Shown: piece by piece, positions 1 through 60,041 of the stretch
Layout of the letters: every line of letters begins with the position of its first letter
Position numbering within the stretch: position 1 is the first letter of the stretch
Source of the DNA: a virus
IMG/VR virus record: IMGVR_UViG_3300036841_000070
Coordinates: 1 to 60,041 of that record
Length of the DNA: 60,041 nucleotides
Direction: 5' to 3' (one strand)
Notes under the pieces: generated by a model
Databases searched by the model: none
Told to the model about the DNA's origin: nothing
Seen by the model: only the letters and a program-made list of their open reading frames with translations
Translations under genes and position numbers: made by a program

Positions 1-46
1 CGCTACCATATGCAAGCGACTACGCAGAACCTTAATACAAGTGAGA

Positions 47-61
47 TCGGGAGGCGTTTTG
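47..61 (+). repeat. Dispersed SD-like element, copy with one G missing
   Basis: Reads TCGGGAGGCGTTTTG. It is the counterpart of 59940-59955 with one G fewer, and is otherwise a member of the CGGGGAGG-NTG family. Confidence 0.7.
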
Positions 62-74
62 GAAATCGGTGATA

Positions 75-117
75 GCAAGGCCGCAAGAACCGCGCGAGCA
101 CCTGCTTGCGGTCTTGC
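75..117 (+). terminator. Hairpin in the divergent junction
   Basis: Arms GCAAGGCCGCAAG (75-87) and CTTGCGGTCTTGC (105-117) pair over 13 bp with one G-U pair on plus-strand RNA. A closely related hairpin sits at 1109-1145. No long T tract follows, so terminator, processing or leader function is uncertain. Confidence 0.5.
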
Positions 118-150
118 TCAGAACAAATGTCATATGTGTAATCCATGAGG

Positions 151-189
151 AAGGCCGCAGGGTCGGCGTCTGCGCGTTCTCGCGGCCTT
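151..189. terminator. GGCCGC hairpin before the first gene
   Basis: Arms AAGGCCGC (151-158) and GCGGCCTT (182-189) are perfect complements. The same arms, with the same AGGGTCGG after the left arm, recur at 58546-58584. It lies 41 bases before the start codon at 230, so it could be a leader structure rather than a terminator. Confidence 0.45.
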
Positions 190-229
190 GCCGGTCAGCG
201 GCGAATCTTGATATCTGCTACGCTACGGT

Positions 230-748
230 ATGCCCAACGCTACATCCGTGGCAGTCTTTGCCATCGACCCCGGAGGCACAACCGGCTGCGCTACAATCCT
301 GGCGGACCTCCGACAAGTTACAGTAGCAAAGACCATGCGCCGTGCTCATGTCAAGCACAACATAAATACCTGGTGCGAGCATGGCGATCACATCGAGCAG
401 TCTTGGTCAATCGCCCGCAAGATCATAGACTTCTTGTTCATCTCTCATATTGAGCGCTCGCTCATTGAGAACTCAAATTTCTTCATAGTTTGTGAGAAGT
501 TCGAGATCAGACAGATGGGTGCTGATCTGTCGCCGGTGCGCGTTGGCGCAGGCATCGAGACACTGATATCGGGTGCGTTCAAAGACCTCTGGAGAAAGGA
601 CGGTTTCTACCAGTTACAATCAGCTAGTGAGGCAAAGGGTTTCTGCACCAACGACATGCTCGACCGCTGGGGCCTACTACGCGGCCGAACAGATCATGAG
701 CGCGATGCGTTGCGACACGTAGCGCGCAGACTTGATAAACTACTGTAG
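230..748 (+). CDS. RuvC-like Holliday-junction resolvase / RNase H-fold nuclease
   Basis: 172 residues. It opens with the RNase H-fold signature AIDPGGTTG (Asp13). The following acidic positions fit the metal-binding set of RuvC-like nucleases: Glu89 in VCEKFEIR and Asp155/Asp159 in DHERDALRH. Phage enzymes of this family cut Holliday junctions during recombination and before packaging. First gene of the short plus-strand early operon. No Shine-Dalgarno sequence is visible before ATG230; GTG248 is the only close alternative. Confidence 0.75.
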   Translation: MPNATSVAVFAIDPGGTTGCATILADLRQVTVAKTMRRAHVKHNINTWCEHGDHIEQSWSIARKIIDFLFISHIERSLIENSNFFIVCEKFEIRQMGADLSPVRVGAGIETLISGAFKDLWRKDGFYQLQSASEAKGFCTNDMLDRWGLLRGRTDHERDALRHVARRLDKLL

Positions 749-756
749 GAGATATT

Positions 757-1110
757 GTGGCTTTAATCGCAACAATGCTAGCTCTGGCAGCACCAGCACC
801 GGCTCAGACAGTGCAGGAGGTCGCTGTCCGACCGGCGTGCGATCACTGGTGCCATCAGCGCTGGCTTGTGGTGCGACCGTTCAACTGGAAGCTGAAGCGG
901 ATCGCTGGGTGCGAATCGCGTTGGCGTTGGCACATTGCCACGGGCAATGGGTTCTATGGCGGGTTGCAGTTCACACTAGGAACCTGGCACTCAGTCGGCG
1001 GCGCGGGCTACCCGCACTGGGCATCAAAGCTAGAACAGAAGTACAGAGCCGTCAAGGTGTACCTGCGCCGGGGGTCGTGGGCCGACTGGCCCGTTTGTGG
1101 ATACCGCTAG
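757..1110 (+). CDS. Rpf-like secreted transglycosylase (cell-wall lysin)
   Basis: 117 residues from GTG757, preceded by AGGAG. An N-terminal hydrophobic stretch ending in Ala-rich sequence (residues 1-17) looks like a signal peptide. The rest is a resuscitation-promoting-factor/transglycosylase domain: IAGCESRWRWHIATGNG with presumed catalytic Glu53, then FYGGLQFTLGTWHSVGG. Members cleave peptidoglycan glycan strands. Four cysteines could form disulfides outside the cell. The family is typical of actinobacteria, which is the main host clue. It lies far from the endolysin at 9117, so it may act early, or as an auxiliary lysin. Confidence 0.85.
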   Translation: MALIATMLALAAPAPAQTVQEVAVRPACDHWCHQRWLVVRPFNWKLKRIAGCESRWRWHIATGNGFYGGLQFTLGTWHSVGGAGYPHWASKLEQKYRAVKVYLRRGSWADWPVCGYR

Positions 1111-1145
1111 GCCGCAAGAACGGGCGAACGGCTCGCTTGCGGTCT
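1109..1145 (+). terminator. Intergenic hairpin after the Rpf gene
   Basis: Arms AGGCCGCAAG (1109-1118) and CTTGCGGTCT (1136-1145) pair over 10 bp with one G-U pair. It begins at the stop codon of the Rpf gene and repeats the hairpin at 75-117. A weak terminator or mRNA-processing structure is likely. Confidence 0.5.
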
Positions 1146-1162
1146 TACAATCAGGAGTTATC

Positions 1163-1366
1163 ATGCAAGTTGTACTTTGGGTTTGTTATAAGTGTGGCAA
1201 CTACTACGGTGCCACCTCAGCAGAGAACCTACACTTGCAGTTCAATCGCGATTTGAAAGGAGGCGTGACGTTCAGCAGGATCAGGTGCCCGCACTGTAAG
1301 ATAGATCGGGTGCGCGTCAAGCTAGAAGTGGATAGGGAGGAACTGTTTGAAGGGGCCAGTGCGTAA
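1163..1366 (+). CDS. Small zinc-ribbon protein
   Basis: 67 residues, ATG1163 with AGGAG 5 bases upstream. Two cysteine pairs, CYKC and CPHC, about 30 residues apart, suggest one zinc ribbon. Family not recognised. The next gene starts inside its 3' end. Confidence 0.7.
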   Translation: MQVVLWVCYKCGNYYGATSAENLHLQFNRDLKGGVTFSRIRCPHCKIDRVRVKLEVDREELFEGASA

Positions 1367-1547
1367 GCGCTTGAAGCTACGTGGCATCTTTGTTCCATGC
1401 ATCAGTTGCTTTGACCGACCGGCCAAGTATATTGTTGGCAACTTCGCATTGTGCGAATACTGTGCTGGTGGTAGTTCTGATGGTCGTGATATTATTGTTA
1501 GGGGTTCTGATCGGAGCCATGATCGTAGCCCTTCTAGTGGCAGGTAG
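1347..1547 (+). CDS. Small zinc-ribbon protein, TTG start
   Basis: 66 residues from TTG1347, with GGGAGG 6 bases upstream, overlapping the preceding gene by 20 bases. Two cysteine pairs (CISC, CEYC) suggest a zinc ribbon. The C-terminus is polar and basic. Function unknown; probably co-translated with its neighbour. Confidence 0.6.
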   Translation: MKGPVRKRLKLRGIFVPCISCFDRPAKYIVGNFALCEYCAGGSSDGRDIIVRGSDRSHDRSPSSGR

Positions 1548-1574
1548 AAGCGACGATTAGCAGGCAACTTGCGG

Positions 1575-1649
1575 CTCATTAATGAGTGCGCTAGGGTTAC
1601 GCTAGGCGACGGCCTACGGTCTGGCGTCGGGTAGAGGCGGCGCCAGACC
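1575..1649 (+). promoter_or_regulatory. Palindrome and leader hairpin before the primase gene
   Basis: A perfect 12-bp palindrome, CTCATTAATGAG (1575-1586), is followed by a 9-bp hairpin with arms GGTCTGGCG (1618-1626) and CGCCAGACC (1641-1649). Both lie in the 131-base gap before the primase-helicase gene. An operator plus a leader structure or attenuator is a reasonable guess. Confidence 0.4.
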
Positions 1650-1678
1650 AACCCTCTACATGGGAGATTCATGCAGAG

Positions 1679-3583
1679 ATGTCTGTGCAATTGGAGCGCT
1701 ACGTCTATCAAGACGAGCGCGGAGATGACCAATACAGGGTGGTTAGACGCGGTGCCAAAGAATTTCACATAGAGAGTTTTGATTCGGGTTCCTGGCATAA
1801 GGGTTTGAACGGCAAGCCGCTGCTGCTGTATAGGCTGCCGGAGGTAATCAAGGGCATAAACTCAGGTCAGGTTCTGTATATAGTTGAGGGCGAGCGCGAT
1901 GTAAACACTGCGTTCGCTAATGAGCTGGTAGCTACTTGCAATCACGGCGGTGCCGGTAAGTGGCGCAAGGAGCACAGCCGCTTCCTACTCAATGCGCGTA
2001 ACATCATAATCGTTTGGGACCGAGATGATGCTGGCAAGAAGCACGCGCTTGATATATCGCACTCATTACGGCAGATCGGCTTTGACGGTACGATCAAGTT
2101 CCAGCGCGCCAAAGCAGGCAAAGACTTAACAGATCACTTTGCCGAGGGCTTTGAAGAGTTTGAGCTAGTAGATCAACGCCCGCGCTTGAAGGAGAGCGCG
2201 CGTGCTAGTGAGGCCGTCGAGACAGAGTATCTGCCAGGCGCGTTCCAGTTGGTGCTCGCTAAGCTGGAGAAACTCGGGCCAGTAGTTTCTGAGTTCGGCA
2301 AAGAGAATCAGTTCAACGGCGTGTGCCCTGCTCATGATGACCACCGGCCTAGTCTGTCGGTTAGCCTCGGAAATCGCCGTCAGGTTATACTGAAGTGCCA
2401 TGCCGGGTGCGATTATGGCAAGATTGTCGCAGCGCTCGGCATCAACCGGCGCGAGCTTAGTCAGGGCGACCCAGAGAGTACGCATGAGGTCGCTGTTGAT
2501 AAGCGCGTTGAGATGCTGCGCATCCATGAAGAAGCGAAGTTCAGACATCACATCGAGAAGGCACGCAATCTGGTGATGGTAGAGCCAGAGTTCCGCGTTA
2601 CTGGTGCAGATGAGCTAGAGCTTCCTGACCTAGAGGAGAAGTGGCTATTCGCGGACTGGTTCCCAGCAGAGTCGATGGTCCTGTTAAACGCAGATCGCAA
2701 GACAGGAAAGACGCGCCTCTGTTTGAGTTTGGCTAAAAGTGTCTGTGATCGCGAGCCGTTCTTGGGTCGGTTTGAGACCACAGCACCCGAAGATGCCAAG
2801 GTTATGTACCTGAACTATGAGATGCCAGCTGCCAAGTTTAGGTCGTGGTTGCGAGAGTCTGAGTTCGCTCACCCAGAGAACCTGCTACCGATGAACCTGA
2901 AAGGCCGAACACTACCGTTTAATGATCTTGAGGTAATGCGGCGCTTGGCGGCGTATATCCGGCGCGAGCGTGTTTGCCTGATTATCTTTGATACTCAGAT
3001 CAAGGTTATGGTTGACCTCGGCTGCAATGAGAACGATAACGCCGATGTAGCAGCTTTCCATATGGCAATTGAGCAACTCATGGATGTCTCCGAGTGCCAT
3101 AACGTTCTGTTGGCTCACCATATTGGTAAGGCTGATAAGGAGCGCGGGCGCGGTGCCTCACGCATCGAGGATGGAGTTGACGTAATCTGGACCTTAGTAC
3201 GCGAATCTGGAGACGAATTGTCAGGCCGTGTTCCCAGGAGTCTTGCGGGCGAGGGCCGCGACGTACTGCGGGAGCCGATAGAGCTTGTCTACGAGGATGT
3301 GACAGGCCTTTACCACTATGAAGGAGTCTCGGTCGCACGCAAGGCGCGGATTGATAAGCTCGATGCTGTGATAGCGCGTATACTGGAATGGCACTCTGAG
3401 GTTGGCCGCTGGCCAACTATGGGTGAGATACGACGTATGGGGCTAGGCAAGACATCGACTGTTTCTGAGCTTCTTGAGGAGGGTCGTTCTCGTGGTTTGC
3501 TGCGCCGGACACACTACCCTTCAGATCACGCAAACACGGTGCGATACAAGGTAATCGAGCCGGAGGATTTGAATGCTTCATGA
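1679..3583 (+). CDS. Primase-helicase: Toprim, zinc finger and RepA-type ATPase
   Basis: 634 residues. Three parts are visible. A Toprim domain carries VEGERD (Glu70) and WDRDDAGK (Asp114, Asp116), the metal-binding signature of DnaG-type primases. A CHC2-like zinc site follows (Cys216, His219, Cys240, Cys244). Then comes a RecA-fold ATPase of the RepA/AAA_25 kind, with Walker A ADRKTGKT near 338-345, Walker B LIIFDT and AHHIGKADKERGRGASRI. The C-terminus looks like a winged-helix segment. It presumably primes and unwinds DNA at the phage origin. The zinc site lies after Toprim, the reverse of the usual primase order. Iteron-like repeats follow directly. Confidence 0.8.
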   Translation: MSVQLERYVYQDERGDDQYRVVRRGAKEFHIESFDSGSWHKGLNGKPLLLYRLPEVIKGINSGQVLYIVEGERDVNTAFANELVATCNHGGAGKWRKEHSRFLLNARNIIIVWDRDDAGKKHALDISHSLRQIGFDGTIKFQRAKAGKDLTDHFAEGFEEFELVDQRPRLKESARASEAVETEYLPGAFQLVLAKLEKLGPVVSEFGKENQFNGVCPAHDDHRPSLSVSLGNRRQVILKCHAGCDYGKIVAALGINRRELSQGDPESTHEVAVDKRVEMLRIHEEAKFRHHIEKARNLVMVEPEFRVTGADELELPDLEEKWLFADWFPAESMVLLNADRKTGKTRLCLSLAKSVCDREPFLGRFETTAPEDAKVMYLNYEMPAAKFRSWLRESEFAHPENLLPMNLKGRTLPFNDLEVMRRLAAYIRRERVCLIIFDTQIKVMVDLGCNENDNADVAAFHMAIEQLMDVSECHNVLLAHHIGKADKERGRGASRIEDGVDVIWTLVRESGDELSGRVPRSLAGEGRDVLREPIELVYEDVTGLYHYEGVSVARKARIDKLDAVIARILEWHSEVGRWPTMGEIRRMGLGKTSTVSELLEEGRSRGLLRRTHYPSDHANTVRYKVIEPEDLNAS

Positions 3584-3842
3584 CACTGGGGTTCGGTTCC
3601 CTCTGAAATGCCTGCAAACATTGCTGATTTGGGGTTCGGTTCCCGTTCGGTTCCCGTTCGGTTCCCGCCAACTGCCACGGGGTTCGGTTCCCTCGGCCCC
3701 CTTTAAAGGGGAGGCCGAACAGGGAACCGAATCACCCCCGGTGGCTCGGCTCTGTGGATTAGATTTGTTTGCGTTGGTCTGTGCGTATGCGTGCGTGCGG
3801 GCGGGCGTAAGGGACAGATATGCCTGCATGGAGGTGATTTAG
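3573..3842 (+). CDS. Possible small ORF across the iterons (doubtful)
   Basis: 89 residues, opening at ATG3573 inside the primase 3' end, with GGAGG 6 bases upstream. Much of it is simply translated iteron DNA (repeated RFP/SVP runs), so the open frame may be a by-product of the repeats. Kept because the ribosome-binding site is good. Confidence 0.25.
   Translation: MLHDTGVRFPLKCLQTLLIWGSVPVRFPFGSRQLPRGSVPSAPFKGEAEQGTESPPVARLCGLDLFALVCAYACVRAGVRDRYACMEVI
3588..3738. repeat. GGTTCGGTTCCC iterons around a palindrome (origin candidate)
   Basis: Copies of GGGGTTCGGTTCCC stand at 3588-3601, 3631-3644 and 3679-3692. Shorter GTTCGGTTCCC copies follow head to tail at 3645-3655 and 3656-3666, and an inverted copy lies at 3722-3731. 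The last direct copy and the inverted copy flank the perfect palindrome CCCCTTTAAAGGGG (3698-3711), forming a large inverted repeat. Iterons next to a palindrome directly after a primase-helicase gene is a typical replication-origin layout. That it is the origin is inference. Confidence 0.6.
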
Positions 3843-3866
3843 GTGTCATGTTGATCTGGAGAATTA

Positions 3867-3965
3867 ATGTCAGAAGGGCCTATACTGCTGATATGTCTGA
3901 TATGTATTTGCTTGATTTGCTTCATTCTCGCTGTTGTGCTAGCAAATTCAGTAGCTCCATTCTGA
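3867..3965 (+). CDS. Small hydrophobic membrane protein
   Basis: 32 residues from ATG3867, with TGGAG 5 bases upstream. Almost the whole protein is one Ile/Leu/Cys-rich membrane segment, with five cysteines. No family recognised. Its stop lies within the first dispersed 30-bp repeat. Confidence 0.4.
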   Translation: MSEGPILLICLICICLICFILAVVLANSVAPF

Positions 3966-4040
3966 GTGGAAAACAATGTATTAAACTGATTGCTAGCATG
4001 TGATTTGAATATGAGTGGAAACACATGATTTAAACTGATT
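3962..4040. repeat. Two copies of the dispersed TTTGAATGGAAAACA repeat (R1, R2)
   Basis: R1 at 3962-3991 and R2 at 4011-4040 share the pattern GAGTGGAAAACA followed by TTAAACTGATT. R2 is followed by TTGCGC, as are R4 (nearly) and R5. Other copies lie at 4905-5033 and 43364-43393, all in the same orientation. The DNA is AT-rich compared with its surroundings. Role unknown: promoter or protein-binding site. Confidence 0.7.
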
Positions 4041-4083
4041 TTGCGCTCAGAACACATCAATTTACAACAGTTCAGATCACAAG

Positions 4084-4099
4084 GCGGGGAGGCGCTATG
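4084..4099 (+). repeat. Dispersed SD-like element (plus copy)
   Basis: GCGGGGAGGCGCTATG, one of three plus-orientation copies of the CGGGGAGG-NTG family. The reading frame opened by its ATG is only about 25 codons and has no recognisable product. Confidence 0.7.
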
Positions 4100-4193
4100 G
4101 CCCCTTCGGGGCCTGCGCGCGCGCGTAGACACATCAGATCACATCACGTGCTAGCGGCAGGCTGGCCCGCGTGAGCGGGCTGGCCTGGCGGCG

Positions 4194-4313
4194 CTACTCC
4201 TTGTCGCGCTTGTTGCTCATTATCCAGCCCGGCAGGAGCATGACGGTGAAGAGCACTGGGATAATGAGTATCCCTGGGAAGTGAGCGCTGAGGCTCTGAA
4301 GTGCTTCGTGCAT
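4194..4313 (-). CDS. Small single-pass membrane protein
   Basis: 39 residues, ATG at 4313, with AGGAGG 11 bases upstream. The central stretch FPGILIIPVLFTVMLLPGW is one membrane segment, followed by a charged tail. Last gene of a three-gene minus-strand cluster behind the HNH gene. Function unknown. Confidence 0.5.
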   Translation of the reverse strand: MHEALQSLSAHFPGILIIPVLFTVMLLPGWIMSNKRDKE

Positions 4314-4328
4314 GGTTGCTAGCGCCTC

Positions 4329-4481
4329 CTAGCGCGGGACGGTGTAGGTTGACTTGCCGCTGTAGTGCTTCTTGTGGACCTGCTTGCAGTCCGCGTAGCT
4401 GAGCTGGCCGACGGCTCGCCTGATGCTGGTTTCGAGTGCGCGCTGCTGCAAGGCGCTGAGGACGGGTCGCTTCTTGGGCAT
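4329..4481 (-). CDS. Small basic protein
   Basis: 50 residues from ATG4481, with AGAGGAG 5 bases upstream, a strong ribosome-binding site. Lys/Arg-rich, starting MPKKRPVLSALQQRALETSI. Nucleic-acid binding is possible from its charge only; no family recognised. It lies between the HNH gene and the small membrane protein on the same strand. Confidence 0.55.
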   Translation of the reverse strand: MPKKRPVLSALQQRALETSIRRAVGQLSYADCKQVHKKHYSGKSTYTVPR

Positions 4482-4520
4482 TGGTACTCCTCTCGATGGT
4501 TTGTAGTGCCCTCCCCGTCG

Positions 4521-4784
4521 CTAGGCAGCGACGGGGAAGGGCGTGATCGGGCTGTCGCCCCTGGCCTTGTTGCAGGGTCCGCAGCTAGGCTGGATGTTGT
4601 GCATCGCGTAGCTGCCGCCGGGGATGATGCGGTCCTGTTCTAGCGTTTCGGCTGTGAGAGCCTCGCCGCAGTGTACGCACGGGCAGGTTGTGCCGTCGCC
4701 GAACCTCCACAGGAGCTTCTGCTTGCGAATCTGTCGATCCTTGGCCTTGCCTCGACGGTCTGGCTTGCCTTTCCGGTAATTCAT
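4521..4784 (-). CDS. HNH endonuclease
   Basis: 87 residues, ATG4784, behind a strong AAGGAGG site. Zinc knuckles CPCVHC and CGPCN flank a compact HNH core: DRIIPGG, then NIQPSC. In this subgroup Arg stands where the first His of HNH is often found, which I recall as usual in actinophage copies. Free-standing HNH proteins nick DNA, act as homing enzymes, or assist the terminase. Three dispersed 30-bp repeats lie upstream of its start (4905-5033). Confidence 0.8.
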   Translation of the reverse strand: MNYRKGKPDRRGKAKDRQIRKQKLLWRFGDGTTCPCVHCGEALTAETLEQDRIIPGGSYAMHNIQPSCGPCNKARGDSPITPFPVAA

Positions 4785-4904
4785 AAACACCTCCTTTCCT
4801 TTGCCGGAGTCCTCGCGCCCCTTCGCTTGCGGGGCGCAAGCTAACGCTAGCAGGTCTCGCTGACGGACGCAAATCCAGGCCGGCGCCAAGACAGGCCATT
4901 TCAA

Positions 4905-5033
4905 TTTGAGTGGAAAACATGAAATTAAACTGATATCCGTGATGTGATTTGATTTGAATGGAAAACAAAGAATTTTGCTGATCTTGCGCACACATCACAT
5001 CAATTTGAATGGAAAACAATGATTTAAACTGAT
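4905..5033. repeat. Three copies of the dispersed repeat (R3, R4, R5)
   Basis: R3 4905-4934, R4 4953-4982 and R5 5004-5033 each begin TTTGARTGGAAAACA and end with CTGAT. R3 and R5 carry the full TTAAACTGAT. Between them lies CACATCAC-type sequence. They stand 120-250 bases upstream of the minus-strand HNH gene. Regularly spaced copies suggest binding sites for one protein, or a set of phage promoters. Confidence 0.7.
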
Positions 5034-5105
5034 TCTGCGCACCACACCACATCACCTCACTTCACATCATGTTGCCACTGCAACAACCCAACCCACATCA
5101 CACCA

Positions 5106-5196
5106 TGTTGCCATGGCAACAACCCCACATCACACCAAGTCGACCATTCCGGTCGGAATGGTCTGTTGCGGTGGCAACAGTTGCGTTGGCGCAACT
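5106..5196. repeat. Cluster of perfect palindromes
   Basis: TGTTGCCATGGCAACA (5106-5121) is a perfect 16-bp palindrome. GACCATTCCG and CGGAATGGTC (5142-5163) form a 10-bp inverted repeat around two bases. AGTTGC and GCAACT (5179-5196) form a third. GTTGCC/GGCAAC half-sites recur nearby, and the CACATCAC repeat precedes them. No gene is seen from 4785 to 5522. Operator array or part of an origin are the likely readings. Confidence 0.55.
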
Positions 5197-5299
5197 GAGG
5201 TGGCGTGGCAACGGTTGCGCGGACGCAAGTGTTCTGGCCGCGCACGTGGTTCGCATGGCGCACGCTGGTGCGTGATGCGCACGCCGGTGAGGTGTGCGT

Positions 5300-5475
5300 C
5301 GGGCGCTTGCTGCGCTAGCGCTTGCTAGCCTGACGTGTAGCTAGCACCCCTAGCCGGTCGGCTAGTCTTTTCGTGTCGTGTTGCTAGACGGTCGGCTAGG
5401 TTTGCGGGTGAAGTGCCTAGACGTAGGGCTAGGATTCGGGCCGCTAGCGTTGCGAAGCGATGCGAAGCGCGCTAG
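5300..5475. other. CTAG-rich non-coding stretch
   Basis: More than ten CTAG tetranucleotides occur in about 170 bases, including a direct repeat of CGGTCGGCTAG (near 5353 and 5390). Another group of GCTAGC sites follows the next gene (6108-6150). CTAG is usually scarce in bacterial and phage DNA, so the density is notable. No gene seen. Confidence 0.5.
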
Positions 5476-5522
5476 GCTTGCTGCGAAGCAGCGAAACGGT
5501 CGCTGCCGAACCGGAGGTTCCG

Positions 5523-6110
5523 ATGCCCCGCAAGACCCGCAAGTCCCCCGCCCCGCCCGCCCCGCTCTCGCTCGACGAGCGCCGCGATGCCGCGATTGCC
5601 GCGCTCCCCTTCGCTCCCGACCGGGAGCCGACCGACCCCCGCAACTTCGACTCGCTCCCGGAGGACGTGCAGGTCGCAATCGTCGCGGAGATGCTGCTCG
5701 ACTTCCGCGTCCGCAAGATCGGCGGGGACGCGATGCGCGGCAAGTATGCCGGAGCGTCGGAAGCGCATAAGCACGGTCGCGGCCTAACCGGCCCGCGCCG
5801 CCGCGCGATCTTCGAGCAGTTCGGCAAGCGCGCGGAGGGCGTCGGCAAGTCCTACGTCGCCTTCCGCTCCGGCGCTCCCCGCGTCGGCACGAACGCGAAG
5901 GGCGAGGGCGAGGGCGCGGCCCGCCGCGCTGCCGACGCGATGCGAGAGCTAGCGGACGCGAAGGTCACCGCGCTCGACGCGAAGGGGTGCCGCGCGCTGC
6001 TCCGCTCGCTCGACGCGGACGCGAAGGTGCCGACCGTCCGCAAGGGCGACGAGAGCGCGCTGCGGGCCGCGACCGTCGCGGCCGTGCTCGCGTCCGGGAG
6101 CGTCGCCTAG
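5523..6110 (+). CDS. Unknown protein encoded by a very GC-rich gene
   Basis: 195 residues from ATG5523, with GGAGG 6-7 bases upstream. Nearly every third codon position is G or C, quite unlike neighbouring genes, so it was probably acquired recently from a high-GC genome. The protein is rich in Ala, Arg, Asp and Lys; the N-terminus is Pro/Lys-rich and the rest probably helical. No family or motif recognised. It is the only gene between the repeat region and the late operon, and has its own terminator. Confidence 0.75.
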   Translation: MPRKTRKSPAPPAPLSLDERRDAAIAALPFAPDREPTDPRNFDSLPEDVQVAIVAEMLLDFRVRKIGGDAMRGKYAGASEAHKHGRGLTGPRRRAIFEQFGKRAEGVGKSYVAFRSGAPRVGTNAKGEGEGAARRAADAMRELADAKVTALDAKGCRALLRSLDADAKVPTVRKGDESALRAATVAAVLASGSVA

Positions 6111-6212
6111 CGGCCGCTAGCGGCCCGCTAGCGCCCCCGCGCTAGCTCTCCCCGTCCGTTCGCATCCCGATCCGGAGCGGAACGAGCGGAGGGCGAGCGT
6201 AGAGGGGCGCGA

Positions 6213-6258
6213 GGGGCGCGAGAGAGGGCGAGCTAGCCGCCCCTCTCGCGCCCCTTTT
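6213..6258 (+). terminator. Rho-independent terminator
   Basis: Arms GGGGCGCGAGAG (6213-6224) and CTCTCGCGCCCC (6243-6254) form a 12-bp perfect stem, with a further GGGCG/CGCCC pairing inside, followed by TTTTCTTT. It ends transcription of the GC-rich gene and insulates the late promoter downstream. Confidence 0.85.
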
Positions 6259-6372
6259 CTTTGCCCGCCGGGGCTGAGCTGATCCCTCTCAATATTTCCT
6301 GAGGGATAGGTGTGTTGACGTGAAACTCCCGCGCACGCGCGAGCACGCCCGCGCCTCTGTCAGATGAAAATG

Positions 6373-6408
6373 TTGCACCCCCAAAGAAAATCGGCTAGGC
6401 TACCTTTG
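6373..6408 (+). promoter_or_regulatory. Late-operon promoter, probably leaderless
   Basis: TTGCAC (6373-6378), a 17-base spacer, then TAGGCT (6396-6401) fit a -35/-10 pair for a primary sigma factor. Seven bases further on is G6408, the first base of the terminase gene's GTG. No Shine-Dalgarno sequence precedes that GTG, so the mRNA probably starts at its own start codon, which is common in actinobacteria. Inferred from sequence only. Confidence 0.55.
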
Positions 6409-7061
6409 TGGCTGGTCGACCACAGCGAAGAGCCAGACGCGAGGCCCAGAGGATCGCCAATGGCCGCCCACTCGACAAAGATCACCGTCCAAAGTACCAG
6501 TATTTGGCGGACATCTACGCTGAGAAGTATGACACCTTCACAGCCCTCAGACAGCACCTCATACAAAACGGCATTGTCGAGCACCGCATCAACCCGTATG
6601 ATGTCATACAACGCGCCATCGATGACACGACGACTGACTACATGCTCCTCCGCCAAAGAATTGACCGTGATACGCAAGGTGACGCAGAACTCATCCCCAT
6701 CCATGATCTCTACCCCTACATGGAGGAGATGCGCGAAGCCGCTGTGCGTTATGCCACGTTCGCCACGCAGTACGACATTCAGCGCCGCCAACTGAAACTG
6801 TCCGAAAGCCGTGTCGCACTACTCGCCCACGCCCTCCGCAACGTTCTCCAGAACCTCGATGTCCCCCAGGATACAATCCGCAAAATTCCACAGCTTCTAA
6901 TAGCTGAAATCAAGAACGAGGAGCCACAGCGCAAGACAGGGGCTAGCGCCCAGCCAAGTAAGCTTGACCCCACAAAGGCGCTCGCCATGGCTGAAATTCT
7001 TCACCATGACGCCGAAATTGAAGTGATAGACATCGACCCAGACGATGATAATGGGCATTGA
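6408..7061 (+). CDS. Probable terminase small subunit
   Basis: 217 residues from GTG6408. Basic N-terminus (MAGRPQRRARREAQ), a helical middle, and an acidic C-terminal tail ending DIDPDDDNGH. Identified mainly by position: it directly precedes and overlaps the large terminase gene. The basic N-terminus fits recognition of phage DNA for packaging. First gene of the late operon. Confidence 0.65.
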   Translation: MAGRPQRRARREAQRIANGRPLDKDHRPKYQYLADIYAEKYDTFTALRQHLIQNGIVEHRINPYDVIQRAIDDTTTDYMLLRQRIDRDTQGDAELIPIHDLYPYMEEMREAAVRYATFATQYDIQRRQLKLSESRVALLAHALRNVLQNLDVPQDTIRKIPQLLIAEIKNEEPQRKTGASAQPSKLDPTKALAMAEILHHDAEIEVIDIDPDDDNGH

Positions 7062-8604
7062 TCTGAGCGCCGACAAGAATCTCCTTGAGGATCTCCAGAA
7101 CCTCGATGAGTTGTGGAACCCCAAACCGAACCCCTACCAGCAAAACCCCATTAGCTGGGTGAAAAACGAGGCCAAGGCCGAGATTTGGTCAAAACAGGCG
7201 GAAATCTACAACTCTGTTCGTGACCACCGCTATACAGCCGTCAAAAGCTGCCACGGGCCAGGCAAGAGCTTCACAGCGGCGCACGTTGTGGCTTGGTGGC
7301 TAGCGACACAGAAAGACCCCTTTGTAGTGACCAGCGCCCCTACCAGCCATCAGGTTCGCACGATTCTGTGGCGGGAAATCCGGCGCGCCAAGAAGCTCTC
7401 TGACATGCCCGGTAAAATCACGCAGGGCCAGGTGCCGGAGTGGCGGATCGCCGATGAGCTTGTGGCTTTCGGCCGTAAGCCAGCTGACTACCTTGATCCT
7501 GTAGAAGCGAGCGCCGCCTTCCAGGGCATTCACGCCCAGAACCTGCTGGTGGTCCTCGACGAAGGCAGTGGTATCCCTGATTGGCTCGCCATGGCCACTG
7601 AGACGCTCATCACCAATGAGACCTCCAGACTTCTGATCATTGGCAACCCTGATAACCCGCTGAGCTACTTTGCGAAGTGCTTCAAGCCGGCCTCAGGGTT
7701 CCACACGATCACGATCACGGCCTTTGATACGCCCGCCTACACCGGTGAACCTGTAAGCTCTGACCTGGCAAACCGCCTAACCAGCCGAATTTGGGTGGAA
7801 GAGCGCAAGAAGCGCTGGGGTGAAGGCAGCCCGCTCTACAAGAGCAAGGTTCTGGCAGAATTTCCTGACATCACCGATGACACGGTCTTTACACCGGCGA
7901 TGCTGACAGGCGCCATCATAAACGACCGCTCCAGACACGCTGTCGACACGCCCGGCCGCTATGGCTTTGACGTAGCGCGCTTGGGCGCTGATGAGTCGGT
8001 GATTTACCACAATAAGAATGGCTATATTCGGCTGGTAGCTCGCTGGTCGAAGGTCGACACCATGGAGTCTGTGGGCCGGTTTAGGCGGCTGCACCCCAGT
8101 ACCCCACCCGAAAACACTCCGACCACGATCATCGACGTTAATGGCCTGGGTGCCGGGGTCTTTGACCGGCTTCGTGAGCTGGGCTACCCAGTAAACCCAT
8201 TTAACGGTGGTGAAAAGGCCCATAACCCCATGAAGTTCAAGAATCGGCGGGCCGAAGCCTACTGGGAAGCCCGTGAAATGTTCGAGGAAGGGCTCATCGA
8301 CATCGAGGAACTCGATGAAGACCTCCAGGCCGAACTTCTGGAGACACACTTCAAGCCGAACTCAACGGGCCAGATTCAGATCGAGTCAAAAGAGGATATC
8401 ACTCAGCGCCTGGGCCGCAGCCCGGACCGCGCCGACGCCTTCGTTATGAGTCTTCAGGCCCAAGCGACCACGGCGATCCCCACAAAAACGCGCCCAGAAC
8501 CGATAAAAACCCACAAAATCACACAAAAAACCGGCAATCACGAGCTAATCAGCCCACAAGAACCAGAAGACCTTGTTGGAGACCTAATGGACATTGAGTT
8601 TTGA
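7045..8604 (+). CDS. terL: Terminase large subunit (packaging ATPase/nuclease)
   Basis: 519 residues. Walker A SCHGPGKS (residues 68-75), Walker B LLVVLDEGSG, coupling motif LIIGNP and a C-terminal RNase H-like nuclease, with acidic residues in VDVNGLGAGVFDRL and SPDRADAF, mark the enzyme that cuts concatemers and pumps DNA into the prohead. It starts inside the small-subunit gene; ATG7045 and ATG7051 are both possible. The C-terminal tail is Lys/Pro-rich. Confidence 0.95.
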   Translation: MIMGIDLSADKNLLEDLQNLDELWNPKPNPYQQNPISWVKNEAKAEIWSKQAEIYNSVRDHRYTAVKSCHGPGKSFTAAHVVAWWLATQKDPFVVTSAPTSHQVRTILWREIRRAKKLSDMPGKITQGQVPEWRIADELVAFGRKPADYLDPVEASAAFQGIHAQNLLVVLDEGSGIPDWLAMATETLITNETSRLLIIGNPDNPLSYFAKCFKPASGFHTITITAFDTPAYTGEPVSSDLANRLTSRIWVEERKKRWGEGSPLYKSKVLAEFPDITDDTVFTPAMLTGAIINDRSRHAVDTPGRYGFDVARLGADESVIYHNKNGYIRLVARWSKVDTMESVGRFRRLHPSTPPENTPTTIIDVNGLGAGVFDRLRELGYPVNPFNGGEKAHNPMKFKNRRAEAYWEAREMFEEGLIDIEELDEDLQAELLETHFKPNSTGQIQIESKEDITQRLGRSPDRADAFVMSLQAQATTAIPTKTRPEPIKTHKITQKTGNHELISPQEPEDLVGDLMDIEF

Positions 8605-8605
8605 C

Positions 8606-8899
8606 ATGCCGCCCGCCAGAGTCAAAGGTACAGTGCAGAGCAGCGGCCGGGACATGCCGGTTCTGCCAAATAAGCCTGATAAGCGCATTCGCCTGGTGAG
8701 TCTCAGCAGCGCTCGTGGCCCCGGCCAGGGTGCGCCACCGGCCGACCACCTAAATGTGTACCCGTTTCCGTTCCAGGGGCTGTTTCAGCCAGCACGTCAT
8801 GGGCACTACCCAGTTTTCGGTGTTGGCACCGCGCGCCGCGTCGGCGCTTGGCGTGTGGCCGGCACTGGAACTCTGGGCGGAACTCACAAGGATTACTGA
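8606..8899 (+). CDS. Hypothetical protein after the terminase
   Basis: 97 residues from ATG8606, one base after the terL stop. Basic N-terminal half (VKGTVQSSGRDMP, KPDKRIRL), Gly/aromatic C-terminal half. No family recognised. Confidence 0.65.
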   Translation: MPPARVKGTVQSSGRDMPVLPNKPDKRIRLVSLSSARGPGQGAPPADHLNVYPFPFQGLFQPARHGHYPVFGVGTARRVGAWRVAGTGTLGGTHKDY

Positions 8900-8902
8900 G
8901 CT

Positions 8903-9124
8903 ATGAGCCACGAAACCCAGATCGGCAGCGACCAACTCGATGCTGACCCTCTGACGCCAACGACGGTACAACAAGAGGCCGACGAGGACACCGAGCCTGA
9001 CACGGACATTGACCCTGATGAGGACCCAGAGGCCGACGAGGGTGACGCTGAGCAGCCTGGTGTAGAGGGCCAGGGCTTTACCGCTGAGGACCAACCTGAC
9101 CAGGAGGCCGAGCACAGTGGCTAG
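8903..9124 (+). CDS. Acidic low-complexity protein
   Basis: 73 residues, about one third Asp/Glu, probably disordered. No family recognised. The endolysin gene starts within its last codons, so the two are probably translationally coupled. Confidence 0.6.
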   Translation: MSHETQIGSDQLDADPLTPTTVQQEADEDTEPDTDIDPDEDPEADEGDAEQPGVEGQGFTAEDQPDQEAEHSG

Positions 9125-9641
9125 AGGCTGGGTTTCAGGCCTAACGTACCAGAAGGTTCTGGATGCCAGGGTGCGCACCGTCAAAGCGGCCTGGGTTGCC
9201 TACAACAACCGGGCAAATGTGCACTACACACAAGGCCCCTCGCGCTGGTCTGGCATCAACTCTAGGAAAATGGCCTACAAGGGCCAGTACCCCACACAGG
9301 CCGACTGTAGCGCTTTTGTAACGTGGTGCATCTGGAACGGCATTCTGTTGCCATACTACTGCAAGGACACGGTCAACGGCAGCGACTGGAAGGCCGGTTA
9401 CACCGGCACGATGCTTGGCCATGGGCGGCGCAAGCAGTTCCGCGATGTGCGCAAGGGTGACGCCATCATCTATGGGCAGCCCGGCTCAACGGGTGCGCAC
9501 ACCGCCCTCGTCGTGGGCTGGTCAAAGAGGATTAGCCAGGGTGGCATCCCGATGGTGATCAGCCACGGCTCCGAGGGTGGGCCATACTACCTGCCGTACA
9601 ACTACCGCAGCGACATCATGCAATTCAGGCGGTACATCTAG
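9117..9641 (+). CDS. Endolysin, NlpC/P60- or CHAP-like peptidase
   Basis: 174 residues from GTG9117, behind GGAGG. Cys64 in ADCSAFVTWC, a His in TGAHTALVVG and a later His in VISHGSEGG are arranged like the Cys-His-polar triad of papain-like cell-wall peptidases. It would cut peptide bonds in host peptidoglycan at lysis. No cell-wall-binding domain is visible, and no signal peptide, so a holin should release it. Small membrane proteins follow. Confidence 0.8.
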   Translation: MARGWVSGLTYQKVLDARVRTVKAAWVAYNNRANVHYTQGPSRWSGINSRKMAYKGQYPTQADCSAFVTWCIWNGILLPYYCKDTVNGSDWKAGYTGTMLGHGRRKQFRDVRKGDAIIYGQPGSTGAHTALVVGWSKRISQGGIPMVISHGSEGGPYYLPYNYRSDIMQFRRYI

Positions 9642-9645
9642 CGCT

Positions 9646-9801
9646 ATGGGCCTAGTTCTTGTCATTATTGGCATTGTGCTCCTAATTCTGGGGTACTTCC
9701 TGATCGGGCTGATCTGCGTCATTGTCGGCATTCTGTTGTTCTTCGTGCCTTGGGACGGCGGCTACGGCTATCACCACTACCGACGGCGGCCACCGCCGTG
9801 A
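9646..9801 (+). CDS. Small membrane protein, holin candidate
   Basis: 51 residues from ATG9646. Two hydrophobic stretches (about residues 2-18 and 20-35) are joined by a short turn, then an aromatic and Arg/Pro-rich tail. Size, topology and position directly after the endolysin make it the best holin candidate. Confidence 0.6.
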   Translation: MGLVLVIIGIVLLILGYFLIGLICVIVGILLFFVPWDGGYGYHHYRRRPPP

Positions 9802-10082
9802 CACTCGTAAACCTGAAACTCCCTTTCCAAATTGAGATCCCATTACTGGAGGAGCTAGTGGCTAGCGTCGATGAACTTAAGGCTCAGATGGCGGACGCGA
9901 AGGACAGTCTGCAATCAGCCATCGACCGGGTGCAGGCCGATGTTGAGAACCTGAAGCAGCAACTCGCTGGACAAATCAATCCTACTGACCTCGATCCGAT
10001 CAGTCAGGGTCTGGCTGACCTTAAGACCAGCCTCGACGCGCTCGACCCGGACCCCAGCAACCCTCCTCCACAGCCGGCCTGA
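9798..10082 (+). CDS. Coiled-coil protein in the lysis region
   Basis: 94 residues from GTG9798, overlapping the preceding stop (GTGA). Heptad-like repeats from about residue 20 to 80 predict a coiled coil; the tail is Pro-rich. No family recognised. Could be a lysis accessory or a virion fibre piece. Confidence 0.6.
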   Translation: MTLVNLKLPFQIEIPLLEELVASVDELKAQMADAKDSLQSAIDRVQADVENLKQQLAGQINPTDLDPISQGLADLKTSLDALDPDPSNPPPQPA

Positions 10083-10132
10083 GCAAGACCGCAAGAACGG
10101 CAAGCGGCAGTAACCGCGACCTTCCCTTCAGA

Positions 10133-10348
10133 ATGAAAGTCATCTTCCAGAAGATTTGGCGTGAACCGGCAGTGGCAATTGGTCTGCTTGCCACGATAAT
10201 TCTGGTCGTGATTAACCTTCTGGGTGAGAATAAGTGGGACTTTCAGCAAGTTGTGGCAGTTGTAGCACCGTTTCTCAGCAGTTTGGGGATTCGGCAGGCT
10301 GTAATGCCGATGGCAAAGCTCGATGATGCAACGCGCCCCGATGCATGA
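10133..10348 (+). CDS. Small membrane protein in the lysis region
   Basis: 71 residues, ATG10133. One clear membrane segment (AVAIGLLATIILVVINLLG), then a weaker hydrophobic stretch (VVAVVAPFLSSLGI). A second holin or a pinholin are possible from its place next to the endolysin. Overlaps the next gene by four bases. Confidence 0.6.
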   Translation: MKVIFQKIWREPAVAIGLLATIILVVINLLGENKWDFQQVVAVVAPFLSSLGIRQAVMPMAKLDDATRPDA

Positions 10349-10551
10349 CACTAGACAACCCGACACTGCTGGGAATAGCCGCTGTTATATCAGCAGTAGG
10401 TGGCATTGCCAGTACAATAGCAGCGCTCAGGAAGTCCAGAAGCGAGGAATACGAACACGCACTGAAAGAACTCAAAGAAACACGAGCCGAGGCCGAGCAG
10501 CTAGCCGAGGAGCTTCACAGACGCAAAATGGAGCACCCCGATGAGAGCTAG
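10345..10551 (+). CDS. Membrane-anchored coiled-coil protein
   Basis: 68 residues from ATG10345. N-terminal membrane segment ([21 protein letters not shown]), then a charged coiled coil to the C-terminus. This holin- or spanin-like layout fits the lysis cluster; an actinobacterial host has no classic outer membrane, so a spanin role is unlikely. Confidence 0.6.
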
Positions 10552-10918
10552 CACCATATTGACCGTCGTTGGGGCATCGAGCTTTCTGGCCGCAGGTGGC
10601 TTCGGAACCGCTGCTGTGATAGCGCAGACCGGTGGCCCTGTCAAAACTGTCACAATCGACGTTGGTAAAGGTGAGAAAGGCGACCCCGGACCGGCTGGCC
10701 CCGCTGGCCCAGCAGGCCCGAAGGGTGATAAGGGCGACACAGGTGACAAGGGCGCTCAGGGTCCGATTGGTCTCACCGGCCCGGCTGGCCCTAAAGGCGA
10801 TCAAGGGCCTCCTGGCGGAACGACCTGCCCACAAGGCTTTGTGTTCGGTCGACTGATAATTAACCATCCTGGCGGGCAAGCTGAAATCTACACTTGCATG
10901 ACCCCGGCATCAAACTAA
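10541..10918 (+). CDS. Collagen-like protein with N-terminal anchor
   Basis: 125 residues. An N-terminal hydrophobic segment (residues 5-28) could be a signal or membrane anchor. Then about 18 Gly-X-Y triplets ([14 protein letters not shown] type) and a small Cys-containing C-terminal domain. The triplets should form a trimeric collagen helix. It could be a surface fibre, or belong to the lysis cluster before it. First of three collagen-like genes. Confidence 0.75.
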
Positions 10919-10919
10919 C

Positions 10920-11273
10920 GTGGCAATCGACTTTACACCCAAGATCGTAAACCTGAACCTGTATGCGGGCGACGGCGCTGTTTTCATGATCAATGTTAAT
11001 GGGGATTCGGGTCCGGTCGATATCACGGGGACAGTCGCTGCCCAGGTCAAGCCTTCATACGATGGAGCGACTGCGGCTGCGTTTGCTGTAGACCTTACCA
11101 ACGCAGCTTCTGGTGTAATCAAGCTTAGTATGTCGGGGGTCGATACAGCCAGCTTAGTGAATAACGGCATGGCATACACGGGAGTTTGGGACTGTCAATG
11201 GACGGCTTCTGGGGCTCAACCCAAGACTTTGGTATGCGGATCAGTCAAATGCTATCCTGATGTAACAGAATGA
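10920..11273 (+). CDS. Probable virion decoration or appendage protein (beta-rich)
   Basis: 117 residues from GTG10920. Beta-strand pattern, and the phrase GVWDCQWTASG...TLVCGSVKCYPDVTE recalls the N-terminal attachment domain of baseplate-upper (BppU-like) and head-fibre proteins. It lies directly before collagen-like fibres, so it may anchor them to the capsid or baseplate. Assignment tentative. Confidence 0.55.
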   Translation: MAIDFTPKIVNLNLYAGDGAVFMINVNGDSGPVDITGTVAAQVKPSYDGATAAAFAVDLTNAASGVIKLSMSGVDTASLVNNGMAYTGVWDCQWTASGAQPKTLVCGSVKCYPDVTE

Positions 11274-11437
11274 CCTCTATCTCTGTAAATCCGACTCAAA
11301 TCACGGTGGATATGTTGAAGCCTCCTACCATCGAGGTTTCTACTGGAACAGGAGGGGCGCAAGGTCCGCCTGGTCCGCAAGGTCCACAAGGCCCGCCTGG
11401 CCCTGAAAACAACGCCTTCGCCTTCTTCAATGGCTGA
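11270..11437 (+). CDS. Very short collagen-like protein
   Basis: 55 residues from ATG11270, overlapping the previous stop. The N-terminal half is beta-prone; then a short run of Gly-Pro-X triplets ([17 protein letters not shown]) and a short tail ending AFAFFNG. The next gene starts inside its end (ATGGCTGA). A miniature fibre or adaptor of the collagen set. Confidence 0.65.
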   Translation: MTSISVNPTQITVDMLKPPTIEVSTGTGGAQGPPGPQGPQGPPGPENNAFAFFNG

Positions 11438-11816
11438 TTCTTTCAAAGCTCTGGCAGCGGCCGACCTTCTGGTCTGGACGCCGCCACCCCAGATTCTCAT
11501 GACGCCGCTGTCGGCGATGGCGCCTGCTGAGGCACTTCCTCAGGACACGTTAGTGTACAAGGTGCCTGCTGGCTACGACGCCATCATTCGTATGATCATT
11601 GTAACATCGAGCGTCGATCCTGAACAGAATATCACGCTGCGCTGTTACACCGACGCGCTTGGGCCATTGCCGCTCTTTGGCCCGTTCGCTCTGGGGACTA
11701 ATGAGTGGGCTGAATGGACAGGAACCCTAACTCTTGAGCAGAATGGTGAAATCCGTGGCGTAACTGAGCAAGGTGAGTGCTCAATCGCCGTCTATGGCAT
11801 GGAGCACGCCGTATGA
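11430..11816 (+). CDS. Hypothetical beta-rich virion protein
   Basis: 128 residues, ATG11430. Alternating hydrophobic pattern typical of a beta-sandwich, e.g. [14 protein letters not shown] and [11 protein letters not shown]. Lies between two collagen-like genes with overlaps at both ends. Likely part of the same fibre; family not recognised. Confidence 0.55.
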
Positions 11817-12691
11817 GCCCGCTGACGATCTATAACGAGCTTGGTGTCCCAAAGCAGGGTTCTGGTCCGCAGGGTCCGCAAGGTGAACCTGGACCTGCTG
11901 GGCCGCAGGGCGATCCAGGACCGCAAGGCCAGCAAGGTCCGCAGGGCGATCAGGGTCAGCAAGGCATTCAAGGTCCCATTGGCCCGCAGGGACCGAGCGG
12001 CGATGGCTCTCCTGGCGATCAGGGGCCTCCTGGCCCGCAAGGCCCCGCTGGGCCGCAGGGTCCACAGGGACCGTCTGGAGTGCCAGGTGCGCAAGGTCCA
12101 AAGGGCGATACTGGTGATACAGGAGCTATCGGGCCACAAGGGCCGCAGGGACAGAAGGGCGATCCAGGAGCCCAAGGCGCTACTGGCTCAACAGGCGCTA
12201 CTGGTCCGGCAGGCCCGCAGGGACCAAAGGGCGATCAAGGGGCTGTTGGCGCTACAGGACCACAAGGTCCGCAAGGTCCGCCAGGCGCAGCCGCCTCCAC
12301 TAAGCGCAATTGGAACTTGCCAGGTGATAATTCTGGTGATAACTCAAACAACAGCACCACTACTTGGATTACCACCAAAAGCCCTGTCTTTACAGCACCC
12401 GCTAACGGCTGGTATCGGTTCGATGCTGGTTTCAACGTCGTAGTCGATACAAATGGCACGACAGCTACGATGGCGCTTATGGTCGATGCTACAGCAGCAC
12501 GCATCCAGAATGCTACAGGCAACTCGGGTTGGTTCATGCCAATCAGCATTCGTAGTACATTGCAGCTTACGACAGGCCAAAAGGTGACCATCGGCTACCG
12601 TCCTACAACTTCAGGCCGTAATGTGTCGCTAGTCAACTCAAACTCAATCATACCGCTGATCCTGGTGCAAGAGGTCGATGCGCCGTCATAG
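11813..12691 (+). CDS. Collagen-like fibre with C1q/TNF-like head
   Basis: 292 residues from ATG11813. Residues about 17-160 are almost unbroken Gly-X-Y triplets ([14 protein letters not shown] type). The C-terminal ~130 residues ([19 protein letters not shown]...[12 protein letters not shown]) resemble the trimeric jelly-roll of C1q/TNF proteins. Expected form: a trimeric rod with a globular tip, probably for host-surface contact. The triplets are slightly varied, so recent slippage is possible. Confidence 0.8.
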
Positions 12692-12705
12692 GCAAAGGAG
12701 CACAG

Positions 12706-12939
12706 ATGGCCAAGAAGGATGAAGAGCAGCAGCAGGAGCAAGCCAAGCCTCTCACGACAGAGGAAGCCAAGGAAGCCGGTCAGGCTGAGCAGGAACGTCT
12801 GAACGAGGAAGCCGCCGATCAGCCGTCCTGGCCGCCCGACCCGGACCCGACCACAGTCCCGACGAACGCACCTGAGAACCCTCCCCAGCCACCGCCCGTT
12901 GAATACCCCGAGCCAGAGGAGGAGGAAGCTACAGAATAA
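12706..12939 (+). CDS. Acidic, proline-rich low-complexity protein
   Basis: 77 residues, ATG12706, with AAAGGAG upstream. N-terminal Lys/Glu/Gln-rich helix, C-terminal Pro/Glu-rich disordered tail. No family recognised. Confidence 0.6.
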   Translation: MAKKDEEQQQEQAKPLTTEEAKEAGQAEQERLNEEAADQPSWPPDPDPTTVPTNAPENPPQPPPVEYPEPEEEEATE

Positions 12940-12969
12940 GCGGACCCGAACTCGATCATACCTCAGACA

Positions 12970-13027
12970 TGCTCAGCCCCGGATATACACCTCAGCGGTG
13001 AACGGGTAGGGACACCGGGGCTGAGCA
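12970..13027 (+). other. Long intergenic hairpin
   Basis: TGCTCAGCCCCGG (12970-12982) and CCGGGGCTGAGCA (13015-13027) form a 13-bp perfect stem. The 32-base loop contains a smaller CACC/GGTG hairpin. It ends 10 bases before the next start codon. No T tract follows, so an mRNA-processing or translational-control element is as likely as a terminator. Confidence 0.6.
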
Positions 13028-13037
13028 AACCAAAACT

Positions 13038-13256
13038 ATGAGCGTAACACTATACCCAGAGACCAGCACGCAGTTCCTCGCCAGGATGATTCTGGCGACA
13101 CGCGAGCAGCATCAGATCAATAGTCGTGACGCGCAGCGCCTCAGCAACTTGGCGCAGTTCGGTCCACAGGGACCGCCAACCACGATGCCAGAGGAGCGTC
13201 GTGATGCCAGCACGCCGCCGACGCCTGTTACGGCGAAGGATTTGGTGCTTGACTAG
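13038..13256 (+). CDS. Hypothetical protein before the portal
   Basis: 72 residues from ATG13038, 11 bases after a long hairpin. A helical N-terminal half (TQFLARMILATREQHQ) and a Pro/Thr-rich tail. No family recognised. Confidence 0.55.
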   Translation: MSVTLYPETSTQFLARMILATREQHQINSRDAQRLSNLAQFGPQGPPTTMPEERRDASTPPTPVTAKDLVLD

Positions 13257-13546
13257 TGAGCCAAGTTCCGAACCTTCCACCACCTTGGGGTCCGAGTCGT
13301 GATCCGCACTTTGATGCTACTGGCACTTTTGAAGGGTACGGTCTACATAGCCGTGTGGACGTCCAAACGGCTATTGCCAAGGGTTGGTGGTATCGACCCG
13401 CGTGGTACGAGCGACTGCAACCCGACACCCGTCGGTGCCGCTTTCATGGCGAGATCATGTTCCCGGAACAGCCGCTATCACAAGCCGACCTCGACATCAT
13501 GTACGCGCATCAGAATGCAGGGATGGCAACAGGTCCGGTCGGATGA
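13256..13546 (+). CDS. Hypothetical protein before the portal
   Basis: 96 residues from GTG13256, sharing one base with the preceding stop. Rich in Trp, Tyr, Pro and His; no motif recognised. The portal gene starts in its last codon (ATGA). Confidence 0.6.
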   Translation: MSQVPNLPPPWGPSRDPHFDATGTFEGYGLHSRVDVQTAIAKGWWYRPAWYERLQPDTRRCRFHGEIMFPEQPLSQADLDIMYAHQNAGMATGPVG

Positions 13547-14919
13547 GTAACGGTTTTGGATCACGAGTTATGCCGCTGGATAGCCCCGGCTCCAGCAAGC
13601 CGCCTACTGGTGAGCAAGGCAGCTTCAGCAGTTGGGCCGGTGGCTATACGCCGCAGTGGGCCGTTCTCCAAGCTATGGATGAGCTTGAGAACAACCCTAA
13701 GCTCACTTTTCCTGAAAGCATCTATACCTACCACTCGATGCGGACTGATCCGCAGATTCAGGGCCTTTTGACGGGAGCGATTTGGCCACTTCTGCGGATG
13801 CAGTGGTATATTGACCCGAATGGCGCCAAAAAGGAGATTGTTGATAAGATCAGCGCCGACTACAATCTGCCGGTGTTCGATCCAGCTGCACCGCCACCCG
13901 TTCCTGACCCGCTAACTGGACAACTGCCGCCGTCGCCATTCAAAACTTTCCAGAAGCGCCCTGAGCAGGGTCGCTTCAACTTCCTTGAGCATCTGGAAAC
14001 TGCCATGGAAGCCATTGCCTACGGCTTTGAAATCTTCGAGCAAGTTGGCTACATCGGGGACGATGGCTTGTGGCACCTCAAGAAGCTGGCGTTGCGCCCG
14101 GCGCAGACCATCACGGAGATTCATCTGACGCAAAGTGGCGATATCGACTACGTCATGCAGTCAAACTTGATCGAGGAGCCGTTGAGCATCGACCGGCTTG
14201 TCGTGTACAGCTTCCAGAAGCGCGGAGCTAACTGGCATGGTAGGAGCCTGCTCCGTGGGTGTTATGCTCCTTGGCTTCTGAAAGACAGGGCAATGCGTGT
14301 TGGCGTCATGAACATTCAACGTGCGGGCGTTGGCACGCCAATAGCGCAGGGCCATCCAGGAGCCACTGAGGCGGACCTGCGTGTCCTGGCCGATATGACG
14401 CAGAAGCTCGTGGCAGGCGACAGATCAGGAGGGGCGATTCCATATGGGGCAACGCTCAAACTGATCGGCGTCGAGGGCGGGCAGCCTGACACAGTCGCAT
14501 TTGTCAAGCTTATGAACGAGGAGATGGCTCGCTCCTTCTTCCAGATGTTCATGCAGCTTGGTCAGACAACGTCAGGCTCCCGCGCTCTCGGTGAAACATT
14601 TGTTGAGTATCACAAGCTCGTGACGGAGTATCTCGCTGAGTGGTTCACTATGATCTTCAACGAGCATGTGATTGAGGATGACGTTGACTGGAACTACCCG
14701 GACGAGGAGTTCGTACCACTACTCGCATGGAAATGGGACGATCAGACTAGCACCAATCCACAGCTGCCTAAGAATCCAGGACAGTCGCAGCTTCCGCAAG
14801 TGGAGCCGCCGCATGGGCAACAGCCCATCACGCAGAACCCCGCCAAGCAAATGCAACAGTCGATCCAACAGGGACTGGTCCAAGTTGACCCTAAGACCCA
14901 AGCAATGGTTTTCAGCTAA
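13543..14919 (+). CDS. Portal protein (DUF935/Mu gp29-like)
   Basis: 458 residues from ATG13543. Matches the pattern of Mu-type portals: YHSMRTDPQIQGLLTGAI near the N-terminus, then FEIFEQVGYIGDDGLWHLKKLALRPAQTI and a C-terminal helical tail. The portal ring occupies one capsid vertex and is the channel for DNA packaging and ejection. The C-terminus is Pro/Gln-rich. Followed by two small genes and the Mu I-like protease, in keeping with a Mu-like head module. Confidence 0.85.
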   Translation: MSNGFGSRVMPLDSPGSSKPPTGEQGSFSSWAGGYTPQWAVLQAMDELENNPKLTFPESIYTYHSMRTDPQIQGLLTGAIWPLLRMQWYIDPNGAKKEIVDKISADYNLPVFDPAAPPPVPDPLTGQLPPSPFKTFQKRPEQGRFNFLEHLETAMEAIAYGFEIFEQVGYIGDDGLWHLKKLALRPAQTITEIHLTQSGDIDYVMQSNLIEEPLSIDRLVVYSFQKRGANWHGRSLLRGCYAPWLLKDRAMRVGVMNIQRAGVGTPIAQGHPGATEADLRVLADMTQKLVAGDRSGGAIPYGATLKLIGVEGGQPDTVAFVKLMNEEMARSFFQMFMQLGQTTSGSRALGETFVEYHKLVTEYLAEWFTMIFNEHVIEDDVDWNYPDEEFVPLLAWKWDDQTSTNPQLPKNPGQSQLPQVEPPHGQQPITQNPAKQMQQSIQQGLVQVDPKTQAMVFS

Positions 14920-15024
14920 CTTCACCCGGCAAACCGTGGCCGGTCGGGCGAAGCGCTCATCCAGCGGGCGGCTTGTTCTGGCGGCCCCTCCCTCCGTCAT
15001 TTCAACGCCGTCCGCCGGAGCGCT

Positions 15025-15276
15025 ATGAGAACTAACGATATCCATATCAAGATCGCAGAGGGCATCTTAGAGGCTGCTGTTCTGACAAGCAAGAAGCGTA
15101 AGAGCCTGTCAAGTTCAAGCTTCGTGTTCCCGAAGGACCGCCGCTACCCAATCCACGATAGGGCGCACGCCGCCAACGCTCTAGCCAGAGCGAGCGGCAA
15201 GCCTGAGTACAGCAAGGTTCACGCAGCAGTCTGTAGGCGCTACCCTGACCTGCCAGCATGTAAGCGGACCGGCTAA
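15025..15276 (+). CDS. Small DUF6582-like protein, copy 1
   Basis: 83 residues, ATG15025. Contains FPKDRRYPIHDRAHAANALARASGKPEYSKV... and ends RYPDLPACKRTG. The pattern Y-P-I-x-x-R-x-x-A-x-x-A-x-A-R is known from small proteins near phage proteases and capsids. The adjacent gene is a shorter copy. A decoration or scaffold-helper role is a guess. Confidence 0.65.
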   Translation: MRTNDIHIKIAEGILEAAVLTSKKRKSLSSSSFVFPKDRRYPIHDRAHAANALARASGKPEYSKVHAAVCRRYPDLPACKRTG

Positions 15277-15489
15277 ATGAAGAGCAACGATATCAACATC
15301 GATGTGAGAGCCGACCATACGGTCAGCATGAACTATGCCATGCCAGGCAACAAGTACCCTATCACCACACGAGCGGCGGCGCGTAGCTCGATGGCTAGCG
15401 CCAAGGGTAAGCCTGAGTATGGCACCGTAGCGAAGGCAGCTTGTCGGAAATACCCTGATCTACCGGGATGCAACGCGGTCAAGACATGA
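15277..15489 (+). CDS. Small DUF6582-like protein, copy 2
   Basis: 70 residues. Clear paralogue of the preceding protein: it shares KYPITTRAAARSSMASAKGKPEYG and the ending KYPDLPGCN. The tandem arrangement suggests gene duplication. The protease gene starts at its stop codon. Confidence 0.65.
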   Translation: MKSNDINIDVRADHTVSMNYAMPGNKYPITTRAAARSSMASAKGKPEYGTVAKAACRKYPDLPGCNAVKT

Positions 15490-16664
15490 GCTTACAGATC
15501 GACCTCAGCGCAGGGCATCTTGAGGTCGGGCCTGAAGCCCGGCGCAAGCTCCGTGGGCTTATTCAGTACTACATGAAGAAGCCGCATCCCTTCACAGCTT
15601 GCGTCCGTGATAACACAAAGCGCTTTGGGCCGGAGGGCGCTAAGCGTGTCTGCGCCACGCTCAAGGACATCGGCGAAGGTGATAACACACATTGGCGCAA
15701 AGGCGGTCGGACGAAGGCCGAGTGGAACTTCATTACGGCGATGGCGGCCGAGGCTTTGGAGGAGCAGCACAAACCGCAACTGACGACGGTGCCAAATGTC
15801 CAAATCGTCAAGACCGGAATCGAGTACCCTCTCAGTACCGGCCCCACTACCTTCACCGCTGAAGACCTCGCTAGCGCTGTCGCTGCACAGTCCGACCCCA
15901 GCGTACCCAAGCCACGTATCTGGATTGGGCACTCCGACGACAAGCGTTTTCATGGCGAGCGGACTAGCGGGATTCCCAGCGGAGAGCCTGCTGTCGGAAA
16001 GGTCACCGACATGCGACTGGCCCAGGATGGACATCTAATCGAGGGTGATCTAACTGGTGTCCCGCGATGGCTCGCAAACATCATGGGGAGCGCCTTCCCA
16101 TCGAGGAGCATCGAAGGTCGCTTCAACGTCCAGACGCCGACTGGGAAGAAGCACCGGCTCGTCATCAATGGCTTAGCGCTGCTTGGTGTTACCTGGCCCG
16201 GTGTTATGACGCTCGACGACATCGCAACCCTATACACCGAAGCCGGTCCAAAAGTCGAGGTGATTGAAGCTACGCCTGATCTACCCATTACACTCAAACC
16301 GAAGGGCCAGCGTGCGGTCGTCGGCAAGGTCAATGTTGATGATCTACGGCGCGCTTGGTATATGGCAAACAGGTCTGATCCTGATAAGCATAATTGGTGG
16401 CTGCGCAGCATCTATGTCGAGCCCAATGAGCTTATCGTGGACGCAGACGATGGTGGCACGCTGCTCCGTCAGCAGTTCAGCATCGACGGCACCAAGGTGA
16501 CGTTCGGTGCGCCGCAACGCATCAAGGTGCAATACGTCAATGCTAGCCATGGAGGTATCGAAGCCGAGCCTATCAACGAGAATCGTCAGCATGTAGCTAC
16601 ATTCACTCAATCTACGCTCGACGTACCAATCTGGTCGAGCATCAATGTCAAGCTAGGAGGATAA
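15486..16664 (+). CDS. Capsid maturation protease (Mu I-like)
   Basis: 392 residues from ATG15486. The core IWIGHSDDKRFHGERT...GEPAVGKVTDMRLAQDGHLIEGDLTGVPRWLA...FPSRSIEGRFN...LALLGVTWPGV is the Mu gpI-type head protease pattern. It cleaves the scaffold and capsid precursors as the prohead matures. The N-terminal ~85 residues form an extra domain with the same Cys/Lys flavour as the two small proteins before it. The C-terminal ~130 residues look like a separate beta-rich domain. Confidence 0.8.
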   Translation: MSLQIDLSAGHLEVGPEARRKLRGLIQYYMKKPHPFTACVRDNTKRFGPEGAKRVCATLKDIGEGDNTHWRKGGRTKAEWNFITAMAAEALEEQHKPQLTTVPNVQIVKTGIEYPLSTGPTTFTAEDLASAVAAQSDPSVPKPRIWIGHSDDKRFHGERTSGIPSGEPAVGKVTDMRLAQDGHLIEGDLTGVPRWLANIMGSAFPSRSIEGRFNVQTPTGKKHRLVINGLALLGVTWPGVMTLDDIATLYTEAGPKVEVIEATPDLPITLKPKGQRAVVGKVNVDDLRRAWYMANRSDPDKHNWWLRSIYVEPNELIVDADDGGTLLRQQFSIDGTKVTFGAPQRIKVQYVNASHGGIEAEPINENRQHVATFTQSTLDVPIWSSINVKLGG

Positions 16665-16669
16665 TTCAA

Positions 16670-17224
16670 GTGCGGTTGCACTTTGAGGAAGGTGAGCGAG
16701 AACTGCTTACCGCCCGCCTTGGACTGGCCGATGACGCCGATGATACGGCGGTCGCTCAGGCTGTGGCGCAGTGGATGCAGGAGGAGCCGCAGAACTCAGA
16801 CGCGAGCAACCAGGATGACGACACGAACGCGAGCAGCAACATCGACGACGTCAACACCGACGACGGCGATGTGGTCATCGTGGACGTGACTGAGTTCCGG
16901 CGACTCCGTCAGAGGGACCGCGTGGCAGCTGAAGTCGAGGAGGCCACTCGGCGTCGTGACCGCGACGAGTTGATCGAGGAGGCTATCGCTGACGGCAAGT
17001 TTAGCCCTGGCCGGCGTGAGCACTATCGGACGCGCTTCGACAGCGATCCGGAAGGCACCACGACTCTGATCGCTCGCCTTACCAAGAACACTGTGCCGCT
17101 GGAAGCACGCGGCGCTGACGTTCCGACCGATGAGGTCGATCAGGACACGTACCCGAGGGACTGGGTGCCAGAGGTCGCAGCCCGAGCCAAGCGCGGTGAG
17201 AGCCGCGTTCACGGGGAGGACTGA
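16670..17224 (+). CDS. Probable scaffold protein
   Basis: 184 residues from GTG16670. Highly acidic centre, then a charged helical stretch (FRRLRQRDRVAAEVEEATRR) and a C-terminal segment. Size, composition and position between protease and capsid genes are those of phage scaffolds, which shape the prohead and are then degraded. Confidence 0.7.
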   Translation: MRLHFEEGERELLTARLGLADDADDTAVAQAVAQWMQEEPQNSDASNQDDDTNASSNIDDVNTDDGDVVIVDVTEFRRLRQRDRVAAEVEEATRRRDRDELIEEAIADGKFSPGRREHYRTRFDSDPEGTTTLIARLTKNTVPLEARGADVPTDEVDQDTYPRDWVPEVAARAKRGESRVHGED

Positions 17225-17226
17225 TC

Positions 17227-17652
17227 ATGGCTGAAGCAATCGCCTACTACGACCCCGGCGCAGATATCACCTGCCAGCATGTCAGCGGCAATGTCGGAGG
17301 CCGGTGCGTTGGCTGGCCGGCAAGCCGTCAGTCGGGTGGTCCGTCGGGCATTAGCGACTCGGGCCTTGGCGTCCTGGTCGTCGACAACCCGACGGCAAAC
17401 ACCTCAGTGTTCGGCGTCACTAGCCACGACGTGGCCGCAAACGGTTACGTCAACGTCATGCGGGCACCGAAGGTCGTGCCCATCGAATGCACGGCGGCTG
17501 TTGCAATTGGTGACCTCGTCACCACGGCAGCCGATGGTCGTGTCACCAAGTCGACAACTGGGCAGAACGCTGTCGGGCGCGCTTTGTCGGTTGGCGCAAC
17601 CGGCACGTTCGCTGCCATCCTTCTGTTCCCCTACGCCGTTACGGCACCGTAA
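17227..17652 (+). CDS. Capsid decoration protein (DUF2190-like)
   Basis: 141 residues, ATG17227, with GGGGAGG upstream. The Gly/Ala/Val-rich beta pattern (VFGVTSHDVAANGYVNVMRAPKVVPIECTAAVAIGDLVTTAADGRVT) is that of head-stabilising trimers placed just before the capsid gene. It probably caps capsid threefold sites. Confidence 0.75.
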   Translation: MAEAIAYYDPGADITCQHVSGNVGGRCVGWPASRQSGGPSGISDSGLGVLVVDNPTANTSVFGVTSHDVAANGYVNVMRAPKVVPIECTAAVAIGDLVTTAADGRVTKSTTGQNAVGRALSVGATGTFAAILLFPYAVTAP

Positions 17653-17665
17653 GGAGGTGAAAGAA

Positions 17666-18721
17666 ATGTCAGTTATGGAAGCTACGTTCGACGAGATCAT
17701 GGAACACGCATACAACTCAGGGCCGCGTGTCCACTTCGAGCCGCAGTTCGTGGACCTGGGCGGGGGCTACTTCGCTCTGTCTGCCGGGCCAGAGATTCTG
17801 GCTAACACTCCGGCGCAGGTGGCGCACCCGCTCGGGCCGCCCACCATCTCCGGCACGAAGATCACTGTCGACACGATGCTGAATCAGCCGGTCCGGATCA
17901 CTCGCATGATCATGGACATGACTCTTCAGCGTTTCGTCGCTGACCGCATCTTCGCCTCTGGCGGAGGCGTCACTGGTGGCGCGGTCGTCTACGACTCTGT
18001 CGAGGCCAACGACCTCTACACGAGCCGAGACATCGAGCGTGTCGCGCCTGGCGCCGAGTTCCCGATCATCACGTCGGCTCGGCGTGCGCCCAATGTCGCT
18101 GAGGTCGAGAAGTGGGGCGGCAAGGTCTGGATCTCAGACGAAGCCCGCGACCGCAACGACAATACGCTGTTCACGAATCAGCTGCGGCAGCTCAGCAACA
18201 CGGTTGTGCGCAAGATCAACGCCCGTGCCCTTCAGGTTCTGGAGGCAATGTTCACGGCGTATCCGTCCAGGGTCGTCGTGTCGAAGTCGCAGGCCGTTGG
18301 CGGCTGGGATGCTGTCACGCCCTACGGTGGTACGCCGACCGCGCCTGGCGCATGGCCTGCCGCTGACTTCGCGATGGCGGCTGAGATTGCTGAGACCGAC
18401 GAACTCGGTATCAGGTACGACCTCTGGATCCTCAACCCCGGCAACTACACCGATCTGCTGCTGCTGTATGGCGGCGACGGTATCCAGGAACTGCTCTCAA
18501 CGCTCGGCCTGGAAATCTACGTGTCGAACCGCGTCACCCTTAACACGGCCTACGTCGTGGCACAGGGTCAGGTCGGTCAGATGCGGACGGAGCAGCCACT
18601 CGGCACGGAAACGTGGCGGGAGCCGAATCGCCAGCGCACTTGGGTCCAGGCCTCGGTGCGACCGCTGATGTTCGTCGACAATCGGTTCGCCGCTCTCAAG
18701 GTGACGAACCTCAAGGGTTAA
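17666..18721 (+). CDS. Major capsid protein
   Basis: 351 residues from ATG17666, with AAGGAGGTG upstream, the best ribosome-binding site of the late region. Phage major capsid protein of the HK97-fold type by length and position. The segment AEFPIITSARRAPNVAEVEKWGGKVWISDEARDRND resembles the E-loop/spine region, and WREPNRQRTWVQASVRPLMFVDNRFAALKVTN closes the protein as in other capsids of this group. Confidence 0.85.
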   Translation: MSVMEATFDEIMEHAYNSGPRVHFEPQFVDLGGGYFALSAGPEILANTPAQVAHPLGPPTISGTKITVDTMLNQPVRITRMIMDMTLQRFVADRIFASGGGVTGGAVVYDSVEANDLYTSRDIERVAPGAEFPIITSARRAPNVAEVEKWGGKVWISDEARDRNDNTLFTNQLRQLSNTVVRKINARALQVLEAMFTAYPSRVVVSKSQAVGGWDAVTPYGGTPTAPGAWPAADFAMAAEIAETDELGIRYDLWILNPGNYTDLLLLYGGDGIQELLSTLGLEIYVSNRVTLNTAYVVAQGQVGQMRTEQPLGTETWREPNRQRTWVQASVRPLMFVDNRFAALKVTNLKG

Positions 18722-18722
18722 C

Positions 18723-19253
18723 ATGAGCAACCCGGCCACAACTGAAGACCTCAAGCCCGTTAGGGTGAAGGTCCGCCAAGTGGATTACTTCACGAAGGCG
18801 ACTGACCCCTTGGGCCGCGAGGTTGATAGGATCGTGACGGCCTACGGTCCTGGATCGCCATTCCTGGATCCTGCTGAGCGCTCTGATCTAGAGTCTGGCA
18901 GCCAGGCCTACGCAGATGCCCTCAGCGACTTTCAGCATGGGCAGCTGATTATGGTCAGGCCGCAGGCTTACGTCGGTCTGATCGAGAGCGGTGCTGTGCG
19001 CGATGTCCAAACCGATGCGGAGGGTGAGGAGGTTGTCGAGGAAGAAGTCCTCCTTGACGTGAATACGGCTTCGGTCGATCAGCTTACAGAGTGGATCCGG
19101 GCTGAGCGGCCGACCGTCAACGACGTTGTGCAGGCAAGCGGAGGCGACCCCGATGTGGCGCAGAAGCTACTGGAAGCCGAATCGCAAGCCACCGATGGTG
19201 AACCACGTAAGGGCGTTTTGGAGGGCCTATCCGCCGTCATCTCTAGAGGCTAA
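18723..19253 (+). CDS. Head protein of unknown role
   Basis: 176 residues, starting two bases after the capsid stop. A mixed N-terminal half, an acidic linker (EGEEVVEEEVLLD), then a helical C-terminal part (TASVDQLTEWIRAERPTVND) resembling small SAP- or Rho-N-like helical modules. Possibly a connector or head-associated DNA-binding protein. Confidence 0.6.
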   Translation: MSNPATTEDLKPVRVKVRQVDYFTKATDPLGREVDRIVTAYGPGSPFLDPAERSDLESGSQAYADALSDFQHGQLIMVRPQAYVGLIESGAVRDVQTDAEGEEVVEEEVLLDVNTASVDQLTEWIRAERPTVNDVVQASGGDPDVAQKLLEAESQATDGEPRKGVLEGLSAVISRG

Positions 19254-19260
19254 TGACTTG

Positions 19261-19302
19261 GGGGCCGGGCTGGCAGGATGTCTCCACTAGCACCGGCCCC
19301 CA
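19261..19302 (+). other. Intergenic hairpin between capsid and connector genes
   Basis: GGGGGCCGG (19261-19269) pairs with CCGGCCCCC (19294-19302), a 9-bp G-C stem with a 24-base loop, just after the preceding stop. No T tract. It could tune downstream expression or protect the capsid mRNA. Confidence 0.55.
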
Positions 19303-19311
19303 CCTACCGCT

Positions 19312-19809
19312 ATGACTATCCCCGTTGATTGCAGACCGACCACCGCCGACGTTGCGGCTTACATCAAGAACCGCACGGTTGACGACAATAACAACTTTAT
19401 TGGCGACTTCACGAATACGACTGTCGTTACGCAGTCTGAGGTTGACAGGATTATCAATCAAGCGGGCGAGATGGTCCTATCGGCGCTGCGTTACAACTCA
19501 ACGATATCACCACCGTTTCCGCCAGACAACGTGCCTGCCGTCAAAGCTTTGATTGCGCTCTTCAGCGCGTGCTGCGTTGAGGTTACAAAGTTCAGTGAGC
19601 AGATTGCTCGCCAGGTCAGCCCGTATCCGTACCTCAAGGATATGTTCGACGGGATGCTCAGCCAGAAGCAGGCCGACCTCGGCATTATGCCACCAGCCGG
19701 CAGTGGTGGGAGTAGTCTGAGCCTAACCGATCTGATAGCTAGTCAGTACGGCTTGGCTCAATATCAATTCCCAACTGACCCGATGGTCAACTGGAATACC
19801 GCGTTCTGA
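19312..19809 (+). CDS. Head-tail connector (adaptor)
   Basis: 165 residues, ATG19312. Mainly helical (VAAYIKNRT, EVDRIINQAGEMVLSALRYN, ALIALFSACCVEVTKFSEQ), as in gp6/gp15-like adaptors that dock under the portal. Position supports this. Confidence 0.65.
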   Translation: MTIPVDCRPTTADVAAYIKNRTVDDNNNFIGDFTNTTVVTQSEVDRIINQAGEMVLSALRYNSTISPPFPPDNVPAVKALIALFSACCVEVTKFSEQIARQVSPYPYLKDMFDGMLSQKQADLGIMPPAGSGGSSLSLTDLIASQYGLAQYQFPTDPMVNWNTAF

Positions 19810-20336
19810 TGCCTTTCATCGTTCCAGAAAGGCGCATCGAGGATATGGCTTACCATATCGAGGTCTTTGGCGAGCGAGCCGAGCACCTCAAGCCTGTCCT
19901 TGAAGATATCACGGATAAGATTCTGGAACGCGAGCGCCATATGTTCGAGACACATGGTGCGAGCAGTGGTGTATACTGGGCACCACTTAAGGCGACGACC
20001 ATCTTGCGCAAGGGTGGCGGAACTGCTAAGCGGCGTGGCGGTCGCATTACAAGCACAGGTGGCGCACCCGCTTTTGAAGCGATTCCGTTCCCAGAGCGCC
20101 CGCTTTGGCGATTTGGCGAACTGATGCTAAGCTTGTCGGAGCGCGGTGCTAAGTATCAGCACCTCACGGTCGATGATGAAGGAATTGATCTCCGCACCGA
20201 TCACCCATCGGCTAGCTATCACACTACGGGCACACGGCGGATGCCAGCGCGACCGCCTTTGGTGATTCCCAAGAAGCACGCTGAGGAGTACACCAAAGAC
20301 ATAAACGACTTCATATTCGGAGAGCGTCATGAGTAA
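19809..20336 (+). CDS. Tail-completion / virion morphogenesis protein (Mu gpG-like)
   Basis: 175 residues. Pattern of the phage virion morphogenesis family: a helical start (IEVFGERAEHLKPVLEDITDKI), SGVYWAPLKATTILRKGG, then a basic middle and a C-terminal RMPARPPLVIPKKH. Likely a neck protein joining head and tail. Starts on the last base of the preceding stop. Confidence 0.7.
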   Translation: MPFIVPERRIEDMAYHIEVFGERAEHLKPVLEDITDKILERERHMFETHGASSGVYWAPLKATTILRKGGGTAKRRGGRITSTGGAPAFEAIPFPERPLWRFGELMLSLSERGAKYQHLTVDDEGIDLRTDHPSASYHTTGTRRMPARPPLVIPKKHAEEYTKDINDFIFGERHE

Positions 20337-20946
20337 CATGATAGCGTTCTCCGACATCGAGGATCGAGTCCTCGCTCATTACAAGTACTGGATGAATACC
20401 TGGCTCCTTCAACGCGAGCAGTCTGTCGGTCTAGACTACTACACAATTGCGAGGCCGCGCAGCTATCGGGTCAAGCAGGCGTTCTCCGTGCTCCCTGGGG
20501 AGGAGCAGACACCTATTGTAATCGCTGTCTCCGACGGTTTCGCGGAGCAACCCGTCCGGAGAGGCTCGGGCGACTATGACAGCCTGTTACGGTTTGGGAT
20601 TGCGGCCGTATGTTATGGCAACGAAGGCTCCTCCAGAGAGCTATGTGGCCATTATCAGTCTGCGCTTCTGAATATCGCAATCCAACATACTAAGATTGAT
20701 GACAGCATCGCGCTCTGGGACTTCATTAATCTACGAATTGAGGACATCGACGAGGAAGCCATCGGTAGGTCAATGTCGGCAGTCAGGATTGAGCTATTAT
20801 ACAGGGTTAACGCTTTCGTGTCGGTGGCCCAGGCTCTGCCGGTACACGTTCCCGATGGTGCAGTTCCTGTGCCACCTGTTGAGCATGATGTCGAGCACGT
20901 CTTTGTTAACGCCGACCTGTACAAACCAGACGAGGAGTTTCCTTAG
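20329..20946 (+). CDS. Tail terminator-like protein
   Basis: 205 residues, ATG20329, overlapping the preceding gene. Mixed alpha/beta (IEDRVLAHYKYWMNTWLL, then strands) and an acidic, Pro-rich tail. Placed where phages of this type encode the ring that caps tube and sheath. Assignment rests on position. Confidence 0.6.
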   Translation: MSNMIAFSDIEDRVLAHYKYWMNTWLLQREQSVGLDYYTIARPRSYRVKQAFSVLPGEEQTPIVIAVSDGFAEQPVRRGSGDYDSLLRFGIAAVCYGNEGSSRELCGHYQSALLNIAIQHTKIDDSIALWDFINLRIEDIDEEAIGRSMSAVRIELLYRVNAFVSVAQALPVHVPDGAVPVPPVEHDVEHVFVNADLYKPDEEFP

Positions 20947-21141
20947 TTGACTGATTACGTTGCCCCAATTGATGCCAGCGAGTATGTTCTGGCAGACGGA
21001 AGGATCGTCGTTCCTGGCGAGTCCGTGGATCTCTCGGACAGCGATGTTGATGAGCCGCACAACAAGCGTCTGATCGAAAGCGGACAGCTGATCGAAGTGA
21101 ATGATACAAAGTCCTCAAAGAAGAAGAAGGAGGATTCATGA
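20947..21141 (+). CDS. Small charged protein before the sheath
   Basis: 64 residues from TTG20947, with GAGGAG upstream. Acidic middle, Lys-rich tail (SSKKKKEDS). Genes of this size precede sheath genes in many contractile phages. Function unknown; overlaps the sheath start by four bases. Confidence 0.6.
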   Translation: MTDYVAPIDASEYVLADGRIVVPGESVDLSDSDVDEPHNKRLIESGQLIEVNDTKSSKKKKEDS

Positions 21142-22625
21142 GGCCAGGCGTCAATGTAACGACGCGTGAGTCTGCCCCGCCCAGCACTATCCCAACTGAC
21201 GTTGGCACCGGCTTCATGGTCGGCGTTGCCGAGGCTGGGCCGATGCAGCCTGTCTCGGGAGATGTTGTCCAGAACATGGACGAGTACAAGACTGTATTCG
21301 CTCCCAGTGGACGCAGCTACGCCGCCGGTGTCGCGACATACGATGCCGCTGAGACGTTTTTCAACGAAGGCGGCAACCGTCTGTTCGTGGGTCGTGTGGT
21401 GGGTCCGGCCGCAGTCGCCGCCACTATCACCCTTCCCGACAACGCGGCGGCGGTCGCTCTCACTGCTACGGCTAACAGCCCTGGTAGCTGGGGCAACAAC
21501 GTCCACATCGAAGTTCGGACTAACACTGAAGATCCCAACATCGCTTCAGGAAGCTATCGGCTTCGTGTCGTGCGGACTTCCGACAGCTTGATCCTAGAGG
21601 AGAGCTACGATCTGGTCGATAACACGGCTGCTCTGTCATGGGCAGCTGGCAGCGGCTACATCAATCTAGCTGCTGGCGTGTCGGCTTTGGACCCGGCAGC
21701 CGGGTCATACGCACTAGCTGGCGGAACTAACGACACTCCGAGTATTACCAATACGAGTTGGCAGAATGCGCTCAACAATCTGGGCACTGGCCTCGGCCCT
21801 GGAATTCTGTTCCTGCCCGGTGTGACGACTCCTGCCATCTACAATATGGCTGCTGAGGCGGCGCGCGTGCAGTATCGTGTGGTGTTCCTCGATGCCGCTG
21901 ACACGCCGACGGCGAGCACCTTGATCGCAACCGTCAAGGGTATCGTCGATGGCACAAACAAGCGGGCGCGGTTCGCGGCGCTGTTCGCTCCCTGGATCAA
22001 CATTCCGGGTTTGGCATCGAACACGGTGCGCAAGATCGCGCCAAGCTCTGCCGTCGCGGGTCTGTTCTGTCGCAATATGGCAGCCGGTCTGTCGGCTAAC
22101 GATCCGGCCGCTGGCGATAACGGTGTGCTGCGCACGGCGCTCGATCTCACTCAGGTTTACACGGACTCCGACCGTGAGGACCTGAACGACAACGGCGTCG
22201 ATATCATCCGCGATATGTACGGCCAGCGCAAGGTCTATGGCTGGCGCACGGTTGTGGACCCAATTGGCGACCCGCGTTGGATCAATCTCGGCAACAGCAT
22301 CATGCACCGCCAGATCGTGGCGATTGCCGGTGCGGTTGGCGAGCGATTCATCTTCAAGCAGATCGATGGCAAGGGCCAGCTGATCAGTAGCTTCGGCGCA
22401 GCCCTTGAGGCAGAGGTCTGTATGCCTCTGTTCATGTCGGGCAGTCTGTTCGGTGACTCGACGACTGAGGCGTACAAGGTCGATGTCGGGCCGAGCGTTA
22501 ACACGAATGCGACAATCGCTGCCAACGAGTTGCACGCGATCATCGCAGTTAAGATGTCGCCGTTCGGAGAGCAAGTCAACATCGAAATCGTCAAGTACCT
22601 CGTGACTGACGTTATCCCAGCGTAA
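21138..22625 (+). CDS. Contractile tail sheath protein
   Basis: 495 residues. It starts MRPGVNVTTRE, with GTGFMVGVAEAGP, AETFFNEGGNRLFVGRVVGPAA and, near the end, RRTVVDPIGD-like and QVNIEIVKYLVTDVIPA, all typical of the phage sheath family. The sheath contracts to drive the tube into the host. Its presence defines a myovirus morphology. Confidence 0.9.
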   Translation: MRPGVNVTTRESAPPSTIPTDVGTGFMVGVAEAGPMQPVSGDVVQNMDEYKTVFAPSGRSYAAGVATYDAAETFFNEGGNRLFVGRVVGPAAVAATITLPDNAAAVALTATANSPGSWGNNVHIEVRTNTEDPNIASGSYRLRVVRTSDSLILEESYDLVDNTAALSWAAGSGYINLAAGVSALDPAAGSYALAGGTNDTPSITNTSWQNALNNLGTGLGPGILFLPGVTTPAIYNMAAEAARVQYRVVFLDAADTPTASTLIATVKGIVDGTNKRARFAALFAPWINIPGLASNTVRKIAPSSAVAGLFCRNMAAGLSANDPAAGDNGVLRTALDLTQVYTDSDREDLNDNGVDIIRDMYGQRKVYGWRTVVDPIGDPRWINLGNSIMHRQIVAIAGAVGERFIFKQIDGKGQLISSFGAALEAEVCMPLFMSGSLFGDSTTEAYKVDVGPSVNTNATIAANELHAIIAVKMSPFGEQVNIEIVKYLVTDVIPA

Positions 22626-22634
22626 GGAGAAAGG

Positions 22635-23078
22635 ATGGATCCAAGAGGAACAGTTGGCGTTCGCCAGAACGATATCAACGTCACCGTTACGTACAAGGGC
22701 GTAGTTAAAGACCTTGGTACATTCGATACTTGGTCTGGCGGAAACGTCACTGCTGATAACACCAAGCATCGTCGCGGCGCGATGGGCCAGCAGGTGGCTA
22801 TCGGCGGCCCTGTGACGATTGAGGATCTCACGGTCAGCCGGGACTACGATCTGACTCGTGATAACCCGAACGGCAAGTGGCTGGCAGACGCAGTTGGCCG
22901 TGCCCAGGTCACAGCAACGAAGCATTACAAGGATGCCGATGGAATCAACTTCGGCAAGTACACTCAGATCAGCGGCGTGCTGATCGGGTACAATGAGCCG
23001 GGTGCCGATTCGGACTCGGCCGATGTCGCAATGTTCGAACTCGTCATCAACCCTGACGGAGTTGTCGGGAGCGGCTAA
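22635..23078 (+). CDS. Tail tube protein
   Basis: 147 residues, with AAGGAGAAAGG upstream of ATG22635. DINVTVTYKGVVKDLGTFDTWSGGNVTAD and VTIEDLTVSRDYD are typical of the tube protein of contractile tails, which stacks as hexamers inside the sheath. Follows the sheath gene as expected. Confidence 0.85.
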   Translation: MDPRGTVGVRQNDINVTVTYKGVVKDLGTFDTWSGGNVTADNTKHRRGAMGQQVAIGGPVTIEDLTVSRDYDLTRDNPNGKWLADAVGRAQVTATKHYKDADGINFGKYTQISGVLIGYNEPGADSDSADVAMFELVINPDGVVGSG

Positions 23079-23626
23079 TGTCTGAAGAAATGGGAGGAAT
23101 CGGAACAGCGCTCGGTAACGCTCGTGGCTTGTCGCTTCTCCAAGATGCGGAGAAGCGACGGGCTGAGCGGGAGCATAGCCTGTTCCTTGATGTGCCGACT
23201 TGGGGCGGCGATCTGGTATGTGAGTACCGGGTAGTTGCACCAGAGGCATTGCGGCGAATTGTCGAGAGCGCAGTCAGGAATGTGCGCAACGGCAACACAG
23301 ATGAGCCATCGGCCAACGATGTTCGGTTAATCATTGCCGCTGCTGTCGGATTGTATGCAAAGGATCCAGAAACCGGCGAGCGCGTCCCCATCGAGGACGA
23401 GCAAGGCCACGTTGGCTATAACAGAATTGCCTACATGCTCGGCAAGGAGGATGAGCTAAAGTCCAACGCAGATGTAGTTCGGTATTTGATGTCGGAGCGA
23501 AATGAGGACGGCACCTGGACAGAGAACATTACAGCAATTAGCATCCATGCCAACGCTATTAGCAACTGGATGCGCGACCCCAGCAAGCGCGGCGTTGACT
23601 TGGATGATCTAATGGGGGAATTCTAG
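23078..23626 (+). CDS. Tail assembly chaperone, short form
   Basis: 182 residues, between the tube and tape-measure genes, the classic place for gpG/gpE-like chaperones. The last codons are ATG GGG GAA TTC TAG, with G GGG GAA (23614-23620) as a possible slip site. The -1 frame is open from 23608 to 23847. Confidence 0.8.
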   Translation: MSEEMGGIGTALGNARGLSLLQDAEKRRAEREHSLFLDVPTWGGDLVCEYRVVAPEALRRIVESAVRNVRNGNTDEPSANDVRLIIAAAVGLYAKDPETGERVPIEDEQGHVGYNRIAYMLGKEDELKSNADVVRYLMSERNEDGTWTENITAISIHANAISNWMRDPSKRGVDLDDLMGEF

Positions 23627-23847
23627 GCAGCAAGGGCCTGAGCATTGACTTCTTGGCAGTGGCATCTTTGGTTGGTATTAATCCGCAGGCTTTCCTTCAT
23701 GCCGATGAGATTGAAGTCAGATGCCTAACCCTTGTTGCGGAAAAGGCAATGGAGTATCACCAGATATCGCAGCAGAATCAAGCAGCCCTAATCATACAGT
23801 TTCTGGCTAAGGCACTAGGCACAGACAAAAAGCAACGTGGCGTTTAG
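23617..23847 (+). CDS. Tail assembly chaperone, -1 frameshift extension
   Basis: Second part of the chaperone, read after a predicted -1 slip at GGGGGAA (23614-23620). It adds 76 residues beginning GILGSKGLSIDFLAVASLVG to give a fusion of about 256 residues. It has no good start of its own (a TTG at 23653 without a clear ribosome-binding site), reads as helical protein throughout, and overlaps the tape-measure start. As in lambda G-T and P2 E-E', the long form would bind the tape-measure protein. Confidence 0.7.
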   Translation, partial: GILGSKGLSIDFLAVASLVGINPQAFLHADEIEVRCLTLVAEKAMEYHQISQQNQAALIIQFLAKALGTDKKQRGV

Positions 23848-26032
23848 AGAATCCATAGAAGCAGTCCTGAAGGTCAAGGACGCTGCACGCTTCAAGGCAG
23901 CTATGGAAGGTGCTGCCAAGGCGGTGCGCCACCTTGGCGCTATGGAGGAACACGCGGCGGCGCAGACCGAGCTACTGGAGGCTCTTGAGCGTAGACTGAA
24001 GAAGCAGAGCGAGGAGCTAACTGTAACACTAACGGCTCTGTCGCACTCTGTTGATAACCTTGGCGACCAGATGTTACAGACAGCTGGTAAGACCGAGGTA
24101 ATGAACCGTGTGATGAAGAAGTCAGGGACCAATGCCTTCTTCTTGGGTAAGTCGTGGGCTTTCTGGAAGGATCGTCTGAGCCTAACTCGCTCTGAGATTC
24201 TCACGACTGCGATCACTATTGGCTCGTATTTCACGCCGGCCATCATCTCGATGGGGTCGAGCTTCGCTAACGCGGCCATCGGCGGCGGTGCTGTTGCCGG
24301 GGCCGGTCTGTCGAGCTTGCTCTTTGGTCTAGGGTCATTCCTTCTTGTTGCCAAGCCTGTGGTTAGCAACATTAAGGCTATCTGGAAGGCACAGAGCGAG
24401 TACAACCAAGCCGTTCAGCAGTACGGCGCATCATCTGTGCAGGCTAGCCGTCAGAACGCGCATTTGTACGGAGTCATGAAGACGCATGGTGGTCCGGCGA
24501 TTCTTCAGTTGACAAATTCATTCCGTGCGCTGCGTCGTGAATGGAATAAGCAGACGGCTCCAGCACAGAAGAGCGTGATTGGTATTCTAGGCGACACTAT
24601 GAGTACCGGCAAGGTGTTGCTGCCGCAGGTGGCACAGCAGACCAATCAGATGGTAGGTGCTCTGCGGACGGCACTTCATAAGGGTCTGGGCACACTCATC
24701 AGCGGGCCTAGCGGTGGTGAGTTTCGCAACACGCTGCGCGTTTTGGGTGACACCTTTAAGAAGTCAATCGGCCCAGGCGTTCACGGCGTAACGAATATGA
24801 TCCAGTTCCTGGGCAGGGTCATTAGGGCAGCAGCCCCTTGGGTCGTGAAACTATCAAAGGCTTGGGAGGCTTGGACAGAGAGCCTAGTCAGAAGGTCGTC
24901 CAATCAGAAGAGTGTAGAGAAGTTCATTAATAACGCTGTCAAGAGTTTCAAGCTTTGGTGGGGATTGCTGAAGGCTATCGGCCAGACTTTCAAGATCATC
25001 TTTGGAGCGAGCAAGGACGAGGGCGATAAGGTCGTTGTTGTTCTAACAAAGGGCGTCAAGGCTCTTAATCAATGGTTGCAAGCTTTGAAGGATCGCGGCT
25101 CAATCAAGCGATTCTTTGATGATTGGAATAAATCAGTATCTGTTCTTTGGGATACTTTCAAGAACGCCGTTGAGCACCCCGAGACAATTCTGCCTAATGT
25201 CTTGCGGGCTATTGACTACCTCGCTCCTATCATAATGACGCACATAGGCAATGCGATAGCAGTCACAGGTCCAGTAGCTGCGGAGCACTTTATCAAGGCA
25301 TTTTTGAATGCGGGTGCCTGGGCGAAGTTCTTTGTGGTAGGTTACTTCTTGAAGAAGTTTGGGTTCTTCGGATTCTTGGGAAGACAAATTGGCGAGAAGT
25401 TTGTCGGACCATTTATCAAGGCTTTCACTAGATCGTTTATTGCTATGATCAGTACCGAAATGGCTGCTGAGGGAGCCATCAGCAGTCAGATGAGTAGGGC
25501 CGGTACTTTCCTTGGCGGGAAGTTTGGGCTTGCATTCAAGATCGCAGCCGTTCCGCTTCTGATCGCGGCGGGGGTTGAGTTCAATAAGTGGCTACAGAAA
25601 CAGCAGTGGTTTAAAGACTTCATCAATATGGTCAATAAGCATACAGCAGGCCATCAGGGAGGCTCCAGTCTTAAGACTCTTCTCACAGGACACATTTGGG
25701 ATTACCCAAAGGGCTTCTGGCAGGCGCTGAAGGGTTTTGCTGATGCTCTAGGACAAGCTGGTAGCCAGCTGGCACCTAGAACACACGCTCTTGGCGGAAC
25801 AATCGCACCGGGGTCGATGGGTATTGTGGGCGAGGCCGGGCCAGAGTTGGCTTTCGCTTCAGGAGCCGGTACGCAGATCAGACCGCTCCCCGGCATGAAC
25901 CCTATCACGAGTATGCCGCACATCTCAGGTGCTTTCGAGCTAACTGTGCATTCATCGGTTGTTGTTGACCGTCGTGAAATAGCCAGAGCGGTTTCGACTG
26001 AGCGCGCTTATGTGAAGGCGCGGCGTAGCTGA
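23837..26032 (+). CDS. Tape measure protein
   Basis: 731 residues from GTG23837. Charged helical N-terminus, a long hydrophobic zone at residues about 120-180 with GGGAVAGAGLSSLLFGLGSFLL, more helices and a C-terminal MGIVGEAGPELAFASGAG motif found in many tape measures. It sets tail length and is ejected with the DNA. The length predicts a tail of roughly 100 nm. Confidence 0.85.
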   Translation: MAFRESIEAVLKVKDAARFKAAMEGAAKAVRHLGAMEEHAAAQTELLEALERRLKKQSEELTVTLTALSHSVDNLGDQMLQTAGKTEVMNRVMKKSGTNAFFLGKSWAFWKDRLSLTRSEILTTAITIGSYFTPAIISMGSSFANAAIGGGAVAGAGLSSLLFGLGSFLLVAKPVVSNIKAIWKAQSEYNQAVQQYGASSVQASRQNAHLYGVMKTHGGPAILQLTNSFRALRREWNKQTAPAQKSVIGILGDTMSTGKVLLPQVAQQTNQMVGALRTALHKGLGTLISGPSGGEFRNTLRVLGDTFKKSIGPGVHGVTNMIQFLGRVIRAAAPWVVKLSKAWEAWTESLVRRSSNQKSVEKFINNAVKSFKLWWGLLKAIGQTFKIIFGASKDEGDKVVVVLTKGVKALNQWLQALKDRGSIKRFFDDWNKSVSVLWDTFKNAVEHPETILPNVLRAIDYLAPIIMTHIGNAIAVTGPVAAEHFIKAFLNAGAWAKFFVVGYFLKKFGFFGFLGRQIGEKFVGPFIKAFTRSFIAMISTEMAAEGAISSQMSRAGTFLGGKFGLAFKIAAVPLLIAAGVEFNKWLQKQQWFKDFINMVNKHTAGHQGGSSLKTLLTGHIWDYPKGFWQALKGFADALGQAGSQLAPRTHALGGTIAPGSMGIVGEAGPELAFASGAGTQIRPLPGMNPITSMPHISGAFELTVHSSVVVDRREIARAVSTERAYVKARRS

Positions 26033-26874
26033 TGACTGGTTGGCGACCATACACCGGGTTCTACGGCCATAGCACATTGCGTGGGTTGGGCAAGAAGAAG
26101 CCCAAGCCTAAGCCGAAGCCTGGCGGGCCAATCGCCACTACGAACCCGCCCAAGGGCGCCAACCAGGGCGTGCCTAAGCCTGGGACTCGGGTTTTCAGTC
26201 CTGACTTTACAATCACTAGTCTCGATGATGGTACCGTATTTGTAGCTAACTTCGGCGATGGCCCAGCCATCGTTGTTGATGGCTACGGTGGCTGGCAGGT
26301 TGTTAGTCGCCCAAAGGACATCGGCCTTGTAGAGTGGCAAGGGCGCAACCCGATGTCAATTGAGATTCCATTCCTGATAGACTTTTGGACGTATCCTGAT
26401 CCTGACACAAGTGGAGGCATCTTGTGCGAGCAGCAGGTGTCACATATCGAGAGGCTATGTGGTATTGGTAGTCATAGCCAGCCGCCGATCTGCAAGGTTG
26501 ATGCCACAGGGACTATCCCCTATGACAAAACGATCGCTCCTGGCTTAGACTGGGTAGTCGAGTCACTTTCCTGGGACAAGGCCATCGAGATTCGCAACTC
26601 CAATACTGGTAGGCGACTGCGCTGCGGTGGCACGGTCACGATCAGGCAGTTCGTACAAGAGACTTCTGTGTTGCGTAAGATCGGTCCCAAGTCACGAGCA
26701 GTCAAGCCCAAGATTTACATTGTCAAGAAAGGTGACAATCTGAAGAAGATTGCCGCCAAGAAGTCGATTTATGGCGATGCGAATAAGTGGAAGTGGATTG
26801 CTGACGCTAATCACATACGCGACCCGCGTGCTCTGTATATAGGCAGGCGGCTCATCATACCGATGTACAAATGA
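26032..26874 (+). CDS. Baseplate protein with LysM domain (gp53/gpX-like)
   Basis: 280 residues. Basic KPKPKPKPGG stretch near the N-terminus, a beta-rich middle (PMSIEIPFLIDFWTYPD, CGGTVTIRQF), then a C-terminal LysM module (YIVKKGDNLKKIAAKKSIYGDANKWKWIADANHI...LYIGRRLIIP). In contractile tails this protein joins tube and hub. LysM may bind peptidoglycan or act only structurally. Confidence 0.8.
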   Translation: MTGWRPYTGFYGHSTLRGLGKKKPKPKPKPGGPIATTNPPKGANQGVPKPGTRVFSPDFTITSLDDGTVFVANFGDGPAIVVDGYGGWQVVSRPKDIGLVEWQGRNPMSIEIPFLIDFWTYPDPDTSGGILCEQQVSHIERLCGIGSHSQPPICKVDATGTIPYDKTIAPGLDWVVESLSWDKAIEIRNSNTGRRLRCGGTVTIRQFVQETSVLRKIGPKSRAVKPKIYIVKKGDNLKKIAAKKSIYGDANKWKWIADANHIRDPRALYIGRRLIIPMYK

Positions 26875-29339
26875 CTAACGCCATCGACCTAGTTAACAAT
26901 CCCGAGCTAGACATTACGCCTCTGACGACTGAGACGTCAACGGTACAGGCGTACTCTAATGATGAGATTGCTCACTTCCGCATCGGTCATGATGACATCA
27001 AAAATCTGATCCTCAACATCTACGGCTTTGGCGGAGTCAAGGGTAAGACGGTCAAGACTGACATCAGGCCTGCTGTGATCGATGCAGTTTTTGAAGATAG
27101 CATCGACAAGTCGAATACCTTCACGCTTACGGTTCACGATCCGGATTGGGAACTGCTCAACACCGGCGCACTACAGGAGCGCATCGACCTCAACCCTGGT
27201 AAGATCAAGAACCTTTGGTATCGACTCGACTCGGTTCAGGTAAACGATAATGAGTTAACACTCGTCTTTTCAACACGAAACGCTGTCTTCCTTTCGTATC
27301 ACCGCAAGCCCTTCAAGGCGAACCGCAAGCACGTTACCAGAGCAGAGTTCATCTTGACGATTCTGCGCAAGGTACACACCGTCAAGATTCCGTATCACAT
27401 TCCGCAGTTACATGTAGTGCAGCCTCTCTCAAAGAGAACTGAAACTCAGATAGAGGCTCTTCATCATAGGCACCCTGGTTTCACAGCCAGCGATAAGCTA
27501 ACTGTTAAGCATCACCCTGCTAATCAAATTCAGCGTGACTGCATCAGTGAAGTGATTAGGGCTGGGCTAGATGACCAGGCACCAGGACCAGTAATTGTAG
27601 CTGCGATCATGTGCGTGATTGGTGAATCAGCAGCCAATACGGATACCAAAGGTAGTTACACTGGTGCATTCCAGCAGGACTCTAGCTGGCCGGCAACAGG
27701 GAATGTCTACAAGGACGCTAGAGGCAATGGCAAGCTCAACACCAGAAAGGGTGGGTTCTACGGCATAGCGATTCCTCAGTACAGGAAGAACCCTAATGTC
27801 GATCTAGGCTACTTCATACAGACAGTGCAAGCTGCCTTCGGTCCATCTAATGTAGGTTACGCTGGTGGTATGGATAGATGGCGGGACGAAGCTGAGCACG
27901 CCTATCACGCCTACAACGGCACTGAGGAAGGGCCTGATCCCGGCTCCGGGCAAGTTGAGGTAATTGCCAGTTACGAGTTCATCGTCGGGCAGCCTCCTGG
28001 CCATGGCGAGGGTATCTACCGTGAGACTTATCTTGCTGCCATCTATCGGCTAGCCGATGTTGTAAACTGGTCATTCTTCTGGGTGAGGGATACTGCCTAC
28101 TATATGTCACAGGAGGACTTGTTCAAGTCGAAGGCGCGGGCGCGGCTGCGTCGTGGTGTGCATGGAGTCGAGTCCGTCAACTTTGAGTGGGATCGCGGCA
28201 AGAAGTTCACCGAGATGACACTTCAGGTTCGCATGGACCGATGGGTCTGCCCGATTGGCACAACCGTCATGTTTGACGAGGGTGGCCCGGCCGAGGGCAA
28301 GTGGCTTGTGACGAATATCCGGCGCTCGATGTTTGATGAGCTAGGCGAGATCACTCTGAGCAAGCCCATCAAGGAGAAGAATGAGCCAATCGAAAAGACC
28401 ACTAAGAACGTTGCTACAGGAGGCGGCGCGGGCGGTAGCACAGGCAACGTTCCTGATACGATGGACTGGGCGTATCCGCTTGAGGTCCGTGGCACCGTTA
28501 TTGGCAAGCCTAATGTGATCGGATCGACGCACGACCCGACACAGGGAGCAGGCCCTGGTGGATATCTTTGGCAGGATGACAATGCTGTTGATATCGCGGT
28601 GCCGGTCGGCACCAAAGAATACGCTGTTGATGATGGAACAATCTTTAATGTTGGCGGCTCTTACACAAACGGCTCTGGGCGATATGAAGGTCTAAAGTTC
28701 TCAATCAGAACTAAGAACAATGAGGTGTTCTATCAGCATAGTAGCTGGCGAGCACCGTGGGTTGTAAACGGAGCTAAGGTTTCAAAGGGCGACTTTGTAG
28801 CTAAAACAGGTAGGGGCAATGGCGTAGCGCATCTACACTTCGCCTGTAAGAACGGCAACCCGATGATCCTGCTAGGTTTTGAGGGTGGTGGCTCCGGTAG
28901 CGGTCACGGAGTTGTTGGCGTTTGGCCAGGTCGCTATCACATTACTAGCCCATATGGCGAGGACCGACCTGATCACACGCACGCGGGCTGTGATGTAGGA
29001 GTGCCATACAATACTAGATGCACGGCCCCGTTCGATGGCTTAATCACATTCGTCGAGGAGTCAGGATTCGGCACGGCTGGTGGGATGGTGCATCTGATGC
29101 TTGAGACTGCCCAAGCAGGTCTACACAAGGGTCAGAAGATCGGTTGGGGTCACTGCCATAACGCGCAGGTTCACGTAGGGCAGCATGTCAAGAAGGGCCA
29201 GATAGTGGCTTACTCAGACGGCAGCCCTGCTCATGTGCATTTCATTTTGCAGACAGCAAACGCTCCGGTCGTTCTGATCGACGGCAACGCCGACCCCACT
29301 GACTTCCTATACAGGATTGGGAGCATCTTCGCTAGATGA
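26871..29339 (+). CDS. Baseplate hub with lytic transglycosylase-like and two M23 peptidase domains
   Basis: 822 residues. About 1-190 is a gp27/gpD-like hub. About 215-350 reads as a lysozyme-like domain, with IMCVIGESAANTDTKGSYTGAFQQD and presumed catalytic Glu252. 365-505 returns to hub sequence. Then two M23-type modules: 535-670 with HLHF at 654-657, and 685-815 with His704, Asp708 and HVHF at 788-791. The first M23 has Asn571 where the metal-binding His is expected, so it may be inactive. It would locally dissolve peptidoglycan during injection. Confidence 0.8.
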   Translation: MTNAIDLVNNPELDITPLTTETSTVQAYSNDEIAHFRIGHDDIKNLILNIYGFGGVKGKTVKTDIRPAVIDAVFEDSIDKSNTFTLTVHDPDWELLNTGALQERIDLNPGKIKNLWYRLDSVQVNDNELTLVFSTRNAVFLSYHRKPFKANRKHVTRAEFILTILRKVHTVKIPYHIPQLHVVQPLSKRTETQIEALHHRHPGFTASDKLTVKHHPANQIQRDCISEVIRAGLDDQAPGPVIVAAIMCVIGESAANTDTKGSYTGAFQQDSSWPATGNVYKDARGNGKLNTRKGGFYGIAIPQYRKNPNVDLGYFIQTVQAAFGPSNVGYAGGMDRWRDEAEHAYHAYNGTEEGPDPGSGQVEVIASYEFIVGQPPGHGEGIYRETYLAAIYRLADVVNWSFFWVRDTAYYMSQEDLFKSKARARLRRGVHGVESVNFEWDRGKKFTEMTLQVRMDRWVCPIGTTVMFDEGGPAEGKWLVTNIRRSMFDELGEITLSKPIKEKNEPIEKTTKNVATGGGAGGSTGNVPDTMDWAYPLEVRGTVIGKPNVIGSTHDPTQGAGPGGYLWQDDNAVDIAVPVGTKEYAVDDGTIFNVGGSYTNGSGRYEGLKFSIRTKNNEVFYQHSSWRAPWVVNGAKVSKGDFVAKTGRGNGVAHLHFACKNGNPMILLGFEGGGSGSGHGVVGVWPGRYHITSPYGEDRPDHTHAGCDVGVPYNTRCTAPFDGLITFVEESGFGTAGGMVHLMLETAQAGLHKGQKIGWGHCHNAQVHVGQHVKKGQIVAYSDGSPAHVHFILQTANAPVVLIDGNADPTDFLYRIGSIFAR

Positions 29340-29602
29340 GCCTAACACTTCTCAACGGGGTGATTGCCGATACACCTACTCGACTCGATGATAAGGTCAG
29401 GGTATCCGTGCCTGACCTAAAGACGGCAGCACGTTTCACATATGGCCCGCTTACCTTCCGGCCGGTAGTCTCTGGGACCGGTGGGGTCAGGCTCCCGCAG
29501 GCTGGTGACAGGGCCGTAATCGGCCTAGACGACTCGACCGACTACTCTTGGATCATAAGCTGGCATAGGGATGATACAACGGCCCCGCCTTACCCAACAT
29601 AA
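29336..29602 (+). CDS. Small baseplate spike protein (gp5/gpV OB-fold-like)
   Basis: 88 residues. Beta-rich OB-fold pattern: LNGVIADTPTRLDDKVRVSVPDL...RLPQAGDRAVIGLDDSTDYSWIISW. Such proteins sit at the tip of the tube below the hub. Overlaps the hub gene by four bases. Very short, without a separate needle domain. Confidence 0.65.
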   Translation: MSLTLLNGVIADTPTRLDDKVRVSVPDLKTAARFTYGPLTFRPVVSGTGGVRLPQAGDRAVIGLDDSTDYSWIISWHRDDTTAPPYPT

Positions 29603-30433
29603 ATGACTATTCAACTTACACCTAACTATCAGCTGCCGTACCCGCAGCTTTCAGATACACCAAATCCGCCCCGTGATATCGAAGCTCTGGCCGAGAGGCT
29701 CGATGCTGTCATTAAGTCGATTGTAACTTCGTACATCCCAATCGGTTGCCTTCAGATGTGGGGGCCATCGGGAGCCGCGCCGCCTGGATGGCTACTCTGC
29801 GATGGCTCAGAGATTACACGCGATCTGCCATCGGGGCCGCACGCTGCGCTCTTCAATGCTATTGGAACTACATACGGACCTGGCAATGGTTCATCCACCT
29901 TCAATCTTCCTGATCTGCGCGGTCGGATGCCTATGGGTGCTGGCACTGGTTCTGGCAACCTTCTAAGCGGCAGTGGCAAGGTATCAGCATCGAACCCTTT
30001 GGCAGCGCGCAGCGTCGGACAGTGGGGAGGTGAGCAGGAGCACATTCTTCAGCAAGCCGAGCTAGCTTCACATACGCATGTGGGTAATGCTATGGCTGCA
30101 CATAACCATCCTATTGGTAGCGAGTCTGCTAACCATTACCACGGGTTGACTTCGGTTCCTGGTGGGTATAACCTAGTGGCATCGAACCTTGCGTGGAGCA
30201 TGGGGCAGTTTGTCGCTGGATCATCGAGCCTCCGTGTTCCTTATGTCGGCGCGTCTTCAACAAATGTGAATGCCGATGTAACGACCGGAAATGAAAGCGC
30301 TCCACATACTCATGCGCTCACTGGTGTAAGTGCCGGAACTCCGTCAGTGCAAAGTACTGGCAACAATAACGCTCATACCAACGTCGAGCCGTTCGTCGTT
30401 GTAAACTTCATCATCAAGTACACTAACGTCTAA
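29603..30433 (+). CDS. Tail collar domain protein
   Basis: 276 residues. The central part, IPIGCLQMWGPSGAAPPGWLLCDGSEITR...STFNLPDLRGRMPMGAGTG, is the phage tail-collar signature. The C-terminal half is rich in HTH/NHP/HYH, resembling metal-binding histidines of microcystin-dependent-like fibre proteins. Ends VEPFVVVNFIIKY as is typical. Probably a short fibre or baseplate attachment protein. Confidence 0.8.
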   Translation: MTIQLTPNYQLPYPQLSDTPNPPRDIEALAERLDAVIKSIVTSYIPIGCLQMWGPSGAAPPGWLLCDGSEITRDLPSGPHAALFNAIGTTYGPGNGSSTFNLPDLRGRMPMGAGTGSGNLLSGSGKVSASNPLAARSVGQWGGEQEHILQQAELASHTHVGNAMAAHNHPIGSESANHYHGLTSVPGGYNLVASNLAWSMGQFVAGSSSLRVPYVGASSTNVNADVTTGNESAPHTHALTGVSAGTPSVQSTGNNNAHTNVEPFVVVNFIIKYTNV

Positions 30434-30774
30434 TGACAGATACTCGTCAAGTCGATGTAATAAATCCGCACTTCAAAGTGCCCTTCAACTTCGGCGGTTT
30501 GAACGGCGGTGCCTTTGTTAATGATCAAGATTCATTTGAGGATTTGCATGATTGTATGTTGGCTATTGTAGCCTTCCCAGTTGGTTCGCGACAAGAGCTA
30601 CCAGAATTTGGTTCTCCTGATATGTCGTTTAACCGCGACCCTGGTGTTGTGCCAACGCAACTCAAAACGGCTATTTCCCAATGGGAGCCGCGACCTAACG
30701 CTACTGTTGATGGACAGCAAATCATAACTGACGATATGATCGTATCAGCAATGGCGCATACGAGGATGCCCTGA
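30433..30774 (+). CDS. Baseplate wedge protein (gp25/gpW-like)
   Basis: 113 residues. VGSRQELPEFGSPDMSF and TQLKTAISQWEPRPN are in the pattern of the GPW/gp25 family, which starts sheath polymerisation at the baseplate. Followed by the J-like protein in the canonical order W-J-I. Confidence 0.85.
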   Translation: MTDTRQVDVINPHFKVPFNFGGLNGGAFVNDQDSFEDLHDCMLAIVAFPVGSRQELPEFGSPDMSFNRDPGVVPTQLKTAISQWEPRPNATVDGQQIITDDMIVSAMAHTRMP

Positions 30775-32252
30775 TGCCTGACTATATTATCGAGCCTCTT
30801 GATACTAGCGCTGAATCGCTTTTTGAAGCGTTCGTTGAGTTTATCCAGCAGGAGTTCCCTGACTGGAATCCGTCCGAGGGTCAACTCGACGTTATCATCG
30901 GTCGCTACTTCTCGATGCAGGCCGCGTTCACTGCTGATATGGCCAGCCGTGTGCAGCGTGCCATCTACCGCTACTTTGGGTCAAGCCTAGCTAACATTCC
31001 GCCGCTGCCAGGCGCACAGGCTCTTGGCACAATCGAATGCAACATCAGCCCGACGGACCCTGATATCACATTTACGTTGCCATATGGTACGCTCGTTGGC
31101 GTTACAGATAATAATGGCGACATGCAGATGTTCCAAACTTTGACTGATATCGTAGCTCCGCCAGGAGTGCTTTACGCACAGGTCGATATCCAGGCAATTG
31201 AGATCGGTGCGGCAGCCGATGGTCTATCGGGTTCTGTTCAGTTTATCGAGTTGGTCGACTGGATTAGCGATGCATCCGTCATAGGCTCGACGGCAGGGGG
31301 CTCCGACCCAGAAGATGATGATACTTATATCCAGCGGTTAACTGATAACCTTGCCTTGATGGCGCCACGCCCGATCTTGGCACAGGACTTCGCTATCATC
31401 GCACGTAATGTCCCAGGAGTATGGCGAGCGGCAGTCATTGACAACTTCCGTCCTGGCACGCTTGATAAGCAGCGTATCACTAGCAACTATACTGGCGGAA
31501 ACTTCACGCTCAGCTTTCAAGGGCAGACGACAGACATCATACCGGCGACGACAGACGGGCCGACGCTCGTGGACGCGCTTGATGTGCTACCTAACCTGAG
31601 CGCAACTGACTTGATCGTTACTGGTGGGCCGCTACCGGGTATCCCCATCGATGTTACGTTTACAGGGCGCTATGCCTACCAGGATGTAGCTCTGATCGTC
31701 GCTAACACAACGGGGCTAACCGGTGGTAGCAGTTTCACTATTACGGAGACTGCTATTGGCGTTGCGTATGGCACTGATATGGAGAACTCGATTGCCATTA
31801 GCGCAATTGATAAAGCAGGGCAGCCGCTCCCGCAGGCTACTCGTGATGAGTTGATCACTTATCTTCAGAGCACTCGGCCGCAGAACTTTCTCATTACATG
31901 GGTCGACCCAGCGTACCATACCGTCGATATTACTTACACAGCTTACATCTACCCGATGCAAGTCCCAGACTCAGTAGAGGCTATCGTTCACGATAACTTG
32001 TCGAACTATATTAGCCCAGCGCTATGGGGAACGCTACCATACTCTTCAGGAAACAGAGATTGGCAGCCTTCATCAATCATCCGGTATTTGGAGCTAACGA
32101 CTATTGTCGAAAACTCTGCTGGCGTTAACTATACACAGAGCTTGACATTCGGGGTAGACGGCTCGGCTCAGGATACCAATAACAAGAGCTTCCCCGGTAG
32201 CCCATTCGCTCTGACTAATCCAGGAGTTATCATAGGAACGGTATTGAGTTGA
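30774..32252 (+). CDS. Baseplate J-like wedge protein
   Basis: 492 residues. FVEFIQQEFPDWNPSEGQLDVIIGRYF, then SPTDPDITFTLPYGTLVGVTDNNG..FQTLTDIVAP, and GSDPEDDDTYIQRLTDNL are typical of the baseplate_J family, which links the hub to the fibres. Middle member of the W-J-I set. Confidence 0.9.
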   Translation: MPDYIIEPLDTSAESLFEAFVEFIQQEFPDWNPSEGQLDVIIGRYFSMQAAFTADMASRVQRAIYRYFGSSLANIPPLPGAQALGTIECNISPTDPDITFTLPYGTLVGVTDNNGDMQMFQTLTDIVAPPGVLYAQVDIQAIEIGAAADGLSGSVQFIELVDWISDASVIGSTAGGSDPEDDDTYIQRLTDNLALMAPRPILAQDFAIIARNVPGVWRAAVIDNFRPGTLDKQRITSNYTGGNFTLSFQGQTTDIIPATTDGPTLVDALDVLPNLSATDLIVTGGPLPGIPIDVTFTGRYAYQDVALIVANTTGLTGGSSFTITETAIGVAYGTDMENSIAISAIDKAGQPLPQATRDELITYLQSTRPQNFLITWVDPAYHTVDITYTAYIYPMQVPDSVEAIVHDNLSNYISPALWGTLPYSSGNRDWQPSSIIRYLELTTIVENSAGVNYTQSLTFGVDGSAQDTNNKSFPGSPFALTNPGVIIGTVLS

Positions 32253-32509
32253 CAACTTTTGTAAGGAAAGATTGGCAGGATGCGCCTCCTGGTTGGGCTA
32301 TTGGCGATCCGCTGCCGCCAGGAGCTACGCCGCTCGATGATGCTAGCCTCACTGATCTTGAGACACGAATCAACAATGCGATTGTTGACCTCGATGCTCG
32401 CATCACTGCGCTCTCGGCAACCACTGTCTTTATGACTGACCCTGGCGAGCCGCCGCCTAGCCCCACGGCAGCCGCCGAGGATGACCTTTGGATTGAGGTG
32501 CTTACGTGA
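32249..32509 (+). CDS. Small protein between baseplate J and tail fibre
   Basis: 86 residues from TTG32249, overlapping the J stop (TTGA). The Pro-rich start (WQDAPPGWAIGDPLPPG) and a short helical stretch (LTDLETRINNAIVDLDARI) suggest a trimeric neck or fibre adaptor. Its end, AAAEDDLWIEVLT, overlaps the fibre start. Confidence 0.6.
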   Translation: MTTFVRKDWQDAPPGWAIGDPLPPGATPLDDASLTDLETRINNAIVDLDARITALSATTVFMTDPGEPPPSPTAAAEDDLWIEVLT

Positions 32510-35319
32510 GTGCGCGCCTAGTCACGACGTATGCGTCAACTGCCAACGCAGCGACACATAACATACCGCTCACTGGTAAGACCAATGGGCGCGATATGTT
32601 TGCTGTTGTTTTTGCTTCGGCTTTGTTGACACCATCTTCGCCTTGGATCACAGAGCATTCTGAGCTTCTAGGCTCTAGTGGTTTTACGCTCGCTCTGTTT
32701 AGGCTTACTCCTGCTAACAATGGATCAGGCTACACAGGGCCGTTTACTGTGACGCTCAATGGTCCTGTGTCGCTGGTTGCTACTGTTTGGGAGGACGATC
32801 TAGACACAGGGACCGCAATCTATTGCGATTGGGTTGATGTCTTTGCACCAACCGGTATCCCTGCTCTTATTGGTACTGATCTACATACGTTCTCAACTAG
32901 CAGTGTAGCGTTTGCGGTCTTCAATGCGCACTCAAATTCCGACACTACTTGGAGCGCGCTCGATGCCGTAAGCTATGATAGCGGTTACACAGAATTTGCC
33001 GACACAGGCATGTCGCTAACGAGCGAGCCCATGCATATGTGGATGGCAACTAAGGCTAGCACATCGTTCTCTGGTGGCGGTGTAACTGCTACTCTGAATA
33101 ATTCATCAAGTATATCGGGAATCCTGAACAACTCTGCTGTTGGGATGATCGCGTATAACCAAGTTGTCGCGACTCCCACGGCACCTGCCAATACGGTTGC
33201 TCCGGCCGTCACCGGCACAGCAGTTACCGGTCAGACGCTTTCCTGCACATCGGGCACTTGGACCGGCTACCCGACGCCGACCTTCACATACCAGTGGAAG
33301 CGCAACGGCACGGCTATCACAGGCGCCACCAATAACACCTATGTCCTGGTTACGGCCGACGAGGGCACTAGCGTCAAGTGCACGGTCACAGCGACAAACG
33401 CCAGCGGCGCGGTCCCAGCAGACTCTAACACGGTAAGCCCGACATCAGGCGCAGGTGGCACCCCGCCATCGAACACGGTAGCTCCGTCCCTGACGGGAAC
33501 GCCCGTCACAGGCAACCTGCTGACGTGCTCTGCTGGTACGTGGACCGGCACGCCAACGCCGACATACTCCTACTCGTGGAAACGAGATGGCACAGCACTA
33601 GGCGTCTTTACGAATACCTACACACTATCGAGCGGTGATGCCGGCCACAGCATACTTTGTAGCGTTACGGCGACAAACGCCGCTGGGGCATCGACTGTTA
33701 ACTCAAACTCAGTCACAGTATCGAGTCCGACGCCAGGAACCGTCAAGCAGGCGACTGTTCACAGACTGCGGGCTGGAGCTTGGGAGGTTCTCGATCTGGG
33801 TGGCGGTAGTAGTGGTGGCAGCAGCGGCGGGTTTGTTCACAGTGCGCAGCCTGAGGACTACGGAGCCAAGGGCGACGGCAAGTACATCAGCGATGCCACT
33901 ATGTCGTCTGGTTCGACGACTCTGACGTCGGCAGCCGGTGGCTTTGTCTCGACCGATGTCGGAAAGAAGATTCTGGTCCGCGGCGCTGGCACAACAGCCA
34001 ACGGCCAGGCTCTTGTCGCTAACATTAACACATATGTCTCGGCAACAAATGTAACGCTTAGCACAGCAGCCACCAACGCAGTGAGCGGCGTTGTCGCAAC
34101 TTACGGCACTGACGACACCGCAGCATTCAAAACTGCTATCAACACGATCGTCAATGACGCCATAAACGATCTGTCATACGCAGCCGAGTTGGAGCTAGGC
34201 GCCAAGGTCTACATCGTAGCTGGTGCGCCGGTTGTCGGCGGCACAACCGCTGGCAACGCACAAATTCCGCTACCGATGATACCCACGACAGGCAAGAAGT
34301 TCATCTTGTCGATCAAGGGTCCAGTTGACGGGTCGCACTTCTACCACTGGAAGCAGCAAGCCCCAGCAACCTCTGGTGCCGTCATACACTCGTTTATGGT
34401 CGGTGTGACGCAAGACGCGACCTGGCTAGCGCCAAGCTGTATTGGCGGGCCGACTGTACTTCCGTCCGATGATGGCACCGCTCCGTTCTCTAACATGTTG
34501 TTTAGCATCGATGGTGTCTCGATCATGGCGCCGCGCAACCCATGCTTCGTCGGCCTTGACTTGAAGCTAGTCGGGCAGGTTAACATCGGACGGTTCTCGT
34601 GTAACGTTAACGCCAGCCCAAATAAGTCTGGTGGCGAAGCTATCTCTGGCTCGGCAACTAACCAGCAGGGCATGGGCCTGCGGATGCCAGCTTTCCAGAA
34701 CAACGATAACACGAACATCTGGTCGTATGGCTGCGAGGGCTTCTACTATGGCATGGCCTTTGGCGACCATTTCACAGCTCAGCGGCTCGCTCTGATATAC
34801 TGCGATACCGCTATGTACTGCCAGCCCGGCGGTGCAGCTGAGCACGGTGCCTCGATTGCCTACATTAGCTGCGAAGCCTGCAACACAGGACTTGAGTGCA
34901 ACGGTAGCTCTGGCGGACGCTACCCGGTCTTCATCGGCCGATTCGATGTCGAAGTGCTCGGCGCAGGGGTGACCTTCAAGGACCCACAAAACTGCCTAAC
35001 AGGTGAGATCCACTACGCGCATAACGCACTCAACGCTCCGACACTCACCGGCGCACTGAACGTAAAGATCATCGATGACCATCGCTACGCAGGCTACGTG
35101 TCGTCTGGGGCGCCAGCGGTTCCGGCCTCAACTACCGCGCTGCGCAACCCATTCTTCCGTGAGGCAGCGGTGTTCATATCCGGCGGTACGGTGACGGCAG
35201 TTCAGATCGAGGGCCAGACCACGTTCACGGCAACAAACTGTATGGTGATCGTGCCTAACAATAAGACGATCACACTTACGTACTCGTCAGCCCCGACCTG
35301 GAAGTGGTTCCTGTTTTGA
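32506..35319 (+). CDS. Tail fibre / tailspike: two Ig-like repeats and a beta-helix
   Basis: 937 residues from GTG32506, overlapping the previous stop. N-terminal ~220-residue beta domain. Two similar Ig-like repeats (about residues 226-310 and 320-405; each has PTPT(F/Y) followed by KR(N/D)GTA and then CTVTATN or CSVTATN). A Gly/Ser linker. Then QPEDYGAKGDGKYISDATM, the start of a pectate-lyase-like right-handed beta-helix that fills the rest. Tailspikes of this type bind and may cleave surface glycans. Main host-range candidate. Confidence 0.8.
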   Translation: MSARLVTTYASTANAATHNIPLTGKTNGRDMFAVVFASALLTPSSPWITEHSELLGSSGFTLALFRLTPANNGSGYTGPFTVTLNGPVSLVATVWEDDLDTGTAIYCDWVDVFAPTGIPALIGTDLHTFSTSSVAFAVFNAHSNSDTTWSALDAVSYDSGYTEFADTGMSLTSEPMHMWMATKASTSFSGGGVTATLNNSSSISGILNNSAVGMIAYNQVVATPTAPANTVAPAVTGTAVTGQTLSCTSGTWTGYPTPTFTYQWKRNGTAITGATNNTYVLVTADEGTSVKCTVTATNASGAVPADSNTVSPTSGAGGTPPSNTVAPSLTGTPVTGNLLTCSAGTWTGTPTPTYSYSWKRDGTALGVFTNTYTLSSGDAGHSILCSVTATNAAGASTVNSNSVTVSSPTPGTVKQATVHRLRAGAWEVLDLGGGSSGGSSGGFVHSAQPEDYGAKGDGKYISDATMSSGSTTLTSAAGGFVSTDVGKKILVRGAGTTANGQALVANINTYVSATNVTLSTAATNAVSGVVATYGTDDTAAFKTAINTIVNDAINDLSYAAELELGAKVYIVAGAPVVGGTTAGNAQIPLPMIPTTGKKFILSIKGPVDGSHFYHWKQQAPATSGAVIHSFMVGVTQDATWLAPSCIGGPTVLPSDDGTAPFSNMLFSIDGVSIMAPRNPCFVGLDLKLVGQVNIGRFSCNVNASPNKSGGEAISGSATNQQGMGLRMPAFQNNDNTNIWSYGCEGFYYGMAFGDHFTAQRLALIYCDTAMYCQPGGAAEHGASIAYISCEACNTGLECNGSSGGRYPVFIGRFDVEVLGAGVTFKDPQNCLTGEIHYAHNALNAPTLTGALNVKIIDDHRYAGYVSSGAPAVPASTTALRNPFFREAAVFISGGTVTAVQIEGQTTFTATNCMVIVPNNKTITLTYSSAPTWKWFLF

Positions 35320-36041
35320 GCCTACTCCCCGGCACAGGACTACTGCCGTTCCCAGGACTACTTCCTGGGGTCGATGTTGGCGCCGAAGCCGTTGACGAGC
35401 TATACCCGCCGTCAATTGCCATCGACGCAGTCAACGACTTCGCACCGTTAACTGACGCCTATGGTGATGAGAACGGGCACCTTGATATTTATCTGTCAGC
35501 GCTGGCCTCGATGTTCCAGGCGACAGATGACATCTCAAAGGATGGTCCGAATGGCGAACCGGGTTGGTCACAAATCTTCGACCTCAACCGCGCTAAGATT
35601 GAGTGGCTACCTTGGGCCGGTCAGCTTGTCGGCTATCAGGTTCCGGTGCAGCCGCTAGGGCAGAGCGATGATGACTATAGTTCTGAGCAACGAGTTCGCA
35701 TTACCTCAAGGTCATCTTGGCGGCGCGGCACTGTTGCGCTATTCACAGAAGTAATCCAGGAGCAGCTTACTGGTCAAAAGCGCGTTCTCATACAGGAACG
35801 CTATGCTGGTGATCCATACGCCATCAAGGCCTGGGTCTACGCTGATGAAGTAGCAACCTCTGTTGCACAAATTACAGCGACGGCGATGCAACAAAAGGTT
35901 GCTGGTTTGATTTTCGAGTTTACGGTTCTGACGGCTGTTTCGAGCTACGACACCCTACGTGCAGCTCAAACATCTTACGCTGTTGCTTCGACAAAGTTCG
36001 TAGATTACAGCGAGATGCTTGTCAACCCGGCAAAGCCGTAG
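35316..36041 (+). CDS. Baseplate wedge protein gpI-like
   Basis: 241 residues taking TTG35316, which overlaps the fibre stop as in neighbouring genes; GTG35304 is the alternative. An internal region, LDIYLSALASMFQATDDISK...WSQIFDLNRAKIEWLPWAGQLVGYQV and later RGTVALFTEVIQEQLTGQKRVLIQERY, matches phage tail protein I, which completes the wedge. Last gene of the late operon. Confidence 0.75.
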   Translation: MSLLPGTGLLPFPGLLPGVDVGAEAVDELYPPSIAIDAVNDFAPLTDAYGDENGHLDIYLSALASMFQATDDISKDGPNGEPGWSQIFDLNRAKIEWLPWAGQLVGYQVPVQPLGQSDDDYSSEQRVRITSRSSWRRGTVALFTEVIQEQLTGQKRVLIQERYAGDPYAIKAWVYADEVATSVAQITATAMQQKVAGLIFEFTVLTAVSSYDTLRAAQTSYAVASTKFVDYSEMLVNPAKP

Positions 36042-36047
36042 CGGCTC

Positions 36048-36107
36048 CTCCCAGTCTCCGGATTCGGCCCTGCTCCGGGCTAGGGCGGCAGCCTCGGAGG
36101 CTGGGAG
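36048..36107. terminator. Bidirectional terminator between converging operons
   Basis: CTCCCAG (36048-36054) pairs with CTGGGAG (36101-36107), CTCCG pairs with CGGAG inside, and a GCCCT/AGGGC stem forms in the centre. It lies in the 80-base gap where the plus-strand late genes meet the minus-strand genes ending at 36122. T tracts are weak. Confidence 0.65.
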
Positions 36108-36121
36108 ACAGGAAATGACAG

Positions 36122-36748
36122 CTACTCCTCTATGTAAGGATAGAGGCGGTCGAGCAAACCGGGGTCGTTCATGCCGACGCCGACCTGATCCACACTTGAT
36201 AGCCTTACTGAACGGATCGGTCGTGGCTCGTCGCAGGATGAGTTCGGCCATTCGTAGCCGTTCGCCCAGCGACGCAGCTGTACATGATCTACGCCAGACT
36301 TGCGTGCCAACTCCTCGACGTTGTGCTTCTTCAGTTGGCCGAGCAGCCACATACGGAACGGCACGATGTCTACGTTCTCATCGTCGTAATGTTCTTTGGC
36401 ACGGTCCTGCGCCATGCGAGCATAGTGAATTTCAATCTCCCACTTAGCTCGCCGCTTTCTGGCGTTCTCATTAGCGCGTCGGCCCTTGGCGCGCTTCTGC
36501 TCAGTCGTCAGACTGGCGTAGTATTCACGACGCTCCTTATTTCGACACCATCTGCACACTGTGTCGATAGTCGGTGTCGGGTATCTTGTGCGCAGCTTCT
36601 TTGTCTTCTTATGGTGAGCAGCGCCCCTCTTGACGCGTTTATAGTTCCAACGCCATTTGAAGTCAACTGCGTGCCGCCACCTTGTGCATCTTGCACAGTT
36701 GCGACGGCCGCAGGTGATAGGATTGACGTCACTCTTGCCGGTATTCAT
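36122..36748 (-). CDS. Zinc-finger / helix-turn-helix DNA-binding protein
   Basis: 208 residues. N-terminal cysteine pairs (CGRRNCARC and CRWCRNKERREYY) resemble the zinc knuckle of endonuclease VII-like or HNH-associated proteins. A very basic middle follows, then a helix-turn-helix-like segment (NVEELARKSGVDHVQLRRWANGYEW). No HNH catalytic histidines were seen, so it is more likely a regulator than a nuclease. Last gene of the minus-strand block. Confidence 0.6.
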   Translation of the reverse strand: MNTGKSDVNPITCGRRNCARCTRWRHAVDFKWRWNYKRVKRGAAHHKKTKKLRTRYPTPTIDTVCRWCRNKERREYYASLTTEQKRAKGRRANENARKRRAKWEIEIHYARMAQDRAKEHYDDENVDIVPFRMWLLGQLKKHNVEELARKSGVDHVQLRRWANGYEWPNSSCDEPRPIRSVRLSSVDQVGVGMNDPGLLDRLYPYIEE

Positions 36749-36917
36749 GGATCCACTGGCTGTGGCAGATCGGGCAGTTGTTAGGGTCCGTTGCCAGAGG
36801 TTTCTCTACATCATCCCGCAACGGCTCCAGCTTCTTGTAGTCTGGTACGCTCGCCCAGGTCGCTCCTCGATGTATGAAGATCGGCCCATGCTCGGGACAG
36901 ATCCAAAGTACGTTCAT
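36729..36917 (-). CDS. Small zinc-ribbon protein
   Basis: 62 residues, ATG36917, overlapping the ThyX stop by four bases. CPEHG near the start and CPICH near the end could bind zinc together with nearby histidines. Function unknown. Confidence 0.55.
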   Translation of the reverse strand: MNVLWICPEHGPIFIHRGATWASVPDYKKLEPLRDDVEKPLATDPNNCPICHSQWIHEYRQE

Positions 36918-37783
36918 CGCATCCAACCGGCTGTCGGATCGGCTAGCCACTCCTCCGTCTTGACCTCATTGGCACGGCCCGAGTCCATGCGCTCGCGGAT
37001 TGTGCATCCTCTGTCAAAGTCTGCCTGGAACGGGCACCGGCCCATAGCGAAGCAGACCGGCCTGAAGATAGGCGAGTTGGCGATTAGCTCAAACTGCCAG
37101 GCAAAGTCGTACTCCTCGTCCTGTCGGAATGGCGGATGGTAGTTGAAGATCGCCTGCTTGATCTGCGCTCCGACCATACGCCACTCGAACTGCGCTTGCG
37201 TACAGAGCCGGTTGCCCAGGTGCTCTGCCAGGTTGCGCAGGTTTGTTTTGTAGTTCAGACGGGTTAGCGTGTCGTGCGGCAGCAGCCCTCTGGCTTCCTC
37301 GGCCGGGACGCCGTTGGCGATTAGGAACTGGTAGGAGTGCCAGATGTTCTGGATAGTTGATTCCCAGACCTTTTGGTTAGCCGTGCCGGTGCTGATAAGC
37401 GGCCCCGGTCTGGCTGCTATCTCCTCCTTGACGGCGAAGCGCATTGACTCCTGAGCGTAGACCGCTGTGCGCTGCCGCACCATCTGATGCGTGAATGCTC
37501 GCGTGACGCCCTCGACCATGAAGTGAAAATCGATGAACTCCAAGGGCGCTTTGAGGTGTGTCTTCTGCACTTGCTCCCAGTACCGCCAACGGTCATCGAC
37601 AGTTAGGTCATCGAGGTCGCGGATAACCCGGCCCTCGTACATAGCGCAGGCTGCGCCCAGAGCGCCTAGCGGGTCAGGTGTTGCGCTCAGAAGCGTTACC
37701 TTTGGCATCTTATCCTGCATCGGCTCGGCGCTGTACATCGCCTTGTCGACCCAGGTGCTGACTTCCTTACTTGGTTCTGTCAT
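36914..37783 (-). CDS. thyX: Flavin-dependent thymidylate synthase ThyX
   Basis: 289 residues. The flavin/dUMP signature appears as RQRTAVYAQESMR (residues 103-115), where the usual motif has RHR followed by seven residues and Ser. Upstream HLKAPLEFIDFHFMVEGVTRAFTHQ and downstream LLPHDTLTRLNYKTNLRNLAEHLGNRLCTQAQFEWR also fit. It methylates dUMP to dTMP using FAD and methylene-tetrahydrofolate. Gln104 replaces the common His. It stands next to a glycosyltransferase and nucleotide pyrophosphatases, so a role in modified nucleotides is possible but unproven. Confidence 0.9.
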   Translation of the reverse strand: MTEPSKEVSTWVDKAMYSAEPMQDKMPKVTLLSATPDPLGALGAACAMYEGRVIRDLDDLTVDDRWRYWEQVQKTHLKAPLEFIDFHFMVEGVTRAFTHQMVRQRTAVYAQESMRFAVKEEIAARPGPLISTGTANQKVWESTIQNIWHSYQFLIANGVPAEEARGLLPHDTLTRLNYKTNLRNLAEHLGNRLCTQAQFEWRMVGAQIKQAIFNYHPPFRQDEEYDFAWQFELIANSPIFRPVCFAMGRCPFQADFDRGCTIRERMDSGRANEVKTEEWLADPTAGWMR

Positions 37784-38592
37784 TGCTTCTCCCAGTCGAT
37801 GCGCTTTTCCCAGTCGGGCACAAAGTCATCCAAGAAGTTCCTCCAGTGGCAGAGCATTCGCTTGCCAGGAGCGCTAATGTAGTGCGGCCCCCACTTCTTG
37901 TAGATGAGTCTATGGCTTAGTTCCTGGCCCTCTAGTCTGCTGGCCTCGCTCTCTCCGTGGAAGTCGTTGATACCTCCTCTTGTGTAGCGCCCGGCAACGC
38001 TCGTACCATTGACGCCGGCGTGAATATACCAAGTGGCCTGCAACGCTGCCATACCTTGGCGGACTAGCTCGTCATCTCCCCAGCCAGAGTGCAGCCGCAC
38101 ATCGAAGTTGCCGATGGCAATAACGCGCTGTACGTTGAGGCTAAACAACCGCTTACCCAGAGCGCTTGTACTCATGAGCGGGCGATCTTCTCTCTTCATT
38201 GTCTCGTTGCCAAACAGCAAACCGTAGAACGGTACCATAATGCCGATGCCGAGCGTGTTGAGTCCGTTCCATTCGAACAGCCTATTGACATCGTTATCTG
38301 GCTTTGGATAGATGTCGTCGTCCGACATTATGAGGCGGTCACAGCCCATGCCGTTCGCCAGGAGGACGATCTGGTGCCTGCTGTAGTTAATGCCTCTGTT
38401 GCTTTCCGGCAATTTGATAATACGAACTTTTGGCTGGCCGTTCTTGTCGCGACCTAGATGCTTATGGTAGTCAGGTGCCTCCTGCTTCTCAACAACCAGA
38501 ATGATCTCGTCTACGTCCTGCTGCCGCCACTTAGGCAGTGTCTTATCAAGCAGCCAGGAGCGCCCTCTTGTTGGTATGAAAACTACTGCCAT
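37780..38592 (-). CDS. GT-A glycosyltransferase, DNA-modification type possible
   Basis: 270 residues. FIPTRGRSWLLDKTLPKW at the N-terminus and a DxD-like motif, LIMSDDDIYPKP (about 88-99), are typical of GT-A enzymes; SGWGDDELVRQG is the probable acceptor-side acidic motif. The pattern recalls the phage glycosyltransferases found with TET/JBP base oxidases, which add sugars to hydroxymethylated bases. No TET/JBP gene was recognised here, so the substrate is open (DNA base, protein or teichoic acid). Confidence 0.7.
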   Translation of the reverse strand: MAVVFIPTRGRSWLLDKTLPKWRQQDVDEIILVVEKQEAPDYHKHLGRDKNGQPKVRIIKLPESNRGINYSRHQIVLLANGMGCDRLIMSDDDIYPKPDNDVNRLFEWNGLNTLGIGIMVPFYGLLFGNETMKREDRPLMSTSALGKRLFSLNVQRVIAIGNFDVRLHSGWGDDELVRQGMAALQATWYIHAGVNGTSVAGRYTRGGINDFHGESEASRLEGQELSHRLIYKKWGPHYISAPGKRMLCHWRNFLDDFVPDWEKRIDWEKQ

Positions 38593-38766
38593 CTAGTCCA
38601 GCCTAACCTTGAAGTCAGCGACGCTGCTGGTCTCTGTGATAACGCTTTCGGCGGCTTGGTCGAGGTTCGCCTCGATGTTCTCAATTGTTTCCTCGATATC
38701 TTTGTCGCTCTGTCCCTTGATAGTTGCCTCGACCGTCCAGCTGACGTTCTCCGTGTACTCTTCCAT
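38593..38766 (-). CDS. Small acidic protein
   Basis: 57 residues from ATG38766, overlapping the stop of the upstream MazG-like gene (ATGA). The sequence MEEYTENVSWTVEATIKGQS and its acidic helix suggest a soluble alpha/beta protein. The frame fills exactly the space between two genes. No family recognised. Confidence 0.6.
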   Translation of the reverse strand: MEEYTENVSWTVEATIKGQSDKDIEETIENIEANLDQAAESVITETSSVADFKVRLD

Positions 38767-39083
38767 CAGAAGGCCCTCCCGTGTCTGAACTCACGTTGGC
38801 GGTTTACTGACATTTTGTAGAGCACCGCGTCGTCGAGGTCAATCCTACGCGCGCCGCAGAAGTCAAGCAGGCGGATCATAAGGTCTGCACACTCAAGGAT
38901 TAGCTCGGCCTCCTGCTCATTGCGCAAAGCCTCAAGCATCTCGCTGGCCTCGCTATGTATGAGAGCGATCTTCTCCGGCCAGATGCTCTTGTTCTCTCTG
39001 CCATCGATAACTAGGTGATCCCAGAAGCCGTGCTCCTTAGCTGTATTGTGGCACTCGATTGCCATGTCTGTCAAATAACTCAT
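38766..39083 (-). CDS. MazG-like NTP pyrophosphohydrolase
   Basis: 105 residues from ATG39083, with GAGGT upstream. The helical core EKIALIHSEASEMLEALRN...ECADLMIRLLDFC carries the EExxE...ExxD metal-binding arrangement of MazG enzymes. These remove unwanted nucleoside triphosphates, and in phages may protect modified-base synthesis or blunt ppGpp signalling. Confidence 0.8.
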   Translation of the reverse strand: MSYLTDMAIECHNTAKEHGFWDHLVIDGRENKSIWPEKIALIHSEASEMLEALRNEQEAELILECADLMIRLLDFCGARRIDLDDAVLYKMSVNRQREFRHGRAF

Positions 39084-39097
39084 TAGACCTCGATTTG

Positions 39098-42000
39098 TTA
39101 CGGCTCGATAATCCATAACCTATCTACTTGGACCCCATATCTAGGCTTCCGGCCTGCCACAAGCACCAGCCTATCCGGATGTTCCCGCAGATCAAAGAGG
39201 TCCGCTTTGAAGTGTGGCCATCTCCAGCGGTTAACTTTGAGCATTGTCTGGTCATCCGCATCCCTAGCGTACAGGATAGCGAACTCTCTGAGGTGCGGGT
39301 CTTTGATATTTTCAAGGTCGTCGGTGTTGCCGCGTGCGACGTTGATCTCGAAAATGTCGCGGACGTTCATGCGGACAACTTCCCCCAACCAAACGACCTT
39401 TGTGCCCTGGGGCGCTTCATCTAGCTCTCGACTCGTGTGAGTAGGGAACGGTAGTGGTTCTGTTCCGTCAAATAGCTTGCCATCAGATAGTTCCTGCTCG
39501 ATGGCTATGATGCTCTTCTCAAGTCGGTAAATGTCGTATGGATCTTCTAGTGCTATCCACTCCTTGATCTTCTCGATTGTCTTGGGGCCGATACCTCTGA
39601 TCTTGACTAGCTCGTCCCAGTCGGCGGGATCGGCTTCGATGATGGAGGTAGCAGTCTTGCGTCCAATTCCCTTGATTTGGCTGTAGCCCGCTCGTATGCG
39701 ACCTGCGCCATCAGGCTTCCAAGAGCCATCAGATCGGCCAACTCGTGGCTTGAGGATACGGATACCGTGCCGGTCCGCGTCACGGAGAATGTCTCGCTGC
39801 TTATGCTCACCGTAATGTCTAACCGATGCACTGTAGAACTCCGCTGGGTAGTGGACTTTGAACCACATTGTCCAGTATGCGAGCAGCCCGTATGCTACGC
39901 AGTGTGCTGCGTTGAACGCATACGAGCCGCTTGTGATCATATCGCCCCAGACCTTGCGGGCTTGTTGCTCGGAGATGGGTGGAAAGTCCGTGCGTTCAGG
40001 AAGCGTCTGGCAACCTTCCCAGAAACGCCCCCAAGAACGATTGAACTCTTGTTCGCCAATCTTCCTTGAGATGATCTTACGTATGTAAGCTGCGTGTGTC
40101 CATGGGAAGTCACCAACCTCACGAACAATGCGTAGAATTTGTTCTTGGTATACGATTTGGAACTGCGTGGTTTGCGTAATGATATCGACGGCTGGATGAA
40201 AACGCTCAGCTTGGGTTCGACCGAACTTGATCGCAGCGTACATGCTAGCCGCGCCGTTATGAAGCGGTCCCGGCCGAGACAGAGCGTTGCAGTCCATAAT
40301 CTCTGTAAACCGTTCTGGCTTAAGGATTTGGCAGACTGACCGCATAGCTCTACCATCGAATTGGAATACCGCCGTGACGTCGTTTCGCTTGAAACCGTCA
40401 TAAACCTCCTGATCGTTTAGTGGTATAGCATACAGATCGTCGATGGTCTGGTTCGTCCAACGCAGCATCGTCCAGAGCGCACTCATCGTGGAAAGTCCAA
40501 GGAAGTCCATCTTGAGGAGTCCCTGGCGCTCGGCGTCGTACTTGTCGAAAGCGACTACGTCAGCGTAAGTATCGCCAATCTTTTTGTGGTAGATAGCTGC
40601 CACGTCCCGGATATCGGAACTGGCGACCACATATGCGGCTGCGTGTACTCCGGACCCTCGAACATTACCTTCAAGTAGTTCGGCCCTTCTGAGATCGGGA
40701 TACCTTTCAACAACGTCGGCAGCTTGAGGGAATTGTTCAATAGTGTCTTCAACAGTTGCACTTGCTCGTAGGTCACCGCTCGACCTTTCTATCAGGAAGC
40801 TCTTGATCGTTTCGACTTCAAACTTCGGTACGTGATAGACTCTGGCTATATCGTCCAGAGCCAGCTTTCCTTTGAAGTAGGTGAAAGTTCCAATGTTAGC
40901 GACAGATGGATAACGAGTCGCCAGATAATCACGAAGAATACCCTGGTCACGTACCTCGCTTGGGAAGTCGATATCAATATCTGGTAAGTCCTCACGAGTA
41001 ACGTCGATGAACCTCTCGAAAATGAGTAGTGGAAATCGGAGTGGATCGACTTCCGTGATTCGGAGCACAAACGCCGCCAGACTCCCGGCGGCAGATCCAC
41101 GGGCTGGACCGACTGGTATACCTCGGTCTTTGATATAGGTGATCGCATCGGCCACAATGAGGAAATAATTCTCATAGCCCTTCTGCTCAATTAGGTCAAC
41201 CTCGTACTGTAGGCGCTTCTTGTACTTGGCTCGCTCAGCACCCGGCAACTTATCAAAGCCACGGAACTTCCAACCCTCGCGGAGCAAGTGCCTCCAGTAG
41301 CTTCTCACATCCTGCCAACCCTCGGGTAAGGGGAAGCTAGGCATCGGCAGGCGCGGCAGTGTGACACAGGCTTCTTCACCTATGTCAGCAGTGGCCTGCA
41401 CGGCGGCTACGGCCTGCCTTTTGGAAAGCCCTGTTCCTTGTAGCTTACGAACGATGGCGCCGTCGTTGATTGGCGGGCAAAGCCCGATGTCATAGCCCCA
41501 ATCTCGCTCCATTTCTTCGAGAGTACGACGTTCACCAGGACGAAGATTGTGAAGAATCTTCTGAACCTCGGCCTCTTCCAGAGCCGTGTAGTGGCAATCC
41601 ATCGAAGCGACCAGCTTGGCTCCCACTCGATCCGCAACACGTGCAAGTAGTGGACCTGCCCTTCTGTGTGACTCAAGTTCAGGAAAACCTTGAACTTCGA
41701 TGCAGTAAGCACTTCCAAACGCTGCCTTGAATCGCCTTGCCACTTTGAGCCCTCTAGCAAACGACGCATGTTTGGGATCAAGACCCTTGCCTCCTACTAG
41801 GCTACAGAACAGCAGCGAGCCTGAACATCCGCTAAGGATGACTAGGCCCGCCTTGTGCTCGACTAGTGTCTCGAAGTTGACGGTTGGTTCGTAGCGGAAT
41901 CCTGTTTCACCAGGTTCTACTGGCCCGCCGTCCTCGGTGCGCTGCCAGCTTAGCGTTACCATGCGCAGCAAGTTCCTGTAACCTTCAGCGTCGATGGCTA

Positions 42001-42262
42001 GCACGGTGAGGTGCATCTTACGCTTGCCGTCAGGGTCCCAAGGACACGGTGTGTATAGCTCGCAGCCAAAGATCGGCTTGACGCCATTGCCGAGCTTCTC
42101 GATTGACTCCTCGAACTTGACGTGGCTATCGAGGTTGCCGTGTTCGGTTAGCGCCAGGCTACCCATCTGGAGTTCTTGCGCCCGTCGAACATGCGCCTCC
42201 GGAAGCTGGTAGCCATCCATATAGGAGAAGGTGCTATGATGATGTAGGCTTACGAACCTCAT
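39098..42262 (-). CDS. DNA polymerase III alpha-like (DnaE, family C)
   Basis: 1054 residues from ATG42262, chosen because the PHP domain motif FVSLHHHSTFSYMDG should start near the N-terminus; an upstream ATG at 42388 would overlap the previous gene by 155 bases. PHP (1-230), a polymerase palm with PDIDIDF and GPARGSAAGSL, fingers, then a tandem helix-hairpin-helix (IKGIGRKTA...IRGIGPKTIEKI) and a short OB-like tail. This is the replicative polymerase of the phage. DnaE-type replicases are known in some actinophages. Confidence 0.9.
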   Translation of the reverse strand: MRFVSLHHHSTFSYMDGYQLPEAHVRRAQELQMGSLALTEHGNLDSHVKFEESIEKLGNGVKPIFGCELYTPCPWDPDGKRKMHLTVLAIDAEGYRNLLRMVTLSWQRTEDGGPVEPGETGFRYEPTVNFETLVEHKAGLVILSGCSGSLLFCSLVGGKGLDPKHASFARGLKVARRFKAAFGSAYCIEVQGFPELESHRRAGPLLARVADRVGAKLVASMDCHYTALEEAEVQKILHNLRPGERRTLEEMERDWGYDIGLCPPINDGAIVRKLQGTGLSKRQAVAAVQATADIGEEACVTLPRLPMPSFPLPEGWQDVRSYWRHLLREGWKFRGFDKLPGAERAKYKKRLQYEVDLIEQKGYENYFLIVADAITYIKDRGIPVGPARGSAAGSLAAFVLRITEVDPLRFPLLIFERFIDVTREDLPDIDIDFPSEVRDQGILRDYLATRYPSVANIGTFTYFKGKLALDDIARVYHVPKFEVETIKSFLIERSSGDLRASATVEDTIEQFPQAADVVERYPDLRRAELLEGNVRGSGVHAAAYVVASSDIRDVAAIYHKKIGDTYADVVAFDKYDAERQGLLKMDFLGLSTMSALWTMLRWTNQTIDDLYAIPLNDQEVYDGFKRNDVTAVFQFDGRAMRSVCQILKPERFTEIMDCNALSRPGPLHNGAASMYAAIKFGRTQAERFHPAVDIITQTTQFQIVYQEQILRIVREVGDFPWTHAAYIRKIISRKIGEQEFNRSWGRFWEGCQTLPERTDFPPISEQQARKVWGDMITSGSYAFNAAHCVAYGLLAYWTMWFKVHYPAEFYSASVRHYGEHKQRDILRDADRHGIRILKPRVGRSDGSWKPDGAGRIRAGYSQIKGIGRKTATSIIEADPADWDELVKIRGIGPKTIEKIKEWIALEDPYDIYRLEKSIIAIEQELSDGKLFDGTEPLPFPTHTSRELDEAPQGTKVVWLGEVVRMNVRDIFEINVARGNTDDLENIKDPHLREFAILYARDADDQTMLKVNRWRWPHFKADLFDLREHPDRLVLVAGRKPRYGVQVDRLWIIEP

Positions 42263-42635
42263 CGGTCGCTTGTTGCCTCTTACCACCTTCCTTCGCAGCA
42301 GCAATGGCTCTTTGTGGCTGGGTATCTTGTCCGCTGCGAGGCTGTGAGCCAAAGGCCCTCTGATACGTTGGGTCTTGTTCTCGGTCATAGAGGTAGAGTG
42401 AGATTAGAATGTTGCCGAGGAGGTCTTCCAGTATCTCTTCTGGCTGCTCACCGATGAGGTTTTCTTCGTGCCACATTGCCTTTCTGAGCTTACGCATCTT
42501 TCTGTGCATGTCACTGTACTGCCCTGCCAGGCCGAGGTCTTCAAACGCATCGCCGTAGTCAACTGACTTGCTCCTGAACCTCTGAACCGCCTGCGGCAGA
42601 ATCTTGTTGAGCATGACTGCGTAGGGGTTCTCCAT
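42234..42635 (-). CDS. Nmad1/DUF1599-like nucleotide-modification-associated protein
   Basis: 133 residues from ATG42635, with AAGGAG upstream. KSVDYGDAFEDLGLAGQYSDMHRKMRKLRKAMW with EEILEDLLGNILISLYLYD follows the pattern I associate with the nucleotide-modification-associated domain 1 family, linked to phage base-modification genes. An all-alpha MazG-like fold is likely. The C-terminal 30 residues are polar. Overlaps the polymerase start and the phosphatase end. Confidence 0.6.
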   Translation of the reverse strand: MENPYAVMLNKILPQAVQRFRSKSVDYGDAFEDLGLAGQYSDMHRKMRKLRKAMWHEENLIGEQPEEILEDLLGNILISLYLYDREQDPTYQRAFGSQPRSGQDTQPQRAIAAAKEGGKRQQATDEVRKPTSS

Positions 42636-43275
42636 ATCGCTCCTTCCAAATGCGAATTCTGTCCCTGATGACACGTTCTGCCATAGGAAGGCTAGCAGCC
42701 CTTGGGTTAAATGTGAAGGCTTTATTGAACGCATTCATCCGTAGGATTGGCGCCCGCTCGCCAAACAACGTGCGAGCCTCTAACAGTTCTTCCTCTAGAT
42801 CATCGAGCACCGCGCAGACGCGCTCCGCTCCTACCAGTGCAGCGAGCTTCTGATACTTGTCACCATCGTAGATCAGATAGTCGTAGCGGATGTTGTTACG
42901 ACGCAGCCACTCCCTGGTATCGGGATCGATGTTGTCGTGCCTGATGTACGGGCGCGTTGTGGTGACCCATAGCTCTGCGCCCTCTTGCATGACACTGCGA
43001 CAGAGCGCCGCTGCGCCGTCGTACACAGGCATGGTGCGCTTCATGCCGCCCTGCCGGTAGGCCAACTTGATGTCGTGCCATGCGTCGGTATTGACGCGAT
43101 AGGTCGTACAAAACCACTCCTTGAACGGCTGGTTGCCGACGTAGTGATCGTAGACGCGGCGATTGATGTAGCCCGAGGCGTACTCCAGAAAATGCTTATG
43201 GTACTGCCCCATCGTACCGTCGATGTCTATAGCGACGACCGGCTTGATCGTCTTGTTACACTCGGTGCATTTCAT
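42559..43275 (-). CDS. HAD-family phosphatase (5'-nucleotidase-like)
   Basis: 238 residues from ATG43275, with GGGAGG upstream. Four HAD motifs: DIDGTMG (I), TTTRP (II), a conserved Lys (about KYQKL, III) and LDDLEEE (IV). A CTEC pair near the N-terminus may bind zinc. The cap insert YHKHFLEYASGYINRRVYDH suggests a deoxyribonucleotide 5'-nucleotidase-like enzyme. With ThyX and the two MazG-like proteins it points to control of the nucleotide pool. A tRNA-like RNA lies directly upstream. Confidence 0.75.
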   Translation of the reverse strand: MKCTECNKTIKPVVAIDIDGTMGQYHKHFLEYASGYINRRVYDHYVGNQPFKEWFCTTYRVNTDAWHDIKLAYRQGGMKRTMPVYDGAAALCRSVMQEGAELWVTTTRPYIRHDNIDPDTREWLRRNNIRYDYLIYDGDKYQKLAALVGAERVCAVLDDLEEELLEARTLFGERAPILRMNAFNKAFTFNPRAASLPMAERVIRDRIRIWKERYGEPLRSHAQQDSAAGGSEVQEQVS

Positions 43276-43286
43276 AAGCCTCCCTT

Positions 43287-43361
43287 CATGCAGGCCCTGG
43301 GGATCGAACCCAGCCTGACGCACCCGTAACGGCCGCCTGCACCCCTGTGCTGGCCTGCATG
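43287..43361 (-). ncRNA. tRNA-like element 1 (acceptor stem and T-arm)
   Basis: On the minus strand CATGCAGGCC (from 43361) and GGCCTGCATG (to 43287) form a 10-bp closing stem. It stacks on a perfect T-arm, CTGGG TTCGATC CCCAG (43297-43313). The 38 bases between hold GCAC/GUGC and GGCG/CGUC hairpins, but no convincing anticodon arm. It ends 11 bases before the start codon of the phosphatase gene. A degenerate tRNA is possible; a tRNA mimic in a leader, perhaps an RNase P target, is the alternative. Confidence 0.6.
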
Positions 43362-43363
43362 GA

Positions 43364-43393
43364 TTTGAATGGAAAACACAAAAATTTCCTGAT
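43364..43393. repeat. Dispersed TTTGAATGGAAAACA repeat, copy R6
   Basis: Matches R3-R5 of the 4.9-5.0 kb region (TTTGAATGGAAAACA and a terminal CTGAT), with a looser middle. Same orientation as all others. It lies in the short gap upstream of tRNA-like element 1, about 38 kb from the other copies, so the repeat probably marks transcription units rather than one origin. Confidence 0.65.
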
Positions 43394-43408
43394 TTCGCGC
43401 CAGCCTCA

Positions 43409-44227
43409 CTACAGATGATGACTTGCTCCGGGCTGGATAGAGCCGAACTGTTCTGCTATTGCAGCGAGTGTGCGCTCAAATGCATGGTGAGTCAGAACGC
43501 CGCGTTGCCAAGTGCCCATACGCCCGGCCCTTATCACATTCGGATGGCAGTCGCAGTCTGTGCCGACGATCTTGAAGCCAGGCTCCCACTTTTTGTTTGT
43601 GACTAGGTGCGGCTCGGCCCGCGCCTCCAGGCTCTTATGACCGAATATGTTGCTAGCTCGATACCAGGAGAACGCATGAGTTCCGTTATACACCACCCAG
43701 TTACTGTCGAGGTCGAATGTGCTAAGCGCATCGTGGTTGCCTTCGATGTCCTTGCGAACGAGCGTGTTGACCGTTTTGAAGTAATGCTCGTTTGGCTTCA
43801 AGCAGATAGCCCAGAGCGGGACCGTGCTGATTACTAGATCAAAGTGACCAGTAAACTCAGAAACCTCCTCCGGGCCAATCGTCCAGTCAGCTATCGAGTC
43901 CTGGAACTTAGTCCAAGCAGCGGCGTATGTTTCGCGTAGGTCCCAAGCCTGCGCTTCGTCCCGCACCTTATCCCACGATGTAGGCATTGTTCCCAGCCCG
44001 TAGACACGCTCCGCGTAGACTTCCGGCACCCCGATGCGGTGCGTGCGGATAGTGCTGGGAGAAGCCTGGGAAGTTAGCCCCGGTATTGGCTTGTGCAAAT
44101 ACTGTGCGCCGTAGATGACTGACTGTACCTTCTTGCTAATGATGGCAGGCTCGATGCCGTGCAACGCCAGAGCCTGCGCAGCGAACAGCCCTGCTGGGCC
44201 GCAACCTAAGACTGCAACAGTAGGAAT
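43409..44227 (-). CDS. FAD-binding oxidoreductase-like protein, probable ATT start
   Basis: 272 residues if started at ATT44227. Then the protein begins MPTVAVLGCGPAGLFAAQAL, a textbook Rossmann FAD motif (GxGxxG). AGGAGG lies at exactly 7 bases spacing. Starting at the first ATG (44164) would delete that motif. The end, GTDCDCHPNVIRAGRMGTWQRGVLTHHAFE, resembles FAD proteins of the UDP-galactopyranose mutase/amine oxidase kind. Substrate unknown; its neighbours suggest sugar or nucleotide modification. Confidence 0.7.
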   Translation of the reverse strand: MPTVAVLGCGPAGLFAAQALALHGIEPAIISKKVQSVIYGAQYLHKPIPGLTSQASPSTIRTHRIGVPEVYAERVYGLGTMPTSWDKVRDEAQAWDLRETYAAAWTKFQDSIADWTIGPEEVSEFTGHFDLVISTVPLWAICLKPNEHYFKTVNTLVRKDIEGNHDALSTFDLDSNWVVYNGTHAFSWYRASNIFGHKSLEARAEPHLVTNKKWEPGFKIVGTDCDCHPNVIRAGRMGTWQRGVLTHHAFERTLAAIAEQFGSIQPGASHHL

Positions 44228-44535
44228 GGTTCCGCCTCCTTGGCTTGCCGCACCAGATCGTCGATGAACTCTAGCCGCTGTACTCTTGCCATTGGCTTTA
44301 CTTTGAACATATAGCTGTATTCATTTTGCCTCCCCGCTCCCACAACGACAGTTACCTCGTTCTTGAAATGGTTCCAGATAACCTCGATGGGGATTAGGTC
44401 CGACAAAGCAGCGCGCATCTTGGCGTAAGTCAAGCGGCCGGTATCGAGCGGCCAGCCAAGCGCTAGGTGTAGGTCAGATTCGTATATGTCGTTGCCCACG
44501 AACAGGAGGCTATCCATATTGACGAGCTTCGACAT
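44206..44535 (-). CDS. Hypothetical protein
   Basis: 109 residues from ATG44535 (AGGCGAGGA upstream). Mixed alpha/beta; NEYSYMFKVKPMARVQRLEFIDDL near the end. No family recognised. Overlaps the FAD protein start, so the two are co-translated. Contains one copy of the SD-like element in the frame reading VGAGRQN. Confidence 0.6.
   Translation of the reverse strand: MSKLVNMDSLLFVGNDIYESDLHLALGWPLDTGRLTYAKMRAALSDLIPIEVIWNHFKNEVTVVVGAGRQNEYSYMFKVKPMARVQRLEFIDDLVRQAKEAEPFLLLQS
44322..44337 (-). repeat. Dispersed SD-like element
   Basis: GCGGGGAGGCAAAATG on the minus strand, inside a gene in the frame GAGRQN. The ATG opens only a short out-of-frame ORF. Confidence 0.75.
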
Positions 44536-44569
44536 TTCCTCGCCTACTAACAATTCAGACTCACTCCTC

Positions 44570-44617
44570 AAAAAAAGAGTGGCGGGCGACCCTGGGGCCG
44601 CCCACCTTGAACTCTTT
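44570..44617 (-). terminator. Rho-independent terminator
   Basis: Read on the minus strand: AAAGAGT and ACTCTTT enclose a GGGCG/CGCCC stem, followed by a run of seven T. It stands directly after the SAP-domain gene and should end the long leftward transcript from about 57.8 kb. The genes at 36-44.5 kb would then need a promoter of their own. Confidence 0.75.
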
Positions 44618-45398
44618 AGACTGGCTCCTCCACGTCGTCTGTGCGGAGGCGGGCGATCAGAACGGTACGCTTGCCCTTGGTCTCCAGCTGACGGTCGGAC
44701 AACTCCTGGCGGAGCGCGACGACACTCATGCTCTCGTAGTTGTCGCCCTCGGCCTCCTCCTCGTCATCCTCCTCGTCCTCATCTTCTTCTTCGTCAAGCT
44801 CCTCCTCGTCCTCGTCCTCCTCAGCCTCCGTCTGTTCGCGGATCGCGTCACGGATGTCGTCGTCGGACATGGACTTACGGACGGACACTTCCAGGCCCTG
44901 CTCCTTGATGAGCGCCTTCAACTCTGCGCGGCTGAGGTCGTCAAGGTTGCCGTCCTCGGCCTCCTCATCTTCCTCCTCCTCGTCCTCATCGACATCCGGC
45001 TCGGCCTTCATGATCTTGCCGATGTTGGGGCGGTAGTCGCCGCTCAGGTCGGTGCCCTCACGGAGCCTGATCATGGCCTCCTTGCCCTCGATGGTGGCAA
45101 GGTTGCCGCCGCGCGCCTTGAGGCTGAAGGCGACGACCAACTCCTTGAGCCTACGCGCCCAGCTGGACTCGATGTCGAGTGGCGCGTAGTACCAAAGCTG
45201 GCCGTACTGCTCCTTGATCTTCTTGCCATCGGCGTCCTTTGTGATCTGGAAAACGACCTCGACCATTTCCTCGTCGTTGGTCTTTGACCGCTTCTGATCG
45301 ACACCGACGACCTTGGCGTAGTATACGCCCACAGGTGCCTGCTTGAATCCGGAGGCTTCGATCCCCGAAGTGTCTCCGTATTTGATGACCTTCGCCAC
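44616..45398 (-). CDS. SSB-like protein with two SAP motifs and poly-acidic linkers
   Basis: 260 residues. The N-terminal ~135 residues (GVYYAKVVGVDQKRSKTNDEEMVEVVFQIT) resemble the DUF669-type single-strand-binding partners of phage recombinases. Two SAP motifs follow (about 152-188, LDDLSRAELKALIKEQGLEV, and 225-258, MSVVALRQELSDRQLETKG), each behind a long Glu/Asp run. SAP domains bind DNA; acidic tails in SSBs recruit partners. Its neighbour is a Sak4-like ATPase. Confidence 0.7.
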   Translation of the reverse strand: MAKVIKYGDTSGIEASGFKQAPVGVYYAKVVGVDQKRSKTNDEEMVEVVFQITKDADGKKIKEQYGQLWYYAPLDIESSWARRLKELVVAFSLKARGGNLATIEGKEAMIRLREGTDLSGDYRPNIGKIMKAEPDVDEDEEEEDEEAEDGNLDDLSRAELKALIKEQGLEVSVRKSMSDDDIRDAIREQTEAEEDEDEEELDEEEDEDEEDDEEEAEGDNYESMSVVALRQELSDRQLETKGKRTVLIARLRTDDVEEPV

Positions 45399-46171
45399 TA
45401 CCTAGCTCCCTTCACCATACGTCGTCGTGGCTTCGCGCCGTTGTTGTCGGCGCGCTTCTTGCTGATAGCTTCTTCCAGCCTAGGGATTGTCGGGTTGAGC
45501 ATGAAGCCCTTGTCCGTGCAATCGAACTGATCCTTCGCGTAGATGTGTTCGGTTTCGTTCAGTTGCAGCCTCCTTGTGCCCTTGCTGGTAACTGTACCGA
45601 AAGCGACGATGTTGGAGTACCCGCACACCTTCATCGCCATGTTCTTACCCTGCACCCACGGCATCATCTTGCGGTCGATTTCCTCATCCTCAGGAGATGG
45701 GGATAGCTCAGCTGGCCAGGCCGTGATGCCGAAGTTGAATGCGCCCGAGTCGGATAGGGTAGCCATATCGCGTACCCACCGGCCAAGTCGCTGCATGTTG
45801 ATCCAGTAATCGCCTTTGTCAAGCCCATAGCGTTTACGTGCTGGCTTCTCGATGATGATCGTTTCCCAAAGATCATCCAAACCGATATCCTGATACGATG
45901 AGATGCTGTCGAACCAGACCCAGCTGTAGCGCTCGCTACCTTCATGCCGGCAATGTTCATAAACCTCCTCCATAGCCGACCAGTCGCGCACGACCCATTG
46001 CTTGTGACGCGGCTTATCTTCAGGAAGGATGCTGTCTACATAGTCTACAGGCGGCCTGATAAAGAGCGCGTGCCCTGGGCTTGTACCGGCGAGCCGGGTT
46101 TTGCCCCAGCCCGATGGTGCATTGAGGAATAGCTTGATAGACTTACTATCAGTTAGCGGGACGGCTGGCAC
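45398..46171 (-). CDS. Sak4/RecA-like ATPase (AAA_24), recombinase
   Basis: 257 residues. Walker A APSGWGKT (about 18-25) and Walker B SWVWFDSISSY; the compact RecA core lacks the N- and C-terminal RecA domains. Pattern of the Sak4 single-strand annealing or strand-exchange proteins of phages. Basic C-terminal tail (GAKPRRRMVKGAR). It starts on the last base of the SSB-like gene, suggesting the two work together. Confidence 0.75.
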   Translation of the reverse strand: MPAVPLTDSKSIKLFLNAPSGWGKTRLAGTSPGHALFIRPPVDYVDSILPEDKPRHKQWVVRDWSAMEEVYEHCRHEGSERYSWVWFDSISSYQDIGLDDLWETIIIEKPARKRYGLDKGDYWINMQRLGRWVRDMATLSDSGAFNFGITAWPAELSPSPEDEEIDRKMMPWVQGKNMAMKVCGYSNIVAFGTVTSKGTRRLQLNETEHIYAKDQFDCTDKGFMLNPTIPRLEEAISKKRADNNGAKPRRRMVKGAR

Positions 46172-46467
46172 TGTGTCTCCAGAAACTCTTTGATGTTGAC
46201 GTACTTGCCGTCGTGCCAGGTCGAGGATTCCAAGAACCAGTATGCCAGGCCCATCTGGTCAACGCTCTTGATGTCCCACTTATCGAACGATTCCTTGATC
46301 GTCAGTTCGCCGTCGCAGACTGTAGCCTCGACGCAGAACATCGGCAGGACGCTATTGACCAGACACTCTCTGCACCAAGCAAGCGAAACAGGGAACCCCG
46401 GCACGGCGGCAACACCCACCATCGGCTCCCGGTCGCAGATGTCGCATTTGTTATCGCCTGCCGTCAC
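46153..46467 (-). CDS. Zinc-binding hypothetical protein
   Basis: 104 residues. Cysteine pairs CDIC and CREC, plus other cysteines, suggest a zinc site; the C-terminal half is alpha/beta. Overlaps the ATPase start by 19 bases. Function unknown. Confidence 0.6.
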   Translation of the reverse strand: MTAGDNKCDICDREPMVGVAAVPGFPVSLAWCRECLVNSVLPMFCVEATVCDGELTIKESFDKWDIKSVDQMGLAYWFLESSTWHDGKYVNIKEFLETQCQPSR

Positions 46468-46655
46468 TTCTTCGCCTCCTTGACCTCCTTGACCTCCTTG
46501 ACCTCGTAGCGCGTCTTGATGTCGAGCTTCTCAGCCTCGGCGTTGGCGCGGTCGCAGGCGGCGCTCGCCTGCTCCCTCAGATCGTAATGGCTGTGCATGT
46601 TGTCCGTGCCCGAGATGACGACCCTGTATGGCTTGACTTCTTCCTGCTGCTTCAT
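46464..46655 (-). CDS. Small protein with KEV repeat tail
   Basis: 63 residues. The end of the gene holds a 9-base tandem repeat (GACCTCCTT on the plus strand), encoding VKEVKEVKE. The N-terminal half is alpha/beta with RVVISGTDNMHSHYDLREQA. Repeat length could vary by slippage. Confidence 0.6.
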   Translation of the reverse strand: MKQQEEVKPYRVVISGTDNMHSHYDLREQASAACDRANAEAEKLDIKTRYEVKEVKEVKEAKK

Positions 46656-47653
46656 TACCTACGCTCCACTCGCTCGTGAGCAGCATACGGCTCCCACCTA
46701 ACAAACGCCGCTCGTTTGAAAGCCTCCCAGTCGTTGCCCGTTTCATGCAACTCGCACATATCGCGGTAGCTACAGAACTTGCAGTTGGGCATGAACTGCG
46801 GTCCTGGGTTCTTGTAGACATGGTTGTGATTATGCCGCGCCGCTTCCATGTCCTGGATTTCCTGCCAGACGCGAGCTTTAACGCGCTCTGCTTCAACGTC
46901 GCCTCTGAACGTTAGCTGGCGCTCGAAGTATGGCGGCGGTTGCCGTTTGCTGATGGAGCCGTCTTTATTGAGACGACGACCCTGTTCGTCCCATTGCCCG
47001 TCGTCTGGTCGTATGGTCTTGCGCAGCCAGTTGTAGATGATGCCGTCGAGTCGCTCGTCCGGCTGGAGGTATCCGTGCAGACGTAGCCAGCGTGGCCCGT
47101 ATGTCCAGTACGCACCCACCTGCTCATCCATCGGCAGGGCAGACTGGCTAATTGCAGTAGTTGTTTTGTGCTCTGCAAAGCGTATCTTGGCAGTCGGCAG
47201 GTGCTCCCAAACCCCATCTATCGTCCCCACGTAATAGACCTTCTTGCCACCAAGCCTCCCGATGGGAAGCATGAATGTCTGCTCGCTGCTGATGATCTTG
47301 TACTCTTTGTCTACTTCTTGCCAGTGCTCGACGTAGCGATTGAGCATGTCGATACCTAGCTCGCGCATATCAACGACTTGATCGTCCTCCCAGATGCTGG
47401 TGTCTTGCTCTTCTGAGAGACTTTCGCACAGCATCTCGAAAGTGGTGGTCGGATGCGGACCGCGCTTCCTGCCCTTCTTGTAGTATGCGGCCAGACTTTG
47501 GTGTACCAAATCTCCGAACAGGAGCTTTGTGTCCGTCGTTGGCGCGCGTAGGTTCTCGACGAATGACCAATACCATTTTTGTCGGCACGTCAGGAATGCT
47601 TGCCTCTCCGATGTTCGGACCAGGATATGTCCATTTCGCCTCCCCGCTATCAT
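46655..47653 (-). CDS. Cas4/RecB-like exonuclease with Fe-S cysteine set
   Basis: 332 residues from ATG47653. PD-(D/E)XK nuclease motifs: Asp146 in VGTIDGVW and Glu161-x-Lys163 in AEHKT. Cys23 (FLTCRQKWYW) and Cys291/Cys294/Cys300 (CKFCSYRDMC) form the four-cysteine set of Cas4/AddB-type iron-sulfur nucleases. It should resect DNA ends for the adjacent Sak4-like recombinase. An upstream in-frame ATG (47788) would add 45 low-quality residues and cover the hairpins there. Confidence 0.8.
   Translation of the reverse strand: MIAGRRNGHILVRTSERQAFLTCRQKWYWSFVENLRAPTTDTKLLFGDLVHQSLAAYYKKGRKRGPHPTTTFEMLCESLSEEQDTSIWEDDQVVDMRELGIDMLNRYVEHWQEVDKEYKIISSEQTFMLPIGRLGGKKVYYVGTIDGVWEHLPTAKIRFAEHKTTTAISQSALPMDEQVGAYWTYGPRWLRLHGYLQPDERLDGIIYNWLRKTIRPDDGQWDEQGRRLNKDGSISKRQPPPYFERQLTFRGDVEAERVKARVWQEIQDMEAARHNHNHVYKNPGPQFMPNCKFCSYRDMCELHETGNDWEAFKRAAFVRWEPYAAHERVERR
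47632..47647 (-). repeat. Dispersed SD-like element
   Basis: GCGGGGAGGCGAAATG on the minus strand, overlapping codons 3-8 of the nuclease (frame AGRRN). Confidence 0.75.
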
Positions 47654-47678
47654 CGTGGCCTTTCTGTCGCAATGGGCT

Positions 47679-47745
47679 GGGTGGTGCGCCGGAAGCCCAT
47701 TGACCAACGCACCACCCTGGAGCCTCGGAGTGATAGAAGGCTCCG
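47679..47745 (-). other. Two intergenic hairpins before the nuclease gene
   Basis: GGGTGGTGCG (47679-47688) and CGCACCACCC (47708-47717) form a 10-bp perfect stem. GAGCC/GGCTC arms form a second stem just beside it (about 47720-47745). They fill the only gap of more than 100 bases inside this part of the operon and may control the nuclease gene. Confidence 0.6.
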
Positions 47746-47797
47746 CTAGCAGCCTAGCAAACCCGATTGTGAAACGCAAGCGGCGCATCGCGCGATG

Positions 47798-48046
47798 CTA
47801 GGAGCCTCTTACTTCACGGATTACAGTATCGAACAGAGCTAGGAATCTCTCCAGTTCCCAGTACTCATTTACCAGCGGCTCAATTTCCTGCATCCGCCAC
47901 TTAATGTCGTACCTGATGCTCTTGAGCGTGGGTGCGCGCTTTGGCTTGGGCGGCATCGGCTTATGGATACGGGCCGACTTCTCCTGCTTGCCAACTACTC
48001 TGAGTGCCGGGTCACCGGGCATGAAATCATCTTCTTGTGGTTGCAC
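47798..48046 (-). CDS. Small basic helical protein
   Basis: 82 residues from GTG48046, with GGGAG upstream, whose G overlaps the stop of the small membrane protein (TAGTG). Basic Pro-rich N-terminus, then helices (KSIRYDIKWRMQEIEPLVNEYWELERFLALF). Function unknown. An ATG at 48160 in the same frame would overlap the membrane protein. Confidence 0.55.
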   Translation of the reverse strand: MQPQEDDFMPGDPALRVVGKQEKSARIHKPMPPKPKRAPTLKSIRYDIKWRMQEIEPLVNEYWELERFLALFDTVIREVRGS

Positions 48047-48180
48047 TACTTCTCCCTTTGGCCGGACAGTATCCACGCAGTCATAAGACTTACAGCGAAT
48101 ACCGTAGTGTGGTTTAGTGGTAGGCCGCAGATCAATGCTATGGCTAAAAGCATTATCCAAACGGCCATTCTCTGGTGCAT
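48046..48180 (-). CDS. Small two-helix membrane protein
   Basis: 44 residues from ATG48180, six bases after the helicase stop. Two hydrophobic stretches (MAVWIMLLAIALICGLPL and TTVFAVSLMTAWIL) suggest a hairpin in the membrane. The TAG stop overlaps the next GTG, the coupling typical of this operon. Confidence 0.5.
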   Translation of the reverse strand: MHQRMAVWIMLLAIALICGLPLNHTTVFAVSLMTAWILSGQREK

Positions 48181-48186
48181 TACTTG

Positions 48187-50115
48187 TTAGCGGCTAGCAC
48201 GGCGTAGTTCCTCAATCTCCTTGACGTAGTTGAGAACGGTGCGGTTGTTGAGCTTCTTGTTGCCCGCCACTCTGGCAATGTACTCCTGGATCGAGTGTGG
48301 CGTTCGGTACGTGTAGCACTTCAGTGCGGTGTCGCGGCTGCCTCGGTCGCCTCGGCCAAAGAACTGATGCATCACGTCCGGGTCCCAGGCCTCGTCGAGT
48401 GCGTGTGCGCTGTTAGCCCGCTCTAGGTTGAGGGCGGTGCCGCCGGTCTGGATCGTCATCACGATCACGAACGGCCGTTTGCTTTGGCTGGCGAACTTGT
48501 CGAGCATCGGCTTGCTGTCCTTGGTGCCGCCGTGCAGTACCTCAACGTCGATGCCGTTGGCGGTCAGGTAGTCAGCTACCACCTGCATGTAGCTTATTTC
48601 CAGGACGCCAACGTAGGCACGCGCGCCCGGCTCCCAGTCCTCGCTCCTGATGCCGTTCTCATCGAGCCTCTCAAGCAGGTACTCAAGCTTGCAGCTGTTC
48701 TTGGTAGCTACTGGCTTCGTGAAGAACTTATCCCAGTCGAGCTTGCTGTTCGCCATCTGCCGCAGGCGCGTGTACTGCGCGAGCACGATGCTTCCGGACA
48801 GGCGCTTGCCGTCAAGCACAATTTCGTGCGCCTGATCGAACTCGATGTAGTCGTGCAGCTGACGCCCGTCCATTGGCGTTTCGACCAGAATCTCAACGGC
48901 GTCTGGCAGCCCAGGCAGCGCTTCCTTCTTGTCGCGCCGGATTAGGTGGTTAATGTGGTGCTTGTAGAACTCCTCCTCAAATCCGTTCTTGATCCCGCCA
49001 ACCTTCTTGACGGTCTTGGTGGCACCGTGCCCGCCTCTGACGTAGACTTCCTCCTCCGTGACGGAGAGCCACTCGTCCGCCCAGCGCCAGAAGCTGCTGT
49101 ACTGCCGCTTGTCGATGAAGTTAAGCACCGGCCAGAGTCGCTCCGGCTTGCCGCCAATCGGCGTACCCGACATTGGCCACTTGAACTCGGCCTTAACCAT
49201 CTGTGCGCCGACGTGGAACTGAGCCTTCCTGTTAGGCAAGCCGGTCGCATGGAACTCGTCGATAATGAATGCGCCCCAATCGACTTCGAACAAAGCCTTC
49301 TGGTTAGCGCTCTTGAAGCGATACCAGTTACCCAGGTAGTCACGTCCGGCGTGCAGCGGGTCCGGCCGCTCTGGCGGAGCCTTCTTCTTGGCGTTGTAGT
49401 ACTGTACGACACGGAGGTCGTCTGCTATCAGAGCGAGCGCGAAACCCATCTCGTCCTCGCCATCAGGCCCCTCGACGAAACTCGCAATCAGCTTGGCACG
49501 TTCGCGTGGGTCCTCGCTCGTCAAGCACTCGTAGTCAGAGAGTCTGCTGAACTCCGTCTGCCAGACATTTACGAGTGAGCGCTTGGGCGCAATTACCAGG
49601 ACCGGCTTCGGGTTGACCCTGGCCTCATAGATCGCTCCGATGGCTTCCAGCGTCTTGCCGGTGCCCACGTCGTTCGCATTGATGGCAGAGCTAAGGCTCA
49701 TCATCTTGATGTCGGCGCTCTGGTAGGGGCGCGGCGGGCGCTCCTTGCGTAGCGCATGGCCGAACGGGATCGTGGGATCGTCAATTCGCCTCCCCGCTAT
49801 CACGTCCACAATGCGCTTGGGCGTGTGTGCGAGCTTGGCACTGGGGGCCGTCCGCAGCTTGGTCTTTTCACGTTCCTGCACGACCTGATCCTTCGCCCAG
49901 GCACGCAGCGCGTTGCCGAGCTTCAGCCGCTCCCCGAACATCGTGCGGAGGTAGCGCGCGACCGTCATCGTCATCGGGACCGTCCAGAGCTTCTTGTCCC
50001 AATCGAAATGACGACCGTGGATGGTCTTGATCTTGGCTAGGTCGGAGTCGTCGTACTTGAAATGTACTTCGATCCTGTCTAGCGATTCATTTAGCTCTAT
50101 GAATATGTCGTTCAA
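48187..50115 (-). CDS. SF2/SNF2-type DNA helicase
   Basis: 642 residues. N-terminal HARP-like module (IKTIHGRHFDWDKKLWTVPM). Then motif I NDVGTGKT (148-155), motif II DEFH, motif III SGTPIGG and, near the C-terminus, motif VI QFFGRGDRGSRD. An SNF2/UvsW-like ATPase that remodels branched DNA (fork regression, recombination). Works with the nuclease, the Sak4-like ATPase and the RuvC-like resolvase. Confidence 0.85.
   Translation of the reverse strand: MNDIFIELNESLDRIEVHFKYDDSDLAKIKTIHGRHFDWDKKLWTVPMTMTVARYLRTMFGERLKLGNALRAWAKDQVVQEREKTKLRTAPSAKLAHTPKRIVDVIAGRRIDDPTIPFGHALRKERPPRPYQSADIKMMSLSSAINANDVGTGKTLEAIGAIYEARVNPKPVLVIAPKRSLVNVWQTEFSRLSDYECLTSEDPRERAKLIASFVEGPDGEDEMGFALALIADDLRVVQYYNAKKKAPPERPDPLHAGRDYLGNWYRFKSANQKALFEVDWGAFIIDEFHATGLPNRKAQFHVGAQMVKAEFKWPMSGTPIGGKPERLWPVLNFIDKRQYSSFWRWADEWLSVTEEEVYVRGGHGATKTVKKVGGIKNGFEEEFYKHHINHLIRRDKKEALPGLPDAVEILVETPMDGRQLHDYIEFDQAHEIVLDGKRLSGSIVLAQYTRLRQMANSKLDWDKFFTKPVATKNSCKLEYLLERLDENGIRSEDWEPGARAYVGVLEISYMQVVADYLTANGIDVEVLHGGTKDSKPMLDKFASQSKRPFVIVMTIQTGGTALNLERANSAHALDEAWDPDVMHQFFGRGDRGSRDTALKCYTYRTPHSIQEYIARVAGNKKLNNRTVLNYVKEIEELRRASR
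49782..49797 (-). repeat. Dispersed SD-like element
   Basis: GCGGGGAGGCGAATTG on the minus strand, inside the helicase gene (frame IAGRRID). Its TTG is out of frame with the helicase and opens about 27 codons. Confidence 0.75.
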
Positions 50116-50296
50116 CTTGTTTCCTTCCTGGAATCTTACTTGTGCCGAAACAGTAGGTGCAGGGGCGGGTTGGATACCCGCCCTTGCCCCAGTCCGGTGC
50201 TACGATGGTGCGCTCGCCGCAGTGGGGACAGATTATCCATTTCCATCCCGGCACGACATTGCGGCTCTTACGAACCTCCCACTCAGGCAGCATCAC
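50087..50296 (-). CDS. Small zinc-ribbon protein
   Basis: 69 residues. CPHC and CTYC, 24 residues apart, form a zinc ribbon; Lys/Arg-rich elsewhere. Overlaps the helicase start by 29 bases. Nucleic-acid binding likely. Confidence 0.65.
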   Translation of the reverse strand: MMLPEWEVRKSRNVVPGWKWIICPHCGERTIVAPDWGKGGYPTRPCTYCFGTSKIPGRKQVERHIHRAK

Positions 50297-50493
50297 TCCC
50301 GTACCCTGACGCGGTCGTCAGCGTCGAAGGTCAGATGCTCAAAAGTGAGGTGCCCGTTATACGTGACGCGCACTTCTTGGCCGACGATGCTGAGTTCGCA
50401 GATATGGTAATACTTTCTGATGCTGCCCTCTTTGACGACTAGGATGTCGCCTGCCTCTAGCTGGTCGGCGTAGAGTCTGACGATCCTAGCCAT
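50293..50493 (-). CDS. Small beta-rich hypothetical protein
   Basis: 66 residues from ATG50493. ARIVRLYADQLEAGDILVVKEG and strands after it suggest an SH3/OB-like barrel. Four-base overlap with the next gene. No family recognised. Confidence 0.6.
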   Translation of the reverse strand: MARIVRLYADQLEAGDILVVKEGSIRKYYHICELSIVGQEVRVTYNGHLTFEHLTFDADDRVRVRE

Positions 50494-50692
50494 CGATGTG
50501 CTTGAGAACGCCGTCCTTGATTGTGTAGTTCGGCTTCTCGTCAACCTCGACGATGCGCGTGTTACGGACGAGCACCCAGCGGCTCGCCAAGTCCTTGACG
50601 TAGGCGTCGGCCTCGGCCTCTGTGGCAAAGACCAGGCCGTTGCCGACCCACTCGCCTGTGTCGTCTGCGATAACCTGCGGTTTGTAAGGCAT
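50486..50692 (-). CDS. Small hypothetical protein
   Basis: 68 residues from ATG50692 (GGGAA upstream). Alpha/beta; GLVFATEAEADAYVKDLASRW resembles small phage accessory proteins with a single conserved helix. Overlaps the next gene by 8 bases. Confidence 0.6.
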   Translation of the reverse strand: MPYKPQVIADDTGEWVGNGLVFATEAEADAYVKDLASRWVLVRNTRIVEVDEKPNYTIKDGVLKHIDG

Positions 50693-50715
50693 TTCCCAGC
50701 CCTTTCCCAGCCTCG

Positions 50716-51369
50716 CTAGACGTTCTCGCGCGGGTCTAGGCCGCGCAGACGCAAGGCTGTCTCGGCGTTGGCAACACGGCTTCCCCAGTCGTCGTAGACG
50801 CGCCCGCCGCAGACCGGGCCGATGCCAAGCTCGCGGCTGATGCGGTTGGTTATGCGCGTGTTGCATTGGCTGCATCGTCCGATGGTGCGACCGTACAGGA
50901 CGGCTGCGTTGCCAATGCCGTACCTGACGATCTTCTTGACGACATCGGGCGCGCGACCGAGGTATGTTTCGTTCGGCCCGATGATCTGGACAACGTACTT
51001 GTTCTTGCGCTCCTTGTTCTCCCTGATGCGATAGAACGCGATGTCGTTATCGCTGTGCTCGTTGGGGACGGCATACCTTCCTGGCGGGATGTCCTCAACG
51101 GTCGGGTTGTTCTTGCTTCGATCATCCTGCCCTGGCAGGAGCGGACGCCCCTTCAAAGCCGAGATGATCTTGCCAGCGTCGCCCTTCGTCAGACCGGCCT
51201 CTGTTAGTTCCTTGATACGGAGTAGCCACGACTCGGGGATGTCGCGGCTCTCGACCAGGCCCTTGATGTAGCCGATCTGGGGCGGCGTAGCTGGGTCCTT
51301 CGTCCAGGCCGGTAGCTCGTCCGACGGCTTCTCACTCCGGAGTAGTCTGAGTTGCTCGTCACTTACCAC
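50716..51369 (-). CDS. DUF6011-like zinc-binding protein
   Basis: 217 residues from GTG51369. The C-terminal segment GRCSQCNTRITNRISRELGIGPVCGGRVYDDWG has four cysteines in the pattern of a DUF6011-like domain. The N-terminal half contains TPPQIGYIKGLVESRDI and ALTEAGLT-like helices. Common in actinophage early regions; function unknown, DNA binding likely. Confidence 0.65.
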   Translation of the reverse strand: MVSDEQLRLLRSEKPSDELPAWTKDPATPPQIGYIKGLVESRDIPESWLLRIKELTEAGLTKGDAGKIISALKGRPLLPGQDDRSKNNPTVEDIPPGRYAVPNEHSDNDIAFYRIRENKERKNKYVVQIIGPNETYLGRAPDVVKKIVRYGIGNAAVLYGRTIGRCSQCNTRITNRISRELGIGPVCGGRVYDDWGSRVANAETALRLRGLDPRENV

Positions 51370-51553
51370 GCTTCTTGGCTCCCTTCTTCTTGGGCTTAGG
51401 CTTTTCCATCTGGCTGTGAACTTCGCGGTGGATATCCGTGATCAGACCGCGCTCCTCATCGGAGTAGTCGTCGCTGATGCCTGCGTCTGCCAGGGCGCGT
51501 TGCAGAACATCGCCTGCCTTCTGGCTCATAACGAGCACAACCTGGCGCTCCAT
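51359..51553 (-). CDS. Small protein with basic tail
   Basis: 64 residues. Helical (GDVLQRALADAGISDDYSDEERGLI), with a Lys-rich end (KPKPKKKGAKKRGK). Starts on the base where the upstream gene stops and overlaps the next by 11 bases. Confidence 0.6.
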   Translation of the reverse strand: MERQVVLVMSQKAGDVLQRALADAGISDDYSDEERGLITDIHREVHSQMEKPKPKKKGAKKRGK

Positions 51554-51864
51554 CAGGACTCCGGCTTCTCTGTCGGGCCAAGGCTGCGGCTTAGCTGGAC
51601 TGGCAGGTTCTTGTCACGGATGCCGTCACGCAGCCCCATGACCTCGTCCTTCGACAAGAGCAGCTCCCAGTCCTCAAGCGGGTTCCAACGGATGCTGAGT
51701 GCCGTCGTGCCAGCCTTCGGACGCAAGCTGAAGAGTCGCTCGGTTTTGCTCTGGTTGAAGCCGAGATAGACCGCCGTCATCTCGCGCATATACCAGCGGT
51801 GGTTGCCAGATTGGCTTTTGAACTGCACGCGGTAGAGCGCACCAATTTCGAGCTTGGGTTCCAT
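51553..51864 (-). CDS. Hypothetical beta-rich protein
   Basis: 103 residues from ATG51864. The start directly follows GCGGGGAGGTAAA, making this the clearest case in which the dispersed element acts as the ribosome-binding site and start of a real gene. Beta-prone sequence (ALYRVQFKSQSGNHRWYMREMTAVYLGF). No family recognised. Confidence 0.65.
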   Translation of the reverse strand: MEPKLEIGALYRVQFKSQSGNHRWYMREMTAVYLGFNQSKTERLFSLRPKAGTTALSIRWNPLEDWELLLSKDEVMGLRDGIRDKNLPVQLSRSLGPTEKPES

Positions 51865-51877
51865 TTTACCTCCCCGC
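51862..51877 (-). repeat. Dispersed SD-like element used as a real start
   Basis: GCGGGGAGGTAAAATG on the minus strand. Its ATG is the start of the 103-residue gene and its TAA stops the small membrane protein upstream. Confidence 0.8.
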
Positions 51878-51949
51878 TCTGATCTCATAGACATAGGCTC
51901 CGTAGAGGACAAGTACGCAGAAGATGGCCATCCACTTCTCGCGTGTCAT
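51866..51949 (-). CDS. Micro membrane protein
   Basis: 27 residues from ATG51949, which overlaps the upstream stop (ATGA). One membrane segment (WMAIFCVLVLYGAYVY) and the end EIRAGR. It fills exactly the gap between two genes, which supports translation. Confidence 0.5.
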   Translation of the reverse strand: MTREKWMAIFCVLVLYGAYVYEIRAGR

Positions 51950-52272
51950 GACTTGCTTGACCTCCAGAACGAGAGCTTGTCGCCCGGCTTGAGCTGGAAG
52001 ATTTCTCCGTCCATCGTGTCCTGGAACTTGTGCTCCTGCTTGAGTGTGAAGTCGCCGCTGGGGCAGACGTTGCTGATGACGCCGTAGTCCATCGCCTGGA
52101 AGGCGTTGCCCGGACTGATGCCCTGCGGCTCGTTGGGGTAGTCAAGCCCCTCGTTCGGGACAGCGAGCTTGCGCTCAAACGCTATGGCATAGACCATAGC
52201 GGTAATGTGGAAGCCGCCCCAACGGAGCTTGAGACGCCTACCGCCACGGATAATCTCCGTGTTGAGTGGCAT
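51946..52272 (-). CDS. Hypothetical protein
   Basis: 108 residues from ATG52272. Mixed alpha/beta; a His, several acidic residues and LKPGDKLSFWRSSKS at the end. No family recognised. Confidence 0.6.
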   Translation of the reverse strand: MPLNTEIIRGGRRLKLRWGGFHITAMVYAIAFERKLAVPNEGLDYPNEPQGISPGNAFQAMDYGVISNVCPSGDFTLKQEHKFQDTMDGEIFQLKPGDKLSFWRSSKS

Positions 52273-52398
52273 ATGTAAACCTTTCGGTCGAATGATTAAG
52301 TGGCACCCTTTCCCCTTGGTGCCTGCCAGGCAGTTCGCTGTGCGGTTCGGCCCCGCATCTTCCGCGCGGTGGAAGGCCGCGCCCTGGCCCGCTCGTTA

Positions 52399-52629
52399 CT
52401 ACAGAAGGATCAAGTCCTCCGCTGCCACCGTCCTCAAACCTCCAGGATCGGCGTAGAACTGAATGAGGTCTTGCCGCCGAACCCCTCCTCCTGGGAGGGG
52501 TCCAGCGGGCAGATACCTTCTGAAGCCGGTGACGCGGTGCTCACGTTCGATAGTGATACCGTGCCATTCGCCATCGGCGTTCTTGCTGAAGACCTTCGAG
52601 ATTTGTAGAACCTTGCGGCCTACAATCAT
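52399..52629 (-). CDS. Small hypothetical protein
   Basis: 76 residues from ATG52629. Beta-prone N-terminus, then AGPLPGGGVRRQDLIQFYADPGG. Followed by a 126-base gap without a gene that holds a GGCACC/GGTGCC hairpin. Confidence 0.55.
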   Translation of the reverse strand: MIVGRKVLQISKVFSKNADGEWHGITIEREHRVTGFRRYLPAGPLPGGGVRRQDLIQFYADPGGLRTVAAEDLILL

Positions 52630-52655
52630 GCGTGCGATCTGACCTTCGTCAGTCG

Positions 52656-53783
52656 CTACTTGGAAGGGTTTGCCTTGCGCGAACGGGTGACGCGGACCTT
52701 GCGGGACTTGGGAGCGGGCTGAGGCTCTTCCATCTCCTCCTCCTCCTCGTCCTCCTCATCCTCGTCCTCGTCCTCATCCTCCTCGTCCTCGTCAAGCTCC
52801 TCTTCCATCTCCTCCTCGTCCTCAAGCTCCTCCTCGTCCTCCTCGTCCTCCTCGTCCGGCTCCTCCTCCACCTGCTTGGCGCGCCGCCTGGTCTTGGTGG
52901 CCTTGGCCTTCGCGGTGTCCTTCGCCTTCGCCTTGGTCGAGTTGGACTTGTCCTGCTTGATGATGACGGACTCGGCCCCCTCCGGGCCGTGGTCGCGGAG
53001 CAGCCTGCGGCCGGTCATCGAGCCGGGGAGCGTCCAGTCGTACTTGTCCTCGATCATCTGGCCGATGTCGCCCCAGCTGGTGGCGGGCTTCTTGTTGCGC
53101 TCGCGGTAGATCAGCTTGGCGATGTTGCGCTTCTTCGCGTCGCTCAGCCCGGCGAGCTTGTCCGCGCCGCGCGTGCGGCCGGTGGTCTGCTTGGCGCCGT
53201 TGTCGGCGGCGGCGGCCTTGGTCGGCCGCTTCTTGGCGGTGCTCGCCTTGGCGGCGGGCTTCCTCGTGGCCATGCTGAACTTCCCTTCCTTGTCTCGTTG
53301 GATATTCGTTTTCTGTCTACCGTGCAATTGTGCGTGATGTCTCTTGCACAAGAACCGGATGTTGCTTAGATCGTTGTTGCCGTTGTCGCCGTCGATGTGA
53401 TGAATCTCGGGCTTATCTGAGCAATCTTCGATCTCACACTCAATAGGAACTTTCCCTTTGAGTTCCCTCCTGGCGCGAATCTTCTTCCCGCCATAAGTTG
53501 CATCGTCACCCTTATAGGAGTGGTGTTGTTTCGGTGGCCTCCTTGTCTCGGATCGGTTGATTGACTCCGGCACCCTAGCAGGGTAGCGCGGAATTGGCAA
53601 CAAATTGGTGCCCCTAAAGAGCACCGTAGGATGTATCCTCCATATACCTATGAGGACGCGACCGAACCCCTTACGTGACCATTTGACGGTGAACTTATCG
53701 TCGCCCGGTATCAGGCCCGTCAAAAAGCCTGCCTTCCAAGGGTGCTCGCGGTCGGGCAGATATATGACGACTCGTCTGCCCAT
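52656..53783 (-). CDS. HNH nuclease fused to a histone-like basic/acidic protein
   Basis: 375 residues in one frame. Residues about 115-155 are an HNH domain (CEIEDCSDKPEIHHIDGDNGNNDLSNIRFLCKRHH). Met171 (codon at 53273, with GGAAGGGAAG upstream) begins MATRKPAAKASTAKKRPTKA, a histone H1-like Lys/Ala region, then a domain with DIGQMIEDKYDWTLPGSMTGRRLLRD, and a tail of almost pure Glu/Asp. Two products may arise: a fusion and a separate 205-residue DNA-binding protein. The frame is also open upstream to CTG53876, next to an SD-like element, at the stop of the preceding gene. Confidence 0.7.
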   Translation of the reverse strand: MGRRVVIYLPDREHPWKAGFLTGLIPGDDKFTVKWSRKGFGRVLIGIWRIHPTVLFRGTNLLPIPRYPARVPESINRSETRRPPKQHHSYKGDDATYGGKKIRARRELKGKVPIECEIEDCSDKPEIHHIDGDNGNNDLSNIRFLCKRHHAQLHGRQKTNIQRDKEGKFSMATRKPAAKASTAKKRPTKAAAADNGAKQTTGRTRGADKLAGLSDAKKRNIAKLIYRERNKKPATSWGDIGQMIEDKYDWTLPGSMTGRRLLRDHGPEGAESVIIKQDKSNSTKAKAKDTAKAKATKTRRRAKQVEEEPDEEDEEDEEELEDEEEMEEELDEDEEDEDEDEDEEDEEEEEMEEPQPAPKSRKVRVTRSRKANPSK

Positions 53784-53872
53784 AAGTCGGCGTGCTTCGT
53801 ACCAGTAGTTGACCGGCCCCGGTTCGACCCGATATGAGCGGTCGAATACCGGCTGACGCTTGCGCTTTCTCT

Positions 53873-54160
53873 TCAGCTTGCCTCCCCGCTTGTGGTCTCA
53901 GGCGGCGCGAAGTCCGCCTCTGTTACTGGTGGGTCCGCGATGTAGTTCCTGATCTGCTTGATCAGGCCCGCGCACGCCTCGGCCTTGAGCATGTTGCCGA
54001 GTGTGAGGTGCTCGATATCGTAGATGTGGTAGTCCTCCTCGATGTCGTGCTTATCGACCCAGGCGACGGCATCGCGCAGCGTGTCGAAGCTGACTACTGG
54101 TCGTGGGATATCGTCTGCTATCCAAACGCGGCAGACAACGTGGCGAGCGTAACGCTCCAT
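53873..54160 (-). CDS. Hypothetical protein
   Basis: 95 residues. Alpha/beta; FDTLRDAVAWVDKHDIEEDYHIYDIEHL. No family recognised. Ends TTSGEAS, encoded by a copy of the SD-like element in a third reading frame. Confidence 0.6.
   Translation of the reverse strand: MERYARHVVCRVWIADDIPRPVVSFDTLRDAVAWVDKHDIEEDYHIYDIEHLTLGNMLKAEACAGLIKQIRNYIADPPVTEADFAPPETTSGEAS
53874..53889 (-). repeat. Dispersed SD-like element with CTG
   Basis: GCGGGGAGGCAAGCTG on the minus strand. The CTG (53876-53874) overlaps the stop of the upstream gene (CTGA) and is in frame with the HNH fusion protein. Confidence 0.75.
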
Positions 54161-54376
54161 TCATTCCTCCTGTTCGTAGGGCCAGATTACGTTGGTGGTA
54201 GCAAGCGCCTGCGCCTCCTCATGCGCCATCTGCACTGGCTCTACAGATTCCCAGCCGTTATCTTCTGCCAGGTCCATAGCGTAGGCCCGTGCATCAATTT
54301 CGCTGATAAATGGTCCGAATACATCTACGTGGTCGTAATCAGGGGGTTCCTTCGCTACCACGTACCATTGGCTCAC
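54161..54376 (-). CDS. Small acidic protein
   Basis: 71 residues from GTG54376 (GTGA overlap with the upstream stop). FISEIDARAYAMDLAEDNGW resembles the 68-residue protein encoded at 50486-50692, so the two may be paralogues of one small alpha/beta family. Confidence 0.6.
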   Translation of the reverse strand: MSQWYVVAKEPPDYDHVDVFGPFISEIDARAYAMDLAEDNGWESVEPVQMAHEEAQALATTNVIWPYEQEE

Positions 54377-54573
54377 GCCTCGTGAACCTCGACGGTCACC
54401 TTGATCGCCTTGGGGTTGCCGAGCCTGGCGAAGCCGGAGTTCCCCAGGTACAACGTTCTGAGATCGGTCGGCCGCTCCTCCGTGTCGTAGCGCACGACTG
54501 ACTTCTTCGGGTCGCTCAGGAGGAGGATGACTTCGATCTTGGGCTTGGAATTGCTCGTCTTAGGTTGAGGCAT
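54373..54573 (-). CDS. Small hypothetical protein
   Basis: 66 residues, ATG54573, with CAGGAGTG upstream. Beta-prone; polar N-terminus. No family recognised. Confidence 0.6.
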   Translation of the reverse strand: MPQPKTSNSKPKIEVILLLSDPKKSVVRYDTEERPTDLRTLYLGNSGFARLGNPKAIKVTVEVHEA

Positions 54574-54594
54574 GGCACTCCTGTCAGAATTTTT

Positions 54595-54768
54595 TCAGGG
54601 GGAGGGTGTTAGGATCAACAGCGCGGCGAGCGCCGCGATCACGAGTACGAGGATGGCGACGGCAACCCATCGCCAGATGTGGCGGCGCTCGTTCTTCACG
54701 AGTCGTCGCTCAAACGAGCGCCGCTGGCTTGCCTGGAACTCGTTGCGAATCTGTTCCAGAGACTTCAC
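54595..54768 (-). CDS. Single-pass membrane protein
   Basis: 57 residues from GTG54768 (GTGA overlap). A basic helical N-terminus (FQASQRRSFERRLVKNERRH), then one strong membrane segment (VAVAILVLVIAALAALLIL) reaching the C-terminus. Tail-anchored layout. Function unknown. Confidence 0.6.
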   Translation of the reverse strand: MKSLEQIRNEFQASQRRSFERRLVKNERRHIWRWVAVAILVLVIAALAALLILTPSP

Positions 54769-55025
54769 TTGACGGTGAGTCCTCCCTTCGCGTTGCGGTA
54801 GATGCTCGCGTACCACGAGCGGTCTGTGAACGGGTCCGGCCCGACGACGTTGAACGTGATGTCCTCGGGCAGCTGATCGGCGTAGCCGCTGAACTTCTGC
54901 CACTCCTTCATAGCCGCCGTATCGTACAGGTAGACGGTGTGCGGTGCTTCCTTGATCGCGAGCTTGAGCGCGGCCTTCGTCGGCTTCTTGTTGGTGAAGT
55001 CGGCACCGCCTTGTGCGTAGATCAT
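54765..55025 (-). CDS. Hypothetical protein
   Basis: 86 residues from ATG55025; GTG55031 in the same frame is possible. Pattern MIYAQGGADFTNKKPTKAAL, then VYLYDTAAMKEW and DITFNVVGPDPFTDRSWYA, is one I associate with small conserved actinophage proteins of unknown role. Confidence 0.65.
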   Translation of the reverse strand: MIYAQGGADFTNKKPTKAALKLAIKEAPHTVYLYDTAAMKEWQKFSGYADQLPEDITFNVVGPDPFTDRSWYASIYRNAKGGLTVK

Positions 55026-55027
55026 AT

Positions 55028-55213
55028 TCACTCCGGGTCCAACTCGTCGAATGATAGGGTATCCTCCACGCCGTCGTCGAACATGACCTTGCAAACGTCA
55101 GGCAAGGTCGGGTCATCGGACAGCGCTGTGATCCTGCCGTAGCGCTCGTTGGGCTTGAGTTCGTGGTGACCGTGAATTTGCACCCGCTGACCTTCTGACG
55201 GGTTCTCGATCAC
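55028..55213 (-). CDS. Small SH3-like protein
   Basis: 61 residues from GTG55213 (GTGA overlap). PSEGQRVQIHGHHELKPNERYGRITAL reads like a small SH3-type barrel. Function unknown. Confidence 0.6.
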   Translation of the reverse strand: MIENPSEGQRVQIHGHHELKPNERYGRITALSDDPTLPDVCKVMFDDGVEDTLSFDELDPE

Positions 55214-55419
55214 CCCTCCTCCTCAATCTGCGTAACGATCAGGTCGAGCAGATGCCGCACAAACGGCTCGCGCGGAATCATATCCGGCCGGATGTCGTCG
55301 ATCCGCTCGACCAGATCGGCCGTGATGCGGATCGGCAGGTACTGTGGCTCAACCACCTGGAGGGGAGGCTTCTTCACGGTGCCTCCCCGCTTCTTGGTCT
55401 TGGGATTGCTGACTGCCAT
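55210..55419 (-). CDS. Ribbon-helix-helix-like regulator
   Basis: 69 residues from ATG55419. PQYLPIRITADLVERIDDIRPDM...FVRHLLDLIVTQIEEEG fits a ribbon-helix-helix domain: one strand (LPIRI) and two helices. A basic N-terminal arm precedes it. An SD-like element sits at codons 11-16, with its GTG in frame, so a shorter form starting MKKPPLQVVEPQYLP is possible. Confidence 0.6.
   Translation of the reverse strand: MAVSNPKTKKRGGTVKKPPLQVVEPQYLPIRITADLVERIDDIRPDMIPREPFVRHLLDLIVTQIEEEG
55375..55390 (-). repeat. Dispersed SD-like element with in-frame GTG
   Basis: GCGGGGAGGCACCGTG on the minus strand, in the frame reading RGGTV of the ribbon-helix-helix gene. Confidence 0.75.
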
Positions 55420-55550
55420 TAGACCTTCACTGGCTCCTTCTTGGGTTCTGGGGTTTTGACCGGCTCCCGCTCTGGGACCGGCTCCTTGCTGGGCACTGGG
55501 TTCCTGATAGGCTCTACTGTGATCTTCTCCTTCTCTTTACCGATCTCCAT
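55419..55550 (-). CDS. Small Pro/Glu/Lys-repeat protein
   Basis: 43 residues from ATG55550. Mostly KEPV/EPVK-type repeats, disordered. The TAA overlaps the next ATG (TAATG). No function evident. Confidence 0.5.
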   Translation of the reverse strand: MEIGKEKEKITVEPIRNPVPSKEPVPEREPVKTPEPKKEPVKV

Positions 55551-55983
55551 GCTTGCGCTCCAGGTTGTAGAGTTTGTACGGGACGCCATATGCTTCAGCT
55601 AATGGCTTCGCTAGCCGCCAACGGCTATACGGCACCAAAAGCATCTTGGGGTAAGCGAACTGTGCTCGCCAACCTGTCTGTGCGGGGATGATCCCGCCCC
55701 AGAGGTTTACTTGTCCTGCAATCGTGATATCGTGCGGGGCGGCGAACATCCCTTCAGACTTCGTGTAACCCATATCGAATAGCCGGTTGAACGTCGCAGC
55801 AGCGTATGTACCGCAGGAACAATGAGGATCAGGAACCTCATGTTCATGCCGGTCGCATGTTGCCTCGAAATCCATAAACGGCTGCCACATTATGTGGTCG
55901 CGGGCGAAGCTGAATAGCCTGTTATCCTTGACTAGCCAGACGCGGTATCCGACCGCAGGCTCAATCGCGTCAGGAACCCTCAT
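55537..55983 (-). CDS. Conserved actinobacterial-type protein with Cys/His cluster
   Basis: 148 residues. The pattern GYRVWLVKDNRLFSFARDHIMWQPF, CDRHEHEVPDPHCSCGTYAA and QVNLWGGIIPAQTGWRAQFAYPKML belongs to a family I recall from many actinobacteria and their phages, of unknown function. The Cys and His residues suggest metal binding. Confidence 0.65.
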   Translation of the reverse strand: MRVPDAIEPAVGYRVWLVKDNRLFSFARDHIMWQPFMDFEATCDRHEHEVPDPHCSCGTYAAATFNRLFDMGYTKSEGMFAAPHDITIAGQVNLWGGIIPAQTGWRAQFAYPKMLLVPYSRWRLAKPLAEAYGVPYKLYNLERKHGDR

Positions 55984-56965
55984 CGAGTGTCTCGATCAAC
56001 TCCTGCGGCAGCTTCCACCACCACTCGTTGCCGCGCTTCACCGACTCAACCTCGGCTTCGGCCTTGGCCGCTTCCAAGGTGCGCTTCGTGATGCCGTAGT
56101 GCTTGGAGTCCTCGATGACTTCGGTCGCCCGCGCCTGGTGGTTGGGCGCGGCTCCGAGGTAGTCCACGAGGAACTCAAGCGCCTTCTCACGCTTCGTCGG
56201 CGGACGGCCCAACTTGCCTCCCCGACCTGGCTTGGCGAGCATGAGCATCGGGTCGAACCCTTCCTCAACTTCGCCGATGGTCGTGAGAAGCGGCTGCGGT
56301 CGCTCAATGCCCTCAACGTCGGCCTCGTCCATCTCGAACTCCAGAGGAAGCGGGTCGTCACGCAGCTGGCTCTTGACGCAGCACATAAGGATGCGATCCT
56401 TGTCCTCAGGGTCGCGCCCGACGATGTAGATCATACGTCCGGCGGCGGGCAGGCCAGAGCTTGCGCCGCCGATGGCGTTGAGCGGATGCGAGTTCTTCGC
56501 CACGTTCTTGATAACGTGATCGACGAGCACGAACGCACAGCCGGTTTCCTGCGCCAGCTTCTTCAGAGGGCGCGTGGCCTTGCGGATGCTGTCGCTCGTT
56601 CGCTTGACGCCCTCGCTCAGATGCTCGTTGACGGGGTCGCAGATGACGAGCTTGACCTTGTACTTCTCGATGTACTTCCGCATCCGCCCGATGTCCTCTG
56701 GGAACAACGGGTCGAAGTCATACTCGATCCGACGCTTGTTCGCGCCGATAGCCGTCAGGCGCGGGCCGAGCATGGTGCTGTCGATTTCCTCGGTCTGGCT
56801 AAGGACCACGACGCCCTTCTTTGCCACATCGGTGGCGATGCGAATGCCGAGCAGCGACTTGCCGCCACCCGGCCTCCCCGCTATGACGTGGACCGTACCC
56901 TCAAAGATACGGTCCTGCCATAGCGACTTGATGTTTTTGTTCTCAATCCTACTGGCTCTCGCCAT
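55970..56965 (-). CDS. RepA/DnaB-like AAA_25 ATPase
   Basis: 331 residues. Walker A AGRPGGGKS (29-37), Walker B LVICDP, then FVLVDHVIKN and NAIGGASSGLPAAGR as in RepA-type hexameric helicases. Residues 245-331 are a separate helical segment with a winged-helix look (RPPTKREKALEFLVDYLG). It is the second such ATPase here, so one may load or regulate the other. Two SD-like elements occur inside. Confidence 0.75.
   Translation of the reverse strand: MARASRIENKNIKSLWQDRIFEGTVHVIAGRPGGGKSLLGIRIATDVAKKGVVVLSQTEEIDSTMLGPRLTAIGANKRRIEYDFDPLFPEDIGRMRKYIEKYKVKLVICDPVNEHLSEGVKRTSDSIRKATRPLKKLAQETGCAFVLVDHVIKNVAKNSHPLNAIGGASSGLPAAGRMIYIVGRDPEDKDRILMCCVKSQLRDDPLPLEFEMDEADVEGIERPQPLLTTIGEVEEGFDPMLMLAKPGRGGKLGRPPTKREKALEFLVDYLGAAPNHQARATEVIEDSKHYGITKRTLEAAKAEAEVESVKRGNEWWWKLPQELIETLDEGS
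56210..56225 (-). repeat. Dispersed SD-like element with in-frame TTG
   Basis: TCGGGGAGGCAAGTTG on the minus strand. The TTG is in frame with the RepA-like protein at the border of its C-terminal domain (GRGGKLGRPP). Confidence 0.75.
56866..56881 (-). repeat. Dispersed SD-like element inside a Walker A region
   Basis: GCGGGGAGGCCGGGTG on the minus strand, encoding AGRPGG of the RepA-like Walker A motif. Here protein constraint alone could explain part of the match. Confidence 0.6.
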
Positions 56966-57125
56966 ACCTTCTCCCTTCTGTGACGCTGGTTTGCAGTACC
57001 CACGGCAGATCGCCCACGGCGCGGACGAGCCGCTCGCTCAATATCGTAGCAAGTGCTAGCTCGCCCGCATCGCGGGCCAGACCGTTGTCTTTGACCTCAA
57101 CCTCAACGACGAACTTGAACCTCAC
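56949..57125 (-). CDS. Small hypothetical protein
   Basis: 58 residues from GTG57125 (GTGA overlap). Beta strand VRFKFVVEVEVKD, then a helix; ferredoxin-like possibilities. No family recognised. Confidence 0.55.
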   Translation of the reverse strand: MRFKFVVEVEVKDNGLARDAGELALATILSERLVRAVGDLPWVLQTSVTEGRRYGESQ

Positions 57126-57343
57126 TCCTCCTCCGCGAACATCTTCTGGAAGCAAGGGTCGCAGGTGCCGCTGAGCATAAGCTCACGCCGCGCTGCTGAC
57201 TCGTTGGGCATGACGTCCTGAATCTTAGCGCCGTTGCGCCAGGCGATAAGCTGGTGCTGTTGCAGCACGATGGGCGGCTGCTCCTGCTCGCACATCGCGC
57301 AGGTCACCGTGACAGTGACCTTGTTGCGTCCGAAGTTGCTCAC
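57122..57343 (-). CDS. Small zinc-ribbon protein
   Basis: 73 residues from GTG57343, with GGAGG upstream. CAMC and CDPC, about 40 residues apart, form a zinc ribbon. Contains a helix with RRELMLSG. Confidence 0.6.
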   Translation of the reverse strand: MSNFGRNKVTVTVTCAMCEQEQPPIVLQQHQLIAWRNGAKIQDVMPNESAARRELMLSGTCDPCFQKMFAEEE

Positions 57344-57507
57344 TTCGCCTCCTTGATAGCCTTGAGGACTTTGTTGCACTCGTCGCGCAATTCCTTGATC
57401 TGCGCGTCGGTGAGGTTTCCCTGGAGGATGAACATTCCGTTCTCCACTCCGAGGACGTTCCACGACCCGTTCACAGCGGTGGGTCCGTGAATGCTAATCG
57501 AGTTCAT
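57340..57507 (-). CDS. Small hypothetical protein
   Basis: 55 residues from ATG57507, overlapping stops on both sides (ATGA before, GTGA after). NGMFILQGNLTDAQIKELRDE; alpha/beta. No family recognised. Confidence 0.6.
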   Translation of the reverse strand: MNSISIHGPTAVNGSWNVLGVENGMFILQGNLTDAQIKELRDECNKVLKAIKEAK

Positions 57508-57761
57508 GCGGTTTCCTCCTGTGTGAGATCGTCGAGCGCGTCCATAGCGCTCTGGTGCAGGCTGAAGCAGTGAGGCAGCGGCACGTGGTCGCTGCTGCCG
57601 ATCTGAAGGATGTAGAGCGGCTCCCAGGCCTCGGCGGCGTTGGGGTTGCTCGACTGACGGCAGACGATAGCCAAGTGCGGCGTGGCCATATTCATAACGG
57701 CGGCGACCGTCATCTCGCCAGTGCTCATATCCGGAATCCTGATTGCGGCGAATCCGTCCAT
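57504..57761 (-). CDS. First gene of the leftward early operon, unknown function
   Basis: 85 residues from ATG57761 (GAAGGGA upstream). Alpha/beta with two Cys and several His; LYILQIGSSDHVPLPHCFSLHQSAMDALDD. It is the first of about 30 minus-strand genes and follows tRNA-like element 2 by 27 bases. Confidence 0.65.
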   Translation of the reverse strand: MDGFAAIRIPDMSTGEMTVAAVMNMATPHLAIVCRQSSNPNAAEAWEPLYILQIGSSDHVPLPHCFSLHQSAMDALDDLTQEETA

Positions 57762-57788
57762 ATTTAATCCCTTCGTTGTGGTTTACAT

Positions 57789-57868
57789 AGCGTGAACCGG
57801 GAATCGAACCCGGCGAACCGGCTCAAGGCGAGGAGATCAACTTACCTCCCCGCCCTGAGCCTCACGCT
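57789..57868 (-). ncRNA. tRNA-like element 2 (acceptor, T-arm, long hairpin)
   Basis: Read on the minus strand: AGCGTGAG pairs with TTCACGCT (8 bp, one G-U). A perfect T-arm, CCGGG TTCGATT CCCGG, lies at 57813-57797. The D and anticodon arms are replaced by one 15-bp hairpin (57821-57860) with a 10-base loop and two G-U pairs. These G-U pairs favour the minus-strand RNA. No CCA is encoded. It lies in the leader of the long early operon and contains a copy of the SD-like element. Confidence 0.7.
57838..57853 (-). repeat. Dispersed SD-like element in tRNA-like element 2
   Basis: GCGGGGAGGTAAGTTG on the minus strand. The GGGGAG part is paired in the 15-bp hairpin and the TTG lies in its loop; the TTG opens only a five-codon frame. 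Confidence 0.75.
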
Positions 57869-58545
57869 TTTGACTTCCTTGATTGCCTTCATTGAGTCAC
57901 GCTTCGCACAAGACGGCCGCGCAGATGCGATCAAAGGCAGCGGCTCAAGGAGGTTCAATGTCGCACACAAATACTTGTCCGAGCCTGCGTTCAATCGCGG
58001 GCGCGTGCGCCTACACGTTAACAGGCATCCCGAGCGCCGGTCGTTCGGACACGGCGGGGGCCGGTTTGATCGGCCCGTTATTCGGGTCACGTTAGGCTAC
58101 CATCGTTCCATGCTTCGCTCGTCAAGTTGCTGCTTGATTTCTGATTGCTCGGTTTGCGAATTCATCGACGTTTCGGCAACTCCACGAACAGGCTTCGGTC
58201 CATGCTCGCGCGCTTACTAGCTTCATCCGCTCCGTTGCAATCCATCCTCAAGCACTCGGCTTGGGTCGGCTTGCACAGTCTGCGTCGCCATAGTGCGGTT
58301 CGGCTTCCCGGCTCAGCCTGCCGGTCTGCGGGGGTCCGAACAGTCCCCCTTGCCCCTCAACCGGTCATAGACTGATCCGGGAGGTCACCCTACACTTCGC
58401 TTGGTTACTCTGAACCTTTGTTTGCTGTCTGGTTCCGAGGCCCCGCGCTCCGCGCTCTAAGGGTAGCAGAGTCCGCGCCCGATTGCAAGCGACCGCGAGC
58501 AGAAATTTTCCTCATAGCGGCCTCATGTCGGGGAGGCAAAATGGC
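57869..58545. other. Early-region leader without a convincing gene
   Basis: Both strands have short frames only. On plus, a 45-residue frame from about 57960 has AAGGAGG before its ATG. On minus, an 82-residue frame (57842-58090) ends in tRNA-like element 2, preceded by a chain of 13-34 codon frames. None has a recognisable product. TAGGCTACC near 58093 resembles the late -10 region. The SD-like elements change orientation across this stretch, so a promoter or replication landmark is possible. Confidence 0.4.
58528..58543 (+). repeat. Dispersed SD-like element (plus copy)
   Basis: TCGGGGAGGCAAAATG, the first plus-orientation copy after nine minus copies. It runs directly into the hairpin at 58546. 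Confidence 0.75.
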
Positions 58546-58584
58546 AAGGCCGCAGGGTCGGAGTTGCAACTCCGTTGCGGCCTT
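58546..58584. terminator. Large GGCCGC hairpin
   Basis: AAGGCCGCA (58546-58554) and TGCGGCCTT (58576-58584) enclose the perfect palindrome CGGAGTTGCAACTCCG (58559-58574). Shares arms and the AGGGTCGG segment with the hairpin at 151-189. Probably a structural or terminator element acting on both strands. Confidence 0.55.
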
Positions 58585-58614
58585 CCCTCTCATCTCATAC
58601 CTTCAGCAAACTGA

Positions 58615-58636
58615 AAGGCCGCCCTTGAGCGGCCTT
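58615..58636 (-). terminator. Terminator after the minus-strand regulatory genes
   Basis: AAGGCCGC and GCGGCCTT with a 6-base loop, 12 bases after the stop of the gene at 58648-59088. On the minus strand it is followed by a TTTCAGTTT tract. Confidence 0.7.
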
Positions 58637-58647
58637 CCAGAATGCTG

Positions 58648-59088
58648 CTACGCTGCCTTTGGCTTCTTCTTCGTGGCCTTGCTGACCTGGGCCTGCGAGG
58701 GCATCCCTCGCACCACGCCGCTCTTTCTGGGGCGCGGCGGTCCCGTGCGCTTCTGGCGGCGACGGTTGGGCGCCGCCTTGGCGCGCGGCTGCACCGAGAT
58801 CAGGTCGTCGTCCGTCAAGACGAGTCTGATCGGCTTCGGCAGCATCCCGCTGTCCCACTTGATGATGAAGTCGTACACGTTCTTGGGCATCCTAAACGTG
58901 TACTTCATGTTGTCGCTGCGGCGGGAGTATCTGATCTCCTTGCGGTCGGTGTCCGCTTTGGGAAACAGAATCTCGCCTGGCTCGCTGAGGGCGAGGCAGT
59001 TGGCAGTCGGGCATTGCCCGGCGTGCCTTCTGACGTCATGCGGACTTATGTCGATCGTGACGTCGTGGATAGGGGGCTTCTTAGCCAT
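58648..59088 (-). CDS. Hypothetical protein with basic tail
   Basis: 146 residues. The N-terminal 95 are alpha/beta (DVTIDISPHDVRRHAG; YTFRMPKNVYDFIIKW). The last 45 are almost all Lys, Arg, Pro and Ala, suggesting nucleic-acid binding. Overlaps the upstream gene by 8 bases. Confidence 0.65.
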   Translation of the reverse strand: MAKKPPIHDVTIDISPHDVRRHAGQCPTANCLALSEPGEILFPKADTDRKEIRYSRRSDNMKYTFRMPKNVYDFIIKWDSGMLPKPIRLVLTDDDLISVQPRAKAAPNRRRQKRTGPPRPRKSGVVRGMPSQAQVSKATKKKPKAA

Positions 59089-59830
59089 CGAGTTGTTCGA
59101 GTCCCTTCTTGAGGATGGTGCGAAGGCGCGTCCTGTCCTTCTTGCCGATCTTGTACATGTCCGTTTCGAACAGGTACTTGAGCGCGCCTTCGATGGCGTC
59201 GATGTGCTGCTCTACTGTCGAGGTGACGCAGGATGCGTAGCTCTCGCGTAGCGTCTGGGATGCTTCCGGGTCGATGGGCTCGGGTTCGATGTCCTCCTGT
59301 TCGTAGTCGTCGTCCGGCTCGTCATCGTCCGGGATGGTGACGGGGCCGATGTTTCGGTAGAGCGCGCGGGCAACCTGTTCCTGGTCGGCCTTGGGCTTCT
59401 GGCGCAGGGCCTTGATGATGGCCTGCGTGCCTTCACCGCTTCGGTGGTCCCGGCGCTTGGTGCCGGTTTTGAGGGCGGCGTTCGCCTTTTCCAGATCGCC
59501 GTGCTTCTGGAGCAGGTCGATGTAGGTGCTAGGCGACACGTCGTCCAGACGGTTCGACGCGGTGTCCTTGGCGACCTTGCGTAGTGATCTTAGCCACTTT
59601 TCCGAGCGTCCGCGACGGCCTGCCAAATCGCTGATCGAAATCGGGCCTCCGGCGGCCGTATTAGTTGAGCGCCTGCCAGGTCGCTGCTCTGGCACATACT
59701 CCGCTAGCCAGTCCGCCATCTCCCAGAGTTCCGGAAGCGATACGTTCTCGATCCGGTCCTCCAGGTCGTCGTAGTCAGCTAGGAGCTGGTCCTTGAGACT
59801 TGGCTCCGGCTGCTTCTTGGCTACTGCCAT
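59081..59830 (-). CDS. ParB-like / helix-turn-helix regulator
   Basis: 249 residues from ATG59830 (AAGGAGA upstream). ISISDLAGRRGRSEKWLRSLRKVAKDT is a helix-turn-helix candidate, followed by DVSPSTYIDLLQKHGDLEKANAALKTG, a helical pattern seen in ParB/KorB-like central domains. An acidic linker, then a C-terminal helical pair perhaps for dimerisation. It starts at the divergent junction and may control both flanking operons. Confidence 0.65.
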   Translation of the reverse strand: MAVAKKQPEPSLKDQLLADYDDLEDRIENVSLPELWEMADWLAEYVPEQRPGRRSTNTAAGGPISISDLAGRRGRSEKWLRSLRKVAKDTASNRLDDVSPSTYIDLLQKHGDLEKANAALKTGTKRRDHRSGEGTQAIIKALRQKPKADQEQVARALYRNIGPVTIPDDDEPDDDYEQEDIEPEPIDPEASQTLRESYASCVTSTVEQHIDAIEGALKYLFETDMYKIGKKDRTRLRTILKKGLEQLDG

Positions 59831-59835
59831 ACTTC

Positions 59836-59885
59836 TCCTTTCAGCCCGTCCATCCAAAACGAGCATATAGGTGCGTAAAGCCTAT
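59836..59885 (-). promoter_or_regulatory. Possible promoter of the regulator operon
   Basis: On the minus strand TTGCGA, 17 bases, then TATGCT stand upstream of ATG59830, with a ribosome-binding site between. Each hexamer matches the consensus at four of six positions. Low certainty. Confidence 0.3.
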
Positions 59886-59893
59886 CGCAAAAC

Positions 59894-60041
59894 CGCTACC
59901 ATATGCAAGCGACTACGCAGAACCTTAATACAAGTGAGATCGGGGAGGCGTTTTGGAAATCGGTGATAGCAAGGCCGCAAGAACCGCGCGAGCACCTGCT
60001 TGCGGTCTTGCTCAGAACAAATGTCATATGTGTAATCCATG
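59894..60041. repeat. Terminal direct repeat, right copy
   Basis: Second copy of positions 1-147, one base longer (GGGG instead of GGG). Joining the two copies places the minus-strand gene starting at 59830 and the plus-strand gene starting at 230 back to back, so the junction is the divergent intergenic region of the circular map. Confidence 0.9.
59940..59955 (+). repeat. Dispersed SD-like element (plus copy)
   Basis: TCGGGGAGGCGTTTTG, inside the terminal repeat; the left-end copy (47-61) lacks one G. Confidence 0.75.

Follow-up and report, generated by a model that had tools for sequence, protein, structure and literature searches.

A short, strictly conserved and asymmetric sequence element recurs 12 times in a complete-looking 60-kb phage record from IMG/VR (IMGVR_UViG_3300036841_000070; its full 60,041 nucleotides were analyzed and are called the window here). 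Relatives of this phage share the element, which occurs irrespective of reading frame, points the same way as the leftward genes, and is evenly spaced. As the leading explanation, which we favor tentatively, it may be a direction-dependent site in the early operons that a factor binds and that acts on RNA polymerase, co-opted as a translation start at gene junctions. Both the protein binding and the action on transcription are part of a proposed rather than a demonstrated mechanism, which we infer from sequence patterns.

The genome is actinophage-like. Genes, which were called with a home-made codon score, encode a DnaE-type polymerase, an SNF2 helicase, a PD-(D/E)XK exonuclease, a Sak4-like annealing protein, a DnaB/KaiC-like ATPase, a primase/helicase, a terminase, a transglycosylase-like domain, and HNH proteins. 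An actinobacterial host is probable, since the DnaE is ~42% identical to its counterparts in phages of Streptomyces and Microbacterium; a search for relatives of the ATPase in bacterial genomes found none. Comparison of the window with itself revealed that positions 1–148 repeat 59894–60041, one G apart, and the record is therefore a circular assembly with an overlap.

In the window, the element takes the form CGGGGAGG-N5-TG, with 12 exact copies over both strands, all at the positions and on the strands given in a first-pass annotation. That annotation had listed a further copy at 47 lacking one G; this is the same locus as the copy at 59940, duplicated by the assembly overlap at 47–61, which leaves 12 loci. 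The core CGGGGAGG occurs 14 times in the window, compared with a mean of 2.3 and a maximum of 6 in dinucleotide shuffles, and 12 of these occurrences run on into Y-NNNN-TG. The other two, at 4510 (minus) and 17212 (plus), have no TG. Since the latter lies among the late genes, the statement that none is found there holds for the full element, which is confined to the non-structural region, but not for the bare core. Across four phages, eight cores without TG were counted, near the chance level.

The first-pass annotation had staked its claim of non-randomness on shuffled genomes of the same codon usage. In 300 such shuffles, which permuted synonymous codons within each strand and shuffled the noncoding DNA, its full pattern appeared 0.03 times on average and at most once, while CGGGGAGG-N5-TG freed of the Y and K limits averaged 0.19 with a maximum of 2; 12 were seen in either case. 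A weight-matrix scan of the window disclosed an all-or-none gap, the 12 copies scoring 19.4–31.8 bits and the next best site 11.4, at background level, with no degenerate or intermediate copies. CGGGGAGG is the top over-represented 8-mer in the window and in two relatives, and the second in a third relative.

Protein searches identified the relatives G1 (3300036846_000442, 11 copies with TG), G3 (3300015371_000034, 11 copies), G009 (3300036851_000198, 10 copies), and the fragment S18 (3300006028_000083, 2 copies), which together with the window give 46 copies from four phages and one fragment. Another phage, G2, is near-identical to G3. Among 33 DnaE relatives searched, G009 alone had more than one match, and the element is absent from S19, whose exonuclease is 57% identical. 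A scan of ~85,000 cellular genomes and of other viral contigs returned only isolated, chance-like matches; an 18-base form matched 94 cellular stretches, once each, consistent with chance. An origin from a host or another virus was rejected, given that viral and genome scans elsewhere yield isolated matches only. Contig G043 was considered as a carrier for its three matches and set aside for its high general CGGGGAGG background. As judged from these scans, the element is private to one clade of actinophage-like soil viruses. No published description of the motif was found in a literature search that reached few subscription papers.

The consensus over the 46 copies, about 22 bp long, is YCAnAG-CGGGGAGG-HAANNTGR. 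The upstream extension YCAnAG is conserved, a purine follows TG in most copies, and no conserved columns were seen upstream of about -9 in the aligned copies. Position 10, given as Y in the first-pass annotation, need not be Y; it is A, C or T in the relatives and G once. The TG is invariant in 46 of 46 copies, including ~29 that are not start codons.

Sorted by hand from open reading frames and codon scores, with a few debatable assignments, ~17 of the 46 copies lie at gene starts (14 supply the start codon of a credible gene, and 3 sit in frame among the opening codons of a ribbon-helix-helix, RHH, gene). Another ~14 are internal to genes and use all three frames, and the 15 noncoding ones have no open reading frame after them. 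The upstream flank is shared by all three classes. In the window, the copy at 51862–51877 (minus) supplies the ATG of the gene at 51553–51864, as had been proposed; it is not the only such copy, since the one at 53874–53889 (minus) provides a CTG start (53876–53874) for the HNH-protein gene at 52656–53876. Two relatives also have this CTG, and the N-terminus of the HNH protein is conserved from it onward. TTG starts are drawn from the element by the ATPase and exonuclease genes of G3; such CTG and TTG starts would arise because genes abutting the element take its NTG as their start. At the junction that follows the conserved gene 51946–52272, three phages have the element and then three different genes. 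The copy at 55375–55390 (minus) is close to another gene start: with its GTG in frame, it occupies the opening codons of the RHH-type gene at 55210–55419, as in two relatives.

The remaining six minus-strand copies fall inside genes or in a tRNA-like RNA. The copy at 47632–47647 covers codons 3–5 of the exonuclease gene (46655–47653), and three relatives have the element at the start of the same gene. The copy at 44322–44337, in the gene at 44206–44535, reads A-G-R with TG out of frame, and that at 49782–49797 lies in the SNF2-type helicase gene (48187–50115). The ATPase gene (55970–56965) contains two, one at 56210–56225 with TG in frame and not found in the relatives, and one at 56866–56881 over the Walker A codons (AGRPGGGKS). 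The copy at 57838–57853 (minus), also found in G3, lies in the 5' arm of the long hairpin of this tRNA-like RNA; a tRNA or Rfam family as its explanation was discarded, with no ARAGORN match and no gathering-level Rfam match. The plus-strand copies are noncoding: 58528–58543; 59940–59955, upstream of rightward genes starting at 248; and 4084–4099, after the primase/helicase gene and just before a GGCCCCTTCGGGGCC hairpin. This last copy is conserved in G1 and G3.

The in-gene copies demonstrate that the element is maintained against synonymous drift in the SNF2 gene. There, the codons ATA-GCG-GGG-AGG-x-ATT are identical in four genomes, including the rare GGG and AGG codons, and only 126 of 360 invariant residues (35%) of this gene keep one codon. 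Over the Walker A codons, the site is exact in the window and one mismatch away from it in G1, and G3 encodes the same residues with other codons; the step from one mismatch to an exact copy indicates that point substitutions can create or erode copies.

The strand bias first noted holds: each coding copy shares the strand of its leftward gene. Among noncoding copies both orientations are found, and at two homologous places phages differ in orientation: 58528 in the window and 41419 in G1 are plus versus 53189 in G3, which is minus, and 46365 in G1 is minus versus 58919 in G3, which is plus. These flips appear to fit a site tied to local transcription better than a translation start. Intervals between copies are roughly 0.7–3.3 kb along the early (non-structural) operons, and in the leftward region the coefficient of variation (CV) of the spacing is 0.38, versus 0.83 when copies are placed at random (P about 0.0001).

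The most serious rival takes the element for a start-associated sequence (SAS), an unusually strict ribosome-binding site serving a distinct mode of translation initiation for early genes, perhaps with a special factor, and its in-gene and noncoding copies for minor internal starts or by-products. We consider this possible, a little below the site acting on RNA polymerase. The element does resemble a ribosome-binding site plus start codon, as first noted, with GGAGG at initiation spacing from NTG: GGGGAGG could base-pair with the 3' end of 16S rRNA, NTG sits 4 nt downstream, and some 14 copies plainly start genes, with 3 more in frame near starts. The SAS of cluster K mycobacteriophages (GGGATAGGAGCCC; PMC3203893, PMC12699233) and of Microbacterium cluster EF phages such as AnnaSerena (GGGAAAGGACCCC; PMC7302621), whose DnaE is 42% identical to that of the window, are likewise short, asymmetric, almost invariant, and like a Shine-Dalgarno (SD) sequence, in about 10–17 copies. 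They lie outside structural genes, mostly in one orientation, with different gene families in different phages, and in cluster K they move among gene families (PMC3203893). In Anaya, of cluster K, they are as strict as here, with 12 exact and 3 one-mismatch copies. In the features of a nearly invariant asymmetric sequence, with about 10–20 copies outside structural genes, the element and the SAS agree.

They part on position. SAS stand immediately upstream of start codons with rare exceptions, only 6 of 125 lying inside open reading frames (PMC12699233), whereas ~63% of element copies are not starts. The spacing from SAS to start codon in Anaya varies from 3 to 7 nt, while the TG of the element is at a fixed distance, and the CV of SAS spacing in Anaya is 0.96, far from that of the element. 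An extended element (ESAS), a 17-bp inverted repeat, is found upstream of about half of SAS sites, and no ESAS-like upstream conservation was seen in the aligned copies. The first base of NTG leans to T (18 of 36 copies counted), in contrast to the ATG that starts 66 of 93 called genes. TG is invariant in all copy classes, so translation alone does not explain the element, and the retention of TG and flanks in 29 non-start copies, 15 of them noncoding, argues against a purely translational signal, as do the orientation flips. The suggestion of internal starts or a translation-start module is thus supported for ~17 copies and fails for those in which TG is equally invariant with no open reading frame following. 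RNA accessibility at the copies gave no signal, nor did ordinary gene starts. Conversely, a DNA-level model leaves the SD-plus-start look of the core unexplained, which counts against our preferred explanation and keeps the SAS reading a serious rival.

Among known systems, stoperators come closest in behavior, in line with an option raised in the first-pass annotation. Stoperators of cluster A phages (L5, TipsytheTRex) and the repeats of Rhodococcus cluster CA are, like the element, asymmetric, spread over the genome, and oriented with transcription, and stoperators share its promoter-proximal and gene-junction places. They act direction-dependently (PMC9283540), in agreement with the coding copies, whose orientation follows the leftward genes. 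The centers of CGGGGAGG and TG are 10 bp apart, which would fit stoperator-type contacts one helical turn apart. In contrast to stoperators, the element has a different sequence, an SD-like core, and many copies in genes, and neither an integrase nor a monomeric immunity repressor with HTH and stoperator domains of the cluster A type was found among the ~40 proteins scanned. The element resembles both SAS and stoperators and appears to fall under neither definition.

A consensus pause for RNA polymerase reads G-11 G-10 ... Y-1 G+1. If the pause is assumed to be at T, the invariant G, G, T, and G of the element would presumably take positions -11, -10, -1, and +1. The ops site, described as a consensus pause (PMC5995543), and its reader RfaH offer a resemblance only: an exact, directional signal on the non-template strand. 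Its sequence, GGCGGTAG-NN-TG, is not that of the element, and the proteins scanned with Pfam included no match to the NGN/KOW family of NusG paralogs. A sigma-70-type promoter is not indicated, with no conserved -10 hexamer downstream of TGR in the aligned copies.

On the transcription-site explanation, a dedicated and probably phage-encoded factor would read the element in the direction of transcription, and the element would act on the passing RNA polymerase, as do stoperators and ops sites, gating early transcription; genes abutting it would use GGAGG and NTG as ribosome-binding site and start codon. One candidate binder is the small protein encoded at 55210–55419 (minus), which has an RHH-like sequence pattern. 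Its gene occurs in 4 of 4 element-bearing phages and in 0 of 10 further relatives that were checked. In three of the four phages an element copy is placed at the 5' end of the gene, and in the fourth there are copies on both sides of it. This co-occurrence is suggestive only, because kinship could explain it. The AlphaFold model is of low confidence (pLDDT 63), and no sequence relative was found in the PDB. The asymmetry of the element counts against this candidate, as the usual targets of RHH proteins are repeats or palindromes. In the search for an immunity repressor, a 208-aa protein at 36122–36748 gave a weak HTH_3 match (E 0.004); tblastn did not recover this protein from G1 or G009. No single-subunit RNA polymerase gene, which a T7-like phage promoter would call for, was detected among the scanned proteins, which cover the late region in part. 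A more specific version, in which the exact, regularly spaced, direction-dependent site, set within genes and between them, is a recurring RNA polymerase checkpoint with an autoregulated RHH protein and fused start codons, seems rather unlikely as a whole.

Less probable still is a signal for recombination or replication (Chi-like, a cassette boundary, or fork-directed) read on one DNA strand. The shortness, exactness, asymmetry, and strand bias of the element would suit it, as would its floating positions, and at two sites the element coincides with an end of the alignment between relatives (51869/34453/45683 and 53881/36194/47449). Such ends may mean little, though, in an early region that is mosaic anyway, and the element stays within the non-structural region, where it follows the orientation of the genes. 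Cellular genomes hold at most an isolated copy of the searched pattern, so the element is not the host Chi in those genomes. A mobile or selfish module inserting at new places, also put forward initially, is very improbable: positions vary between relatives and flanks are mosaic, but neither target duplication nor clean insertion was seen, and at Walker A a single base separates the G1 site from the exact copy in the same codons. Coincidence of protein motifs (AGR, RGG) with codon bias can practically be dismissed; several in-gene copies do read A-G-R, but codon-preserving shuffles refute it, as do the use of all frames, the noncoding copies, and the rare codons fixed in four genomes, so that protein sequence is insufficient, as had been claimed. 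The initial observation is thus confirmed and its interpretation partly supported.

The roles of SAS and related actinophage repeats have been described as unresolved. This clade, compared here over four genomes plus fragments from sequence alone, separates the start-codon position from the carriage of a motif, two features almost always confounded in SAS. The copy within the helicase gene and the flipped noncoding copies allow one to ask whether transcription, translation or DNA is the level of action, and the sequence, floating positions, and regular spacing of the element could help to find the protein that reads it. If true, an RNA polymerase checkpoint in this lytic-type actinophage clade would add a hitherto undescribed system of elongation control.

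A tRNA-like RNA without a D-arm was located on the minus strand at 57789–57868, comprising a 7-bp acceptor stem, an 18-bp hairpin, and a T-arm that contains GTTCGATTC. Folding of this RNA gave an MFE of -54.4 kcal/mol (z -7.3). ARAGORN made no call for the same segment. Counterparts were found in two element-bearing relatives, 3300036846_000442 and 3300015371_000034; their stems differ in sequence yet the fold is similar, which suggests covariation.

The HNH-protein gene (52656–53876, minus strand) has CTG as its apparent start codon, which is common to three phages. Initiation at the alternative ATG (53783) would remove the conserved N-terminus.

Repeats of other kinds were also observed. An AT-rich family of TTTGAATGGAAAACAATGATTTAAACTGAT-like units of approximately 50 bases occupies 3958–5057, in the noncoding zone preceding the late genes, with a single occurrence near 43.4 kb (43362–43409), and it is found in relatives as well. 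The distant relative IMGVR_UViG_3300045243_000060 carries 35 copies of TCACAGCC (1.6 expected), a dispersed 8-mer present genome-wide on both strands with no obvious start association. Ordinary repeats resembling start-associated sequences lie directly 5' of ATG codons in IMGVR_UViG_3300049733_000058 (GAAAGGTAG, whose 8-mer GAAAGGTA occurs 14 times) and in IMGVR_UViG_638276466_000001 (AAGGGAAT, 11 copies, several of them away from starts).

Positioned between two outward-pointing copies of the element, the 22-bp directional repeat, at 57838 and 58528 is a noncoding block (57996–58508) that is ~70% conserved among relatives and is possibly an RNA or promoter region.

Follow-up and report, generated by a model that had tools for sequence, protein, structure and literature searches.

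Mammalian MALAT1 and NEAT1 are long noncoding RNAs that end in a structure composed of an acceptor stem and a T-arm (mascRNA and menRNA, RF01684). They mature by an RNase P cut before and an RNase Z cut after this tRNA-like structure, an arrangement described in 2025 as unique to these two among the lncRNAs (PMC12941219). In plant mitochondria, tRNA-like structures beside mRNAs, the t-elements, serve as processing signals (PMC4919922). Known bacterial non-tRNA substrates of RNase P include the precursors of 4.5S RNA and tmRNA, OLE RNA, operon mRNAs and phage regulatory RNAs (PMC4919922). In model substrates, acceptor, T-stem and T-loop alone suffice for cleavage by bacterial RNase P RNA (PMC11143913), and two extra base pairs in the acceptor or T-stem leave the fidelity of E. 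coli P RNA undisturbed (PMC4919922). Furthermore, phages encode a few large ornate noncoding RNAs, GOLLD and ROOL, which often lie near tRNAs or contain them (PMC12286853).

Here, a phage locus is described that combines features of these systems. The window, i.e. the whole stretch of DNA analysed (60,041 nt, IMG/VR record IMGVR_UViG_3300036841_000070), encodes a tail sheath match indicative of a contractile-tail phage and a DnaE-like polymerase (21138-22625 and 39098-42388). The nearest phage records of the polymerase are Streptomyces and Microbacterium phages. On the minus strand, a conserved large RNA, a tRNA-like element and the first gene of an early operon follow each other (Table 1); two related phages, L004 and L002, carry the same locus.

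Like MALAT1 and NEAT1, the phage locus comprises a long noncoding RNA ending in an acceptor and T-arm structure. However, those RNAs are mammalian and common descent is not implied, the downstream product in the phage would be an operon mRNA, and phage processing is predicted. The RF01684 model found no match in the window and scored the L002 element with 19.7 bits, compared to a gathering cut-off of 42.5 bits. With GOLLD and ROOL, the upstream RNA shares its size class, its occurrence in phages and its association with tRNA sequences, whereas it matches no Rfam family even at E 10, is with ~585 nt smaller than GOLLD and borders on a tRNA-like element instead of a tRNA, at the head of an early operon. 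The use of RNase P proposed here is similar to that of the bacterial non-tRNA substrates; in contrast to them, the phage element is a near-complete, covarying acceptor/T-arm half located between a large RNA and an operon. The t-elements resemble our proposal in principle, but they are organellar, depend on protein-only RNase P and are unrelated in sequence. In bacterial tRNA-Sec, acceptor and T-stem amount to 13 bp in total. The phage element likewise has 13 bp (7 + 6) in all three phages, but it contains neither an anticodon arm nor a D-arm nor a UCA anticodon, and ARAGORN does not call it. By analogy, the element may act in the way of mascRNA and of RNase P processing sites in general, which makes it a candidate member of these classes.

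Table 1. Features of the phage locus and of the second tRNA-like element (positions in the window).
Feature	Position	Strand	Remarks
Promoter-like site TTGCAA-N17-TACCCT, head of leader	58460-58488	minus	predicted; form shared with L004 and L002
Structured noncoding RNA, ~585 nt	57869-58453	minus	both ends putative; conserved in L004 and L002
Best supported domain of this RNA, one long irregular arm	58091-58297	minus	GACGCAGACU at base, ACGAUGGUAGCC on returning strand
tRNA-like element	57789-57868	minus	7-bp acceptor, 17-18-bp hairpin, linker, 6-bp T-stem, 7-nt T-loop
Acceptor stem, 5' strand AGCGUGA	57862-57868	minus	pairs with 57795-57789
Long hairpin replacing D and anticodon arms	57820-57861	minus	predicted fold
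T-arm GCCGGG UUCGAUU CCCGGU	57796-57814	minus	predicted fold; exact GGTTCGATTCC at 57810-57800
Acceptor stem, 3' strand UCACGCU	57789-57795	minus	pairs with acceptor 5' strand
First gene of leftward operon, 85 aa	57504-57761	minus	ORF; homologous DNA in L004
Second tRNA-like element	43288-43360	minus	9-bp acceptor, two short hairpins, T-arm CUGGG UUCGAUC CCCAG
Polynucleotide-kinase/HAD-like gene directly after second element	42559-43274	minus	phrog_415, E 7e-16

Fold and covariation of the tRNA-like element

Read on the minus strand from 57868 to 57789, the element consists of AGCGUGA, the hairpin, the linker GGUUC, the T-arm and UCACGCU. In the minimum-energy fold, the acceptor comprises 7 bp and the hairpin 18 bp with 6 nt in its loop; the linker of 5 nt leads to a T-stem of 6 bp whose loop has 7 nt, and the 5' flank is unpaired. 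The free energy of -55.4 kcal/mol (z -6.5) was reached by none of 200 shuffled sequences, and the plus strand folds less stably (-45.2). As in tRNAs, the acceptor is flush with the T-arm, and the T-loop UUCGAUU is an exact match to the UUCRANY type. A discriminator-like A (57788) directly follows the acceptor 3' strand, and CCA is not encoded after the acceptor in the window, L004 or L002. A strict search for this architecture, in which an acceptor of 8 bp or more had to abut directly on a T-stem of 5 bp with a TTCRANN loop, yielded exactly two matches in the window, the element itself and the one at 43360-43288, compared to an average of 0.07 in shuffled windows.

ARAGORN detected neither tRNA nor tmRNA genes in the window, and no Rfam family matched it at the gathering score. 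An ordinary or intron-containing tRNA was rejected, as ARAGORN calls none and one hairpin stands for both D and anticodon arms. The same applies to a tmRNA: ARAGORN finds none, and the two strands of the acceptor lie within the same 80 nt.

These results largely bear out a preliminary description made from the letters of the window, which had placed a tRNA-like RNA other than an ordinary tRNA at exactly these coordinates, named the minus-strand RNA as the folded form, pointed to the TTCGATT T-loop and counted two such elements in the phage. Its location in the leader of the leftward early operon and the 27 nt up to the first ATG (57761) proved correct, too. The 13-bp stack stands as well, although the proposed division into 8 + 5 bp differs from the 7 + 6 bp of the minimum-energy fold. 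The hairpin, for which 15 bp had been given, comprises 17-18 bp.

Relatives were reached via the downstream DnaB-like helicase gene (55970-56965), which led to three IMG/VR contigs, L002, L003 and L004. Since the leaders of L003 and L004 do not differ in sequence, these contigs were counted as one phage; L002 is a second, more distant one. A helicase profile search for further relatives returned only the same three contigs. Homologous tRNA-like elements are located at 2843-2925 in L004 and at 3321-3382 in L002, and in both phages the first early gene follows closely. The acceptor and T-stem pairs, 13 in total, can all be formed in the window, L004 and L002. A lack of covariation in related phages, which would have counted against the proposal of the preliminary description, was not observed: six of the 13 pairs (acceptor pairs 1, 5, 6 and 7, T-stem pairs 2 and 3) show double compensatory changes and no pair is lost. 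The underlying alignment was built manually from the folds and comprises three independent genomes. Under a crude null of independent changes, equal in number to those observed, all pairs were kept in 5e-5 (L002) and 8e-4 (L004) of the trials. Judged by these compensatory changes, the fold of the element is conserved in the three phages.

The T-loops read UUCGAUU, UUCGAUC and UUCAAUU, and each acceptor 3' strand is succeeded by an A. The +1 base is A in the window and L004, and C in L002. The hairpins of the window and L004 also covary, and that of L002 is different and shorter (7 bp). A GG present in the single-stranded linker of each element might replace the GG of the D-loop.

The second element of the window is absent from the orthologous site in phage L079, which means either a gain in the window phage or a loss in L079. 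Similar structures were observed in more distant phages. In G009 (L091, 8705-8781, plus strand), an irregular tRNA-like element lies right after a true tRNA-Cys and has a GUUACG stretch in common with the second element of the window. In G008 (L099, 7476-7538, plus strand), a tRNA-like element that ARAGORN does not call lies in the gap from one gene to the next, with a ribosome-binding site and an ATG immediately after it. Of its hairpins, one resembles a D-arm and another has 5 bp and 6 nt in the loop. The elements in L091 and L099 suggest that such tRNA-like elements recur in the operons of related phages.

The large RNA and the head of the operon

The preliminary description had treated the element as a stand-alone leader structure and overlooked that it is located 3' of a conserved RNA of ~585 nt; this view had to be corrected. 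The noncoding stretch upstream of the element is kept in the window, L004 and L002. Indels among the three phages are mostly not multiples of three, and a common reading frame is not found. An RNAalifold core of 93 pairs contains 36 doubly changed ones, compared to 14.4 in shuffles (none of 500 as high), and 90.6% of its cells are paired, a value that drops to 29-40% when the partners are slid; with three related sequences, these shuffle and slide controls are indicative only. Pairing is complete in helices 7, 9, 11 and 12, which also show compensatory changes; in the long-arm domain, the same is true of helices 9-12 (100% paired). A pairing of the 5' end of the large RNA with the acceptor 3' strand, proposed by RNAalifold, was set aside because L002 is misaligned there. 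Folding of the large RNA as a single sequence showed no unusual stability (z -0.9); the evidence for it therefore comes from covariation.

Searches for further members were negative. With Rfam covariance models at E 10, L001, L002 and L004 gave no credible match, GOLLD, ROOL and OLE included. The same was true for blastn against phages (window and L004 versions) and plasmids (window version). Pattern scans of viral contigs with three separate parts of the RNA returned the same phages and matches lying in other sequence; matches in a genome contig (L073) and a viral one (L072) look like chance. A covariance model of the long arm (R1, 58297-58091) recognised only the three phages among the sequences searched. 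The RNA is absent from the polymerase-linked relatives G004-G011, where R1 adds no member, too. Its core covaries strongly, it belongs to no Rfam family tested and it was found only in this one phage clade. With it, the small group of large and ornate RNAs encoded by phages, GOLLD and ROOL, would gain a new, covariation-supported member, and R1 is a handle for finding further relatives. In the early region of Streptomyces phage Lizz (L114), two long stretches carry no annotated genes (54886-55593 and 59589-60443).

At the head of the leader, TTGC(A/G)(A/T)-N17-TANNNT is found at the same place in the window, L004 and L002; a sigma-70 consensus scan did not call this promoter-like site (58488-58460). 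The protein encoded by the first operon gene has no PHROG match, and a pattern scan gave no relatives. All three phages have the large RNA first, then the tRNA-like element, then the first gene. This holds even for L002, in which more than 100 nt are missing upstream of the element and the hairpin is a different one.

Processing site or control device

On balance, it is slightly more likely than not that the element mimics a tRNA and serves as a processing site where the large noncoding RNA of the phage ends. A leftward transcript would start at the promoter around 58488-58460, and its first ~585 nt would fold into the structured RNA, followed by the element and, 27 nt later, the early operon. 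Host RNase P would recognise the 13-bp acceptor/T-stem stack and the T-loop and cut at about 57869/57868. A further cut, by RNase Z or a different nuclease, may follow 3' of the A at 57788. The large RNA would thereby be freed with a defined 3' end, and the early mRNA would gain a new 5' end. Transcription as one unit, the RNase P cleavage, the RNase Z cut and a function of the released RNA are what we infer for this locus. The preliminary description had considered an acceptor plus T-arm to be an RNase P type substrate, and the 13-bp stack, the T-loop and a single-stranded 5' leader are indeed present; the cleavage itself is predicted. Since the element ends a conserved large RNA, separating that RNA from the mRNA is its more likely role. 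The fixed order together with a constant acceptor/T-arm and a hairpin free to change is the pattern expected of a processing signal. Against processing speaks that the +1 position is occupied by A or C instead of the G usual in tRNAs and that no CCA is encoded. Furthermore, the 17-18-bp hairpin, much longer than a tRNA arm, might hinder RNase P binding. If the processing reading is true, the phage uses a host tRNA-processing enzyme to cut a large structured RNA from its early mRNA. The wider proposal of a new class of large phage noncoding RNA, whose 3' end is matured by host RNase P via a tRNA mimic and which has an essential early function once released, so that it would be the phage equivalent of MALAT1/mascRNA, is tentative and rather doubtful.

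Alternatively, the element could be a cis-acting control device of the early operon and not a processing site, which we regard as unlikely. In this reading, one copy of a motif that resembles a ribosome-binding site and occurs throughout the phage (GCGGGGAGG with UUG after it) would be masked by the hairpin; the switching would be done by a protein, by a ribosome or by a competing fold, and acceptor and T-arm would provide a platform for protein binding. In line with this, AGCGGGGAGG followed by TG about 5 bases later recurs on the early-region coding strand in all three phages, the hairpins of the window and L004 keep GCGGGGAGGUNNNUUGAUCUC although other pairs change, and a mini-ORF starting at the hairpin UUG is 5 codons long in the window, compared to 9 codons in L004. 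However, the L002 hairpin lacks the motif, yet acceptor and T-arm are kept, so the motif is not the constant feature, and operon control leaves the strict tRNA geometry unexplained. It remains a serious rival, and processing and operon control can both be true. That the element is a decayed phage tRNA gene, now functionless after loss of D and anticodon arms, is improbable: true tRNAs do occur in other phages with a related polymerase, and irregular tRNA-like elements exist beside a tRNA (L091) and between genes (L099), but ordinary decay would lose pairs, whereas six double changes and no broken pair were found among 13, at the same place in three phages and at the end of a conserved RNA.

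A decoy for a tRNA-binding host factor had been suggested in the preliminary description; the element or its released form might equally occupy a defence enzyme that targets tRNAs. The complete acceptor/T-arm half with its 13-bp stack and without anticodon as well as the second copy in the same phage would suit a decoy. Nevertheless, no defence or counter-defence gene was seen beside the element, a partner is not known, and the element is embedded in the leader in a fixed order after the large RNA; the decoy reading is not supported by this and is distinctly improbable. An attP site often contains a T-arm and the 3' acceptor strand, as would be copied from the 3' end of a host tRNA by a temperate phage integrating into the tRNA gene. 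For the element, such an origin is very improbable, as the 5' acceptor strand is present and covaries, the relatives differ in sequence but keep the fold, and no integrase was found among the proteins scanned, a subset of the ORFs. GC-rich sequences fold readily, but a chance fold is hardly credible given a z of -6.5, 0.07 expected matches per window and covarying homologues.

Apart from its role in the control reading, the hairpin motif was observed elsewhere in the phage. The 5' arm of the hairpin holds GCGGGGAGGU and then UUGAUCUC, and its GCGGGGAGGTNNNTTGATCTC is identical in L004. The mini-ORF in the window (57838-57820, minus strand) has its UUG start inside the hairpin directly after the GGGGAGG motif and may encode a leader peptide or be due to chance. 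On the minus strand of the window, AGCGGGGAGG-TG is found at 56882, 55391, 53890, 51878, 49798, 47648, 44338 and other positions, mostly on the early-region coding strand; some copies at least coincide with gene starts or fall within N-terminal codons. The phages G003 and G001 likewise carry the dispersed motif. It is possibly a start-associated or regulatory site. Cluster K mycobacteriophages reportedly have start-associated sequences, a short asymmetric motif repeated near gene starts. In the phage studied here, the motif is AGCGGGGAGG and one copy forms a hairpin arm. Two further repetitive sequences were noticed in the window: GGTTCGGTTCC occurs three times within 100 bases at 3590-3691 (plus strand), and a CTC/GTC tract inside the ORF of an HNH-like protein (52704-52895, minus strand) encodes an acidic stretch.
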